The notes beneath the pieces are model-generated. The model saw only the letters and a list, made by a program, of their open reading frames with translations. It did no database searches and was not told the DNA's origin. Positions 1-53,601 of a stretch of 53,601 nt of DNA are shown one piece after another; the first letter of the stretch is position 1; every line of letters begins with the position of its first letter. This DNA comes from Planctomycetota bacterium (GTDB lineage Bacteria; Planctomycetota; Phycisphaerae; Tepidisphaerales; Tepidisphaeraceae), in the NCBI GenBank assembly GCA_038746835.1, contig JBCDKH010000005.1, positions 1 to 53,601 of the forward strand, written 5' to 3'. The position numbers and the translations under genes were made by a program.

Positions 1-30
1 AGGGGCATCCCGCCCGCGACGCTCCCCGTG

Positions 31-92
31 GCACGATCTTTAGATCGTGCGTCCGCAAACCCGAACCCCGACACGATCTGAAGATCGTGCCA
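31..92. repeat. Pair of short hairpin repeats
   Basis: Two near-identical perfect-stem hairpins lie 21 bases apart. The first (31-50) is GCACGATCT, a two-base loop, then AGATCGTGC. The second (72-89) is CACGATCT, loop GA, AGATCGTG. They have different loops but the same stem, which suggests a repeated intergenic element rather than a chance palindrome. No T-tract follows either, so they do not look like intrinsic terminators. The rest of 93-278 shows nothing recognisable. Confidence 0.6.
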
Positions 93-278
93 CAGTTAGG
101 TCGCGACGATGAAGGCCGGTTGCGGCGGGCAAGGGTAGGGGTGGGGGTGGAGACGATGCCGCAGGTCGGCCGATCGCTTTCTATCGCTGCTGCGGGACCG
201 ATCTCCGCCCCGCTCGTCGCCGATCGACGGTCACCGTCGATTGGTACCCGTGTCGAGCGTCGGGAATGAATATGGGTT

Positions 279-503
279 GTGTCCCCATCCGGCCACGCCT
301 CAGCGGACGAGTACCAGTTCCTCCGCGACCTCGACACCACGCCCGCAACCCGTCGCGGCGGCGCGGCCGACAAGCTGCGCAACCACCTCGCCCCCCAAGC
401 AATGGCCCAGAAGAACCACGCCGTTTTCGGACTGACTGGCGCAAAGTCTGTGTCCGGCCCCACCAAACGGTTTGTTTCCGGCGCCCGCCGGATCAGCGGG
501 TGA
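279..503 (+). pseudogene. Possible gene remnant, unrecognised
   Basis: A 74-codon open frame whose central part (about residues 9-45, containing DEYQFLRDLDTT and KLRNHLAPQ) shows the strong G/C third-position bias of real genes in this window. The frame then runs into the 3' end of the convergent gene. I recognise no family and no start signal. It could be a decayed 5' end of a longer gene, or simply an open stretch in GC-rich DNA. The convergent gene at 493-906 is much better supported. Confidence 0.2.
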
Positions 504-906
504 TCGTGACCTTGTTGGACGATCCGCCGACCTGGGTCGTGACATTGCCACGGCCGCGGACGTCGGCGTGTTGCCGGACCGCGCCCGCGGCAAGCTCCGG
601 CGCGACCTCCGCCAGCAGGCCTTGAAGCTCTTTGGCGAGGTCGGGGTCGGCCTTGAGGCGTTTGGTCAACTTGCCGCGGAGGATGTCCCAGTGCTCATCG
701 GCGTCGGGCTCGGCTTCGGCGTCGGTGACGACGTTGGCGTCGCTGCCGGTGAAGCGGCTCTTGAGCCAGACCCAGACCCGTGCGGCCCCGCCCGCGACGG
801 CGTCGACGGCGGCGTTGCCCGCCCGATCGGCCAGGGCTTCGGCCGCTTCGCCGGCTTCGGTCTGGAGAAGGTCGATCGTCTGCTGGGCAAGCTCGGTGGG
901 TTCCAT
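493..906 (-). CDS. Small helical protein with C-terminal amyloid-type motif (putative Bell-like effector)
   Basis: A 137-residue protein starting at the ATG (MEPTELAQQ). Residues 1-55 are Ala-rich amphipathic helix with an aromatic stretch RVWVWLKSRF. Residues 58-71 form an acidic linker. Residues 72-108 are helical, with KLTKRLKADPDLAKEL, a pattern I associate with small NLR-linked effector-like proteins of actinobacteria and cyanobacteria. The last 20 residues are RGRGNVTTQVGGSSNKV plus TITR. This tail matches the N-terminal motif of the STAND ATPase encoded 38 bp upstream on the same strand. In known bacterial amyloid-signalling pairs the effector carries the motif C-terminally and the NLR N-terminally, exactly as here. 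A membrane-acting, HeLo/Bell-like death effector is inferred; the fold is not shown by sequence alone. Confidence 0.75.
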   Translation of the reverse strand: MEPTELAQQTIDLLQTEAGEAAEALADRAGNAAVDAVAGGAARVWVWLKSRFTGSDANVVTDAEAEPDADEHWDILRGKLTKRLKADPDLAKELQGLLAEVAPELAAGAVRQHADVRGRGNVTTQVGGSSNKVTITR

Positions 907-944
907 GGTGAGGCCTCGTCGTGATCCGTTTGAAGGTTTTGGAG

Positions 945-3299
945 TCAGTCGTCGCCCTCGTAGCCGAGCAGCTTCGCCGCCTCGGTCAACAGGGCAACAT
1001 CCGGTTCGGTGCCGGCCGCTTCGGCGGCTTCCACGTAGTCCCGACACAGTGCAGCGAGCAGCGACGCGAACGCCGCAGTGTTCCTGCGGGCAAGCGGGAG
1101 GAGGCATTGCATTCCCTCGTGCAAGTCGGCCGCGGCTTCTCCGGGTCGCTCCAGTGCGACGAGTACCTGGGACTTCGCCCCGAGCGACGACGCGAGGTTT
1201 GGCGTGAAGGCGTCGGGCCGCGCTGCCGCCAGCGTCCGGCGGAGACCGACCGACTCTTCGGCAGCCTTCAACGCCTCCTCCCGACGGCCCACGTCGGACA
1301 GGCGATTAGCGAGGTTGTTGAGCGACGACGCCAGGTCCGGCGTGAAGGCGTCGGGCCGCGCTGCCGCCAGCGTCCGGTAGAGACCGACCGACTCCTCGGC
1401 AGCCTCCAACGCCTCCTCCCGACGGCCCACGTCGGACAGGAGGTTAGCGAGGTTGTTGAGCGACAACGCCAAGTCCGGCGTGAAGGCGTCGGGCCGCGCT
1501 GCCGCCAGCGTCCGGTAGAGACCGACGGCCTCCTCGGCAGCCTTCAACGCCTCCTCCCGACGGCCCACGTCGGACAGGCGATTAGCGAGGTTGTTGAGCG
1601 ACGACGCCAGGTCCGGCGTGAAGGCGTCAGGATCGGAACGCACCAGCAGGCGATCAAGTTCAACCGTCTCATCCGCCGCGGCAAGGGCTTCTTCGCGCCG
1701 GCCGAGCGCGGACAGGCGGATGGCGAGATTGTTGACAGCGACCGACAAGGATCGCGTGGACCCTTCGTCCTTTGCTTGAGCTTGCCATGGTCTTAGCCGG
1801 GTAACCAGTCGCTCGTTCACACTTGCCGCCGCGTCGCGGAGGCTGAGGGTCTGTTTGGCGTGCTGGTCGAGCAGTTGTTGAATTGAGAAGAGGAGGCCGA
1901 TGTTGCCGGCGTCCGCGTGCTCGACCAGGCCCGCCAGCCATCGAAGGGCCGTTTCGGGGGCGACGCCGTGCTTGGACGCCTCTTCGATGCCGATGAAATT
2001 CTGGGCGATGCGGATGATGGCCGCGACGACGGCCTCCTCGTGGCCTTCGAGGACGCGGAGGACTGTGGCGGAGCCATCCGCCTGAGCGTTGCGTGACGCG
2101 AGAACATGGAGAACGAGGGCTTCGCCGATTAGGTCAGGCAGGACCGGGGCGGTGCCGCCGTCGGGGCGCGGCAGGGCCAGGGCGGCTTGGTCGGCGAGGG
2201 CTGCAGGCCCATTCGGGTGCGTTCGTCGCAGGGCATCGCACTCCCGCTCAACGACGGCGACGGCTTCTTGACGTGAAAGGCCTCCTGCGAGCGTGGAGCA
2301 CGCCGCCATGTGGCCGAGAAAAGAGGCAGTGGAGCCGAGAGGGCCATCGTCGGCGTAACGGGCGACTCGGGCGAGCTCGCGCTTAGCGAGTTCGAGCGCC
2401 AAGTCAGGCCGACTCATCGCCAGCGTGTCGAGAAGCGGAAGCTGCCTGGCGGTCGCGAGCAACGCGGCCATCATCAGCGGCAGCGGCTCGGACCAGCCGG
2501 GGCGGGCCAGGCGCTCGGTAAAGGTCGCGTCGTCCGGCGGTGGCAGAACCGGGGCGGTGACTCGGAGCAAGTCGGCCGCGGCGGTGGCGGTCTGTTCCAG
2601 GATGGACCGCTGGGCAGCCGTGCCTTCGAGCCGTTCGAGTTGCAGCGGCTCAAGGGGGCGGAACAGGTCGGCTGCGGGCGTGTCTGATGACGAAAACGAA
2701 CGGAGCGTCTGGAGCCAACCGCCGTCGGTCTCTGCCTCACGCTCGATCAGGATCAAGCGGAGCGGCGGGAGGTCCCGTCTCGGATGATCGGCGAGGTCGG
2801 TGACCCACGTCCGCAGCGGATCGAGTGCCGCAGCCGCGTAGTCGACGACGACGAGTGTGGGTCGTTGCCAGCCCCACGTCGATAGGCTCTGCTGGTGGAC
2901 GAATCGCTGCATCTCCCGGCCTTTGACGAAACCGGCGTGCCAAGCGTCTTGCTCTTCGCCCGCCGGCAGCGACGCGATGAGGTCGAGGGCCAGACGCGTC
3001 TTGCCCGAGCCGGCTCGGCCGCTGATGGTCCGAATGGCGATCGGGCAGTCGTCGTGCAGCCACTGCTTCAGATCGGCCATGACGCTGTCACGTCCGACCA
3101 GATCAATCGTCCGTCGGTACGCCTCGAGCAGTTGCAACTCGGTCGCGGGCGGAGCCGATCTGCCTGCTTGGTACGTTGTCAGGTGCAGGCTCGGGACGCC
3201 CGGAACGACCGTGTTGCCGTCGCCGTGGATCTGGACGACGACGTTGTCGTGCCCGACCACGCGGCTTGCCTGAATGTTTCGATCGGTGGTCCCCGCCAC
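945..3299 (-). CDS. STAND/NLR-like ATPase with TPR repeats and N-terminal amyloid-type motif
   Basis: About 784 residues from the GTG at 3299; a TTG at 3350 would add a Cys-rich leader (MPCDSFCIACRC) that looks unlikely, and neither start has a clear ribosome site. Numbering from the TTG, residues 31-49 carry VVGHDNVVVQIHGDGNTVV. Next come a STAND-type lead-in (LVGRDSVMADLKQWL), Walker A GRAGSGKT (111-118) and Walker B TLVVVDY (165-171), then a helical region, then five TPR-like units of 46 residues (about 550-745) with NNLANRLSDVGRREEAL cores. This is the sensor/oligomerising architecture of NLR-type STAND proteins: nucleotide switch in the middle, superhelical sensor at the C-terminus, signalling motif at the N-terminus. 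The small motif-bearing protein follows 38 bp downstream, presumably co-transcribed. An anti-phage or conflict role is inferred from family architecture. Confidence 0.85.
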   Translation of the reverse strand: MAGTTDRNIQASRVVGHDNVVVQIHGDGNTVVPGVPSLHLTTYQAGRSAPPATELQLLEAYRRTIDLVGRDSVMADLKQWLHDDCPIAIRTISGRAGSGKTRLALDLIASLPAGEEQDAWHAGFVKGREMQRFVHQQSLSTWGWQRPTLVVVDYAAAALDPLRTWVTDLADHPRRDLPPLRLILIEREAETDGGWLQTLRSFSSSDTPAADLFRPLEPLQLERLEGTAAQRSILEQTATAAADLLRVTAPVLPPPDDATFTERLARPGWSEPLPLMMAALLATARQLPLLDTLAMSRPDLALELAKRELARVARYADDGPLGSTASFLGHMAACSTLAGGLSRQEAVAVVERECDALRRTHPNGPAALADQAALALPRPDGGTAPVLPDLIGEALVLHVLASRNAQADGSATVLRVLEGHEEAVVAAIIRIAQNFIGIEEASKHGVAPETALRWLAGLVEHADAGNIGLLFSIQQLLDQHAKQTLSLRDAAASVNERLVTRLRPWQAQAKDEGSTRSLSVAVNNLAIRLSALGRREEALAAADETVELDRLLVRSDPDAFTPDLASSLNNLANRLSDVGRREEALKAAEEAVGLYRTLAAARPDAFTPDLALSLNNLANLLSDVGRREEALEAAEESVGLYRTLAAARPDAFTPDLASSLNNLANRLSDVGRREEALKAAEESVGLRRTLAAARPDAFTPNLASSLGAKSQVLVALERPGEAAADLHEGMQCLLPLARRNTAAFASLLAALCRDYVEAAEAAGTEPDVALLTEAAKLLGYEGDD
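1201..1752 (-). repeat. Tandem 138-bp coding repeats (TPR units)
   Basis: Inside the STAND gene, the block beginning GGCGTGAAGGCGTCGGGCC recurs at 1201, 1339, 1477 and (diverged) 1615, a constant period of 138 bp, or 46 codons. The first three units differ at only a few positions, including synonymous ones. This implies recent tandem duplication or gene conversion in the sensor part of the protein. Confidence 0.9.
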
Positions 3300-3470
3300 G
3301 GCGGAATGGTAGAAGCACCTACACGCGATGCAAAATGAATCGCAAGGCAATCGGAACGGAAATCGGGATTGCCAAGCTGGGTGGGCGGACGCCAGGGCGA
3401 CCGCAGTGCGGATCGGCCCGTTCAGCCGAGTCAGCCGTCGGATCGGGTCGACTACGACGACGTAGCCCCG

Positions 3471-3559
3471 TCACCTTCAAGCTCCCGCTACCGCCGGATA
3501 CGCCCGACACGAACGACACCCGCACCACCTCTGATACCCCGACGAAGATCGCGGCGTGA
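3471..3559 (+). pseudogene. Possible 3' remnant of the 37.97-kb gene family
   Basis: An open frame ending DTPTKIAA stop at 3559 is followed four bases later by the dispersed repeat beginning AGCAGAAGTTGTTAG. The intact gene at 37973-38686 ends QETPVRLAA stop and is followed by the same repeat. The stretch from about 3471 therefore looks like a decayed copy of that gene's 3' end. Similarity is confined to the last residues and the position relative to the repeat, so this is weak on its own. The region 3300-3470 shows nothing else. Confidence 0.25.
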
Positions 3560-3563
3560 GTGA

Positions 3564-3690
3564 AGCAGAAGTTGTTAGGGCCTAGGGGTTAGGTCGGAGG
3601 CCGAGGCAACCAGCTCCGGCTGGGCCCTAACCGCTAACAGCTAATCGCTTCTCTACTAGGCTCTAAGCTCTAACAACTAGCAACTCGCAC
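3564..3690. repeat. Dispersed fold-back repeat, copy 1
   Basis: An intergenic element built from GTTAG, CTAGG and GGCCTAA words, imperfectly self-complementary about a centre near 3615 (AGCTCCGGCT). It starts GAAGTTGTTAGGGCCTAG and ends CTAACAACTAGCAACTCGC. The segment just after it (GTGGCTTTTGGGCC) also follows copy 5, so the conserved unit extends to about 3710. Other copies are at about 15711, 25744, 34732 and 38693. Confidence 0.85.
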
Positions 3691-3792
3691 GGCGGCGTGG
3701 CTTTTGGGCCCGCCGCCGTTTGCATGCGCGGGTCGTGAAGCTTTGAAAACGTCGACTTTGAATGGGGGTGTTGGTATCCTTCGGCTAACGCC

Positions 3793-4230
3793 ATGGGTGG
3801 TGCACGCACGAGTGTTCGAGCCGGATTGTCGCGATTGGCGACGGAGGTGTGCGTCGTGGCTGCGATGGCGTTTGTGCTGGTGCCGGCGATGACGGCTGGG
3901 CACCATGCGGTGGCTCACGCGGCCAAGGTGGGGGAAGTGGAGGAGGTGGGGAAGGTGGGGACGTCGCGGGGGCATCACGACTGTTCAGGGCATCATGGGG
4001 TGCCGCACAAGCACGCCCCTGCCGAGCCCACGCGGTCGGACGAGTCGGGCGAGTGCCAGACGTGTTCGCTGCTGGCCGTGTTGACGCAGTCGGCCGGGCC
4101 GGCGCCGGTCGCGGCGTTGCCAGCGGAGCCGGTGTTGGCGGCGGGCGAGGTCGAAGTGCTGGTCGCGGCACTGCTCGCGTTTGATCCGAACGAGTTGCCC
4201 GGATCGCCACGTGCGCCGCCGGTAGTTTAA
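3793..4230 (+). CDS. Small exported His/Cys-containing protein, DUF2946-like
   Basis: 145 residues from ATG. Residues 8-42 form a hydrophobic N-terminal segment (EVCVVAAMAFVLVPA) that could be a signal peptide or anchor. Residues 58-75 are His-rich (HHDCSGHHGVPHKH). A Cys pair follows in GECQTCSLL, and the C-terminus ends in Pro-rich PRAPP. This order resembles DUF2946-type small proteins, often linked to metal handling. The metal-binding idea rests on the His/Cys content only. A MerC-like gene lies 1.3 kb downstream. The start was chosen as the first ATG before the hydrophobic segment; there is no clear ribosome site. Confidence 0.6.
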   Translation: MGGARTSVRAGLSRLATEVCVVAAMAFVLVPAMTAGHHAVAHAAKVGEVEEVGKVGTSRGHHDCSGHHGVPHKHAPAEPTRSDESGECQTCSLLAVLTQSAGPAPVAALPAEPVLAAGEVEVLVAALLAFDPNELPGSPRAPPVV

Positions 4231-4238
4231 TGCGTTGA

Positions 4239-4287
4239 AGCCAGGGCGAAGCGGTGTCGCGTGGATGCGGACTGCCCGGCCCTGGCT
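4239..4287. other. Inverted repeat in the 4231-4534 intergenic stretch
   Basis: AGCCAGGGC at 4239-4247 pairs with GCCCTGGCT at 4279-4287 around a 31-base loop. There is no T-run, so a terminator is doubtful. The remaining bases up to the next start at 4535 stay open in one frame but lack a credible protein. I see no other signal there beyond a GGAG ribosome site at 4523. Confidence 0.35.
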
Positions 4288-4534
4288 GCCGTGGTCGCTG
4301 CGTGTCGCAAGGACCCTTCTGATCCATCTAGATCGAACAGGCACGCCGTCCCTCGGAATTGCGTGCCCGCGTCGGGCGGCCGGCTCTCCGTCGAGAACGG
4401 CCAGCCGTCAAGCATCCCGCCGAAGGCGAGGCCAGGTGCACCGTGCATCGCGGTGTTCCCTCGCGAATGAGCTCGCGTGTCGCCCGTCTCGGCCCTTCGC
4501 AACGTCTCTCTTCCACTCTTCCGGAGTCACAGAA

Positions 4535-5470
4535 GTGCATCAACGACATAAACCCCTGCTTGTCGCCGGCCTTGGGTCGGCACTCATCGCGAGCACTGCT
4601 TCGGCGGTGCCGCTGCTTGCCAGTGGGCAGGTGCTCATTCCCGGCGATCCGAGCATTCCGCCCGGCCAGCCGGGGCACGACGACACGCGCGAGAACTACA
4701 TCTTCGAAATCGACTCGGAGACCGGCATCGCTACGCCGATCAGCCCCGTCACGACCGGACTGCCCGCGGGTCTCGGTGCGACGCAGAGCACGCTCTACGG
4801 CTGGCAGAGCAACACGCTTCAGGTCGTCGATCCGTTTGCCGGCACCACCACGCCGGCCGGCCCGTCGACGCCGTTCAGTGCGACGGCGTTCGACGTCTCT
4901 GCTGGCGGCGTCGGCTTTGGCATGACGATCGGCGACGACCAGCTCTTCAGCGTCGACCTCGCGACCGGCAATGCGTCGGCCGTCGGTTCGGCTGGCCTGG
5001 TCAACGACGCCCTGGAGCTCGCTGGCGAGGTCGATCCGGACGCGTTCATCATCTCGCTCGGCAGTGTCGGCGACTTGCTCTACGGCATCGATCTCTCGAC
5101 CGACTCGCTGATCGAGATCGACCCGGCCGACGGCTCGGCCGACGTGATCGGTGCGCTCGGCAGCGTCGACCTGGTCGGCAACGGCATCTTCAGCGGTTAC
5201 GCCGGGCTGACGGGTGTCGATGAAAACGCCGACGGCGAGTTCGACGCGTTGTTCGGCGTCGTGAACTTCATCAACCCGGCTGGTCCGGAGGGCACGGTCC
5301 GCCTCGGCGGCATCGCCCGCTTCGACCTGACCGACGCCTCGTGGGACCTCGTCGGCCTGAACGAGCAGGTCATCTTCTTCGGTCTGGCCTCCGCCCCGAT
5401 TCCGGAGCCCACGTCGATGGCACTACTCGGACTGGCCAGTGCGGCATTGCTTCGCCGACGACGCGTTTAG
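4535..5470 (+). CDS. PEP-CTERM sorted protein, beta-propeller-like
   Basis: 311 residues from the GTG at 4535, with GGAG at 4523-4526 eight bases upstream. This start puts a signal peptide (HKPLLVAGLGSALIASTASA) at the N-terminus; the open frame upstream lacks protein character. The body has recurring short units with Asp-rich turns (YGWQSNTLQVVDPF, YGIDLSTDSLIEIDP), typical of a secreted beta-propeller. The C-terminus is APIPEPTSMALLGLAS followed by AALLRRRRV, the PEP-CTERM signal (PEP box, hydrophobic helix, Arg cluster) recognised by an exosortase. It is probably a surface or matrix protein. No exosortase is encoded in this window. Confidence 0.85.
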   Translation: MHQRHKPLLVAGLGSALIASTASAVPLLASGQVLIPGDPSIPPGQPGHDDTRENYIFEIDSETGIATPISPVTTGLPAGLGATQSTLYGWQSNTLQVVDPFAGTTTPAGPSTPFSATAFDVSAGGVGFGMTIGDDQLFSVDLATGNASAVGSAGLVNDALELAGEVDPDAFIISLGSVGDLLYGIDLSTDSLIEIDPADGSADVIGALGSVDLVGNGIFSGYAGLTGVDENADGEFDALFGVVNFINPAGPEGTVRLGGIARFDLTDASWDLVGLNEQVIFFGLASAPIPEPTSMALLGLASAALLRRRRV

Positions 5471-5530
5471 CGCTTATCCTCTGACCTGCTGCGGCACGAC
5501 CGCCGTGGCAGGTCTTTTGGCCACCCCTCC

Positions 5531-6097
5531 ATGACTCAATTCGGCTTGTCCATCTTTCAGCGAACCTCGTGGACCGACCTGCTTGGCGCAGGAGCGTCGA
5601 TGCTGTGTGCCGCGCACTGCCTTGCGACGCCGTTCGTGCTGCTCGCGCTGCCCACATGGGGCGCGACGTACACGCACCCGGCGATGCACTGGCTGCTGAC
5701 TGGCATTGCGGTGCCGCTGGGGCTGTGGGCGATGTTCCGTGGCTACTTGAGGCACCGTCGGTTCTTCGTGCCGCCGTTGATGCTGGCAGGACTCGTACTG
5801 GTCGTCGTCGCAACGGCCCAGCCGGCGCTGGCTAGCCCGGCAGAGGAGCCTGTCATCTCTGAGGCCACCCCGACCACGCAGCCTGCTGTGACGAGCAGCT
5901 GTGCGGCGTGCTGTCCGGCTCCGGTCGTCGTCGTGGACGAAAACGACGAGGTGACCATCGAAGAGCCCGCGGGCAGGCCTTGGCCGTTTTACGCGATGGT
6001 GGGTGGCGGGCTGCTGCTGGTCTTCGGTCACGGCTTCAACCTGGTGCCGTGTCGTGCACCGTGCTGTGCTCATCGCCGTGCCGGAGGTGATGTGTGA
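5531..6097 (+). CDS. MerC-domain membrane protein
   Basis: 188 residues with the motif DLLGAGASMLCAAHC near residue 17, the MerC-type membrane motif (small residues, then C-x3-C spaced as CAAHC). Further hydrophobic segments lie near residues 55-70 and 80-98. A Cys cluster (SSCAACCP) follows after a Thr/Pro linker, then a last TM segment and a Cys-rich end (VPCRAPCCAHR). MerC proteins are implicated in mercuric or other metal ion uptake; the substrate here is unknown. The stop overlaps the next gene's GTG start by four bases, so translational coupling with the DUF58 gene is likely. Confidence 0.7.
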   Translation: MTQFGLSIFQRTSWTDLLGAGASMLCAAHCLATPFVLLALPTWGATYTHPAMHWLLTGIAVPLGLWAMFRGYLRHRRFFVPPLMLAGLVLVVVATAQPALASPAEEPVISEATPTTQPAVTSSCAACCPAPVVVVDENDEVTIEEPAGRPWPFYAMVGGGLLLVFGHGFNLVPCRAPCCAHRRAGGDV

Positions 6098-7176
6098 GCG
6101 ACTCGGCGAAGAGGCTCATCCCGCTGCCACCGCCGAAGTGGCGGCTGCCCATCGCGCTCATAGCGGCCGCCGTGGTCGCGTTGGTCTGCGGCATCTTCGT
6201 TCACGCGAACGGCTACGTCTGGCTGGCGGCGACGCTGGTCGTGCTCGTCGTCGGAGCCGTCTGGCCGTGGGTCGCTCTCAAGACCGCGTCGGCGACGGTT
6301 ACCTTTGCTGCGGAACGTGGGCGCGAAGGCGACACGGCCGACGCACGGCTGCACGTCCGAAGCCGACTGCCCTGGAAGTCGATCGGCTTCCGGCTCGATG
6401 GCGAGGCCGATCTCGCTCGCGAGGTCTCCGTCGGCACGAACGATGTTCGCTGGACGCCCTCGCGATTCGGCCCGGTCGGCGACCGACTGACGCTCACCTG
6501 CGATCGGCCGTTCGGCCTGTGGACGGCGCGACGATCGGTCGACGTCCCTCGGTCGATGCTCGTCTGGCCGCGCACGCACAAGGTCGGCCAGGTCCCTGAC
6601 TGCGCCGGCCCGTCGGACGGCACCCACGGCGGACGCCGCGTCGGCATCGGTGGCGAGTTCTGCGGCGTGCGAGACTTCCGCGCCGGCGACCGGCTTCGCC
6701 TGGTTCATTGGGCCCAGACCGCACGCCAAGACCGACTCATGGTCCGCGAAACGCTCGCCGACGCGACGCCGAAGGTGCGCGTCGGGCTGTTGCTCGGGCA
6801 AGACAGTCACGTCGACTCTGCTGCGTTCGATCGTGCCGTCCGCGATGCGGCGTCCAAAGTCGAGGGCTGGACGCGTGCGGGCTCTGTTGTCGAGTTGGTG
6901 CTCGCCGAGCGGCGTATCGCCTGTCCTCCGAATGCCGTGCCGCGAATGGCGCTCGACGTGTTGGCGGCGTTGCGATACGACGATCTGCCCCAGGTTGCGG
7001 AACGTGTTTCGGTCGACGTCTTGGCATCCGCAACGAGCCGCGACCGTGAGGGAGCGGAGTCGGCGGAGCCGACATCAGTCGACGCACGAGACATCGCGTT
7101 CCGCGATTCCCCTTCTTCACGGTCGCGGCTCGTTGCGGAGTCAACCCTTGGATCGCGAGGTGCCCATGCCGCGTGA
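6094..7176 (+). CDS. DUF58 domain membrane protein
   Basis: 360 residues from a GTG overlapping the upstream stop. Two TM helices (about residues 17-38 and 41-62) are followed by a beta-rich region and the DUF58 signature GGEFCGVRDFRAGDRLRLVH with W and ARQ just after (about residues 188-215). DUF58 proteins accompany MoxR ATPases and transglutaminase-like proteins, both of which follow here. The last 45 or so residues (from about LASATSRDREG) are encoded by an inserted inverted-repeat element (7030-7136), so the natural C-terminus has been replaced. The gene overlaps the next start by 11 bases. Confidence 0.85.
   Translation: MSDSAKRLIPLPPPKWRLPIALIAAAVVALVCGIFVHANGYVWLAATLVVLVVGAVWPWVALKTASATVTFAAERGREGDTADARLHVRSRLPWKSIGFRLDGEADLAREVSVGTNDVRWTPSRFGPVGDRLTLTCDRPFGLWTARRSVDVPRSMLVWPRTHKVGQVPDCAGPSDGTHGGRRVGIGGEFCGVRDFRAGDRLRLVHWAQTARQDRLMVRETLADATPKVRVGLLLGQDSHVDSAAFDRAVRDAASKVEGWTRAGSVVELVLAERRIACPPNAVPRMALDVLAALRYDDLPQVAERVSVDVLASATSRDREGAESAEPTSVDARDIAFRDSPSSRSRLVAESTLGSRGAHAA
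7030..7136. repeat. Inverted-repeat element inserted in the 3' end of the DUF58 gene
   Basis: The left arm GCAACGAGCCGCGACCGTGA (7030-7049) is matched exactly by its reverse complement at 7117-7136, with partial pairing continuing nine bases inward. The interior holds two small hairpins, GTCGGCGGAGCCGAC and ATCGCGTTCCGCGAT. It looks like a MITE- or REP-type element. It is read through in frame by the DUF58 gene, adding about 35 foreign codons. Confidence 0.85.
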
Positions 7177-9364
7177 CGTGCTTGTTTGGCTCGCACTCGC
7201 CGTCGCGGTCATCGCGGTCGGACTTGCCGACTACGTCCTGGCGTCGTCGGTCGTGCTGGTCGTTGCGGCGGTGCTCGTCCGACTCGGCCTGACGCGGTTC
7301 GCCAAGCCGGTTAGCGCGACGGCGTGGGAGCGCATCGTCGCGGTCGTCGTGGTCGCCGGTCTCGGCTGGCGATTCGTCCAGGGCATGCCGCCGACCGAGT
7401 GGCTTGTCGTCGAGGGCATGCGGAACGCAGCGCTCGCCATGCTCGCTGTGCCGACATCTCGGAAGATCGGGCCGATCGCGATGGGCCTTGGCCTCGGGCT
7501 CGTCTTGGCGTGCAGCCTGCTCGGCGAGGGTGCGGGCGTTCTGGCGATGGCCGTGCTGTACGCGGTGCTCGGGGCGATCTGGCTGTCGCAGCGCGAACGC
7601 GAGTCGACGGCGACGCCGTGGGGCGCGGTCGCGGCAGTGGCGATCGTCGCTGGGACGGTCGGCCTGTTCGTCCACGGCAGCGTCCGTCTCGACGGCCTGT
7701 TCGCCGGGCTCGTCAACAGCTCCGGCGGTGACGGCGACGGGCACGAGCTGGCGCGATCTGGCATCGGTGACGGGCCAGACCAGATCGCCGGACCGACGGG
7801 CGACGCCGGCTTCGACCAGTCCGACTTCTTCTGCGAAACCGACGGACAGTGCCTCTATGATGCGTTCGTCGAAAACTACGGCCAGCCAACGGTCACGTCG
7901 CGCGTCGATCGCACCCAATGGCTCCGCCTGACCGAAGACCAGATCGGCGAGCACCGCGAGCAGGACCTCCGTGCCGGACGCTCGGAAGACAGTCCGCCAC
8001 GCCGGTTCTCGCTGCGACGGGATCGTCCTTCCCGCGAGGCTTCGCCCGAGGCCGTGCTGTGGGTCGAGGCGGATCGCGATCAGTTTCCGATCCGTCTGCC
8101 GATCCTCGCGTTCGACCACTACGAGCCGGGCGAAGGCCACTGGCACGAGGAGGCGGATGAGGAGGTCATGCGGGCGATGGACCACGCCGACGAGGACGGC
8201 TTCTTCCACCCCGTCGATCAGCCCGTCGGCAAGGTCTTCGGCCAAGAGCGTGAGGTGACGATTCGCACCGGCACGTACGACGCAAACATCCTGCCGCTGC
8301 CGAACGCGATGACCATGTTCCGCATGGGCCGGGTGACCAAGGCGGACGTGTTTGCCAGCGCCGCCGAGCCGATGCTGCGGATCAACCGGACCAGCGTCCC
8401 GCCCGGCAGCGTCTTCCGCGTCGGCTATCGACCACCCGTCCTCGATCAACTCGCAGCCGAGCCTCTGGCCCACGGCCAGGCCGACGACACGCATCACGAG
8501 ATCGCCGCGTCGCTCGCACAGCAATGGGCCGGCCACTTGCCACGCGGCTGGCAGCAGATCGACGCCGTTGTCTCTCGACTTCGCGACCACGCGGTGTTTG
8601 AGCAATCAGCAACACTTCGAGCGTTTGAGGCAGCACACGATCACGTGCACGCCTGCCCGGTCGAGACCTTCCTGCACGACACGCGTCGTGGCGATGCGCA
8701 CCTCTTCGCCTCGTCGACTGTCCTCATGCTCCGGAGCCTCGGCTACGACGCACGCCTCGCGGGCGGCTACTACATCGCGGCCGACGACCTCGACCATGCC
8801 ACCGGGCAAGCCGCGATCACGCGTGCACATGCCCACATCTGGCCGCAGGTCAGGCTCGAGCTCGAAGCCGGCTACGCGAGCAGCCGCGTCGATCACCAGC
8901 AGGGCATGGCCCGCGGCGGACAGTGGATCGACCTCGAACCGACGCCAGGCTTCTCCGTCGCCGACGGTGCCCCGACGTTCGCTCAACAGGCAACGATGAC
9001 GTGGTCGTCGCTCGTCGCCTGGGCCGGCCGCGAATGGCCGACGCTGCTGATCGTCGGCGTTGCCGGCGCGGGCATCATCGTGCTTCGGCATCGCATCGCC
9101 GATGTCGTCGACGTCCTCGTCTGGCGCATCCGGCCGACGGGCGATGACCGGACCTTCGTCATCCGAACCCTCGGCCTGCTCGATCGCCGCGCACGCCGAC
9201 GCGGCAGCCCACGGCCGGTCCACCAGTCGCACTCCTCGTGGCTCGACTCGCCCGACTTGTCACCGGTTGCCGATTGGGCGATGTTCTCGCCGACCGAGGC
9301 CGCGCCGCCGTCGCACGGCGTCGACCTGTTTCGCCGAGTCGGGTTCAAAGCCCACGCCCGCTGA
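7166..9364 (+). CDS. Transglutaminase-like (TgpA-type) membrane protein with altered catalytic triad
   Basis: 732 residues from the ATG at 7166. The N-terminus has five or six TM helices (residues 4-170), then a large soluble region, a transglutaminase-core-like segment (about residues 480-610) and one more TM (about 620-640). The core motif normally reads R-G-x-C-E-x-F-A-S. Here it is RRGDAHLFASSTVLMLRSLG, so the nucleophilic Cys is Ala (residue 511, codon GCG at 8696). The His motif is RAHAHIW and the DPTP motif is LEPTPG, so Asp is Glu. The protein therefore probably lacks transglutaminase or protease activity and may act as a scaffold. It is in the DUF58/MoxR gene group. Confidence 0.8.
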   Translation: MPRDVLVWLALAVAVIAVGLADYVLASSVVLVVAAVLVRLGLTRFAKPVSATAWERIVAVVVVAGLGWRFVQGMPPTEWLVVEGMRNAALAMLAVPTSRKIGPIAMGLGLGLVLACSLLGEGAGVLAMAVLYAVLGAIWLSQRERESTATPWGAVAAVAIVAGTVGLFVHGSVRLDGLFAGLVNSSGGDGDGHELARSGIGDGPDQIAGPTGDAGFDQSDFFCETDGQCLYDAFVENYGQPTVTSRVDRTQWLRLTEDQIGEHREQDLRAGRSEDSPPRRFSLRRDRPSREASPEAVLWVEADRDQFPIRLPILAFDHYEPGEGHWHEEADEEVMRAMDHADEDGFFHPVDQPVGKVFGQEREVTIRTGTYDANILPLPNAMTMFRMGRVTKADVFASAAEPMLRINRTSVPPGSVFRVGYRPPVLDQLAAEPLAHGQADDTHHEIAASLAQQWAGHLPRGWQQIDAVVSRLRDHAVFEQSATLRAFEAAHDHVHACPVETFLHDTRRGDAHLFASSTVLMLRSLGYDARLAGGYYIAADDLDHATGQAAITRAHAHIWPQVRLELEAGYASSRVDHQQGMARGGQWIDLEPTPGFSVADGAPTFAQQATMTWSSLVAWAGREWPTLLIVGVAGAGIIVLRHRIADVVDVLVWRIRPTGDDRTFVIRTLGLLDRRARRRGSPRPVHQSHSSWLDSPDLSPVADWAMFSPTEAAPPSHGVDLFRRVGFKAHAR

Positions 9365-9385
9365 TCCGACAACGCTCTCTTGCCG

Positions 9386-10330
9386 ATGACGCATCCGCCA
9401 CCCGAACCTGTCCAGTCCGTCGACACGGCTGCGCGCGTCACGGCGGTCCGCGATCGATTGACGAGCGCGTTGCTCGGCAAGGAAGACGTCGTCGATCACG
9501 TGCTCGCTTGCCTGCTCGCCCGGGCACACGTGCTGGTTGAAGACGTCCCCGGCCTTGGGAAGACGACGCTCGCCAAGGCTCTTGCCTCGGCCGTCGGCGG
9601 CACGTTCGGCAGGCTTCAGTGCACGCCCGACCTCTTGCCCGGCGACGTGACGGGCTTCAGCGTCTTCAACCAGAAGAACCGCGAGTTCGAGTTCCTGCCC
9701 GGGCCGGCGTTTTCGGACGTGCTGCTCGTCGACGAGATCAACCGCGCCACCCCGCGGACGCAGTCGGCCCTGCTTGAGGCGATGGCCGAGGGACAGGTGA
9801 CGGCCGACAACGTTCGCCGCGATCTGTCGCCGACATTCTTTGTCATTGCGACGCAGAACCCCGTCGAACACGCCGGTACGTACCCGCTGCCCGAGGCGCA
9901 GCTTGACCGCTTCGGCATGAAGCTCAGTGTCGGCTATCCGTCCGACGACCACGCGATGGCGATGCTCGCTGGAGCCGTCGGTGGGGAACGATCGAAGCTC
10001 GATCAGACGCCAATCCTTCACGACGACGAACTGCTCGGCCTGCAGCAGCACGTCTCGTCCATCGCCTGTGAAGAGCCGGTACGACGCTACCTCGTTCGCC
10101 TCGCGACAGCGACGCGTGATCACCCGCGTGTGACGCTCGGATTGAGCCCGCGCGGGTTACTTGTCTGGCAGCGACTCGCCCAGGCGAAAGCAACGCTCGT
10201 CGGCCGCGACTTCGTCACCGTTGACGACGTCCAACACGTCGCCCGCCCGTGCCTGCTCGTGCGACTCGGCGTCGCCGACGGCGACGCGGCACCGATCGTC
10301 GACGACCTGCTGACAAGCGTCGCGGTCTGA
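9386..10330 (+). CDS. MoxR-family AAA+ ATPase
   Basis: 314 residues. I chose the ATG at 9386 over the TTG two codons earlier. Walker A is PGLGKTTLAKALA (about residues 56-68). A MoxR-typical CTPDLLPGDVTG follows, then Walker B VLLVDEINRATPRTQSALLEAM, sensor 1 IATQNPVE, and sensor 2 GLSPRG. MoxR ATPases act as chaperones that remodel or insert cofactors into partner proteins, commonly with DUF58 and vWA proteins. Those partners are the two genes upstream, read in the same direction. The small gap (21 bp) supports one transcript. Confidence 0.95.
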   Translation: MTHPPPEPVQSVDTAARVTAVRDRLTSALLGKEDVVDHVLACLLARAHVLVEDVPGLGKTTLAKALASAVGGTFGRLQCTPDLLPGDVTGFSVFNQKNREFEFLPGPAFSDVLLVDEINRATPRTQSALLEAMAEGQVTADNVRRDLSPTFFVIATQNPVEHAGTYPLPEAQLDRFGMKLSVGYPSDDHAMAMLAGAVGGERSKLDQTPILHDDELLGLQQHVSSIACEEPVRRYLVRLATATRDHPRVTLGLSPRGLLVWQRLAQAKATLVGRDFVTVDDVQHVARPCLLVRLGVADGDAAPIVDDLLTSVAV

Positions 10331-10400
10331 CCACCTCGATCGGCCGGCGCATTTCCGCCTTCACGCTGATCGCACCTGCACTCCCGAATCTGATCACCTC

Positions 10401-11789
10401 ATGATGGTTGCCGGCACCTTTGTCCTTCGACTCGGCGAAGCCGTCATCGCGGCGGTGCCGGACCTGCTGGTCGGCGTGCTTCTGGCAGGCGTGCTCCGGC
10501 ACGTCGTCGGCGACGTGCGGCTACAACGCTGGTTCGCCAAGCCGTGGACGACGGCTCTGACCGCCATCGCTTGGCCGGTCGGTGCGGCTGGGATCTTGCC
10601 GATCGCGGTCGTGCTGCATCGTGCCGGTGTCCGTCCGGCGGCGGTGGTGGCGACGCTGTTTGTCGGCGGTGCAGTCGGGCCGTTGTCGATCGCATATCTG
10701 ATGGAACGGGCGTCGCCTTTGGCCGCTCTTGTGCTGGTCGCAATGCTCTTTGCGATTGCCGTCCTGCTGTTTGCCGTCGTTGCGAGAGTCGAGGGGCCAA
10801 CGACGGTGACCGGCGATGACGCTCCAGGTTTTCCGCCGGCGCTGGGCGAGGCCCGTCCGCTGCTGCGCGCGACGTGGTTGCCGCTGCTCATCGGGATCTT
10901 TGTGTTCGCGGGCGTGGCGTCGTTCCTGCCTGGCAGCTTCGTCGGCTACGTGATGGTCGAGCCATCGGCTGTCCACGCTGTGTCCGGCGTTGGCATGCCG
11001 CTCGTCTCGTTCTACCCGCAGAACGTCGCCGCCCTCTTCAGCGGCGAAGCGGCCGCCGGCGTCTATCGCGGGGCCGCCCTCGTGATGCTCGTCGGGGGCG
11101 GCGTGACGGTCGGCAGCGTCGTTCTGCTGTTCATGCTCGTCGGACGAAAAATTGCAACCGTGTCTCTCGCGACGGGGATCGTGCTGGTGCTGATCGCGTT
11201 CTTCGCCCTGCAGTTCGCGCCACCGCTGGTACCGGCGATCGACGAGGACTCCCACGCGTTCGACAGACTCTCGCAACCGCACAAACTGCTCGTCGGCGAC
11301 GCGGGGTTTGTCGAGAGCATCCTGATGCTCTGGGGACGCGCCCTGTCGGTCGGCAAAATCGTCGCCGCCGGCGTGTTGGTGTTGCTGATCGTGCTGCCGC
11401 GGATGGCGTCGCCGCGGAGCAAGCTCGCACCCGCGTGGATGCTCCGAACGCTCGGCATCGTCGGCGTTGTGACGTGGGTCGGCCTGACGCTCTACGTCTA
11501 CTTCCCGGCGCCGGCGGTCGCACTCGTTCAGATGCGGCACCCCGAAGGCGACCTCTCGTCAGCCCTCGGCCAGGGCGACGTCGAACAGGCACATGTCGCG
11601 CTCGATCGGATCGACCGACTCGCCACCCGCGGCCGGACTGGCGCGCTGCTTCGCCTCGACACGTCAGCCGCCGAAGAGCTCGCCGCAGTCAACGAGGCCG
11701 TCGCGTCGACGCGTACGAGTCTGCCGCCGACGCCCGAATATCGGGACGCGGTAGACGTCTTTGTGGCAGCACGCGACGCCCGCAACTGA
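10401..11789 (+). CDS. Multi-TM permease-like protein, unassigned
   Basis: 462 residues with about eight hydrophobic helices in the first 360 residues, then a soluble C-terminal tail of about 95 residues that is helical and acidic. The stretch WPVGAAGILPIAVVLHRAG followed by ATLFVGGAVGPLS resembles the core of UPF0718/DUF318-type permeases, but without their Cys residues, so the family call is tentative. It follows the MoxR gene by 70 bp on the same strand and could be the last member of that group. Starts at 10401 and 10404 are both ATG. Confidence 0.5.
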   Translation: MMVAGTFVLRLGEAVIAAVPDLLVGVLLAGVLRHVVGDVRLQRWFAKPWTTALTAIAWPVGAAGILPIAVVLHRAGVRPAAVVATLFVGGAVGPLSIAYLMERASPLAALVLVAMLFAIAVLLFAVVARVEGPTTVTGDDAPGFPPALGEARPLLRATWLPLLIGIFVFAGVASFLPGSFVGYVMVEPSAVHAVSGVGMPLVSFYPQNVAALFSGEAAAGVYRGAALVMLVGGGVTVGSVVLLFMLVGRKIATVSLATGIVLVLIAFFALQFAPPLVPAIDEDSHAFDRLSQPHKLLVGDAGFVESILMLWGRALSVGKIVAAGVLVLLIVLPRMASPRSKLAPAWMLRTLGIVGVVTWVGLTLYVYFPAPAVALVQMRHPEGDLSSALGQGDVEQAHVALDRIDRLATRGRTGALLRLDTSAAEELAAVNEAVASTRTSLPPTPEYRDAVDVFVAARDARN

Positions 11790-11798
11790 GCGTGTCGC

Positions 11799-13991
<2,193 letters not shown>

Positions 13992-14058
13992 CCTGCACGT
14001 TAGAGCGGAAACGCCTGACCGGTTTTGCGACACGCGACATCAGCCGTAGGTTGGGTCG

Positions 14059-15714
14059 ATGCCGACGGCGCTGCTCAGGCACCTGTGCCGACCCGACAAG
14101 CTGCCCGTCATCCTGACCGTCGTCGTCGTGTTGGCGTTTCTGGCGTACCGATCGCTCCCGGCGCTGTGCTCCTCGACCATCTACGACAACGACGCGTCGC
14201 AGCATGTTTACTGGGCTCAGCAGGCGTGGGACGCCGACCTGTTGAGCCACGACGACATCGCCCGCTTCTACGCAAGCGACGCGATGTCGCCGGTCGGCTG
14301 GCGCTGGATCATTCAAACCCTCGCGTTCACAGGTGAGATCCAGCTCGTCTCCGAGTTGGCGATGGTGCTCCTGATCCTCGCGACGTGTCTCGCCGTCTTC
14401 GCCGCGTCACACGCGATCAGCGGCACACGGATGTCAGGCTTCGTGGGCGCCACCGTCTGGCTGTTCCTCGAGTATCGACACGAAAACGCCTTCGGTACCG
14501 GTCTGCTGCAACGCCACTTCGCCGTGCTGTTTCTGGCGGGCGGGCTTCACGGGCTGGCGTCGCGCAGGCTCTGGATCACCGGGCTCGCAGCCGTGGGTGC
14601 CGCACTCGTCTACCCGATCACGCTCGCCGTCCTCGGCCTGACCGGTATCGCGTTCGAGCTTCGCCAACTCATCGCAGCACGACGTCTGCCGCGCGGGTTC
14701 TTCGTCGCGCTGCCGATCGGCCTCTTCGCACTCGTGCCACTGGCGATGCGCGACGTGCCCGAGCAGTACGGCGATCGCTTGACCGTCGCCGAGTCGCGCA
14801 TCCTGCCCAACTTCCAGGCCGACGGCCGGCAGACCTACTGGTCGCCCGACACGCTCGACATGATGCTCGACAGCGGCCGGGCCGGCATCGGGCACGGCTG
14901 GGCCGACGTGTTGACAGGTGGCCTCGCCCTCGTCGTTCTCGGCCTCGTCACCCGCACGCGTCCGCCGTTGCTCCCGACGCTGCTGGCCGTCGTCAGCCTT
15001 GGAACGTGGCTCCTCGCCTTTCTCTTCCCGTTCGTCCTCTACCTGCCGAATCGCCACGCGGCCGTGCCGTTACCGCTGGCACTCGGACTAGTGGCGGGCG
15101 CGATGCTGCCGACGATCGCCGCCACCGTTCAACTCCGCCTGCCCGAGCCGCGCCGCAAGCTGGCGGCGGGTGGCCTCTGCGTCGTGTTCGCCGTCGTTGT
15201 GATCGACATGCTCGTCAAGGCCGGCGAGCGTCTCGAAGACGCCCTGTTCGACGACGACCCCGGCGCAGCCATCGTCGAGCACCTGCGTTCCATGCCGCCC
15301 GACACACTCATCGCCGGCCATCTCAAAGACGTCGACGGCCTGCCGCTCGAGACCGGCCGGGCCGCACTCATCACGTACGAGACCTTCAGCGGCTGGTACC
15401 CCAAGCACCACGTCGAGGTCGACCTGCCACGCACCCACGACGTTTATCGCGCTTATTTCGCGACCGACTGGTCCGACGTCGACCGCCTCCACGACATCTA
15501 CGGCGTCGACGCTTTCTACTGGACCGACCGCCACGTCAATCCCCCCAAGGCCAACGGCAAACGCCCCCCGTCGCGCGACGAGCCGCTGGGCACGATCGAA
15601 GACCACTACCGACAACCCGCCGCCACCCTCGTCCTCGCCGACCCGCCCGAAGACCGTGTTCTGGCGAGAGACGAGCGCGGTGTTCTTGTCCGCGTCGGCG
15701 AGGCGAGCGACTAG
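14059..15714 (+). CDS. Multi-TM membrane protein, GT-C-like, paralog A
   Basis: 551 residues with roughly ten hydrophobic segments in the first 400 residues and a soluble C-terminal domain. The N-terminal outward loop carries YDNDASQHVYWAQQAW. The next gene has the equivalent YDGDAVQHGFWAQRSW. The two also share YPITLAVLG, LQRHFA and YLPNRH, so they are clear tandem paralogs. Acidic residues in the first extracytoplasmic loop plus many TMs resemble GT-C glycosyltransferases, but I do not recognise a named family. The stop codon lies at the start of a dispersed repeat. It is divergent from uvrB. Confidence 0.6.
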   Translation: MPTALLRHLCRPDKLPVILTVVVVLAFLAYRSLPALCSSTIYDNDASQHVYWAQQAWDADLLSHDDIARFYASDAMSPVGWRWIIQTLAFTGEIQLVSELAMVLLILATCLAVFAASHAISGTRMSGFVGATVWLFLEYRHENAFGTGLLQRHFAVLFLAGGLHGLASRRLWITGLAAVGAALVYPITLAVLGLTGIAFELRQLIAARRLPRGFFVALPIGLFALVPLAMRDVPEQYGDRLTVAESRILPNFQADGRQTYWSPDTLDMMLDSGRAGIGHGWADVLTGGLALVVLGLVTRTRPPLLPTLLAVVSLGTWLLAFLFPFVLYLPNRHAAVPLPLALGLVAGAMLPTIAATVQLRLPEPRRKLAAGGLCVVFAVVVIDMLVKAGERLEDALFDDDPGAAIVEHLRSMPPDTLIAGHLKDVDGLPLETGRAALITYETFSGWYPKHHVEVDLPRTHDVYRAYFATDWSDVDRLHDIYGVDAFYWTDRHVNPPKANGKRPPSRDEPLGTIEDHYRQPAATLVLADPPEDRVLARDERGVLVRVGEASD

Positions 15715-15798
15715 CTGTTAGCTGTTAGCGCCTAGGCCGGAATGATGGCGTCTGTCTCCGACCTAGGCCCTAGTCGCTAACAGCTAATCGCTTCTCTG
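15711..15798. repeat. Dispersed fold-back repeat, copy 2 (short)
   Basis: The arm TAGCTGTTAGCGCCTAGGCC pairs imperfectly with GACCTAGGCCCTAGTCGCTA about a short centre. It occupies almost the whole gap between the two paralogous membrane-protein genes and supplies the stop codon of the first. It is the shortest of the five copies. Confidence 0.8.
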
Positions 15799-15843
15799 CG
15801 TCCTTTGCCCGCAACGGCCACCGCCGGTACCGTCACTCGTTGC

Positions 15844-17604
15844 ATGCCGGACGTGGATGACACTCCCGCCCCCACTCCGGCACCCGACTCGATCGATCGC
15901 ATCGGCCGGCTGTTCCACACCGTCTTCCCGATCCTCATCGCCATCGGCGCGACCGCGTCCACGGCCTACTGGAAGCTCGCCAACGCGCTCATCTCGCCCT
16001 TCAACTACGACGGCGATGCGGTGCAGCACGGCTTCTGGGCACAGCGGTCGTGGGGCGCGACGCTGCTCGAACACGACGTCTTTGCCCAGTTCTACGCCAG
16101 CGACGCGATGGCCCCGCCCGGCTACCGCTGGCTGATGCTCCTGCTCGGATCGCTCGGCGACATCCAGCTCATGGGCGAGCTGGCGATGATCGGCCTCATC
16201 GGCATCACCGCCGTCGTTCTCTTCCTGCTCGGCTGGCGTGCGTCCGGCTCACTCTGGGGCGGGGCCGTGCTGGTCGCGTTCCTCATGTGGTTCGCGATTC
16301 AGAACGAGCGGCCCTTCGGGTCGATCATCCTGCAGCGACACTTCGCGCTCGTCCTCCTGGCGGCCGGGCTCTACGGGCTGGTCAGCCGTCGCGTCTGGAT
16401 CGTCGGGCTCGCCATCCTCGGCTCGTCCCTCTTCTACCCGATCACGCTCGCCGTCCTCGGCATGACGGCCTTCGTGCACGAAGGCATTCGGCTCGCCGTC
16501 GACCGCAAGCTTCCACGCGGCTGGTGGATCGCATTACTCCTCGGGCTGGCCGCCGTCGGCGTGCTGGCGTCGCGCGACATCCCCGACGAGTACGGCCCAC
16601 GCGTCACCGCCGAGCAGGCCCGCACTATGCCGATCTTCCAGGACGGCGGCCGCAGCCAGTACTGGGTCGCGAACGAACGCGACTTCCTCTACCACCACCA
16701 CCGCACCGGCCTCGGCCACGACCCTGCCGAACTCTGCAAGGCCGCCCTCGTGCTGCTGCCGTTCGTGCTACTCGCGTGGCGATCCTCGTCGCCTGCCGCG
16801 TGGATCATGCTCGTCGTGAGCGTCTCGCTCTGGGGCATCGCCCACCTCGTGCCGTTCCACCTCTACCTGCCGAACCGCCACGTCCGCGTGCCCCTGCCGC
16901 TGGCCTACGCGACGCTCTTCGCCTCCATGGCCCCCGCAGCCGTCGCACGGTTGAACGATTTTGCCCGACGACGGCTTCCGTCGAATCGAGGCCAACTCCC
17001 ATGGCGAATTGCCACGGCCGTCGTCGTGCCGATCGCCCTGTCGTTCTACGCCGGCGAGCAGTTTCGCCCCGACGTGATCGAGCGTCGCAAGGAGGTCCGC
17101 CGGGTCCTGAAGCGTCCGCCCGAGCCGCCGCGTGTCGTCGAGGAGTACCTGCGCAACACCGCGCCTGACTTCCTCGTCGCCGGACACCCTGAAGAGATCC
17201 AGCACATCTCGCTGACCACCGGCCGGCCGACGCTGGTCAACCGCGAGACGCTCGTTCCCTACTACCTCGGCTTCTACGAGAGCGTCGCCCGCCCCCGCGC
17301 GAAGGACGCCCTCGACGCGTATCACGCCGGCGACTGGCCCACCTTCGACAGCATCCTCTCCGCCCACGCCGTCGACGCCTTCTACTTGGTCCACCACCCG
17401 CCTCAACCCCGGCGAAAGCCCCTGGAAGAACCCCTCGCCACGATGACGGAGGCCGCCATTGCCCGCCTCGGCGAGCTCGTGCCCGTCACAGTCGACCCAC
17501 CCGCCGACCGCATCCTCGCCCACGACCCCCACCGCCACATCACCCTAATCCGCGTTGGCGGCGCTACGAGCGCAGCGGTGTCATCGGCTCCACCGGCTGA
17601 TTGA
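15844..17604 (+). CDS. Multi-TM membrane protein, GT-C-like, paralog B
   Basis: 586 residues from the ATG at 15844 (MPDVDDTPAP). An upstream in-frame start at 15805 would only add a low-complexity leader. Like its neighbour it has about ten TM segments and the loop motif YDGDAVQHGFWAQRSW, then LQRHFALVLLAAGL, FYPITLAVLG and YLPNRHVRVPLPLA. The C-terminal soluble domain (about residues 440-586) contains LVAGHPEEIQHISLTTGRPT, parallel to LIAGHLKDVDGLPLETGRAA in paralog A. A role in polysaccharide or surface-glycan work is plausible but unproven. Bases 17605-17715 hold no recognisable feature. Confidence 0.6.
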   Translation: MPDVDDTPAPTPAPDSIDRIGRLFHTVFPILIAIGATASTAYWKLANALISPFNYDGDAVQHGFWAQRSWGATLLEHDVFAQFYASDAMAPPGYRWLMLLLGSLGDIQLMGELAMIGLIGITAVVLFLLGWRASGSLWGGAVLVAFLMWFAIQNERPFGSIILQRHFALVLLAAGLYGLVSRRVWIVGLAILGSSLFYPITLAVLGMTAFVHEGIRLAVDRKLPRGWWIALLLGLAAVGVLASRDIPDEYGPRVTAEQARTMPIFQDGGRSQYWVANERDFLYHHHRTGLGHDPAELCKAALVLLPFVLLAWRSSSPAAWIMLVVSVSLWGIAHLVPFHLYLPNRHVRVPLPLAYATLFASMAPAAVARLNDFARRRLPSNRGQLPWRIATAVVVPIALSFYAGEQFRPDVIERRKEVRRVLKRPPEPPRVVEEYLRNTAPDFLVAGHPEEIQHISLTTGRPTLVNRETLVPYYLGFYESVARPRAKDALDAYHAGDWPTFDSILSAHAVDAFYLVHHPPQPRRKPLEEPLATMTEAAIARLGELVPVTVDPPADRILAHDPHRHITLIRVGGATSAAVSSAPPAD

Positions 17605-17715
17605 GGGGTCCAGGCGGGTAGCGACGTGTCACAAAAGAACGCCAACACAGCGGCCGCCTCCGTCTCCGTCTGGCTCGCCGCGGGCGGTAAAGCATGCGAC
17701 TGATTTCGGTACGCC

Positions 17716-18276
17716 CTAGCGGTATCGGCGTAGCAGGACAAGTCCGCCAATCGCGCCGGCGGCAATGGCGGTCGGTTCGGGAATGGGGGCGACCGTCACC
17801 TGGTAAGCGGTCAGCTCACCTGCGTCTGCAAACGGACGCAAGTCGAAGCGGTACTCACCCGCGGGCAACACGCCGTCGGGAGCAAACAGCGCGCTGTCGC
17901 CGGTACCGATCCCATCATACAGAATGCCCGGAAGGAACTGCGCTCTGCCGAGTTGCAGGCCGCCAAGCGTGGGAGCGAGACCGATCGCATCCAACCCATC
18001 CGAACTGCCCGCGAACGAGTCGACGATCAGGCGAAACGGGATCGGCGAGTTGAAGAAGATGGAGTCGCGGTTGTCCACGCCGACCATCGAGCCGGTGATC
18101 ACTGCCCCATCAATATCGAGCGTCCCGAGATCACCCGGGCCGGAACTTCCCGACACCGAAGGCAGATCGCCTGAGATTGTTTCATCGAAGGTCAACGGTG
18201 CGGCACTGGATAAAGCCGCAACGACTAACGCTGACGCGAAGGAGAAAACCGGGAGGCTGGTCGTGAGTTTTCGCAT
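17716..18276 (-). CDS. PEP-CTERM sorted secreted protein
   Basis: 186 residues from the ATG at 18276, which places a signal peptide (MRKLTTSLPVFSFASALVVA) first; the upstream in-frame extension lacks protein character. The mature part is a small beta-rich domain without recognisable catalytic residues (FNSPIPFRLIVDSF, AGEYRFDLRPF). The C-terminus is APIPEPTAIAAGAIGGLVLL then RRYR, a PEP-CTERM anchor for exosortase processing. It is the last of five minus-strand PEP-CTERM genes. A GTGAAAGG motif lies about 100 bp upstream of the start. Confidence 0.85.
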   Translation of the reverse strand: MRKLTTSLPVFSFASALVVAALSSAAPLTFDETISGDLPSVSGSSGPGDLGTLDIDGAVITGSMVGVDNRDSIFFNSPIPFRLIVDSFAGSSDGLDAIGLAPTLGGLQLGRAQFLPGILYDGIGTGDSALFAPDGVLPAGEYRFDLRPFADAGELTAYQVTVAPIPEPTAIAAGAIGGLVLLRRYR

Positions 18277-18377
18277 GATCAAAGTGGTTTTGTTGGAAAG
18301 AGGACGAAGGGGACCGTTGGGACGGCTCTCTCGCGCGAACGACGGCATCCCCACCAACTCCTGCACGATCGGGTTGT

Positions 18378-18391
18378 GGGCCTTTCACGAG
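18378..18391 (-). promoter_or_regulatory. GTGAAAGG-type motif upstream of a PEP-CTERM gene
   Basis: Reads CTCGTGAAAGGCCC on the minus strand, about 102 bp before the start at 18276. It matches the stronger motifs at 19351 and 22659. The function is inferred from recurrence and position only. Confidence 0.35.
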
Positions 18392-18493
18392 ACCCTGATT
18401 TTCTCACAACTCGGCCACTCAACCCGCACGATCGAGGTCCCGCGGACCCGATCAGCTTGGGCTGCGGTGGTCCGGATGGAAGGCGACAGGCGG

Positions 18494-19261
18494 CTAGCGT
18501 CGGCGTCGAAGCAGGAGGAGTCCCCCGACGGCACCGGCGGCGAGTGAAGTCGGCTCCGGGACCACGGTGATCGTCGCACGGACTGCAGTCTCGTCGGCGC
18601 TGCGGTCGCCGTTGGAGAAGACGATGAAGTCGATCGTGTCATCCAACGCGACCGACGTCTGGATGTTGAAGCTGCCGTCCGCCTCAGAAAGCCGTCTGGT
18701 GTCCCCGTCGCTACCGGTGGGGTCGTTCCCGTTCGCCGTGAAGAGTTGGGCGCCATTCTGGAGGACGAAGACGCTCACGCTATTGAACGGCGAAAGGAGA
18801 TTGCGAAAGCTCCCGGTGATCGTCGCCTGACTTCCGTTCGTCAGGTCGGCCGAGGTGATGGTCCGGCGGGCAATCACGTACCGCCCACCTGCACTCGCAG
18901 ACGGGTGAAAGAGCAAATCGACGCCCTCGACTGGAGAGTTGGCGTCGCCGTCACTGAACAGTTCGAACTGGGCCCCGTCATTCCGATCGCCCAGGATTGC
19001 TGCAAGGTTGAATGGGAAATCACTGCTTCCAGCGAAGCCGCGGTTGCCGCCGTTGCCGACAAGGATGTTTGGTGTGAGCGACAGTTCGGTCCCTCCGCTC
19101 AGCGCGTTGGATTCGAAGTACGACCAACCGGCCGCCGTACCGCCCGTCGTGGGACCAGCCCAGTCTCCACCGAGGTCAGCAACCGTCGCCGCCCCGGACT
19201 GGGCTGCAAACATCAACGAGCCGGCGATCAGTGCGATTCCAGTGCGTTTAGTGTATGGCAT
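18494..19261 (-). CDS. PEP-CTERM sorted secreted protein
   Basis: 255 residues from the ATG at 19261, with AGGAGA six to seven bases upstream on the minus strand and a signal peptide (TGIALIAGSLMFAAQSGAAT). The mature part is beta-rich with Asp/Asn turns (GSDGDTRRLSEADGSFNIQT) and no catalytic motif I recognise. It ends VVPEPTSLAAGAVGGLLLL then RRRR, the PEP-CTERM signal. It is likely anchored or released at the surface after exosortase cleavage. The upstream region carries the conserved A-tract/GTGAAAGAC element at 19351-19396. Confidence 0.85.
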   Translation of the reverse strand: MPYTKRTGIALIAGSLMFAAQSGAATVADLGGDWAGPTTGGTAAGWSYFESNALSGGTELSLTPNILVGNGGNRGFAGSSDFPFNLAAILGDRNDGAQFELFSDGDANSPVEGVDLLFHPSASAGGRYVIARRTITSADLTNGSQATITGSFRNLLSPFNSVSVFVLQNGAQLFTANGNDPTGSDGDTRRLSEADGSFNIQTSVALDDTIDFIVFSNGDRSADETAVRATITVVPEPTSLAAGAVGGLLLLRRRR

Positions 19262-19350
19262 GGGTCTTCTCCTGTGGATGCTGAAGGGACAGCGCGGTGC
19301 GAACGCGCGCGGTGGACGGCCGTCCACGACCTCCTTCTGCGCCGGATAAG

Positions 19351-19396
19351 GGCCGGTCTTTCACTAAATCGAGGCGTCGCGCGTTTTTTTCTCCTC
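19351..19396 (-). promoter_or_regulatory. Conserved A-tract/GTGAAAGAC element
   Basis: On the minus strand: seven A, then CGCGC, a 14-base spacer after GCGC, then GTGAAAGACCGGCC. The element at 22659-22709 has the same parts with a 15-base spacer. The position is 90-135 bp upstream of the PEP-CTERM start at 19261. It could be a promoter or activator site. The rest of 19262-19508 shows no gene. Confidence 0.5.
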
Positions 19397-19508
19397 GGCA
19401 TGGACAGAACAAGCCCCGAGCACGGGGAAAACCGCTCATCCGCGCGACGTGCTGGAGTTTGGCCTTGCCCGCCACGCGGACTTCGCGACTTCGGGGACGC
19501 AAGTTCGT

Positions 19509-20150
19509 CTATCGCCGCCTGCGTAGCAGAATCAGTCCGCCCAAGACGCCAGCGGCGAAGCTGGTCGGCTCGGGGACCGCAACAAACGTCTGAAACCCGA
19601 CGTCATCATCGTCTCTGACGAAGGTGTAGGGCTCGCTCAGAACGCGGGACGCGAGGCCGCCGCCGCCTCAGGCTACGAGGTTGTCGAAATCGAACCCGAA
19701 ACAGGCGCCCTCGTCGGTGCCCGCGTAAGACAACTCGAAAGCGAGCACGTCGCCTGGGGCCACTGAGATACCCAGACTGCTTACGTCGAAGACGGAGAAG
19801 ACCACGTTGCTGAAGTCCAACGGCGGTACCTGACTCGGTGGCACCGAGATGTTGCCGAGATTCTGCGCGATGTCAGGGATGCCGCCACTGTCGACCCCAA
19901 GGAAGGTGATGACCAAGTCGCCGGTCGTCAGCAGATTGCTCTGCTGCACCTGAACGCCCAGCTGTGCCAATGTGCCCCCGAGGCCGACGGTAAATGTCTG
20001 TGCGTTGCTCTGCGAGGCGATGATGGACCCGCCGCCGGTCGCTCCGTCGGCAAAGGCGTCGTAGGACTGATCAAGTAGGATCGTGCCGGCCCATGCCGGG
20101 GTCGATACAAGCGTTACCGCGAGTGTGACGACGGTGGGATGCGGTTTCAT
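19509..20150 (-). pseudogene. PEP-CTERM protein gene interrupted by an in-frame TGA
   Basis: The frame opens at the ATG at 20150 with a signal peptide (PTVVTLAVTLVSTPAWAG) and a beta-rich secreted domain (SQSNAQTFTVGLGGTLAQLG). It meets TGA at 19668-19670 after 160 codons. In exactly the same frame it continues past the stop for 52 codons, ending VAVPEPTSFAAGVLGGLILL then RRRR stop at 19509. One base change (for example TGG to TGA) would explain this. The truncated product would be exported but never sorted. It is annotated as disrupted; a sequencing error or readthrough cannot be excluded. AGGAGA lies upstream of the start, a little far at about 12 bases. Confidence 0.8.
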
Positions 20151-20313
20151 GGCCCGGTTCTTTCTCCTGGTAGCTTTGTTAGGAACGTTCGGTTGCCCGC
20201 CGGGAACTGGACCTCGACGCCGAGCGGTGAGGTCCGGTCTGCGGCCCGCCTTTGTCGGCCTGGTCGGCAGGCTGGCGCAGATGACACCTCGTCCGTTCAC
20301 GGCGGTCGGCAGT

Positions 20314-20330
20314 GCCGGATCTTTCAGGAA
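20314..20330 (-). promoter_or_regulatory. Diverged GTGAAAG-type motif
   Basis: Minus strand TTCCTGAAAGATCCGGC, about 164 bp before the start at 20150. It keeps GAAAGA.CCGGC of the motif upstream of neighbouring PEP-CTERM genes but lacks the long A-tract, showing only a shorter CAAAAC. Confidence 0.3.
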
Positions 20331-20397
20331 GTGTGGCTTCACTGTTTTGGTTTGCACAATCGCGGATCGCCCACGCGTCGAATTGACGCGAGATCGT

Positions 20398-20952
20398 CTA
20401 CCGCCGTCTGCGGAGCAGCAGCATGCCGAATCCGGCGAATGCGAGCGACGTCGGCTCCGGTACCACGACGTAGGTGCCGATGACGGTGTCGAATGTCGCG
20501 TTGAATCCGAGAACGACGTCCCCAGTCTGTCCAAGCGGCGGCAGGGCGCCAAGGGGCTGCTGGCTGAGGTTGAACAGGCCTTGCCCCGTGAATGCGGGTT
20601 CGTTTGTCGAGAACTCAATTGTGGTGTCAGGCCCACCGAAAAGGTTGAATAGACCGTTGCTCGCATCGACGAACTGCACGCCGAGTTGGATCTGTGATAC
20701 GCCAACCGCAAGGTCGCCGGATACTCTGGATTCGTTCGCGGCTACTGTCCCCGTGCCGAGTAGCCCGACGAGACTCACGCCGTCGGAGAAACTCAAGCCC
20801 GTGGCGTCGACTGCTGAGAAAGCGCTCGTGCTCTGGATGGACACCATTCCAGGGTCGGAGACGTCGACGGTCAGTACGACGCTGGCATCCGCATGTCGGC
20901 TGACAGCGAGAAGAATCAGGGCAACCAGGGTGGCGAAAGAGCGCAATCGCAT
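20398..20952 (-). CDS. PEP-CTERM sorted secreted protein
   Basis: 184 residues from the ATG at 20952 (MRLRSFATLVALILLAVS), a typical signal peptide; an in-frame ATG at 21015 would put 21 polar residues ahead of it. The mature domain is beta-rich and resembles cohesin-like or PEP-CTERM-associated folds only in general character (VVLTVDVSDPGMVSIQSTS). It ends VVPEPTSLAFAGFGMLLL then RRRR. Bases 20953-21082 show a weak TTCCATGAAAGAAC motif but no gene. Confidence 0.8.
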   Translation of the reverse strand: MRLRSFATLVALILLAVSRHADASVVLTVDVSDPGMVSIQSTSAFSAVDATGLSFSDGVSLVGLLGTGTVAANESRVSGDLAVGVSQIQLGVQFVDASNGLFNLFGGPDTTIEFSTNEPAFTGQGLFNLSQQPLGALPPLGQTGDVVLGFNATFDTVIGTYVVVPEPTSLAFAGFGMLLLRRRR

Positions 20953-21082
20953 TTTCAAGTCCGTCTCTTGTGTGTGCGGCGTGACCGTTGTGGTCGCGCG
21001 TGATAGTTCTTTCATGGAATCTGAGTTTCACGTCCGGGCATAGCGAGCAGAAGAGAGTCGCTCGCCCTCGTCGACACGTAGG

Positions 21083-22456
21083 TCAACGTCGGCGACGCAG
21101 AAGCGTCAGCCCGCCGAGTCCGAGCAACGTGAGGCTCGAAGGCTCAGGGATCGTCACGAGGATGATGGCGTCGGAGTCGTCGGTGAAGTCGACGTCGAGC
21201 GCGATGAAGCGGCCCGCACCGCCGGACGGGCGGAGGTCGAAGCCGTCGATCGTGCGGAAGTCGCCCGGCAAGACCTCGAACAATTCGCCCTCGGCCAGGA
21301 TCAGGTCGATCGCACCCGTCGCGGTGTCGCCGAAGAACAGCCCTTCGCGTTCGGCAAATCCCGCCTCGTCAAACTCGGCGGCGAACGCGAAGGTCCCGTC
21401 GTCGTTGAATATCAGTTCGCTGCCCGCGGGGTCCTGGAAGGTCTTGTTGGGGTCGCCGGGGACCGTGTCGCCCTCGCGCATCACGAGCGAGAGGCTGCCT
21501 GACGTGTCAAGCAGGAAGAGGCCCTCGTTGTTCGCCTCGGTGACCGCACCGGTCTGTTCCACAGAGCCGTCGAATAGGACCTGGCCACTAGCGTTGACGA
21601 CTGGCGAGGAGAAACGGCTGAACACGTTGCCGCCGAACTCCGGCGTCGCGACGGTCGAGTTCTCCAGCGCGATCGCGGTGATCGTCCCGAACGGGTCGGC
21701 CTTGAAGAGGCCGTCGTCACCGCCGCTCACGCCGGCGTCGAACACGACCGTGCCGTCGGCTCCGATGATGGGGTCACGAAAGTCGTTGGCGAACGTGGCG
21801 TTGCCCGGCAGCGGGGCCGGATCGCCTGCCTCGGCCAAAAGCTCGAACCCGGTGTTCGGGTCGTAGCGGTAGAGCGTGTCGTCGAAGAAAAAGTCGCCGC
21901 TCGCGTCCTCGGTCCCGGCGACGAAGGCGATCTGATTGGCGTTGTTGAGCGACGGCGTATCGATTAGGCGGAAGATCTCGTTGTTGGTGCCCGGGGCCGG
22001 GTCGTCCTCGATCGCCAGGACCGTGACCGTCCCGTCCGGGGCGATCGTCAGCAGCGAGTTGTCGCCTCCGCCGCGTGCCGGGATCAGCTGCGGCGCGAGG
22101 GCGAGCGTGCCGCTGTCGTTGATGGGGGCGAGGGCAATGCCGCTGTCAAAATTGAAGGTCTTACTCGTGCCCGTGATCGCGTCGCCCTGGCTGAGTAGCA
22201 GGGTGGTGCCGCCCGGCCCGACGGTGTAGTGCCCGCGCGTGACGTTGGGGTCGCTGCCGCCGGAGAAGTTGGCATAAAACTACACCGTGCTCGAGTTGTT
22301 CACCGAGGGCAGGCCGAAGAACGGCACGAAGACGCCCCCGCCGGTGCCGGGCGCGGTCTCGCCGGTCACGGCGATAGTCTGAAAGGTCACCGGCGCGGCG
22401 GCTGCGGTCACGGCGGCGGTCGCCAGGACAATCGGGGTGGCAAGCAGGATCTTCAT
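21083..22456 (-). pseudogene. PEP-CTERM repeat protein gene interrupted by an in-frame TAG
   Basis: Starts at the ATG at 22456 with GGAGAG upstream and a signal peptide (MKILLATPIVLATAAVTAAA). After 58 codons it meets TAG at 22280-22282 within NNSSTV-stop-FYANFSGG. The same frame then stays open for 398 more codons to the end at 21083. The body has repeats of the form G-E-x-x-P followed by N-x-x-G-x-V-x-F (INDSGTLALAP, LNNANQIAFVAGTED, VNASGQVLFDGS, FNDDGTFAFAAEF). These are common in large planctomycete PEP-CTERM proteins, where an aliphatic or charged residue would fill the stop position. It ends TIPEPSSLTLLGLGGLTLL then RRRR. Probably a nonsense allele. Confidence 0.8.
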
Positions 22457-22658
22457 AATCTCTCCGTTAGTCTTGAGGCGGGCTCGGTCGAGAGCGATGT
22501 TGGGACGTGTCGCTGATGGTCGGGCTTGGCACGCGGAAGAACCGCCGTTCACGCCGCGCAATCGAGACGCCGCCGGCACACGCAGCCGGTCTCTCCATTT
22601 CGGTCGCGCGGGGCTGTTACCACGTGAGTGCCCGCCAACCGCACCCTGCGTTGATCAC

Positions 22659-22709
22659 GGCCGGGTCTTTCACCAAAGTCGGAATTTTGCGCGGATTTTT
22701 TTCGAAGTG
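22659..22709. promoter_or_regulatory. A-tract/GTGAAAGACC element between a PEP-CTERM gene and the ECF sigma gene
   Basis: On the minus strand: seven A, TCCGCGC, a 15-base spacer, then GTGAAAGACCCGGCC. It lies 203 bp upstream of the minus-strand PEP-CTERM start and 60-110 bp upstream of the plus-strand sigma factor start, so it could serve either gene. It shares the full layout with 19351-19396. An autoregulatory ECF site is a hypothesis. No other feature is seen in 22457-22770. Confidence 0.5.
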
Positions 22710-22770
22710 CTGGACGGCTTTGGCCGCCGATCAGATGCTTTGAGGCTGGCGACCGTCTCATGTACCCGAA

Positions 22771-23364
22771 ATGCCCGCTACGACACGCTTGAGCCTGATA
22801 TCGCGAATCGGTTCGCCCGGGGACACCCAGGCGTGGACCGAGTTCGTGCAGCTCTACGGGCCGCTCGTTTACAGCATCGCGCGGCGACGTGGCCTGCAAG
22901 ATGCCGACGCGTGCGACCTCGTTCAGGATGTCATGCGGGAAGTCTCCCGCTCGGTCACGCGGTTCGAGCCCGACCCCGAACTCGGACGGTTCCGCGGCTG
23001 GCTCGGTGTCATTGTCAGGCGAATGCTCTCACGCTTCTTCGAACGAAGTCGACGACAAGTCGTCGGCACGGGCGGAACCACAAACCACCTCGTCATTTCG
23101 GGTGCGCCCGGCGAGGACGAGGAAGACGCGTGGGACCAAGAGCACCGCCAGCACATGTTTCGCTGGGCGGCAGGTCGGGTACATTGCGAGTTCACCGAGA
23201 CGACGTGGCGGGCCTTTTGGCTGACAGCGGTTGACGGCGTGTCGGCTAAGCGCGCAGCCGAGGAGTGCGGTCTTTCGGTCGGTGCGATCTACATCGCCAA
23301 AAGTCGCGTGCTGAACCGACTGCGACAGATGCTCGATCAGGTAGACGATCCTCTTCTCGCATGA
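22771..23364 (+). CDS. ECF-type RNA polymerase sigma factor
   Basis: 197 residues. The region 2-like part is WTEFVQLYGPLVYSIARRRG then DADACDLVQDVM (about residues 22-56), followed by the FRGWLGVIVRRML helix. The region 4-like HTH is TWRAFWLTAVDGVSAKRAAE then GLSVGAIYIAKSRVLNRLRQ (about 145-188). It is slightly longer in the linker than a minimal ECF sigma. The last four bases overlap the start of the kinase gene (ATGA), so the two are translationally coupled. The kinase probably controls, or is controlled by, this factor. Candidate targets are the adjacent PEP-CTERM genes. Confidence 0.9.
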   Translation: MPATTRLSLISRIGSPGDTQAWTEFVQLYGPLVYSIARRRGLQDADACDLVQDVMREVSRSVTRFEPDPELGRFRGWLGVIVRRMLSRFFERSRRQVVGTGGTTNHLVISGAPGEDEEDAWDQEHRQHMFRWAAGRVHCEFTETTWRAFWLTAVDGVSAKRAAEECGLSVGAIYIAKSRVLNRLRQMLDQVDDPLLA

Positions 23365-25613
23365 CCGCCTCGACCTGTCCGTCTGACGAAGTTTTGAACC
23401 GCGCGATTGCACTGGGCGACGCGGGCGGCGGCGACCCGTGGCTCGAAGCGCACATCGAGTCGTGCACCGCGTGTCAGGCGCGGCTCGAACAGCTGACGCG
23501 GAACGTCGATTCGGACGACTCGCTCAGTCGAGCTTTGTCCGTGGCATCCCCATCGTCCGTGCGGCTGATCGAGACGATTGATGAAATCTCGACCCGCGGT
23601 ATGTCTGCCGATGGCGGCCGGATGGACCTGCGGTACGAAGACCTGAAACGATGGATCCAGTCGTCGGAGCCGGGTGGTCAGGAGACGCTCGACGGCTTCA
23701 CGCTGCTCGAGTGTGTCGGCCGCGGCGGGATGGGTGTGGTGTTTCAAGCTGTCGACCCGGGGAACGACCGGGTGGTCGCGCTCAAGGCGATGCTGCCAGA
23801 CCTGGCGCGCGACCCGCGGGCGAGGGATCGCTTTCTCCGCGAAGCCAAGGCGATGGCCGCTGTTGTTCACCCGAACGTGGTGGCGTTGCACGCGGTGAGG
23901 GAAGTCGACGGACTGCCGTACCTCGTGATGGAGCACGTCGAAGGAGCGTCACTGGAAGACCGGTTGTGGGACGACACGCCCATGGAGGCTGATGAGATCG
24001 TGCGGATCGGCACGGCCGTCGCATCGGCGATGGAGGCGTGCCACGCCAAAGGTGTCATCCACCGGGACATCAAGCCGAGCAACGTGCTGATCTGCGCGGC
24101 AGACGGCGCGGTCAAAATCACCGACTTCGGGCTTGCCGCGGTCGCGAGCACGCCGGCGCTCACCCACCACGGATACCTTTCGGGCACACCCGATTACGTG
24201 GCGCCCGAGCGACTGACGATCGGCACCGAAGCGGACGAGCGGAGCGACCTGTTCAGCCTCGGCTGCTTGCTGTACACGATGGCCACCGGAAAGGCCCCTT
24301 TCGGAGGGGACACGCCGCTCATCACGCTCCACCGGATTGCCTCGGAGCAGCCCCCACTCGTGGGCGCGTTGAATCCGTCAATCCCGCCACAGCTCGAACG
24401 GGCGATCGCCGCGTTGATGGCCAAGAAGCCCGAAGACCGCCCGGCGTCGGCGATCGAGGCTCGAGCCATGCTGCTCGACGAAGGGGCCGACACTCGGGCC
24501 AAGCCGGGGCCGATGCGGATCGTGGCTGCGTCCCTTGCTGCAGCGGCAATCCTCGCATTGGCGGGCTTGCTGTTCAGCGTCCTTCGCCCGGGACTGACGC
24601 CAGGCGAGGTGCCGATGGCGCCGGGCGAGGTGCTGTCGACACCAGTGATGACTGCCCCGGTCGACAGAATCGTCGTCACGACTGCGGCGGAGTTGGAGAC
24701 GGCGATCGCGACGGCTCCGAGTGACTCGTGGATCGAAATCGACACGGACGCCACGCTCCTCGTGCCGCCGCTCTTCGTGGCCAGGCGGTCGCTCACGCTG
24801 GCCGCCGCCGAGGGACGTAGCCCGACCATCCGCCTGCGCGATTCGGACGACGACGCCGCACCTGAATACCTGCTCCGCCTCTTTTACGGGTCCCTTCGCC
24901 TTGTGGGTCTTCGGTTTCAGGACGCGTTCGACATGGACGACCAACTCAGTCGGGTCGGCGGTCACCATTCCGTGGCGGAGCAGTTCGTGCTGGTTCATCT
25001 GGTCGACGCCGACCTCGACGCCGAGGACTGTCGATTCGAGACGACGACCCTCGGGTCCGGGCTGAGATTCGACCCTGGCAACGATGCGTCGTTGGTAAAC
25101 TGCGACGTCCTCGCCCCCAACGGCACCGCTGTCAGTTGGAACGCGATCGAAGGCGACGGCATCGACTTTGACGGTGGCCTCCTTGTCGGGCGTGTCGGGA
25201 TGCAAGCGGTCGTCGACGGAACCGCCGACATGATCTGGGATGGCGTCACCGTCGTTGCGGACGAATCCGTTCTTGACTTTGAGCCTCAAAGCGGACGACT
25301 GAACGCGATCGTTCGGGACAGCATTTTGCAGTCCGAAGAAGCACTTGTGACTGCCACGCTCGAAGCACCATCGCTCAACAGCTTCAAACGAGTGATCGGT
25401 TGGGATGGCGAGCGGAATCGCGGGATGAGCAATGCCGTCTACTTCGCTGATCGCGGCTATGCACCAACCTGGTCGCGGGAAGTCGGCACATGGGCGCTAG
25501 GGACGACCGATTCAACGTTCGGCAAGCCGCTGTTCCGCCTGCCGCACGACGAACTCGTTGCGGCAATCGTCCGGGGCGAGTCGATTGGCGGGCTTCTGTT
25601 GCCGGTCGATTAA
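23361..25613 (+). CDS. Membrane Ser/Thr protein kinase with N-terminal zinc-finger motif
   Basis: 750 residues from the ATG at 23361. Residues 31-38 form an anti-sigma type zf-HC2 motif (H-x3-C-x2-C, HIESCTAC). The kinase domain runs about 112-375, with glycine loop VGRGGMGVVFQA (119-130), catalytic Lys in VALKAM (142), HRDIKPSN (234-241), DFG (255-257) and GTPDYVAPE. One TM helix (VAASLAAAAILALAGLLFSV) follows. The C-terminal half lies outside the membrane and has short beta units (LVGLRFQDAF, LVNCDVLAPNG), consistent with a parallel beta-helix sensor. The zinc finger plus coupling to the ECF gene suggests direct sigma binding. The catalytic residues are intact. Confidence 0.92.
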   Translation: MTASTCPSDEVLNRAIALGDAGGGDPWLEAHIESCTACQARLEQLTRNVDSDDSLSRALSVASPSSVRLIETIDEISTRGMSADGGRMDLRYEDLKRWIQSSEPGGQETLDGFTLLECVGRGGMGVVFQAVDPGNDRVVALKAMLPDLARDPRARDRFLREAKAMAAVVHPNVVALHAVREVDGLPYLVMEHVEGASLEDRLWDDTPMEADEIVRIGTAVASAMEACHAKGVIHRDIKPSNVLICAADGAVKITDFGLAAVASTPALTHHGYLSGTPDYVAPERLTIGTEADERSDLFSLGCLLYTMATGKAPFGGDTPLITLHRIASEQPPLVGALNPSIPPQLERAIAALMAKKPEDRPASAIEARAMLLDEGADTRAKPGPMRIVAASLAAAAILALAGLLFSVLRPGLTPGEVPMAPGEVLSTPVMTAPVDRIVVTTAAELETAIATAPSDSWIEIDTDATLLVPPLFVARRSLTLAAAEGRSPTIRLRDSDDDAAPEYLLRLFYGSLRLVGLRFQDAFDMDDQLSRVGGHHSVAEQFVLVHLVDADLDAEDCRFETTTLGSGLRFDPGNDASLVNCDVLAPNGTAVSWNAIEGDGIDFDGGLLVGRVGMQAVVDGTADMIWDGVTVVADESVLDFEPQSGRLNAIVRDSILQSEEALVTATLEAPSLNSFKRVIGWDGERNRGMSNAVYFADRGYAPTWSREVGTWALGTTDSTFGKPLFRLPHDELVAAIVRGESIGGLLLPVD

Positions 25614-25663
25614 CCTCGGCCACCAGCAGCGAAGGCACGCGGATACTCAGTCGCCAGCGTCAT

Positions 25664-25729
25664 CGGCCGACCGCGGTTTCGGTCCCCTTCGAGACGACAC
25701 AGGAGACGCCCGTGCGCCTGGCTGCGTGA
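25664..25729 (+). pseudogene. 3' fragment of the gene family seen intact at 37973
   Basis: The frame ending FETTQETPVRLAA stop at 25729 matches the C-terminus VEKTQETPVRLAA of the intact protein at 37973-38686. The match continues at DNA level into the dispersed repeat downstream (GCAGAAGTTGTTAGTTGCTA). Nothing upstream of about 25664 resembles the family, so only the last 20 or so codons survive. It lies just after the kinase stop. Confidence 0.65.
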
Positions 25730-25743
25730 GAGCAGAAGCTGCT

Positions 25744-25876
25744 TGCAGAAGTTGTTAGTTGCTAGGGCCTAGGGCTTAGGTCAGAGTCGGACGCCTTCCG
25801 CTCTGGCCTAGGCCCTAACCGCTAATAGCTCGTCGCTTCTGTCCTAGGCCCTAGGCCCTAGTAACTAACAACTCGC
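25744..25876. repeat. Dispersed fold-back repeat, copy 3
   Basis: Begins GCAGAAGTTGTTAGTTGCTA and ends CTAACAACTCGCTCGGCG. Two imperfectly complementary arms flank the centre GTCGGACGCCTTCCGCTC near 25785-25803, and a third arm (GTCCTAGGCCCTAGG) follows. It is most similar to copy 5, and both sit directly after the same protein C-terminus. Confidence 0.9.
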
Positions 25877-25887
25877 TCGGCGGCTCG

Positions 25888-26367
25888 TCAGACGAGCAGC
25901 GACACGATCAGGACGACGCAGGCGGCGGTTGAGGCGAGCGTGCGGACGGTGTTCCACCAGGTCCAGCGGCGAAGGTAGTGCTGCCAGTAGTCGGCTGTGG
26001 TTGATTCGGCGAGGGGCATCAGGGCGAGCTTCTCATTCATCGGGACGTTGAAGACAATCGTCACGCCGATGGTGCCGACGACGTAGAGGCCGCAGCCAGT
26101 GAGCGTCAGCCATGCGGCGGAAACGTCGCCCTGCCACAGCGTGAGGCCGGCGAGCAGCAGGCAGAGGACGCCGGATCCGAGGAAGGTGCCCATCATCGGC
26201 ACGTTGATAACAGTGACGTTGATTTGCTGCATCGCCTCGGCACCGTGAGGCGACGTCGTGCGACCAAGGGCCGGCATGACGAAGCTGCTGAAGGCGAAGA
26301 AGACGCCTGCGATCAGTCCGCTGCCGACCGCGCACGTGACGGTGAGAATCAGGAGGACATCGCTCAT
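25888..26367 (-). CDS. DUF1772 membrane protein
   Basis: 159 residues with four hydrophobic helices (about residues 4-30, 55-78, 84-106 and 138-158). The loop motif FNVPMNEKLALM resembles the N-P/V-N-x-x-L signature of DUF1772 (anthrone-oxygenase-like) proteins. The biochemical role in bacteria is unknown. The start overlaps the stop of the upstream NAD(P)-binding protein by four bases (ATGA), so the pair is co-translated. Confidence 0.75.
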   Translation of the reverse strand: MSDVLLILTVTCAVGSGLIAGVFFAFSSFVMPALGRTTSPHGAEAMQQINVTVINVPMMGTFLGSGVLCLLLAGLTLWQGDVSAAWLTLTGCGLYVVGTIGVTIVFNVPMNEKLALMPLAESTTADYWQHYLRRWTWWNTVRTLASTAACVVLIVSLLV

Positions 26368-27215
26368 GCTGTCACCGCCTTCCAGCTCTCGGCGGCGTCG
26401 CGGGCGTAGTCGGCGAAGCTCCGCGGCTCACGACCGAGAGCGCGACGGACGCCGTCTTTCGTCTCGGAGTTGCGGCCGTCCAAGAGGACGGTGAAGAGGT
26501 AATCGAGCAGGTCGACGTAGTCGGCGGGCAGGCCAGCATCGCGGAGGCCGTCGACGAAGGCGTCGTGCGGAATGTCTTCGTAGCGGATCGCCCGGCCAGT
26601 CGCCTTGGACATTTCCGCGGCGGCGTCGGCGAACGTGATCGCGGTCGGACCTGTGAGTTCGTATGTCTCGCCGGCGTGGCCGTCTTCGGTCAGCGCGGCG
26701 ACCGCAACGTCGGCGATGTCGTCGGCGTCGATGAAGGGTTCCAGCGCTTCGCCGGCCGGCAACGCGATCGTGCCGCTCATGACGAAGTCGAGGAACGGTC
26801 CTTCGCTGAAGTTCTGCATGAACCAGCTCGCCCGGACGACCGTCGTCGGCACACCAGCGGCAGCGACGGTGCGTTCGCAGGCTTCGGCACCCTCTTCGCC
26901 TCGGCCCGACAGCAGAACGAGGCGTGTCACGCCCTGCTCCCTGGCAAATGCCGCGAAGCGTCCGAGCAAGGCGTCCGTGCCGGGCACCGTCAGGTCGGGA
27001 TAAAAGGCGATGTAGACCGCGTCGATGCCGTCGAGCGCGGCAGTCCAAGTGGCGTCGTCATGCCAGTCGAACGGCACGGTGGCCGACCGCGAACCGACGC
27101 GAACTTGAACATCGCGAGCGAGGAGTCGGTCCGCGACGCGTCGGCCGGTCTTGCCGGTGCCACCCGTGACGAGCACGCGGCGGATCGAGTTGGAGCGAGT
27201 GTGTGTAGCAGCCAT
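26364..27215 (-). CDS. NmrA-type NAD(P)-binding atypical SDR
   Basis: 283 residues from the ATG at 27215; GGAG lies nine bases upstream. The N-terminal Rossmann motif is VLVTGGTGKTGRRVAD, the GxxGxxG form typical of NmrA-like and NAD(P)H-binding quinone reductase-like proteins. LVLLSGRGEEG, then TVVRASWFMQNF and DDIADVAVAAL follow as in that family. A redox-sensing or quinone-reductase role is possible; catalytic residues are not diagnostic. It forms an operon with the DUF1772 gene and is divergent from an AraC regulator. Confidence 0.85.
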   Translation of the reverse strand: MAATHTRSNSIRRVLVTGGTGKTGRRVADRLLARDVQVRVGSRSATVPFDWHDDATWTAALDGIDAVYIAFYPDLTVPGTDALLGRFAAFAREQGVTRLVLLSGRGEEGAEACERTVAAAGVPTTVVRASWFMQNFSEGPFLDFVMSGTIALPAGEALEPFIDADDIADVAVAALTEDGHAGETYELTGPTAITFADAAAEMSKATGRAIRYEDIPHDAFVDGLRDAGLPADYVDLLDYLFTVLLDGRNSETKDGVRRALGREPRSFADYARDAAESWKAVTA

Positions 27216-27421
27216 CGTTGTGTCTCCAGCGTGGGAAGAAGGTGCCGAGGCGACGTGCCTCAGCGATGGCGAGGAAATTAGATCGGCCGTCGCGGTCGAA
27301 CGATGGCGCGTCGTCCGGCAGTCGTGACCGATCGTCCAAACCACTTCGACGACGAACCAACGACTTGTTCCGCGACATTGATGCGATGGACGCAAGCCAT
27401 CGAATCACTAGCGTCTGCCCA

Positions 27422-28366
27422 ATGGCGTCGCCTGTTGCACTTCGCCCGGCGTTCCCGAAGCCCGCCGACGCGCTCGGCGAGCTGTTGGCGTCACTGCAGA
27501 CGACCGGTCTGTTCTACACGAGGAGCGAGTTCAGTGAGCCGTGGGGCCTCGACCTTCCGCCGATGGAAGACTGCCTCATGTTCCACGCGGTGACGCGTGG
27601 GACGTGTCGGCTTCGCGTGCCGGGGGCAGAGGAGCGCCAGCTCGGCCTGGGTGATCTCGTCGTCGTGCCGCACGGTGAGGGGCACTGGCTGTTCGGCGAC
27701 GAGCCGACGCCGATGACACCGCTGGTCGAGACCGATCGCAAGCAGGTCAACAGCCGGTACGAGATCCTCCGGCTCGGCGGTGGAGGCGAGGCGTGCCAGA
27801 TGATCTGCGGCGCCGTGCAGTTCGAGTCGCCGTCGGTGTCGCACATGATGCGACTGCTGCCGAAGCAGATGACGATCGACGCGACCGACGACCGCGTGCG
27901 CGGCGTCCTCGACTTGATAAGGGCCGAAGTCGAAGCCAACCGGCCTGGCAGCGAGACGACCGTCGCCCGGCTGTCCGACATCCTCGTGATCGCCGCTGTC
28001 CGGACGTGGATCGATGCGCACCCTGAAGCGCAGAGCGGTTGGCTGGCTGCGCTCAAAGACGAAGACATCGGCAAGGCGCTCCTGCTCATCCAGCGTGATC
28101 CGGCAGCACCGTGGAGCGTGCAGCAACTGGCCGACGCCGTGCTCATGTCGCGGTCCGCGTTCGCCGAGCGATTCGCGACCGTCGTCGGCGAGACACCCGT
28201 CGCATATGTCCGCCGGTGGAAGATGCACCTCGCCGCAACGTGGCTGGGCGAAGAGGGACTGACCGTCGCAGAAGCGGCGCACCGACTCGGGTACGAGTCC
28301 GAGGCGTCGTTCAGTCGGGCGTTCAAGAGCGTGACGGGTCGTCGGCCTGGCGGACGTGTCGATTGA
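27422..28366 (+). CDS. AraC-family transcriptional regulator with cupin domain
   Basis: 314 residues from the ATG at 27422 (MASPVALRP); an in-frame ATG at 27386 is an alternative. The N-terminal cupin-like sensor (about residues 25-190) contains DCLMFHAVTRGTCRLRV and LGDLVVVPHGEGHWLFG. The C-terminal double HTH (about 215-314) has WSVQQLADAVLMSRSAFAER and then GLTVAEAAHRLGYESEASFS with the AraC ending RAFKSVTGRRPG. It is divergent from the NmrA/DUF1772 pair across about 200 bp, which are its likely target genes. Confidence 0.9.
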   Translation: MASPVALRPAFPKPADALGELLASLQTTGLFYTRSEFSEPWGLDLPPMEDCLMFHAVTRGTCRLRVPGAEERQLGLGDLVVVPHGEGHWLFGDEPTPMTPLVETDRKQVNSRYEILRLGGGGEACQMICGAVQFESPSVSHMMRLLPKQMTIDATDDRVRGVLDLIRAEVEANRPGSETTVARLSDILVIAAVRTWIDAHPEAQSGWLAALKDEDIGKALLLIQRDPAAPWSVQQLADAVLMSRSAFAERFATVVGETPVAYVRRWKMHLAATWLGEEGLTVAEAAHRLGYESEASFSRAFKSVTGRRPGGRVD

Positions 28367-28473
28367 CAAGGGAAAGCTCAAAGCGACAGCGGGAATCGTC
28401 TCAACCCATCGCTGGCCTCGGAGTCGTTAGAGTGCAAATCTCGAAAACCACTCGAAGAAGCAGGCCAGACTTG

Positions 28474-29523
28474 ATGATGTTCAAAACGACTCACGGTGTC
28501 CTAACTGCATTGATGTTGATGATTGGCGGAACGGCGAGTGCGGACGAGGTCGGTCGTCAGCTCCCCGCCGACGCGGTGCTGACGCATCCGGGCTCGAATC
28601 CGCTCCGCGAGGCGCTGCGGCCCGTGCCGACGACGGCGGTCTTTTCGATGGAAGGCTGGTGTCTGTGGGATCCGTCCGTCATTAAGGTCGGCGACACGTA
28701 CCACCTGTTTTGCTCCCGCTGGCCCAAGGCCGATGACGACTCCTTTGCCAAGGGCTGGATGCGGGGGCACATCATCCGAGCGACCTCCCAAAACCTCTTC
28801 GGTCCGTACGCGTTTCAGGAAATCGTCCTCCGCCCGGAGGATCACCCCTGGGCAACCAATGGCGTGCACAACCCCAAGATCACGCGTGTCGGCGATCGGT
28901 TTCTGCTCTATCACCTCGGCATCCCGCGGTGGTCGACCGGCTTCGCCTACGCCGACAGCATCGAAGGGCCCTGGGAAATCCTGCCCGAGCCGGTCGTCAA
29001 GGCCAACAACCCCGCGCTGCTCGTCCACGACGACGGCTCGGCCTACCTCGCCTCCAAGCACAAACCCAAGCCGACCTTGGACGGGCGGTGGGACGCGTGC
29101 CTCAAGGCCCACGTCGCCGATCACGTCGACGGCCCGTACCGCACGCTCGGCGAAGGACGCAACCGGCTGCCGTACAACCTGGAGCTGGAAGACCCGACGC
29201 TCTGGCGGGCCAATGACCAGTACAACCTGATCTGCAACGACTGGGAGGGCAAAGTCACCGGCATCCAGAAGGCGATGGTCTACTACACCTCCAAGGACGG
29301 AATCGACTACGAGCTCTACTCCGACGTGCCGGTGTGGTCGCCACGGGACCCGATCGTGCTCGACGATGGCACCGAGCTGAGCGTCAGCCGAGTCGAACGC
29401 CCGCAGGTCTACGTCGACGAGAATCAGACCGTCATCGCCCTCCTCGCCGCGGTCGGAGTTGCAGAGCGCAGCCACGACTACATCGTGATCCGGCCGGTGG
29501 ACTCGTTCGTTCCCGACAACTGA
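28474..29523 (+). CDS. Secreted glycoside hydrolase, GH43-like five-bladed propeller
   Basis: 349 residues from MMFK, with a signal peptide ending near GGTASA. The body has repeated blade motifs with D-P or N-P at the start of each strand: GWCLWDPSVIKVGDTYHLFC, GVHNPKITRVGDRFLLYH, NNPALLVHDDGSAYLAS and LELEDPTLWRANDQYNLIC. This pattern is characteristic of GH43/GH117-type beta-propeller glycosidases. The Asp/Glu residues in these motifs are candidate catalytic groups, but substrate and exact family cannot be read off. A polysaccharide-degrading role fits the lineage. It stands alone after the AraC gene; bases 29524-29812 contain no gene. Confidence 0.7.
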   Translation: MMFKTTHGVLTALMLMIGGTASADEVGRQLPADAVLTHPGSNPLREALRPVPTTAVFSMEGWCLWDPSVIKVGDTYHLFCSRWPKADDDSFAKGWMRGHIIRATSQNLFGPYAFQEIVLRPEDHPWATNGVHNPKITRVGDRFLLYHLGIPRWSTGFAYADSIEGPWEILPEPVVKANNPALLVHDDGSAYLASKHKPKPTLDGRWDACLKAHVADHVDGPYRTLGEGRNRLPYNLELEDPTLWRANDQYNLICNDWEGKVTGIQKAMVYYTSKDGIDYELYSDVPVWSPRDPIVLDDGTELSVSRVERPQVYVDENQTVIALLAAVGVAERSHDYIVIRPVDSFVPDN

Positions 29524-29812
29524 CGCGACGTCGCCAAAGGTGCATCCGACATAGCGAGCCATCGGCAGATACCTCGTGCTCCGGAGACGATGCGTGCGTC
29601 CTGACTGGCTGTCAACCTGCACGGATAACAGACTCACTCTGAGGGCGCGGGTCAGCGTGACTGAGACGCCAACAAGTCGCAAGCAACCAACACATTTAAA
29701 ACGGCCAATAAGATTGGGGCATTGCTCCGGTTCATTTACCCTCAACGGCCCTTCCCCCACGACGACGTGCCGCATCTTGGCACTGGATGGAAGCCACCGA
29801 GAGAAAACGCAC

Positions 29813-32800
29813 ATGTCCCGCAACATCAAGCAGAGCCGTACCACCACCGCCAAACTCATCCAAGCCACTGCTGCGGTCGCCCTGATCGCGACGGGCCACG
29901 CGTCGGCTGCCACCCTGACCTGGGACGGCAGCACCGGAACGGACGAGTGGGACGCCCTTGATGGGGGGTCGGGCGGTTTCGATACCAACTGGACCGGTGG
30001 TACTGGTGCCGAGATCGCCAACCTCGACGACTCGGTCTTCTTCACCGACCTTGCCAACCGATTCAGCCGTAATATCGACTTGAACGGTGATCGCCAAGTG
30101 CTGTCAGCGACATTCGACAGCGCTACTCTTGCTGATGGCCAGCCGGACCTGAACTACATAATCGGTTTGACCCCAGGCGGGGACACACTGACGTTGATCG
30201 ACGGCGACCTCACCGTGCTCGACGGCAACGTGCTGTTCAACAGCGACGTCGACTACAGGTTGTCGGGAAGGTGGGACATCGCCAACGGCAGCACTGTGAC
30301 CCTTGATGGTCAGCTAACTGGGATCGGTCCCGGCAGACTAACCAAAAGCGGTGCTGGCACGCTCAATTTGTCTGCGGGTGGAACGCTCGATGCTTTCAGG
30401 ATCGATGACGGCGTGGTGGATATCACGGGCGGGACCTACGTCGCAGGGCAGTTATCTGGCTCGGGCACTCTTAAGGTTTCCAACGGCGAAATCGACTTCG
30501 GCAATGCCGGGTCGATCGCCCGTCTTGAGATCGAACCGGCCGGCCGCGTCTCAACCGACGACGCGCTGAGCGCCAACATCCTCACCGGTGAAGGCACGCT
30601 GAACCTCGACGCCGGCGGGTCCTTCACCGCCGGCATAAGCAATGGCAGCAGCACGTTCGCTGGCACCATCGAAGGCCTGGGGTCGCTCGTGAAGTCGGGC
30701 TTTGGCGTGCTCACACTCTCAGGAACCAACACGTACACCGGGACTACGACGATCGATGCCGGCATCCTGGCCGTGACCGGTGGAAGCGCGATCGCCGACA
30801 CCGGCGCCGTGGTCGTGAACGACCGGCTACAGATCGACGCCAACGAGACGATCGGCTCGCTGGCCGGCGTTGGGCAAGTGGCACTTAATGGCGGCACGCT
30901 CACGATCGACGACTCGGCCGATCGCACGTTCGGCGGCTTTTTCGTCGGATCGAACGACCTCACCCTGAGCGGGTCGGGTGCCCTCACGCTGACCGGACCC
31001 AGCAGCAGCACCGGCACGTTCAACGTCAGCGGCACGAGCACGCTGCGGCTCGCCCAAGCGAGTGGCTTCACGCTCGCCGACACTGCCGACGTGGCGATCG
31101 GCACCAACGGCACCCTTGCGCTCGACGTCGACGAAACCATCGGCGGGTTGAGTGGGGCGGGCAATGTCGATCTGGGCTCGAGCACGCTGACCGTCACCGA
31201 GGCCGGCGGTTACGACGGGCAAATCACCGGCACCGGCGGGCTGACGTTCGATATCGGTGACGGCAACAACTTCACGCTCACGAGCGTTGCTAACACGCGC
31301 GTGAACGACTATTCCGGTCCGACGACGATCGCCAGTGGCCAACTGACCATCTCCGGCAGCCGAGCCATCGGAGATGAGAGCGACCTGATCGTCAACGGTG
31401 CGTTGGACCTGTCCGGTAACGAAACCGTCGGCAGCCTCGCTGGCAGTGGCGACATCGTTCTCAGCGGATCGTTCAGGCACGGCCGCAACAACGCCTCCAC
31501 CACCTTCAGCGGTACACTCAGCGGAATCTCGCCGTTCGAGAAGCAAGGCACTGGGACCATCCGACTCACCGGCGACAGTGTCGCGTCCGGCTTCAGCGGT
31601 TCGTTCCGCGTGTCCGACGGCGTCGTGTCGATCGCCTCGCCAAACAGCGTCGGCACGGGCACCGTGACGGTGGCGACCTCCGCCACGCTCAACTTTGAGA
31701 ACAACCTCACGTTCACAAATGTCCTCAATGTGACAAATGGCTTCTTGACGACTTCGAGTAACGAGACAGTCACGCTCAACAATTCGAGCTTCGGGCTGAA
31801 CGGTGGGGTGCGTTTTGGCGACGGGGTTACGTCCTCGTTTTTCGTGCTCGCTCCAGACAATCTGGCTCTGGGCGGCGCCGACGCGATCTCGGTCAGCGAG
31901 AACGCGACGCTGGTGTTCGGTAACGAGGCCGCGGCAACGATCGGTTCTCGCGCTGCCACGGTCGACGGCACACTCGATCTCAACGGCTTCGACGCGACCC
32001 TCGGCCAGTTCTTGGGTGCAGGCACCGGCGTGGTGACCTCCAACAGCGGCGATGCGACGCTGACCGTCTTCGGCAACCTCGAGTTCGCCGGCTCGATCAC
32101 CGACGGCACCAGCGGCGTTGTCGATCTTGTCGTCGACGTCGAAAACGACACGCGTGCGTTCACGCTCAGCGGGAACAACACCTTCTCCGGCAGAACCACC
32201 GTCGTCGGCACAACGGGAACCGACCGCAGCGTTCTTTCCGTCGCCGGTCCGAATGCCGCCATCACGAACACCGCATCCCTCAGCGTCACAGGCGCTCTGG
32301 CCGAGCTTGTGGTTTCCGAAGGCGCGACCGTGAAGGTCGTCGACAACATCGGCGTCTCGGACAATGCCGAACTGACCGTCATCGGTGACGGCACTCTCTT
32401 CGAGGCCGGCAACTCGATCTTCGTCAACGGCGATACCGAGGGGACGCTCACCGTCGGCAGCAACGCGGTCTTCCAGATCGTCGCGCCGTCGGCCGACGAG
32501 CGATTCTTCATCGGTAGCGCCGATGGCAGCACAGGCGTCGTGGACGTGTTGTTGGGCGGTACGCTTGAATACGTACCCGACGGAACATCCCCGTTCCGCA
32601 CCTTCGTCGGCACCCAATTCGATACCGCTCAGGGTGAGTTGAACATCCGCAGCGGTGGGCAGGTCACGCTCGCCAGAACCGACGTCGGCAACGACAGCAG
32701 CGGCAATGGCGCGTCGGGCGTCATCAACGTCGACGGCTTCGGCACGACACTGAACATCATCCAATCGGTAACGGGCGAATCGACCGGCAACGGCGCGGGC

Positions 32801-33484
32801 GATCTGATCCTCGGCAGTGGCGGCAACGGCACGCTCAACATCACAGACGGTGGCGAAGTCAATGTATTCGACGACATCTTCGTCGCACTCGGCGACGACT
32901 CGACCGGTGAGCTCAACGTGTTCGACGGCACACTCAACATCGGCGACGGGCTTTTCGTGGGTTACAACAACACCGGCCCGCTGACTGTCGGCGTCGGAGC
33001 GCAGATCACGGCCAACCGCTTCGTCGTCACCAACTCCGACTCCAACCCCAACATCACGCCGGGCGATGCGGTTGTCACTTTCCAATTGTCGAAAGACGGC
33101 AATGGGGACGAGGCCAACGGCCGGATTGATGCGGCCGACTTCAGCTTCCGCAGCGGAACCCGAGAGCTCGTGCTCGATCTGGACCCGAACGTGAGCTACG
33201 AGATCGGCGACACGTTCGTCCTTGTGGACTACGACACGATCGGGAATAATCTCGCCGGCGCTGTTACCGAACAGGTCTTCGACAACATCGACGACGGCTC
33301 GTTCGTCTTCTTCGACGGCGTCGGCTTCCTCTTCGACTATGCCGACGACCGCTTCGGCGGCACGGCATTCACCGCCACCGTCGCGATCCCAGAGCCGGCT
33401 GGACTCGCGTTGTTCGGTCTGGGCGGGTTGCTGGCGACGCGTCGGCAGCGTCGAGCGTTTGGTAGCTGCTGCAATTTGCAGTGA
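29813..33484 (+). CDS. Giant beta-strand-repeat PEP-CTERM surface protein
   Basis: 1223 residues from the ATG at 29813; the signal peptide includes IQATAAVALIATGHASA. The mature start TLTWDGSTGTDEWDA is typical of autotransporter-associated proteins. Passenger-type repeats dominate the middle (LTLSGTNTYTGTTTIDAGIL, FTLSGNNTFSGRTTVVG), matching autotransporter-associated beta-strand repeats, together with 'NETVGSLAGSG' units. From about residue 860 there are T5SS/PEP-CTERM-associated repeats (EGTLTVGSNAVFQI, NGTLNITDGGEVNVF, STGELNVFDGTLNIG). It ends AIPEPAGLALFGLGGLL with the Arg cluster RRQRR and then a further AFGSCCNLQ. A right-handed beta-helix adhesin or matrix protein is inferred. Confidence 0.88.
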   Translation: MSRNIKQSRTTTAKLIQATAAVALIATGHASAATLTWDGSTGTDEWDALDGGSGGFDTNWTGGTGAEIANLDDSVFFTDLANRFSRNIDLNGDRQVLSATFDSATLADGQPDLNYIIGLTPGGDTLTLIDGDLTVLDGNVLFNSDVDYRLSGRWDIANGSTVTLDGQLTGIGPGRLTKSGAGTLNLSAGGTLDAFRIDDGVVDITGGTYVAGQLSGSGTLKVSNGEIDFGNAGSIARLEIEPAGRVSTDDALSANILTGEGTLNLDAGGSFTAGISNGSSTFAGTIEGLGSLVKSGFGVLTLSGTNTYTGTTTIDAGILAVTGGSAIADTGAVVVNDRLQIDANETIGSLAGVGQVALNGGTLTIDDSADRTFGGFFVGSNDLTLSGSGALTLTGPSSSTGTFNVSGTSTLRLAQASGFTLADTADVAIGTNGTLALDVDETIGGLSGAGNVDLGSSTLTVTEAGGYDGQITGTGGLTFDIGDGNNFTLTSVANTRVNDYSGPTTIASGQLTISGSRAIGDESDLIVNGALDLSGNETVGSLAGSGDIVLSGSFRHGRNNASTTFSGTLSGISPFEKQGTGTIRLTGDSVASGFSGSFRVSDGVVSIASPNSVGTGTVTVATSATLNFENNLTFTNVLNVTNGFLTTSSNETVTLNNSSFGLNGGVRFGDGVTSSFFVLAPDNLALGGADAISVSENATLVFGNEAAATIGSRAATVDGTLDLNGFDATLGQFLGAGTGVVTSNSGDATLTVFGNLEFAGSITDGTSGVVDLVVDVENDTRAFTLSGNNTFSGRTTVVGTTGTDRSVLSVAGPNAAITNTASLSVTGALAELVVSEGATVKVVDNIGVSDNAELTVIGDGTLFEAGNSIFVNGDTEGTLTVGSNAVFQIVAPSADERFFIGSADGSTGVVDVLLGGTLEYVPDGTSPFRTFVGTQFDTAQGELNIRSGGQVTLARTDVGNDSSGNGASGVINVDGFGTTLNIIQSVTGESTGNGAGDLILGSGGNGTLNITDGGEVNVFDDIFVALGDDSTGELNVFDGTLNIGDGLFVGYNNTGPLTVGVGAQITANRFVVTNSDSNPNITPGDAVVTFQLSKDGNGDEANGRIDAADFSFRSGTRELVLDLDPNVSYEIGDTFVLVDYDTIGNNLAGAVTEQVFDNIDDGSFVFFDGVGFLFDYADDRFGGTAFTATVAIPEPAGLALFGLGGLLATRRQRRAFGSCCNLQ

Positions 33485-33703
33485 TCGTGGGCGTTGTCAG
33501 TAGCTCTTGCGGAGACAAAGGACCGCAATCGGCCTGCCGCTTTCGTTCGTCGTTGCGTGGACTCACCGCTACTATCTGCGTCAGCCCACGCATCCGCGGG
33601 GTGATTTGGCGAGACTCGAGACCAATTCGCTGTTGATCCCGATACGGACCAACCGCTACGCTCCTGCTCTCCCAGTTTGAACTACCAGTATTGAGGATTG
33701 AGA

Positions 33704-34726
33704 ATGCGTTTTAAACAGCTGTTGCTAGTGCCCGTGACTTTTAGCTCCGCCTGGGCCTTTGTTTCGAGCCCCGCCATCGGAAGTGAGATCTTCTGGTCCG
33801 AGACCAATTCCGATGCCGTGTTTGGTGCCAACGTCATCGATGGCAGCGGCCAACGGAAGATTCGCGATCTCGACGACACCGGGATTGGCGAAGCCAACTA
33901 CTCCATCACGGGGCTTGCGCTAGCCGACGACTTTCTCTACTTCACAGCAGCTGCCCAAGACCGCATCTTTTTCGCGAGCACCAGCCCCGGCGGAACGCCG
34001 CGCGGCCTGTTCCTGAACTTGGACAACGCATTTGGCGGGGGAGTCGACTACCGACCTCAGGGCATCACGGCCAACAGCGACCACGTCTTCTGGACCGACA
34101 GAGAGACGCGGACCATCTATCGGGCGGACACCGGACTGTTTTCCAATGCGAACAACCGCACAGGGGTTTCGGCACTCGTGACACCGCTTTCTGCAAGCAC
34201 GAGCCCTCGGGAGATCAAAGTCGTCGGCAACGATCTCTACTGGACGGACACCGGCGTCGACGCCATCTTCCGAAGCAATCTCGACGGAACCGGAACGACA
34301 CAGATCGTCGACCTCGACAGCACATTCGGCAGCGGCAGCTACTTTCCCGGCACCATCACCGCGACCAGCGAGCACGTCTACTGGTCGGATATCGAGACCG
34401 ACATCATCTACCGCGCCGATCGTGACGGCAGCAACGCGATCGAGCTGATCGACACAAACGCCCTACCGTCAGATGGCCCACTCGGCCTCGTCACCGACAG
34501 CCAGTTCCTGTACTGGACCACGTTTGCCGGCAATGAGATCGTGGTTGCCACCCTCGACGGGACCATCGTGACCGATCGCGGCTTCACCCCGTCCCCCGAC
34601 CCGACGGTCTCAGGATTCAACGTGAACGCGTTAGCAATTGCGGTCATCCCAGAACCGCTCTCCGCGGGCGCTGCATGTCTCCTCGGCGGCTTGGCACTGC
34701 GCCGACGGAGAGTGACCTTCGCATAG
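33704..34726 (+). CDS. PEP-CTERM beta-propeller (YWTD-like) protein
   Basis: 340 residues from the ATG at 33704, with GAGG seven bases upstream. The signal peptide is QLLLVPVTFSSAWAFVSSPA. Repeats of the form h-Y/F-W-T/S-D (EIFWSETNSDAVFG, HVFWTDRETRTIYRAD, DLYWTDTGVDAIFRS, HVYWSDIETDIIYRAD, FLYWTTFAGNEIV) recur about every 45-60 residues, as in low-density-lipoprotein-receptor class B (YWTD) propellers. The end is AVIPEPLSAGAACLLGGLAL then RRRRVTFA, a PEP-CTERM tail. Surface binding of carbohydrate or protein is possible. Bases 33485-33703 show no gene. Confidence 0.85.
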   Translation: MRFKQLLLVPVTFSSAWAFVSSPAIGSEIFWSETNSDAVFGANVIDGSGQRKIRDLDDTGIGEANYSITGLALADDFLYFTAAAQDRIFFASTSPGGTPRGLFLNLDNAFGGGVDYRPQGITANSDHVFWTDRETRTIYRADTGLFSNANNRTGVSALVTPLSASTSPREIKVVGNDLYWTDTGVDAIFRSNLDGTGTTQIVDLDSTFGSGSYFPGTITATSEHVYWSDIETDIIYRADRDGSNAIELIDTNALPSDGPLGLVTDSQFLYWTTFAGNEIVVATLDGTIVTDRGFTPSPDPTVSGFNVNALAIAVIPEPLSAGAACLLGGLALRRRRVTFA

Positions 34727-34731
34727 CGGAA

Positions 34732-34912
34732 GCAGCAGAAGTTGTTTGCAGAAGTCGTTAGTAACTAGGGCTTAGGGCTTAGGCCAGACGTGGACGCCAT
34801 CCGGTTCTGACCTAGGCCCTAACCGCTAACAGCTAATCGCTTCTGCCCCTGGCCCTAGGCCCTAACGACTAGCAACTTCTTCCGCTAGGCCCTAGCAGCT
34901 AACAGCTAGTCA
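34732..34912. repeat. Dispersed fold-back repeat, copy 4 (long form)
   Basis: The longest copy, with an extra arm. It starts AAGCAGCAGAAGTTG and has the centre ACGTGGACGCCATCCGGTTC near 34788-34808. It then repeats GGCCCTAGGCCCTAACGACT and CTAGGCCCTAGCAGCTAACA. The TTAGC/CTAGG words occur in both orientations, so the element can fold into a branched hairpin. It follows the YWTD-like gene directly. Confidence 0.88.
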
Positions 34913-35034
34913 CTCTCCGCCCGGCCGGCATGATCGGAGTCCCAACAACGGCCCCTCCGGCCCTGGCCCAATAAAAGCCGCCCTGGTTCGGCCTCGCCTG
35001 CATCGCTTGCATTCCCGGACCTGGCGGCAGCGAT

Positions 35035-35286
35035 TGATCCCGAGGAACCAGTCATTCATCCCACGGAATCAACCGTTGATCCCATGGAATCAGCCATTGA
35101 TCCCGAGGAGTCAGTCGTTGGCTCCGAGGAATCAGTCGTTGATCCCGAGGGATGAGTCACTGATCCCCGGGAATCAGTCATTGATGCCGTGGAATCAGCC
35201 GCTGCGTCCATGGAGTCAGTCGCTGCGTCCATGGAGTCAGTCGCTGCGTCCATGGAATCAGCCGCTGAATCCTCGGCGGCGGCCCG
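35035..35286. repeat. Array of 21-bp tandem palindromic repeats
   Basis: Eleven head-to-tail 21-bp units run from 35035 to 35265 without spacers, plus one decayed unit to 35286. Each unit holds a 16-bp near-palindrome of the form TGATCCCNNGGAATCA followed by GTCGT, GCCAT or similar; the last three full units use TGCGTCC as the left half. Twenty-one bp is two helical turns, so all half-sites face the same side of the DNA. Because 21 is a multiple of three, heptapeptide frames stay open on both strands, but no start signal or known domain supports a protein. It resembles iteron- or centromere-like binding arrays in form only. Confidence 0.85.
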
Positions 35287-35464
35287 ACTGGTGCCACGAC
35301 GCGGCGTGTCATGCCGAACCCGTCCGCCGTGACATACCACGACACCCAAAGTCATCGTGCTGAGCGGGCGGCTCGACAATGCCGATCAACTCACATCAGA
35401 TTTTCGAAGCACCTCGTATTGAACAGTGTCACGCCTTAGCCCGCGAGGCCTCCGAAGATCAATG

Positions 35465-35490
35465 AAAAAGGCCGCTCCGTGAGGGCGGCC
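35465..35490 (-). terminator. Probable intrinsic terminator reading leftward
   Basis: On the minus strand GGCCGC, a nine-base loop, GCGGCC is followed directly by TTTTT. A second hairpin, TGCTCC-GT-GGAGCA, lies just beside it at 35494-35507. No minus-strand gene reaches this site in the window, so it may terminate a small unannotated transcript starting near 35500-35600, or belong to a remnant. Confidence 0.5.
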
Positions 35491-35545
35491 GGGTGCTCCG
35501 TGGAGCATGACCTGCGAATATTGCTTCTTGTTACGAGAAGGTCAC

Positions 35546-35570
35546 AGACCGGAGTTGAATAGACATTGGC
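35546..35570 (-). repeat. Inverted copy of the 31-bp boundary repeat
   Basis: Its reverse complement, GTCTATTCAACTCCGGTCTG and onward, matches the repeats at 35667 and 37787 at 23 of 25 positions but in the opposite orientation. With 35667-35697 it forms a long inverted repeat separated by about 97 bp; with 37787-37817 it could be a terminal inverted repeat bounding about 2.27 kb. Confidence 0.8.
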
Positions 35571-35639
35571 AAAATAACCGACCTTCCAACGTTATCAAGA
35601 GAGAGTTGCAAACGATCCGCCTACTCGTTAGGGTCCGGC

Positions 35640-36752
35640 ATGGCGGGCGGCACTCGGCGACCCATGGGTCTATTCAACCCCGGTCTGGGACCAACCCCCA
35701 ACTTCATGCACGGCGGCACGTCGCGGGGGCCGTATTTCCGGCGCTCTGACCTGCCCGAAGACCTCGATGACCTTGCAAAGGTTCTCGTGGGCGTTGTGGG
35801 CTCCGGCCACCCGCTCAACATCGACGGGATCGGCGACGTTAACGCGGTGACGACCAAGGTCGCGATGCTGTCGGCCTCCGATGACGACTGGGCCGATGTC
35901 GACTATTTTTTCGCGCAAGTGAGCGTCGAGGACGGCCTCGTCGACTTTGAACCCTCCTGCGGCAATATCCTCGCGGGCGTGGGCCCGGCTGCCCTGGAGA
36001 TGGGACTGCTTGAGCCCGAGGGCGACGTGACGGAGGTCAAGATCCTCGCCACCAATACCGGCACCCGCGTGGTGGCCACGGTCCAGACGCCGGGAGGTCG
36101 CGTGCGCTACGGCGGTGAGACGGCCATCGCAGGGGTCCCGGGCACCGCGGCAAGGATCGGCCTCCAGTTCCGGGGCACGGTGGGGTCCGCCACCGGCAAG
36201 TTTCTCCCCACCGGCAATCTGCGCGACACCGCGCAGGGCATCGAGGTCACTTGCATGGATGTCGCCATGCCCATGGTCATTGCCCGCGCCACGGACTTCG
36301 ACCTGACCGGGTACGAGAGCCGCGAAGCGCTCGACGCCAACGCCGATTTCTTCGCCCGCATGGAGGCCATTCGTATCGAGGCCGGGGCCCGGATGGGCAT
36401 GGGCGACGTCACGAAATCCGTGACGCTGAAGTTCGGCCTCCTCGCCTCCGCACAAGACGGCGGTACCATCGCCTCGCGCTACTTCATGCCCTGGACGACG
36501 CATCCGTCCATGGCCGTCACCGGGGCCCAGTGTCTCGCCTTCTGTGCCCTCACGCCGGGAAGCGTCGCGGATGGGCTCCTTGACCGCCCCGCCCAGAGCC
36601 CGGCCCAAATCGTCATCGAACATGCCTCCGGCACGATTGAGGTCCTGGCCGCCTTCACGCTGCATAATGGCTTCGAGATCGAGAGTGCGGGCCTCGTCCG
36701 CACCGCCCGAAAGATCGCCCAGGGTCACCTGTTTTTGCCGGAGGAGCCATGA
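35640..36752 (+). CDS. PrpF/4-oxalomesaconate tautomerase-like isomerase with altered N-terminus
   Basis: 370 residues. From residue 22 the sequence matches the PrpF family: NFMHGGTSRGPYF, then GSGHPLNIDGIGDVNAVTTK, FEPSCGNILAGVGPAAL and MGDVTKSVTLKFG. These proteins are diaminopimelate-epimerase-fold isomerases of tricarboxylates; GalD (4-oxalomesaconate tautomerase) is the closest type I can name. The normal first residues before MRGGTSKG are replaced by codons from the 31-bp direct repeat (GLFNPGLGPTP), so the true 5' end was lost or fused. It is translationally coupled (ATGA) with the dehydrogenase downstream. Style and neighbours suggest alphaproteobacterial origin; that is an inference. 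Confidence 0.75.
   Translation: MAGGTRRPMGLFNPGLGPTPNFMHGGTSRGPYFRRSDLPEDLDDLAKVLVGVVGSGHPLNIDGIGDVNAVTTKVAMLSASDDDWADVDYFFAQVSVEDGLVDFEPSCGNILAGVGPAALEMGLLEPEGDVTEVKILATNTGTRVVATVQTPGGRVRYGGETAIAGVPGTAARIGLQFRGTVGSATGKFLPTGNLRDTAQGIEVTCMDVAMPMVIARATDFDLTGYESREALDANADFFARMEAIRIEAGARMGMGDVTKSVTLKFGLLASAQDGGTIASRYFMPWTTHPSMAVTGAQCLAFCALTPGSVADGLLDRPAQSPAQIVIEHASGTIEVLAAFTLHNGFEIESAGLVRTARKIAQGHLFLPEEP
35667..35697 (+). repeat. 31-bp direct repeat, left copy
   Basis: Identical over 31 bp to 37787-37817 (starts GGTCTATTCAACCCCGG, ends GGGACCAACCC). It sits exactly where the N-terminus of the PrpF-like protein stops resembling its family. Together the two copies bound the inserted segment. Confidence 0.92.
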
Positions 36753-37732
36753 AGGTTCATATCCTCGATGACTGGTTCAATACTTTGTACAAATTGCCCT
36801 GCTACCGGATTCTGGATGTACAAAATGTTACAATCTGGACCGATCACGTGGGTGAGGACGTCCTCGCGGCCCGTCTGGCGGAGGCCGAGGCCCTCGTCCT
36901 TTTTCGCGAACGGTCCAAGATCACCCGGTCCCTTCTCGGCCGTCTCCCGAAGCTCAAACTGATCTCCCAACGCTCCGTCTACCCTCATATCGATGTGGAG
37001 GCCTGTACGGATCACGGCGTCCTTTTGTGCTCCAACACGCATGCCGGTACGCCGTCCTACGCTGCCGCCGAGCACACTCTCGCGCTGATGCTGGCGAGCT
37101 ACCGCCAGATCCCCCAGCAGGTCGCCTCGCTGCGAGCGGGTCATTGGCAGATGGGCGTAGGGCGTACCTTACGCGGTCGCACTCTGGGGCTCTACGGTTA
37201 CGGGCGCATCGCGAAAGCGGTGAGCTCTTACGCGCAAGCCATTGGAATGAATGTGCAATGGTGGTCGTCCGAGGCCGGTCGCACGCGGGCTCAGGCCGAG
37301 GGCGTCACCGTGGCCGAGAGCCGGGAGGCCTTCTTTGCGACCTCCGACATCGTCAGCGTCCATGTCCGACTCAAACCTGAAACCCGGGGCATCATCACAA
37401 GCGAGGACCTCGCTGCCATGTCAGATCGCAGCCTCTTCGTGAACACCTCTCGCTCCGGCCTCGTGGGTCCCGGTGCCCTCGAGGCGGAGGTTGCCCGGGG
37501 ACGGATTTTCGCCGCGGTGGACGTCTTTGACACCGAACCCCTGACCGACACGTCGCATCCGTTGCTGACCCATGACAACGTCCTTGCCACCCCCCATCTG
37601 GGCTATGTCACCGAGGATGAGTTCGACCTGCAATTCACTGATATCTTTGAACAAGTCGTGGCCTACGACCGCGGCGAGCCGATCCACATGATCAACCCGG
37701 AGGTCATTTCGTCGGCGCGTCAAAGAGCCTGA
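36749..37732 (+). CDS. D-2-hydroxyacid dehydrogenase family protein
   Basis: 327 residues. The NAD-binding motif GRTLGLYGYGRIAKAVSSYA (about residues 146-165) has the GxGxxG-like GYGRIA. Conserved substrate-site Arg lies in SVHVRLKPETRG, catalytic Glu in VFDTEPL, and His in TPHLGYVTEDEFD, where the family usually has His in H-x-G/A. It belongs to the D-isomer specific 2-hydroxyacid dehydrogenases (phosphoglycerate dehydrogenase-like). The first bases are noticeably AT-richer than the surroundings. The start overlaps the PrpF-like stop by four bases. A role in catabolism of an aromatic- or sugar-acid-derived keto acid is inferred from this pairing. Confidence 0.88.
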   Translation: MKVHILDDWFNTLYKLPCYRILDVQNVTIWTDHVGEDVLAARLAEAEALVLFRERSKITRSLLGRLPKLKLISQRSVYPHIDVEACTDHGVLLCSNTHAGTPSYAAAEHTLALMLASYRQIPQQVASLRAGHWQMGVGRTLRGRTLGLYGYGRIAKAVSSYAQAIGMNVQWWSSEAGRTRAQAEGVTVAESREAFFATSDIVSVHVRLKPETRGIITSEDLAAMSDRSLFVNTSRSGLVGPGALEAEVARGRIFAAVDVFDTEPLTDTSHPLLTHDNVLATPHLGYVTEDEFDLQFTDIFEQVVAYDRGEPIHMINPEVISSARQRA

Positions 37733-37784
37733 CCGCCACCGGCGCGCCGAGGATCACGACAAAGATGCGCAGCACGTGATGCGC
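37704..37784 (-). pseudogene. C-terminal scar of a membrane protein gene (AbrB-like)
   Basis: On the minus strand, 26 codons end in TGA at 37704, reading AHHVLRIFVVILGAPVAVRL then FDAPTK. It overlaps the 3' end of the dehydrogenase convergently and stops at the 31-bp repeat. The hydrophobic ending resembles the C-terminus of AbrB-family membrane proteins. It indicates that the segment was cut out of a larger gene cluster. Confidence 0.4.
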
Positions 37785-37786
37785 AA

Positions 37787-37817
37787 GGTCTATTCAACCC
37801 CGGTCTGGGACCAACCC
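37787..37817 (+). repeat. 31-bp direct repeat, right copy
   Basis: Identical to 35667-35697. Immediately left of it lies the truncated membrane-protein scar; to its right is sequence of the local style (bases 37818-37960, no gene seen). This marks the right junction of the inserted segment. Confidence 0.92.
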
Positions 37818-37972
37818 GCAACCGATGTTCGATGTGACGGCCAAAAAATTCTTCCACTCACCAAAAGTCCTCCGCCGCCGAAGCCGACACAAGGCCTGCG
37901 GCGACGCAGCGGCCACGGTGGCCCGGGAGCGATGCCGACATCGATCAGACCCTTAACGCAAAGGAGGCCGAC

Positions 37973-38686
37973 GTGGCCGACTATCTGCCAAATGGCGATC
38001 CGCAGCTCGCACTGTTCGTCGAACAATTCGGCAACACGCTGGCGTCCATTCCGCCAGAAACGCTCAATCTCACCGAGCAAGACATCACGCAGTACGGCAT
38101 CAAGGCCGCAGACTTCGCTGCCAAGCTTCTGGCCGCCACCGCCGACGAAACCAAGGGGCCCAAAGCGACCCTGCTCAAGAACGAATCCCGCGCGGTCATC
38201 ACGCAGCTCACGAGGCGTTACGCGCAGATGATCAAGCGGCTGCCGAACATCAGCGACGAGCAGCTCCAGGCGCTGGGCATCACGATCGACGACCGCAACC
38301 GTCGGCCGATCGCGACGCCCAGCGAGTCGCCACGGATCATCGTCACCGGCGTCATCGGCCGAACGGTCACCATCGAGCTCGAGCATTCGGGTGAAGGTCG
38401 CGGCAAGCCGGACGGCGTCGCGACGGCCACGATCTTCACGCACCTCGGCACCGAGCCGCCGGCGAGCGTGAGCGACTGGACCTTTGCCGGCAACGTCTCG
38501 CGGACGACCGTCGAGGTGCCCTTCGCCCCGAGCACGACCGGCACGACCGCCTGGATCACGGCCTTCTGGTCGAACGCCAAGGGCCAAAACGGCCCGGCCA
38601 CCCCGCCGATCAGCGTCGATCTGCCCGCCGCGGGTGTCGTCCCCGTCGAGAAGACGCAGGAGACGCCGGTTCGTCTTGCTGCTTGA
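37973..38686 (+). CDS. Conserved-looking protein of unknown function with C-terminal Ig/Fn3-like domain
   Basis: 237 residues from a GTG at 37973 preceded by a strong ribosome site (AAGGAGG at 37961-37967), giving MADYLPNGDPQLALFVEQFG. There is no signal peptide. Residues 1-105 are helical (FVEQFGNTLASIPPETLNLT, LTRRYAQMIKRLPN). Residues 120-220 are beta-rich and end in a strand with W (TTAWITAFWSNAKGQNGP), like Fn3 or Ig folds that report on material between domains. The C-terminus QETPVRLAA recurs at 25729, and a weaker match at 3559, each followed by the dispersed repeat. The function is unknown; the recurrence suggests the gene and repeat spread together. Confidence 0.8.
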   Translation: MADYLPNGDPQLALFVEQFGNTLASIPPETLNLTEQDITQYGIKAADFAAKLLAATADETKGPKATLLKNESRAVITQLTRRYAQMIKRLPNISDEQLQALGITIDDRNRRPIATPSESPRIIVTGVIGRTVTIELEHSGEGRGKPDGVATATIFTHLGTEPPASVSDWTFAGNVSRTTVEVPFAPSTTGTTAWITAFWSNAKGQNGPATPPISVDLPAAGVVPVEKTQETPVRLAA

Positions 38687-38692
38687 GGCGTC

Positions 38693-38830
38693 GCAGAAGT
38701 TGTTAGTTGCTAGGGCCTAGGGCTTAGGTCAGAGCCGGACATGTTCCGCTCCGGCCTAGGCCCTAACCGCTAACAGCTAACCGCTTCTCTACTAAGCTCT
38801 AAGCTCTAACAACTAACAACTCGCTCGGCG
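38693..38830. repeat. Dispersed fold-back repeat, copy 5
   Basis: Starts GCAGAAGTTGTTAGTTGCTA, as copy 3 does, and ends CTAACAACTAACAACTCGCT. The centre is CCGGACATGTTCCG. It begins seven bases after the stop of the 237-residue protein and ends just before ispH. GTGGCTTTTGGGCC, seen after copy 1, also follows here. Confidence 0.9.
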
Positions 38831-38849
38831 ACGTGGCTTTTGGGCCGGT

Positions 38850-39788
38850 TCACGCAACGACGTTTAGCTGGCGCACGGTTCGCGGGAGGGCGAAAGCGAC
38901 CTTCTCTTCGGTCAGCGTGCGTTCTTCGACGCGGGCTCCGTAGTCGCGGGCGAGGCGGTCGATGACGCCGTCGACGTAGGCCTCGGGGGCGCTGGCGCCG
39001 GCGGTCAGGAGGACGGTGTCGACGCCATCGAGCCACTCGGGGCGGATCTCTCGCTCGTCGTCGATGAGGTAGGCGGCCGTGCCGGCTTCGCGGGCGCGGT
39101 CGACGAGGCGATTCGAATTGCTCGAGTTCCGGCTGCCGACGACGAGGACCAGATCGGCATCGTGTGCCCAGGCGGAGACGGCGTCCTGGCGGTTGGTCGT
39201 CGCATAGCAGATGTCGCCTTTGGGTGGCGACTCGATGTGCGGGAACCGCTCACGAAGAGCGTCGATCACCTCGTTGGCGTCTGTGACGGAGAGCGTCGTC
39301 TGCGTCACGTAGGCCAGCCGCTGGTCTTCGGGCACGACCAGCTCGGCAACCTCTTCCGGCGTCTCGACAATCGTGATTGCGTCGGGCGCCTCGCCGGCGG
39401 TACCGATGGCTTCCTGGTGGTTTCGGTGGCCGACGAAGATGATGTGGTAGCCGCGTTTGGCGTAGCGGAGAACCTCCTTGTGCACCTTGGTCACGAGCGG
39501 GCAGGTCGCATCGTGCACGGTCAGGCCACGCTCTTCGGCACGTGTGCGAACCTGCGGCGGAATGCCGTGGGCACTGAAGACGATCGTCTCGTTCTCTGGG
39601 ACATCGTCGACGTCCTCGACGAACGTCACGCCGCGGCTTTCGAAGTCTTCAACGACGTGGCGATTGTGGACGATCGCGTGGTAGACGTAGACGGGCGAAT
39701 CCTGATTGCGAAGCACCTGGTCTACCACGTCGATGGCCATCCGGACACCGGCACAAAAGCCGCGGGGGTTGGCCAGAATGATCTTCAC
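38850..39788 (-). CDS. ispH: 4-hydroxy-3-methylbut-2-enyl diphosphate reductase
   Basis: 312 residues from the GTG at 39788. IspH makes IPP and DMAPP in the last step of the MEP isoprenoid pathway using a [4Fe-4S] cluster. The three cluster Cys are in NPRGFCAGV (residue 12), DATCPLVTKVH and GDICYATTNRQ. Substrate residues are in AIVHNRHV, SAHGIPP and the C-terminal SRNSSNSNRL and TAGASAPE motifs. Length and order are normal. It is transcribed away from the repeat at 38693 and follows murD on the same strand across a 160-bp gap that holds an inverted-repeat element. Confidence 0.97.
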   Translation of the reverse strand: MKIILANPRGFCAGVRMAIDVVDQVLRNQDSPVYVYHAIVHNRHVVEDFESRGVTFVEDVDDVPENETIVFSAHGIPPQVRTRAEERGLTVHDATCPLVTKVHKEVLRYAKRGYHIIFVGHRNHQEAIGTAGEAPDAITIVETPEEVAELVVPEDQRLAYVTQTTLSVTDANEVIDALRERFPHIESPPKGDICYATTNRQDAVSAWAHDADLVLVVGSRNSSNSNRLVDRAREAGTAAYLIDDEREIRPEWLDGVDTVLLTAGASAPEAYVDGVIDRLARDYGARVEERTLTEEKVAFALPRTVRQLNVVA

Positions 39789-39809
39789 GTCTTCTCATGT
39801 TAGCAGTCA

Positions 39810-39953
39810 GCTGAACCGCGAAAAAGCGAAGTGGTGAAGGGCCGCGAAGCAGAAAGCGGCGATGGATGAGGAGCTTCCCAGCAGCGAGGTCTCCTTTGAC
39901 GCAAGTCATCTGTCTTCGCGGCCCTTCGTCTCTTCGCAACTTCGCGGTTCAGC
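39810..39953. repeat. Inverted-repeat element between murD and ispH
   Basis: The arm from GCTGAACCGCGAAAAAGCG (39810-39849, ending GGGCCGCGAAG) pairs with 39914-39953 (CTTCGCGGCCC to GCGGTTCAGC), about 40 bp each with few mismatches. The interior is about 64 bp. It is rich in GCGAAG words. The right arm includes the murD stop codon. It is MITE-like, with no coding capacity. Confidence 0.85.
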
Positions 39954-41337
39954 CGGCGGCCTCCGATGCCAATCGAGCGAACTCCTGTCCGCGCTCTTCG
40001 AAGTTGGCGAATTGGTCGTAGCTGGCGTAGCCGGGGGAGAGGAGCACCGTATCGCCGCGCCGGGACTCTCGTCGGGCTGTGGCCACGGCGGTGGCGAGGT
40101 CGTGGCAGACGACGGCCCGATCGCCGAGGCGGTCGGCAAGCATGGTGCCGGTGTCGCCGATGCAGAGGACGACACGGCACCAGTCGGCGAGCGTGTCGAG
40201 CATCGGCGTCGGGTCCAGGCCCTTGTCGCTGCCGCCGACGATCTGGAGGACCGTGCCCTTCGGAAAAGCACGACACGCGGCAGCGGCGGCTTCGGGGATG
40301 GTGGCGATGGAGTCGTCAACCCAGCGGACGCCGCGATCATCGACATGCACCTCACTCAGCCGATGAGGCAGGCCGGCGAAGTCGGTGCACGCCTCGGCGG
40401 CCTGGTCGGGGTAGATGCCGAACAACGCGGCCGCGGCGTACGCGCCACGCTCGTTGACACGGTTGTGCTTGCCGAACAGCTTTGGGGCGAAGGCCTCTGG
40501 CAGATGGGCACGTTTGCCGTACTCGACCACGGTTGCTTGCGTGACGTCTTTCAGACTCCGCGCGATCGGCGATGTCGTCGGCAGGACGGCGAAGTCGCTT
40601 TCGTTCTGGAACCGTACGAGGTTGCCCTTCGCCTCGTGGTACGCGGCCTCGCTGCCATGCCAAGCGAGGTGGTCGACGCCGATCATGGTCGCCAAGCCGA
40701 CGTGCGGCGACCACTCGAGCTCGGCCAGGTAGTGCAGCATCGCGCTCGACAGCTCGAGCACGACGAAGTCGTCCGGCGTGATCCGTTCGAGGTCAGCCAG
40801 GAGCGATCCGCCGAGGTTACCACCGAGCCAGACGCGGCGTGGGACGTCGCGGGTGAGGTCGATCAGACTGCTGCGTCTCGCGCGGACCTTCTCCGCGCGT
40901 TCGCCGGGCATCGGTCGCCACGCACCGAGCATTCGAGCAAGCAGTGAAGCCGTCGTGCTCTTGCCCTTGGTGCCGCTGACGCCCAGCACGAGCTTCGTCG
41001 GCAGGCGTTCGACGAGCAGGCAGATCTCCGTTGTCACCCGCACGCCGGCATCGCGGGCGGCTTCGAGCAGCTCGTGCCTCGGCGGCAGCGCGGGTGACGT
41101 GACGACCAGGTCGGCCTGCGTGAAGTTGCTCGCGTCGTGCCCGCCGAGACGCAGAGTGACCCCGATCTCTTCGAGTCGCGCGACGTCGTCGGAGAGCGCG
41201 GCCGCAGGCTTGGCGTCAGTCGCGGTGACGACGGCTCCCTGCCCGGCGAGCCATCGTGCGACCGCCACCCCGCCGCCGAAGTGGCCCAGCCCAACGACGG
41301 TGATGCGTTTGCCCCGAAACTCACGACCCTTCGCCAC
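39949..41337 (-). CDS. murD: UDP-N-acetylmuramoylalanine--D-glutamate ligase
   Basis: 462 residues from the GTG at 41337. MurD adds D-Glu to UDP-MurNAc-L-Ala in peptidoglycan synthesis. The N-terminal Rossmann part is VVGLGHFGGGVAVARWLA. The ATP loop is GVSGTKGKSTTASLLARML. Mur ligase residues follow in LGGNLGGSLL, ELSSAML and MIGVDHLAWHGS, then GKHNRVNERGAYAAAALFG, LPHRLSEV and the C-terminal domain VDDSIATIPEAAAAA with GGSDKGLD and LSPGYASYDQF. It lies 8 bp after the vWA gene stop, so the two are in one transcript. The lineage makes some peptidoglycan, so an intact gene is expected. Confidence 0.95.
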   Translation of the reverse strand: MAKGREFRGKRITVVGLGHFGGGVAVARWLAGQGAVVTATDAKPAAALSDDVARLEEIGVTLRLGGHDASNFTQADLVVTSPALPPRHELLEAARDAGVRVTTEICLLVERLPTKLVLGVSGTKGKSTTASLLARMLGAWRPMPGERAEKVRARRSSLIDLTRDVPRRVWLGGNLGGSLLADLERITPDDFVVLELSSAMLHYLAELEWSPHVGLATMIGVDHLAWHGSEAAYHEAKGNLVRFQNESDFAVLPTTSPIARSLKDVTQATVVEYGKRAHLPEAFAPKLFGKHNRVNERGAYAAAALFGIYPDQAAEACTDFAGLPHRLSEVHVDDRGVRWVDDSIATIPEAAAAACRAFPKGTVLQIVGGSDKGLDPTPMLDTLADWCRVVLCIGDTGTMLADRLGDRAVVCHDLATAVATARRESRRGDTVLLSPGYASYDQFANFEERGQEFARLASEAAG

Positions 41338-41345
41338 GTCGCACG

Positions 41346-43340
41346 TTACGGCCGACCGCGGACGGCGGCGGTCACTGCGGCCATCGCTGTCAGCAGGACG
41401 ATCGGCAGTGTTAGGTCGAGCGCGACGATCTTGCCCGCGATCGACAGCTTCGTCGGGTCCGCCTGGACATCGCCGTTGAAACGATCGGCGAACTCAAACA
41501 ATCGTTCGACGTCGTTCCCAATCGCCTCGAACTCCGGGTCATACCGGCCGGCGACGGCCTTCCGGGCATGGGTTTGGCCGTCAACGGTGATGACCGCAAC
41601 GCCAGGTTCTCGAGCATCGGCGATCGTCGTCCGGAACGTGTCGGCGGCGATCGGCCACATCGGATTGGTGCGGCCGTTGAAGGTCAGCTCAACGCGTTCG
41701 GCCGTCGGTAACTCGGCGGCGGTGACGACCAGCTCGGGTCCGTCGACCCAGCGGACATCGACCATCCGCCCGCCGCCGTCTTCGGCCATCGACGCCAGCA
41801 TCGCTGCGGGCAGCGACGCCGAGACGGCGGTCGCTCGGCCTGCTCCCACACGCCACGTCGCTGCGGGCAGGTCACCTTCGCCGATGGGCGTTGCCCGGTC
41901 CTTCGACCAAGCCTCTCGCCATGGGGCGATCGCCGCAGCGCGATCACCGATGACGACGGTTCGCTCCTCCGACTGCAATCCACCCGCAGCGGCTTCGCCA
42001 ATGACTTCACGGGCGAGCGACGCGAGGTCGTTCCCAATGAGCAGGCGTCCACCGGTCGCGTCGACCAGGCCGCGGACGCTCGGTGTCGGATCGCCTTCCG
42101 GAGTCAACACGTGCATCGTGACGTCGGCCTGTGTCACTGCTTCAGCGATGTCTTGCTCAACCTCTGCCTCGGCATCGACCAGTACGAGCACCTGCCGCGG
42201 TCGGCCTTCGTTGAGCACCGCCTGCAGAGCAGCGTCGATGCTCGTCGGGCCGCTCGGTGGCGGAAGTGTGACGTCGAGCGACGCTGCCGGCACGCCGTCC
42301 GCGAGCTGGAAGAGACCGTCGCTGAAGGCGATGACGTCGACCGGCGTCGCATCCGGCAGTGCTGTCGCGGCAATTTCGACCGCGCGTTGCATCGCATCGC
42401 CGAGTCGGGCGGTGCTGCCACTCACATCGACGAGCAGCGTCCACGGTTCACGTGGCTCGGGCGGCTGGTATGACAGGGGCAGCACTGGCCGCAGCGACAT
42501 CGGTGGTAGCTCATGGGTCGCCCAGACCACACTGCCGCCGAGGTCGGTGACGAAGGTCCGCAGCAAGTCGCCAGTCGAGGCGTCGATGCGCTCACGAACA
42601 ACGACGACGCCCGCGCGACGCAGCAAAGCCGGCGTCATCGGCTCCGCTTGATCGAAGCCGTCCATCGCCCCGCCAATGACGAGCCGCTGCAAGCCGTCAC
42701 CGACAGCCGGCGGAAGTGTGAGAACGTCGTTCTCCGGCCAGCGATCGGTTCCGTCGCCGGCGATGAGTTGCGTTGCTTCGTCTGTGCCTTCGACAACTTC
42801 GCCACGCAGTCCGCGGCCGATTCGGATCTGACGGAGGAGTCGACTGCCGTCGCGTTGAAGTCGGACGGCAGCCGTGTCGTCTGGATCGTCAAGGGTTGGG
42901 TCGACCAAGAAGTGCGTGTCGACGTTCGACGTCAGGTCCAGCAGGCCGTCCGTCAGAACGACGGCGGCGTCTGTGGCGGCGTCGATGATGAGCGCTGTCG
43001 AGCGGGCGGGGATCTCGGTGCCGTCGAACTCGTCGAGGGTCGTCTCGACGGCGCTCTCACCGAAGACACTGAGAGACGACACGGTTGCCGGCAGCCCGTC
43101 GAGCAGCCGCGTCAACTGCTGTGGCTCGCGCCAGTCGGTCCCGCGCGTGCTCGGCGAGAGGTCGACAAACACCGCAACGGTCGGAGTCGCGCGGTATCGC
43201 CAGGTTGGCCCGGACAACGCCAGTGTCAGCAGGACTGCCACGACCGCCGTCCACGGCAGGCGTCGCCACAGCAGCCATGCCGTCACCGCCAGTCCCGGCA
43301 GGAGCCACCACGGCGAACACAGCATCGGCCCGACTGCCAT
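41346..43340 (-). CDS. Membrane protein with vWA-like domains
   Basis: 664 residues. TMs lie at the N-terminus (PWWLLPGLAVTAWLLW, TAVVAVLLTLALSG) and at the very end (PIVLLTAMAAVTAAV), leaving a large extracytoplasmic body. A vWA MIDAS-like motif is present near residue 312 (LLVDVSGSTARLGD, D-x-S-x-S), with T in PPPSGPTSIDAALQAVL and D in VLVLVDAEAEV. A first degenerate copy may be VFVDLSPSTRG near residue 58. This layout (membrane, vWA, glutamine-amidotransferase-like fold, membrane) is common in large planctomycete vWA proteins. It is just upstream of murD. An envelope role is possible but not shown. Confidence 0.75.
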   Translation of the reverse strand: MAVGPMLCSPWWLLPGLAVTAWLLWRRLPWTAVVAVLLTLALSGPTWRYRATPTVAVFVDLSPSTRGTDWREPQQLTRLLDGLPATVSSLSVFGESAVETTLDEFDGTEIPARSTALIIDAATDAAVVLTDGLLDLTSNVDTHFLVDPTLDDPDDTAAVRLQRDGSRLLRQIRIGRGLRGEVVEGTDEATQLIAGDGTDRWPENDVLTLPPAVGDGLQRLVIGGAMDGFDQAEPMTPALLRRAGVVVVRERIDASTGDLLRTFVTDLGGSVVWATHELPPMSLRPVLPLSYQPPEPREPWTLLVDVSGSTARLGDAMQRAVEIAATALPDATPVDVIAFSDGLFQLADGVPAASLDVTLPPPSGPTSIDAALQAVLNEGRPRQVLVLVDAEAEVEQDIAEAVTQADVTMHVLTPEGDPTPSVRGLVDATGGRLLIGNDLASLAREVIGEAAAGGLQSEERTVVIGDRAAAIAPWREAWSKDRATPIGEGDLPAATWRVGAGRATAVSASLPAAMLASMAEDGGGRMVDVRWVDGPELVVTAAELPTAERVELTFNGRTNPMWPIAADTFRTTIADAREPGVAVITVDGQTHARKAVAGRYDPEFEAIGNDVERLFEFADRFNGDVQADPTKLSIAGKIVALDLTLPIVLLTAMAAVTAAVRGRP

Positions 43341-43364
43341 CGGTACACGCTAACGTCCTGCCGC

Positions 43365-44897
43365 ATGTCTGACGGCACGTTCTACATCACCACGCCCATC
43401 TACTACCCCAACGGCGAGCCGCACCTCGGCCACGCCTACACGACGATCTGCGCCGACGCGGTTGCCCGATTCCATCGCCTCGCGGGCGATCGGACATGGC
43501 TTCTGACCGGCACCGACCAGCACGGCCAGAAGATGGACAACACGGCGAAGGAGCTCGGCGTCGAGCCGGCAACGCTGGCCGATGAGATGACAGCGAAGTT
43601 CAAGGGCTACTTCGCCGAGATCGGCATCAGCAACGACGACTTCATCCACACGCGGCAGCCGCGACACGTCGAGGCCGTCACGAAGATGGTCGAGCAACTC
43701 CAGGCGAACGGCGACGTGTACTCAGGCAGCTACAGCGGCTGGTACGACGAGGGCGAGGAAGCCTTCGTCACCGAAACCGACGCCAAGGCCAACGACTACA
43801 AGTCGGAAGTCTCCGGCCGGCCGCTGGTGAAGTACGAGGAGCCGACGTATTTCTTCAAGCTCGGCAAGTACGTGCCGAAGCTCGTCGAGCACATCGAAGC
43901 CAACCCCGGCTTCATCCAGCCCGACAGCCGACGCAACAAGATCCTCCAGGACCTGAAAGACCTCGACAAGATCGGCGATCTGTCGATCACGCGGAGCAGC
44001 CTGAAATGGGGCACGCCGATGCCGGGTGATGCTGGCCACGTGCTCTACGTCTGGGTCGATGCCCTGCCGAACTACTACACCGCCCTCGACTCCGACGACA
44101 AGCGCGAAGCGTTCTGGCCGGCAGACGTGCACCTAATCGGCAAGGAGATCCTCTGGTTCCACACGGTCTACTGGCCGTGCATCCTCATGAGCCTCGGGTT
44201 GCCTTTGCCCAAGCAGGTCTACGCCCACGGCTGGTGGACGAGCGAGGGACGCAAGATGAGCAAGTCGCTCGGCAACTTCGTCGGCCTGAGTGAGCTACGC
44301 GAAGTCACGGAGCGGTTCGGGCTCGATGCCGTGCGGTACTACATGCTCCGCGCGGCCCCATTCGGGTCGGACCTCGACTGGCAACGTGACGAGTTGACAC
44401 GGGCGTACACCGAACTGGCGAACGTCGTCGGCAACGGGCTGAACCGCGTTCTCAAGATGACCGGCAAGTACCGGGACGGCGTTGTGCCATCGCGAGACGG
44501 CGCGACACCGCAGGACGAAGAGCTGCTGCAAGCGTCAAACGCACTCGGCGATGAAGTGGCCGAGGCGTGGACGGAGCTGCGTCTTCAAGACGCCGTCACG
44601 CTCCCGGTCGAATTGGCGCGGAAGATGAACGCGTACATCGATCAGACCGAGCCGTTCAAGCTCGCCAAGGACGAGTCGCAGTCTGCCCGGCTGGACGCGG
44701 TTCTGGCCACTGCGACGGCGGCGCTCTACCAGACGCTCGTCGCACTGCTGCCGGTCTTGCCGAGCAAGGCCGCCGCCGGCTTGGAGCAGCTCGGGGTCGA
44801 GACCGCCGACCGGACGTTCGACGATTTACGGCAATCCGCACCGACGGCCGGGCACCAGCTCGGTGCCGGATCTCCGCTGTTTCCGAGACTGGACTGA
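43365..44897 (+). CDS. metG: Methionyl-tRNA synthetase
   Basis: 510 residues from the ATG at 43365. The HIGH signature is HLGHAYTTICADAV (residues 19-32) after FYITTPIYYPNG. KMSKS is in EGRKMSKSLGNFVG. The anticodon-binding domain includes TRAYTELANVVGNGLNRVLK and AYIDQTEPFKLAKDE. The sequence lacks the C-x2-C zinc knuckle of the E. coli type and the C-terminal tRNA-binding domain. It is the short bacterial type. It is divergent from the vWA gene, only 24 bp apart. Confidence 0.97.
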   Translation: MSDGTFYITTPIYYPNGEPHLGHAYTTICADAVARFHRLAGDRTWLLTGTDQHGQKMDNTAKELGVEPATLADEMTAKFKGYFAEIGISNDDFIHTRQPRHVEAVTKMVEQLQANGDVYSGSYSGWYDEGEEAFVTETDAKANDYKSEVSGRPLVKYEEPTYFFKLGKYVPKLVEHIEANPGFIQPDSRRNKILQDLKDLDKIGDLSITRSSLKWGTPMPGDAGHVLYVWVDALPNYYTALDSDDKREAFWPADVHLIGKEILWFHTVYWPCILMSLGLPLPKQVYAHGWWTSEGRKMSKSLGNFVGLSELREVTERFGLDAVRYYMLRAAPFGSDLDWQRDELTRAYTELANVVGNGLNRVLKMTGKYRDGVVPSRDGATPQDEELLQASNALGDEVAEAWTELRLQDAVTLPVELARKMNAYIDQTEPFKLAKDESQSARLDAVLATATAALYQTLVALLPVLPSKAAAGLEQLGVETADRTFDDLRQSAPTAGHQLGAGSPLFPRLD

Positions 44898-44900
44898 TCG

Positions 44901-46205
44901 TCACGCAGGCCGCGTGCTCGGACGCGTCGCCGGCGAGCCGACACCCTGGATGAGCGGCAGCGGATCGAAGTTGCCCTTGATGACCTCGGACGGATCGGCA
45001 TTGAGCCAGTCGCGAAGCATGCCGTTGTAGACGCGGCGGAAGTCCATCGTGTGCTTCAGGTCGCCGCGGCCAAGATCGCTGAGCGACGGATGCGGCGCGT
45101 GGAAGCCAGGTCGAACCTTGGGGCCGACGACGAACATCGGGCCGGCAGCGCCGTGGTCGGTGCCGTCGTTGGCGTTCTGATCAACACGCCGGCCGAACTC
45201 GCTGAAGATCATCAGCGTGACCTTGTCCGCAATGCCCTTGGCCTTGAGGTCGTCGAAGAAGGCCTTGACGCTGTTGGCGACGTTTCCGAGAAGGTTCTGG
45301 TGGCTTTGGACCTGGTTGGCGTGCGTGTCGTAGCCGCCGGTCTCCGCGTAGAAGAGTCGCGTGCCGAAGTTGCCACCGATGAGCTGGGCGATCAGACGCA
45401 GCCGCTGACCGATACCGCCGGGGTAGCTGGCGTCGGCCTCGTATTGACCGGCGGCCTTGCGAATCTCGTCTGCGGAGATGATCGCATCGGCTGCCTGACG
45501 TGCGAAGTAGTCCTGCTGCGGGTTCTCGCCGCTGAGCTTCTGAAGCTCGGTGATGATCTCGCGTTCGAGCTTGTTGTCGAAGCTGCTGCTCCGCTGGAAC
45601 GACAGGCCGAAGTCGTCGATGCGCTGGACGCTCGGCACCGTGACGTTGGGCGAGATCACCGCCATCGGCGCTTCTCGGCCGATGTTGATGCCGAGCAGCG
45701 GGTTGTTAGCAATCGACGAATTGCGCGTGCCCTTGATGACGTGATCGAGATAGTGCCCAAGCCAGCCCGTGCCGTCACCGCCGTGTGGGTCGGCTGCGTG
45801 CCAGATGGCCATCGACTCGAAGTGACTGCGGTTGGCTTTCGGGTAGCCACAACCCGGAATGATGGCCAGCTCGCCGTCGTCCCAGAGCTGTTTGAACGCG
45901 CCCATTCCGGGGTTGAGCGACCAGTCGTCGTCGAGTCTGTGGAGCCCATCTTTCAGGGCGATGACGGGGCGAGCCTTGTGGTAGATGTCGTTGCCGTGCG
46001 GGATGACGGTGTTGAGACCGTCGTTGCCACCGGAGAGCTGAAGGACGACGAGAATGTTGTCCTTGGGAACGACGGTTCCCGGCGTCTCGTTGTCGGCGAA
46101 GGCGAGCTTCGGTATGAGCAGCGGAACGGTACCGCCGAGGCTGATCGCGGGCAGCGCGCCCAGGCCGACCTTCAGGAAATCACGACGCGAGGAGGGCTTC
46201 TTCAT
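44901..46205 (-). CDS. DUF1501 protein with Tat signal
   Basis: 434 residues from the ATG at 46205. The N-terminus SSRRDFLKVGLGALPAISLG is a twin-arginine signal. The DUF1501 pattern includes NILVVLQLSGGNDGLNTVIP, IPGCGYPKANRSHFESMAIW, YAETGGYDTHANQ, IFSEFGRRVDQNANDGTDHG and GAAGPMFVVG. DUF1501 belongs to the alkaline phosphatase/sulfatase-like superfamily of uncertain activity. It lies 19 bp after the DUF1800 gene on the same strand, and the two almost always occur together. The C-terminus is a Pro/Ser/Arg tail (ATRPSTRPA). Confidence 0.92.
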   Translation of the reverse strand: MKKPSSRRDFLKVGLGALPAISLGGTVPLLIPKLAFADNETPGTVVPKDNILVVLQLSGGNDGLNTVIPHGNDIYHKARPVIALKDGLHRLDDDWSLNPGMGAFKQLWDDGELAIIPGCGYPKANRSHFESMAIWHAADPHGGDGTGWLGHYLDHVIKGTRNSSIANNPLLGINIGREAPMAVISPNVTVPSVQRIDDFGLSFQRSSSFDNKLEREIITELQKLSGENPQQDYFARQAADAIISADEIRKAAGQYEADASYPGGIGQRLRLIAQLIGGNFGTRLFYAETGGYDTHANQVQSHQNLLGNVANSVKAFFDDLKAKGIADKVTLMIFSEFGRRVDQNANDGTDHGAAGPMFVVGPKVRPGFHAPHPSLSDLGRGDLKHTMDFRRVYNGMLRDWLNADPSEVIKGNFDPLPLIQGVGSPATRPSTRPA

Positions 46206-46224
46206 CGGATCAGTGTGGTAAGGC

Positions 46225-47694
46225 TCAGGCGAGCTGGTAGACAGGGCTGCTTGCAAGGAGTTGGACGAGGCCACGGACCTTGTCGTTGTACCGCCGACCA
46301 TCGAGTCGGAAGTCCTCGGGCTTGTTCTCGCGATTCAGGTTCATGTAGTCGCGCATTCGAACGCGAAGGTCATCGTCAATCTCGCCGTCGAGCATCAGAA
46401 CGGCCAATGCGTCGATGACATCGTCGGCCGACTGGAGCTTCGAGCCCTGCAGGTACGAGCGCAGACCGCTCTCGACGAATTCGTTGAAGCCGTGCTCGCC
46501 GAGCTGCCGGCAGAAGCGGAACCGCTCGATGACGGTCGTCGAGTTGATCCACGCAGCGCCTCCCTCCCAACCTGCAACGTTGGGCGGAAAGAGAAGTCGC
46601 TGACCCATTCGGCCGGTCGTGTCACGCAAGAAACCGGCACGTGGATTCGCACTCGCCGCCTTGCACGCGCCGACGGCCAGCTCGATGGGCGACTTGACCC
46701 GGGCTCGGTGCGACGCCTCGGAGTGGAAGAACTGGCTCGCGAGCATCTGTTTGAGCACCGGGCGAATCTGCCAGTCTTCGGCAAGAAGGCGATTCGCGTA
46801 GTACTCGACGTGCTCTTCGCTCGGCTCGCGATGAACGAAGGTCTCGAGCAACCGCCTTGCGATGAATCGTGGGGCCGCCGGGTGTTTCAATATCGCGTCG
46901 ACGGCCTGCTCGTCGTTGAAGTTGCCACGCTGCTCGTAAGGCTTGCCCTTGAAGAGGACCTTTTCGCCGTCGTCGTGGTTGCCTTTGTTGAAGTCGCTGC
47001 TTCGGCCACGGATGCGCCAGCCGGTGAAGGCGCGGGCGAGCTCCTGGATGTCGCGCTCCTCGTACTGCCCCACGCCGAGGCAAAAGAGCTCCATGATCTC
47101 GCGGCCGTAGTTCTCGTTCGGGCTCGCCTTCCGCGAGTTGTTGCCGTCGAGCCAACGCAGCATCGCGGGCTGTCGGCCGACGCGGAGCACGAGGTCGCGG
47201 AAGCTGCCCAGGCCGTGCGTGCGGAAGAGCTCAGTCTGGTCGAACATCCAGTCGGCCCGCCCGACCTTTGAGCCGCTGGTTGCGAAGTGATCGTGCCAGA
47301 AGAGTGCGACGCGTTCCTGAAGCGGGAACGGCGTCTGCATCATTCGGTGGAACCACCACTCGACGACACTGTTGATGTTGCGACGGATGTCGAAGAGTGC
47401 ACGTGCCTGCTCGCGAAAGGCGTTGAGTCCGCCGACGTCGGAGGCCGGGTCGAAGTCGAACAGAGCGTCGACACGCTCTTCGGGCGTCATCGGTAGGAAG
47501 TGCTCGTACTGGTCGGGCGTCGGCCCGAAGGCAGCGCGGCGAAGAAGGTGTCCGCAATGGCGGGCGTCGATCTTCGGATCGCGGGCCTTGGGCTGCGGTG
47601 CGAACGGTCCAGACGGTCGCGGTACCGGCTTGGCGGCCTGCTCCGCTGGCCGAGTAGAAGCCGGACGAGTCGTCGGGACGGGATCGCTCTGCAT
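46225..47694 (-). CDS. DUF1800 protein
   Basis: 489 residues from the ATG at 47694, with GGAGG five bases before it. The DUF1800 signature runs HLLRRAAFGPTPDQYE, then ERVALFWHDHFATSGSKVG, LRWLDGNNSRKASPNENYGR, EIMELFCLGVGQYEERDI, ARAFTGWRIRG and PNVAGWEGGAAWINSTT. It lacks an obvious signal peptide at this start, beginning with a Pro/Ala-rich segment. The function is unknown; the partner DUF1501 gene follows immediately. The start at 47712 is also in frame. Confidence 0.92.
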   Translation of the reverse strand: MQSDPVPTTRPASTRPAEQAAKPVPRPSGPFAPQPKARDPKIDARHCGHLLRRAAFGPTPDQYEHFLPMTPEERVDALFDFDPASDVGGLNAFREQARALFDIRRNINSVVEWWFHRMMQTPFPLQERVALFWHDHFATSGSKVGRADWMFDQTELFRTHGLGSFRDLVLRVGRQPAMLRWLDGNNSRKASPNENYGREIMELFCLGVGQYEERDIQELARAFTGWRIRGRSSDFNKGNHDDGEKVLFKGKPYEQRGNFNDEQAVDAILKHPAAPRFIARRLLETFVHREPSEEHVEYYANRLLAEDWQIRPVLKQMLASQFFHSEASHRARVKSPIELAVGACKAASANPRAGFLRDTTGRMGQRLLFPPNVAGWEGGAAWINSTTVIERFRFCRQLGEHGFNEFVESGLRSYLQGSKLQSADDVIDALAVLMLDGEIDDDLRVRMRDYMNLNRENKPEDFRLDGRRYNDKVRGLVQLLASSPVYQLA

Positions 47695-47834
47695 GTTGCC
47701 TCCAGAAGACACAAGCCGCCTCTTGCGGCTGTCCGATAATCTAACATCTGAAGGGACGCGTGCAAGATGAACGCAACGTGTCCGCAGCCGAAAACCGCCC
47801 TAGTGTGCAGCAGCGGCCCATCCCGGGCCTGCAA

Positions 47835-47908
47835 GGACTGGTAGCTCAGTTGGTTAGAGCATCCGGCTTTTAACCGGAGTGTCGAGGGTTCGAATCCCTC
47901 CCGGTCCA
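47835..47908 (+). tRNA. tRNA-Lys (anticodon UUU)
   Basis: The cloverleaf reads clearly. Acceptor GGACTGG pairs with CCGGTCC, D-arm GCTCAGTTGGTTAGAGC, anticodon stem TCCGG/CCGGA around CTTTTAA, T-arm GAGGGTTCGAATCCCTC. The discriminator is A, and CCA is not encoded. Its last 39 bases overlap the 3' end of the convergent glycosyltransferase gene. Confidence 0.97.
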
Positions 47909-49336
47909 CTTGTCGATCGGCAGCAGGATGAGGCGCATCGTGTTGCCCTTCACCTCGTTGCCGCCGACGCCGTCCCAGATCTCCTCCGACACGATCGGCT
48001 CGTCCGCGAACTCGTCAACGTGCCGCGTGACGACCCACTGCGGCATACTTGGCTTGTCTGCGGCCATGTGGCGCGATAGGAGCGATTGCAACGGATTATT
48101 GCCGGCGTCGACGAACAAGATCTCGTCATCGCCCGCGACCAGCTCGATCTGCCGGGCGAACGTTTCCAGCCGTTCGCCACGCAGTGTGGTCGCGGGAAGG
48201 CTCGCGATCATGAAATGCCACCAGCAGAGTGCAAAGCCGGCGACGGCAGGCACAACCGCGAGCGGTTGAGGCAGACGAAAACGCTTCAAAAGCCAGAACG
48301 TGCCCATCGCGGCGACCGGTGCCGCCGCGACGTAGGCCGGGCCGAGGTAGACGCTCCGCTTGCTCGCTGGCAATGTCAGCACGACGAGCCAAATGAGCAC
48401 GTACAGCACCGCCGGACCCGTCGGGCCGTCCCAGCGCTTCGACCCGCGTCGCACCAGCGGCAGGCCGAGGAAGAAGAGCAGCGACCACGGCAGAAACTTC
48501 TCGACGAAGTACTTCGGCATGCGGTAGACGTCTTTCGCGATCCGGGCCGCGCCTTCGCTGACGCGGCTGACCTCCTCGCCCACGAGGACGCTGCCGGCAT
48601 GATCGCCGTCGATCGACGCCGCCCAGCCGAGCCAGCCGCCGAAGATCGCCACCGAGACTGGCAGGCCAATCCACCAGCGAAGCACGTTCACGTGTCGCCA
48701 CGAGCCGAGGCAGACCTTCGCGGCAACGACGGCAAAGCCGACCGGAATCAGCGCCGGCGGACCCTTTGCAAGGAGGCCGAGCGTGACAAACAGCCAGAAG
48801 GCTGCCGCCCACCCGATCGACGGCCGATCGCCATCGGCCACGCGGCGCAGCATCGTCGTCGCGACCAGAAACGCCCCGGCGGTCATGGCGATCAGCGGCA
48901 TGTCCGGCCGGGCGTAGTAGAGCCGCTCGGCAATCGTCTCGCCCGTCAAAAACGCCGTTGCCGCGAGGATGGAAACGCCGAGCCTGTCCTCGGGCTTGGC
49001 CATCTGCCAACCGGCGATGGCCACGACGCCCGTGGCCAGCAGGCCCGTCAGGATCGCCGGAAGCTTGTAGACGAACGTCGACGGTCCGAGCCACTCGAGA
49101 AACGGCAGGCCGATCCAGTTGTAGAGCGGCGGCTTGGTGGCCGGAAAGCTCCACGAGTCCACCGGCAGGATCAACCGTTCGCCCCCGCGGATGGCCATGT
49201 CGAGCGTGTAGCTCATCGTCCGCATCTGGTCGGTGCCGTTGATGTCGCTGGGTGCGACGACACGAATGACCAAGACCACGGTGAAGATCGCGACGACGCC
49301 GACCACGGCGAGCAGCTTGTCCGGGCGTTGCGGCAT
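47870..49336 (-). CDS. ArnT/PMT-like membrane glycosyltransferase
   Basis: 488 residues with about ten TM segments. The first extracytoplasmic loop has the acidic pair PSDINGTDQMR and then SWSFPATKPPLYNWIGLPF, the P-P-L-Y-x-W element of ArnT/PMT-type GT-C enzymes that use lipid-linked sugars. TERLYYARPDMPLI is the next conserved loop. The C-terminal soluble domain (about residues 395-480) ends in TGRDSNPRHSG. That tail is read from the antisense strand of tRNA-Lys, a familiar pseudo-peptide, so the gene's original stop has probably been lost. Confidence 0.85.
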   Translation of the reverse strand: MPQRPDKLLAVVGVVAIFTVVLVIRVVAPSDINGTDQMRTMSYTLDMAIRGGERLILPVDSWSFPATKPPLYNWIGLPFLEWLGPSTFVYKLPAILTGLLATGVVAIAGWQMAKPEDRLGVSILAATAFLTGETIAERLYYARPDMPLIAMTAGAFLVATTMLRRVADGDRPSIGWAAAFWLFVTLGLLAKGPPALIPVGFAVVAAKVCLGSWRHVNVLRWWIGLPVSVAIFGGWLGWAASIDGDHAGSVLVGEEVSRVSEGAARIAKDVYRMPKYFVEKFLPWSLLFFLGLPLVRRGSKRWDGPTGPAVLYVLIWLVVLTLPASKRSVYLGPAYVAAAPVAAMGTFWLLKRFRLPQPLAVVPAVAGFALCWWHFMIASLPATTLRGERLETFARQIELVAGDDEILFVDAGNNPLQSLLSRHMAADKPSMPQWVVTRHVDEFADEPIVSEEIWDGVGGNEVKGNTMRLILLPIDKWTGRDSNPRHSG

Positions 49337-49363
49337 CGGCGGCCGCTACCGTAACGGCGAGCC

Positions 49364-50131
49364 GTGCCGCTTGCCCGTGACGATGCCGTCTGCCTCCGCT
49401 CGACGCCGTTTGGCGAGACGTCGCAGGTCGTCTCGATCCTCTGCCGCGAGCGCGGGCGCGTGAGACTCCTGGTCAAAGGTGCCCGCCGTCGCACCAAGCT
49501 TGGCAAGAGCAAGTTCGACGGCGGCATCGAACCGCTCGACCTCGGCCACGCCCTCTTCGCCCACGTGCCGGAACGCGAGCTGTCGCTGATGACGGAGTGG
49601 AAGCTCCTGGACCGTCACCGACACCTTCGGCGAAGCCTGCGGACCGTGCATCTCGCCAGCTACGCGGCCGAGCTCGTGGATCGATTGATCGAACAGCACG
49701 AACCCGTTCCGAAGCTTTTCGACGGGTTTCAGCGCTTCATAGCACGCCTCGAGGATCGACAGAAACGCGAGGCGGTGACGCTTGCGTTCGTGCTCAATCT
49801 GATTCGTCAAGCGGGCATCCTCCCCGATCTAAGCCGCGCGGCCGACGGGGCATCGATCGTTCAGGCGTTGCGTGATGGAGAGACGATCACGTTCAGTCCG
49901 TCGGACGCCGCGCTCCACGTGGGCCAGGACGTTCCGGGCGACGTCGAGGTGGTCGACTCCGACGGGCTTGCCGCGGTGCTGGCGTTGCTGCGTCTGCCTC
50001 GAACGGGAGCGGAACTCCCGGTGCTGTCGCGTCGCGTCGCGTCGGGCGCACACCGGTTGCTCGTGTCACACGTCCGTCATCAAACAGATGCCCGCGTCCG
50101 AACTGCGCGAGCATTGACATCATCGATCTGA
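49364..50131 (+). CDS. recO: DNA repair protein RecO
   Basis: 255 residues from the GTG at 49364. The N-terminal OB fold reads RSTPFGETSQVVSILCRERG then RVRLLVKGARR with KSKFDGGIEPLDLG, as in RecO. The C-terminal helical part includes LRTVHLASYAAELVDRLIEQ. RecO anneals complementary strands and helps load RecA in the RecFOR pathway. The zinc-binding Cys residues of some RecO proteins are not evident. It is divergent from the glycosyltransferase gene. Bases 50132-50291 contain nothing recognised. Confidence 0.85.
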   Translation: MPLARDDAVCLRSTPFGETSQVVSILCRERGRVRLLVKGARRRTKLGKSKFDGGIEPLDLGHALFAHVPERELSLMTEWKLLDRHRHLRRSLRTVHLASYAAELVDRLIEQHEPVPKLFDGFQRFIARLEDRQKREAVTLAFVLNLIRQAGILPDLSRAADGASIVQALRDGETITFSPSDAALHVGQDVPGDVEVVDSDGLAAVLALLRLPRTGAELPVLSRRVASGAHRLLVSHVRHQTDARVRTARALTSSI

Positions 50132-50291
50132 AGGAAACACCGAAGCCGCACGCAGAGCGCAGCGTCGCGTCGGGTCCGGGAAGCACACCAGTTGCGCCTG
50201 CTCAACCCTCGTCAGACCCGGTCCGACGCTTCGCTCTGGACACGGCTTCGGTTGAGGTACTGAAGGAGTCCAGGTTCGAGTCGAGCGCGAC

Positions 50292-51830
50292 TCAAGCACT
50301 CTTGCGACGATGTCCTTCGCGCTGCTTCTTCGCTGCAGGGTGCTGGAAGACCTTGCCACGACCTTCGACGACATCTTCGTCGATCACGTACTTGCCGGCT
50401 GGCTGGTCGGGTAGGTCGTACATGATGTCGAGCATCACTTCCTCGCACACGGCACGCAGGGCACGGGCACCTGTCTCACGCTTCAGGGCACGCTCGGCTA
50501 TCAGCTCCAGCGCACCTGGCGTGAACTCAACCGTGCTGCCTTCGAGCTCGAAGAACCGCTCGTACTGCTTGACGATCGAATTCTTCGGCGTCGTCAGGAC
50601 GTTGATGAGGGCCGGGACGTCCAGCGGCTCAAGCGTCGCGGTGACGGGGAGTCGACCGACGAATTCCGGGATCATGCCGAACTCGACGAGGTCTTCAGGC
50701 TGCACCTGACGCAGGACTTCCGCCCGCTCCAGCTCGGCCGTCTTGCCGATGGTGCCTTCGTTGGCAAACCCGATCTTCCGCTTGCCGATGCGGCGGCGGA
50801 TGATGTCTTCGAGTCCGACGAACGAGCCGCCGCAGATGAAGAGGATCTGCGAGGTGTCGATCTGGATGTACTGCTGCTCCGGATGCTTCCGGCCGCCTTG
50901 AGGCGGGATGTTGGCGACGGTGCCTTCGAGCATTTTCAGCAGACCCTGCTGCACGCCTTCGCCGCTGACGTCGCGGGTGATGGAAACGTTGCCGGAGGTC
51001 TTGCCGATCTTGTCGATCTCGTCGATGTAGATGATGCCCCGCTGGGCGGCGTCCAGGTCGTAGTCCGCGGCCTGGAGGAGACGCAGGAGGATGTTCTCGA
51101 CGTCCTCACCGACGTAGCCGGCCTCGGTGAGCGTGGTCGCGTCGCCGATGGCGAACGGCACGTTGAGGATGCGGGCCAGCGTGCGGGCCATGAGCGTCTT
51201 GCCGCTGCCGGTCGAGCCAATCAGAAGCACGTTGCTCTTGTCGAGCTCCACGCCGACCTTCGCGTCGGCCTCGCTCTTGCCGGCCTGTTCGGCCTCGTCC
51301 TTGGCCTTCTCGTCCGACTGGATGGCCATCAACCGCTTGTAGTGGTTGTGGACGGCGACCGAGAGGCCACGCTTGGGATCGTCCTGGCCGACGACGTACT
51401 GATCGAGGTGCTCGCAGATCTGACGGGGCGTCGGGATCTTCTCGAACAGCGGCGAGGCCGTGGCGAGCTTGCGCTTTTCCTGGCGGATGATGTTGTGCGC
51501 CAGGTCGACGCAGTTAGAACAGATGTAGACGTCGTTGGGTCCTTCGACCATCGGGCCGACGTCACGGGAGGATTTGCCGCAGAAGGAGCAGGTGGTCACG
51601 CGTCGTCCTCGGAACCCGCCACCGCCGCCGCCGTTGCCACCACCTCCGCCGCCACCTCCGCCGTGGCCGTGCTCGTTGTTGCCGACGTCGCCGCCGAAGG
51701 TGCCTGGCGTGGGAATGCCAATGTCGCCGTCGCGTCCGTCACCGCGCATGGCCTCGACGTCGCTGCCGTTGGACACGGCAGGCTCGGGCTTGGTGGGCTG
51801 CTTCGGGTCCGGGCGTCGTCGCTGGGCCAT
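50292..51830 (-). CDS. clpX: ClpX, ATP-dependent unfoldase subunit
   Basis: 512 residues from the ATG at 51830 (MAQRRRPDP). The first 75 residues are an unusual low-complexity leader with [19 protein letters not shown]. Then comes the ClpX zinc finger [13 protein letters not shown] with [10 protein letters not shown], the AAA+ core with [20 protein letters not shown], Walker [19 protein letters not shown] and the RKH loop GGRKHPEQ. The C-terminal small domain has [10 protein letters not shown]. An extra segment (about residues 180-200, acidic) separates VHNHYKRL from the Walker A strand. It works with ClpP, which is not in this window. Confidence 0.95.
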
Positions 51831-52182
51831 GTGTTTGAAGGGGGTAAAGCCACGCCACAGGGCGTCGTTGGTGGTCGGGCAACGGCCTCGACCTGGGAGC
51901 GGCGATTCGGGAAGGGTCACGTGCCTGCCGAAAAGCCGCCGTCTTGGGTTTGATCGTGCGTTGGGCTCGGGAAGTTGAGATGGACTTCAAAAGTGCCTCG
52001 GCACGCGCCTGCGGCATCGCATGAGGAACATCGGCCCGGCTGGGGAAGCTCCTGCACGTCGATCGCCCCCACCTTAAACGTGGCCGACCCGAACCGCTAG
52101 CCGATCAATCACAAGCCACGGCTACCGGACGTTCCGCCGCACCCGACAACGTGGCAGACCTGCCTCGTCACGCCGTCAGATG
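51831..52182. other. Intergenic, no gene seen
   Basis: 352 bp between clpX and the SHOCT-type gene. Frames here are open only over short distances and have no credible start or domain. It should hold the clpX promoter; I could not pick a convincing -35/-10 pair. Confidence 0.5.
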
Positions 52183-52560
52183 TCACGATTCCTCGAGATC
52201 TCGGATCAGGTCGAGGTTTTTCCCGCGCGGCCGGTCGGCTGGTGGGGCCTCAGCCTCATCTTCGAGGTGCTCCCGCTTGGCGGTCGCGACGAGCCGGCTT
52301 CTGGCACGCTCGAACTCGGCGTCGGAAAGCTTGCCGTCCTTGTGCAGGCGACGCAGCTCGCCGATGCCGAAGCCGCTCATCGAGATCCCCTCGGGCTCGT
52401 CATCGTCTAAAAAGTGCCGCTTGGCCCACAGGCCGATCAGCAGGAGCACGATCGCCCCGATCAGAACCAGCAAGATCCGCCCACCGGTTGCGAGGAACTC
52501 CTGCGCGTCCGATTGCTCGGTCGCGACTAGCAGGCTCGGGGGGTCGATCGGCACCGGCAA
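52183..52560 (-). CDS. Small membrane protein with SHOCT-like domain
   Basis: 125 residues. One TM helix (GGRILLVLIGAIVLLLIGLW, residues 27-46) is followed by an acidic stretch. A short C-terminal domain then reads GIGELRRLHKDGKLSDAEFE with RARSRLVATAK (about residues 64-95), matching the SHOCT pattern (L-x-x-L-x-x-x-G-x-L-S/T-x-x-E-F). The function is unknown; such domains are short oligomerisation modules. The gap to trpE is 3 bp, on the same strand, suggesting co-transcription. Confidence 0.7.
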   Translation of the reverse strand: MPVPIDPPSLLVATEQSDAQEFLATGGRILLVLIGAIVLLLIGLWAKRHFLDDDEPEGISMSGFGIGELRRLHKDGKLSDAEFERARSRLVATAKREHLEDEAEAPPADRPRGKNLDLIRDLEES

Positions 52561-52563
52561 AGG

Positions 52564-53601
52564 TTACGCGCCGTCCTGTAATGTGCTGGCAAAGCCGCGA
52601 TCTGCCGCGGCGACGGCACGAAGCATCGCCTCTGCCTTGTTGCGGCACTCCTCGAACTCCTTGGCCGGCACACTGTCCGCCACGACCCCGGCGCCGGCCT
52701 GGACGTCGAAGCAGTCGCCGGAGTGATGCACGATCGTGCGGAGTGCGATGCACGTGTCGAGATCGCCACCGAAATCCGCGTGACCCACCGCCCCGCCATA
52801 CGGGCCACGGCGTGTCGGCTCGAGTTCGTCGATGATCTGCATCGCGCGAATCTTCGGAGCACCGCTGACGGTTCCGACCGGCAGGCTCGCACGCAAAGCG
52901 TCGAACGCGTCGAGCCCTTCACGCAGCTCGCCCTCGACGTTCGAGCTGATGTGCATGACGTGGCTGTACCGCTCGACGACCGCCTGCTCGGTCACGCGGA
53001 CCGTGTCGGCCCGGCTGACCCGGCCGACGTCGTTGCGGTGAAGGTCGACAAGCATCGCGTGCTCGCTCATCTCCTTCGCGTCTCCAAGAAGTTCCGACGC
53101 GAGCTGCTCGTCTTCGACCGGCGTCTTGCCACGCGGCCGAGTTCCTGCAAGCGGCCGGCTCGTTACCTTCCCGCCTTGGACACTGCAGAGGATTTCCGGC
53201 GAGTTGCCAATCAGCGTGCAGGCCGGCGTCTTCAAGTAGAACATGTACGGCGACGGATTGACGACACGCAAGGCGCGATAGACATCGAACGGCCTTGCGT
53301 TGCTTCGCGCTCGCAGTCGGAGCGACGGCACGAACTGGAAGATGTCGCCAGCGTGGATGTACTCGACGCCCCGCGCGACCGCCTGTTCGTAATCATCACG
53401 AGTGCGGTTCTCCTCCATCGCCAGCGTCGGCAGATCACGCAGGTCGATCTCCTCACTCGCCCGTCCGACGGCGAACCGGTCGACCTCGTCGAACAGATCG
53501 TCGACTGCGCGGCAGGCTTCGTCGTACGCGGCGTTGACGTCGTTCGTAATCGTTGAGTGGGCGATGATTTTCGCCGTCTTGTCGACGTTGTCGAAGGCGA
53601 T
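52564..53601 (-). CDS. trpE: Anthranilate synthase component I (C-terminal part)
   Basis: 345 codons plus stop; the gene enters from the right edge of the window, so the N-terminus is missing. The visible part has the chorismate-binding signature: YIHAGDIFQFVPSLRL, NPSPYMFYLKTPACTLIGNS then PEILCSVQGG, SRPLAGTRPRGKTP, EDEQLASELLGDAKEMSEHA, MLVDLHRNDVGRV, the VMHISSNVEG loop, LPVGTVSGAPKIRAMQIIDE and YGGAVGHADFGGDLDTCIAL with QAGAGVVADSVP. It converts chorismate and glutamine to anthranilate with TrpG. PabB is the main alternative. The catalytic residues look intact. Confidence 0.92.
   Translation of the reverse strand: MAFDNVDKTAKIIAHSTITNDVNAAYDEACRAVDDLFDEVDRFAVGRASEEIDLRDLPTLAMEENRTRDDYEQAVARGVEYIHAGDIFQFVPSLRLRARSNARPFDVYRALRVVNPSPYMFYLKTPACTLIGNSPEILCSVQGGKVTSRPLAGTRPRGKTPVEDEQLASELLGDAKEMSEHAMLVDLHRNDVGRVSRADTVRVTEQAVVERYSHVMHISSNVEGELREGLDAFDALRASLPVGTVSGAPKIRAMQIIDELEPTRRGPYGGAVGHADFGGDLDTCIALRTIVHHSGDCFDVQAGAGVVADSVPAKEFEECRNKAEAMLRAVAAADRGFASTLQDGA

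Follow-up and report, generated by a model that had tools for sequence, protein, structure and literature searches.

The transglutaminase-like membrane protein TgpA (PA2873) of Pseudomonas aeruginosa is described as being encoded in a cluster with PA2874 and PA2875. We take PA2874 and PA2875 to be the DUF58 and MoxR genes. To our knowledge, the function of MoxR-DUF58-TgpA operons is largely unsettled. A catalytically dead transglutaminase (TG) fold is in structural use in erythrocyte protein 4.2. Another inactivated TG fold, that of Rad4/XPC in DNA repair, is named in a reference title in PMC8195603. According to passages of PMC7159879, pairs of MoxR and vWA proteins (CoxD-CoxE, MoxR-MoxC/L and Mg chelatase) serve metal insertion. 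SO_0444, described as a Cu/Zn efflux protein in part of PMC3219624, is a distant relative of a permease considered below.

We analysed a window of 53,601 nucleotides from a Planctomycetota contig (JBCDKH010000005.1), which encodes a TgpA-type protein without the catalytic Cys. The comparisons below support well the view that this protein is a pseudoenzyme, a member of a Planctomycetota-wide family of catalytically dead TgpA paralogues that we name psTgpA.

The window protein and its active site

The psTgpA reading frame starts at the ATG at 7166 and overlaps the stop of the DUF58 gene by 11 bases (Table 1). Residues 492-592 match Pfam Transglut_core (PF01841; E 1.3e-9, 38.7 bits, cut-off 23), and the transglutaminase core reads TRRGDAHLFASS. 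N-terminal membrane helices were located at residues 3-170, followed by a periplasmic part to about residue 600 and by C-terminal helices. The periplasmic part is similar in fold to TgpA structures 6g49/6g4h (Foldseek E 7.6e-9; VIA Z 17.2, where rows of the fold list below Z 8 were not counted as evidence). In the profile alignment, the Cys of the solved domain 6g49 falls in the column of Ala511. Among the features of an active TgpA, the window protein has the TG fold, the Pfam match and the His, and lacks the catalytic Cys and the catalytic Asp. An earlier note, made from the letters of this DNA, had described a full-length protein with transmembrane helices, with Ala in place of the nucleophilic Cys and LEPTP in place of DPTP; all of this proved correct.

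An independent genome (G016) encodes a homologue that is 57% identical over 709 aa and has the same RRGDAHLFASS. A sequencing error at Ala511, which the note had considered, is very unlikely because of this identity. Divergence between the two genes at codon positions 1/2/3 was 0.33/0.25/0.51, which indicates protein-level constraint on psTgpA.

Table 1. Positions of psTgpA, its site residues and the neighbouring genes in the window.
Feature	Position	Strand	Evidence or remark
Small His/Cys-bearing DUF2946-like protein	3793..4230	+	PF11162 21.5 bits, slightly below cut-off 23.7
PEP-CTERM neighbour	4235-5470		NCBIfam: PEP-CTERM motif only
Membrane protein of the MerC family, immediately before DUF58	5531..6097	+	PF03203 5e-19, 69.3 bits, cut-off 27.6
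DUF58 protein, partner gene	6094..7176	+	PF01882 23.7 bits, cut-off 23.4; tblastn match in 71/80 psTgpA loci
psTgpA, membrane protein of TgpA type, transglutaminase domain lacking Cys	7166..9364	+	732 aa
Ala511 codon gcg, catalytic Cys position (family consensus Asp)	8696..8698	+	profile alignment, family alignment
His557 codon cac, catalytic His position, invariant in psTgpA family	8834..8836	+	family alignment, 107/107
Glu591 codon gaa, in LEPTPG, catalytic Asp position	8936..8938	+	family alignment, E 91, D 16
MoxR AAA+ ATPase, partner gene	9380..10330	+	PF07726 2.6e-58; in 73/80 loci
Membrane permease, ArsP_1/SO_0444-related	10401..11789	+	PF03773 16.6 bits, below cut-off 32.3

The psTgpA family in Planctomycetota

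Duplicate cores were removed from the family alignment (117 to 108), and L040, an N-terminal fragment with the core missing, was excluded. None of the 108 non-redundant members, window included, has Cys at the nucleophile position, which is occupied by Asp in 93, Ala in 13, Ser in one and Glu in one. The catalytic His was kept in all 107 members aligned there, and the catalytic Asp position had Glu in 91 and Asp in 16 (n = 107). We searched the 108-member alignment for a substitute conserved Cys and found none; the sole column with more than one quarter Cys is 492 (34/108). Thus, no nearby Cys fills the site, a second possibility that the note had considered. The window lineage is also without other residues typical of the family, namely His at 310, His at 364 and Tyr at 512.

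In a tree built with the Cys column masked, one branch (support 0.817) splits 107 psTgpA members from 33 active-type TgpA (those of 38 candidates that covered enough columns), and a single Cys/non-Cys change separates the two groups. Ala at the nucleophile position arises in several lineages, with about eight changes on the tree. As Asp prevails in the family and the split from active-type TgpA is clean, the usual site state is, judged from alignment and tree, Asp-His-Glu, and the Ala of the window is a secondary change. The idea that relatives conserve the Ala held only in part: Cys is absent throughout and G016 has Ala, but the family state is Asp. The proposal that a protein of this DUF58/MoxR group is maintained as a pseudoenzyme was supported by the lack of Cys in the relatives and by the lack of a nearby Cys to fill the site.

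Searches with the full-length protein or HMMs, in which a missing Cys was not required, found psTgpA in 15 of 397 genomes of the window's class and in 24 of 392 genomes of the phylum. These two surveys and the searches of relatives' genomes are unbiased with respect to Cys; a peptide-pattern scan of genome contigs excludes Cys by design, and its counts are biased. The hits of that scan include the cultured species Singulisphaera acidiphila and Blastopirellula marina. An active-type TgpA with a readable Cys coexists with psTgpA in at least nine of the 15 genomes (G000, G005, G009, G011, G016, G235, G289, G295 and G298). No viral copy of psTgpA was confirmed in viral contigs.

The operon and its probable links to metals

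The conserved gene order is DUF58, psTgpA, MoxR, often a His-motif lipoprotein (present in 23 of 80 psTgpA loci, a set that partly overlaps the set of 15 psTgpA loci), and then the permease. Positions 6094-11789 of the window match this order of the clade, with DUF58 upstream and MoxR and the permease downstream of psTgpA. The DEINR-type Walker B was kept in 71 of 73 MoxR ORFs of psTgpA loci. The MerC-family gene adjoins the psTgpA cluster in G016 too. The DUF2946-like gene at 3793..4230 probably belongs to the same metal gene group: in the DNA of G016, read by eye, MerC is preceded by the end of a protein that shares the CxTC and PPVV features, and L053 has another DUF2946-like gene, likewise under the cut-off. 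For the PEP-CTERM neighbours we considered ZepA, as presented in part of PMC10957091, and rejected it, as those of L047 and L053 are choice-of-anchor M proteins by NCBIfam.

The permease was detected by tblastn in 64 of the 80 loci, or in 68 by a looser count that adds cluster membership. Where 3.5 kb or more of downstream sequence was available (57 loci), the looser count places it in 52. Among 61 relatives, a permease match at E ≤ 1e-16 was found in six of seven psTgpA genomes, compared with 0 of 54 others; in G011 it lies 70 kb from psTgpA. Permeases of two relatives pass the ArsP_1 (PF03773) cut-off (L045, 41.9 bits; L161, 75.5 bits). The NCBIfam cut-off of 300 for SO_0444 was not reached by the window permease (23.4 bits) or by the best scanned homologue (81.6 bits).

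In several lineages, the neighbours of psTgpA include Fur, MerC and ZigA. ZigA, a zinc chaperone GTPase, scored above the cut-off beside psTgpA in L052, L178, L190 and L209, and a Fur-family gene lies upstream of DUF58 in relatives. A palindrome, TGCAAATGCATTTGCA, was found at psTgpA clusters of relatives. Genome-wide, this box has 17 sites in five of seven genomes: 10 in psTgpA clusters, two upstream of znuA operons and five elsewhere. Only the znuA matches are independent, because the box pattern was built from psTgpA clusters. A scan of the window's first 20 kb gave no site of the box at four or fewer mismatches (two sites with five mismatches lie in 1-10500), and a search in the window's family f1 did not find it either. 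A common dyad upstream of DUF58 was also sought across the phylum; the best dyad occurred in 3 of 66 regions, and shuffles reach 2-3. The zinc inference is therefore borrowed from relatives, where the putative Zur-like box, the Fur-family regulator and ZigA beside the cluster were seen. Some f1 ZnuA-type genes bear another palindrome, near TTTTGACTAATCAAAA, which resembles a manganese-type box.

We infer a metal role for the psTgpA operon, linked to zinc in several lineages. The efflux role of SO_0444 counts against the zinc reading, because it is opposite in direction to a Zur uptake response. Among open-licence full texts, we found none that connects zinc or Zur with MoxR and TgpA-like proteins. 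A single paper among them, PMC545781, contains MoxR, zinc, Zur and permease together, and its one mention of MoxR is an entry among listed iron (Fur) sites. The binding of peptides or glycan suggested in the earlier note found no support; the neighbourhood, which it did not see, points to zinc or metal handling.

Possible roles of psTgpA and comparison with known systems

It is clear from the sequences that across the family the nucleophile is absent, and that the fold, the His, an acidic residue, the membrane topology and the gene order are kept. We consider it about an even chance that psTgpA acts in the periplasm without catalysis, as a receptor or a docking subunit, and is the third partner of MoxR AAA+ and DUF58 in an operon for metal homeostasis. 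Against this reading stand the borrowed zinc inference, the score of the window's permease below the Pfam cut-off and the loss of residues typical of the family in the window lineage. The periplasmic TG-fold domain would no longer form thioesters, and its old cleft would bind a ligand, most likely the His-motif lipoprotein or the metal-loaded permease; in members with Asp-His-Glu, the ligand might instead be a metal ion. The membrane helices would pass the ligand state to the cytosolic DUF58 and MoxR proteins, which might use ATP to remodel the permease or to gate it, by analogy with MoxR/vWA metal insertion. A bolder form, which we think improbable, is that a single event at the root of the phylum-wide family turned Cys-His-Asp into an Asp-His-Glu metal site. 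The periplasmic receptor would then couple the MoxR/DUF58 motor to the permease and the His-motif lipoprotein, making an ATP-driven acquisition or trafficking system of an undescribed kind for zinc or a related metal, and the window lineage would later have lost the Asp and kept docking only.

It is also possible, though doubtful, that psTgpA itself is a periplasmic metal sensor or carrier, with the triad converted to a carboxylate-imidazole site for a divalent metal. Asp at the Cys position (93/108), the His (107/107), Glu at the Asp position (91/107) and the neighbours linked to zinc are consistent with this, but Ala replaces Asp in 13 of 108 members, including the window, through about eight changes on the tree. 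Another reading, unlikely in our judgement, takes psTgpA as a general MoxR/DUF58 scaffold whose operon lies beside metal genes by chance. Its most constant neighbours are indeed DUF58 and MoxR, and most lineages are without the box. However, chance does not easily explain why 52 of the 57 loci whose flank is long enough have a permease, its co-occurrence at the genome level even when unlinked (G011), or a box common to psTgpA clusters and znuA operons.

We regard as quite improbable the idea that psTgpA is a Cys-free stand-in for TgpA in maintaining the envelope under metal stress, with MoxR-DUF58-TgpA retained for a structural envelope function, not a catalytic one, when metal poisons thiols. 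The specific partners are a permease and a lipoprotein, not wall enzymes, and no conserved wall gene was found in psTgpA clusters. In its favour, many psTgpA genomes (at least 9/15) also carry a Cys-bearing active-type TgpA, TgpA is reported as critical for the viability of P. aeruginosa (part of PMC3507681), and a Zur-induced wall hydrolase acts in zinc starvation of V. cholerae (part of PMC6381278), which provides a precedent. A cryptic enzyme with Asp, Ser or another residue as nucleophile is very unlikely: the His and an acid are kept and Asp is the most frequent replacement, but the site varies (Asp, Ala, Ser, Glu) and there is no conserved Cys elsewhere. A pseudogene, a sequencing error or a recent loss, which one residue change in a draft genome might suggest, was ruled out by the same residue in G016, the frame without stops, the codon constraint and the family-wide lack of Cys.

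A branch that discards catalysis yet keeps the whole machine shows that fold and partnership are important in their own right. Should the metal link prove correct, the MoxR/DUF58 pair would gain a function open to testing, the movement or insertion of metal, and Planctomycetota would have a new zinc-response module. psTgpA would then be a natural experiment for telling apart what TgpA does as an enzyme and what it does structurally.

Among inactive TG folds, erythrocyte protein 4.2 (7uzs) appeared in the psTgpA fold list at Z 5.1, a weak structural match. Unlike psTgpA, it is an animal multidomain protein in the ankyrin complex and has no MoxR partners. Rad4/XPC, like psTgpA, lost TG catalysis and kept the fold, but it is not a membrane protein. 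SO_0444 is only distantly related to the permease of the psTgpA operon, no scanned copy of which reaches the curated SO_0444 cut-off, and the SO_0444 gene is described in part of PMC3219624 as sitting with a ZntR-type regulator, not with MoxR. The MoxR/vWA metal insertion systems resemble the psTgpA operon in combining a MoxR AAA+ protein with a partner, and their vWA-type cochaperone acts on metal sites; neither a TG-fold membrane partner nor a permease is described for them in the passages of PMC7159879. TgpA of P. aeruginosa shares with psTgpA the membrane helices, the periplasmic TG domain and the fold (VIA Z 17.2). It differs in that its triad is conserved and it acts as a transglutaminase in vitro (part of PMC3507681), whereas psTgpA has no Cys, and the psTgpA operon goes beyond that of TgpA by adding a permease and often a lipoprotein.

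The cysteine-less fold in the window

The protein studied here belongs to a Planctomycetota family of TgpA-type paralogues without the catalytic Cys, which we call psTgpA. Transglut_core was its sole Pfam domain. Ala511 occupies the nucleophile position (within RRGDAHLFASS), His557 is kept, and the acidic residue is Glu591, within LEPTPG. An AlphaFold model (mean pLDDT 67.6, 15 sequences) placed membrane helices at the N-terminus, up to about residue 170, then a periplasmic part and further helices at the C-terminus. The only strong structural match of the modelled periplasmic part was TgpA of Pseudomonas aeruginosa, the reference enzyme (6g49/6g4h; Foldseek E 7.6e-9), and a VIA comparison of the two gave Z 17.2 over about 228 residues with an rmsd of 3.5. 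TgpA was also the single PDB sequence recovered by the family profile at E up to 1 (3e-17), and in that alignment its Cys falls in the column where psTgpA has Asp or Ala. Codon-position divergence indicates constraint on the gene. A sequencing error behind Ala511 is very unlikely, given the independent genome G016.

Features in the window and at psTgpA loci (L) of relatives
Feature	Location	Strand	Remark
psTgpA gene	window 7166-9364	+	732 aa; start overlaps DUF58 gene stop by 11 bases
DUF58 partner	window 6094-7176		Leu233 at vWA-like strand
PEP-CTERM protein	window 4235-5470	+	between DUF2946-like gene and MerC
204-aa protein and TPR-rich NTPase-like protein	window 493-1107 and 945-3350	-	TPR_10 1.2e-23 and weak STAND/AAA_16 matches, in the TPR-rich protein
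Two tandem, similar-looking large membrane proteins	window 14059-15714, 15805-17604	+	551 aa, 599 aa
Small lipoprotein-like protein with His motif	L140:5381-5947 (and 22 other loci)		between MoxR and permease
Protein with MNQQCWxWGCD	L046:10298-10942, L052:12327-13055, L055:11616-12239		near ZigA/MerC genes and Zur-like boxes
Palindrome near TTTTGACTAATCAAAA	L113:2510, L116:2412, L119:541		by ZnuA-type genes in family f1

Elsewhere in the window, neither the 204-aa neighbour of the TPR-rich protein nor the 551-aa membrane protein had a Pfam match. Short GNxV/GNVT-type stretches occur in both the TPR-rich protein and its neighbour, which are possibly a conflict or signalling pair.

Distribution and age of the cysteine loss

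Absence of Cys was no criterion in our searches of 61 relatives, 397 genomes of the class and 392 of the phylum. Long psTgpA matches were found in 7 of the 61 relatives, the others having short core matches only, mostly ordinary TgpA; the long form was present in 15 genomes of the class and 24 of the phylum. A scan of the genome collection, with a peptide pattern that itself excludes Cys, gave 91 relatives, of which 80 were retained, almost all titled planctomycete.

After removal of duplicate cores, the family alignment comprised 108 sequences. The Cys column held Asp in 93, Ala in 13, and Ser and Glu in one each, and the next column held Tyr in 102. The His557 column was His in all 107 aligned members, and the catalytic-Asp column was Glu in 91 and Asp in 16. 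We sought a conserved alternative Cys across the 108 sequences, and only column 492 exceeded a quarter (34/108). Active-type TgpA, the homologues keeping Cys, had GHCEYFA or a similar core in psTgpA-bearing genomes. In a tree for which the Cys column was masked, 107 psTgpA and 33 active-type sequences were separated by one branch (length 0.67, support 0.817); this tree required one change between Cys and non-Cys and about eight to or from Ala. The loss is thus old and common to the members, Asp is its usual replacement, and the Ala of the window arose afterwards. The window lineage deviates at further family-typical positions as well.

Genome G045 carries two psTgpA copies (L046, L047). In G045 and in G087 (L052), the remaining Transglut_core matches are in reading frames of 304-538 aa. 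A usual TgpA is longer than this, and the Cys-less form may thus be the sole TgpA-type protein of these genomes.

Operon partners and metal links

The order DUF58 - psTgpA - MoxR - permease was seen in 15 retrieved neighbourhoods and then in 80 loci; in the window, the MoxR and permease genes follow psTgpA on the same strand. By tblastn, DUF58 was found in 71 of the 80 loci, MoxR in 73 and the permease in 64; among loci with sufficient flank, a looser count gave 67/68, 53/57 and 52/57. The DUF58 partner is altered in the window lineage as well, since its Leu233 replaces an Asp kept by 62 of 72 homologues. A lipoprotein-like protein lies between MoxR and the permease in 23 loci, and in many of these proteins a His motif similar to LEHHVPAHKP could be read by eye; the L140 copy had no match in Pfam or NCBIfam.

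The permease is a distant relative of ArsP_1/SO_0444. Among the 61 relatives, matches at E<=1e-16 occurred in G000, G005, G011, G016, G045 and G053, every one a psTgpA genome, and in none of the 54 relatives without psTgpA; weaker matches occurred in 14 other genomes. G009 has psTgpA and no permease match at this threshold. In G011 the two genes are 70 kb apart, and thus their link is more than adjacency.

A Zur-like palindrome near TGCAAATGCATTTGCA was found at the psTgpA clusters of G045, G087, G121, G289, G295 and G339; the cluster of G241 had no more than a 3-mismatch site. A scan of these seven genomes with TGCRAATGCATTYGCA (<=1 mismatch) gave 17 sites across 5 genomes, and the reversed control 3. 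Ten sites were at psTgpA clusters, two directly upstream of znuA and five elsewhere. Because the pattern was derived from psTgpA clusters, independent evidence comes from the znuA sites, which lie at G087:C64 and G121:C69 (ZnuA by Pfam); in both, genes read from sequence as an ABC ATPase and a membrane protein come after znuA. A Fur-family gene immediately precedes DUF58 in L050, L053 and L055; Pfam confirmed that of L053 and also one in L173. The zinc chaperone GTPase ZigA lies beside psTgpA above the cut-off in L052, L178, L190 and L209, and slightly under it in L157. The conserved MNQQCWxWGCD protein, whose L046 copy had no match in Pfam or NCBIfam, is possibly a new metal protein.

The relatives' box was not found in the window or its family f1, nor was a common dyad found phylum-wide. 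The metal link of the window therefore rests on gene content: MerC (also in G016 and other loci), the permease and a DUF2946-like CxTC protein, which precedes MerC in G016 too. There the DUF2946-like end is close upstream of MerC, without the PEP-CTERM gene between. The TTTTGACTAATCAAAA palindrome is perhaps a manganese-type regulator site.

Proposed role and known systems

psTgpA lacks the nucleophile and keeps the fold and the partners, in a fixed gene order with metal-linked neighbours. TgpA is described in PMC3507681 as a membrane protein whose periplasmic TG domain is active in vitro. MoxR and vWA proteins are described in PMC7159879 as capturing a peptide of a client and remodelling the client with ATP, metal insertion included. 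We propose that psTgpA would sense or dock a periplasmic ligand, probably the lipoprotein or metal-loaded permease, and relay this state to DUF58 and MoxR; these two would in turn act on the permease. As to transport direction, zinc shortage is suggested by the Zur-like box and efflux by the kinship with SO_0444; growth under zinc or copper stress requires SO_0444 (PMC3219624).

We found no description of psTgpA in the open-licence literature on transglutaminases together with MoxR and DUF58 or in Planctomycetes, on MoxR in connection with Zur and zinc, on transglutaminase-like pseudoenzymes, or on Zur in Planctomycetes. Protein 4.2 is a known dead transglutaminase fold. Rad4/XPC is another, going by a reference title within a paper. 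The window protein falls outside the enzyme family at the tested catalytic Cys, and psTgpA adds a Cys-less form to the known TgpA-fold partners of MoxR/DUF58.
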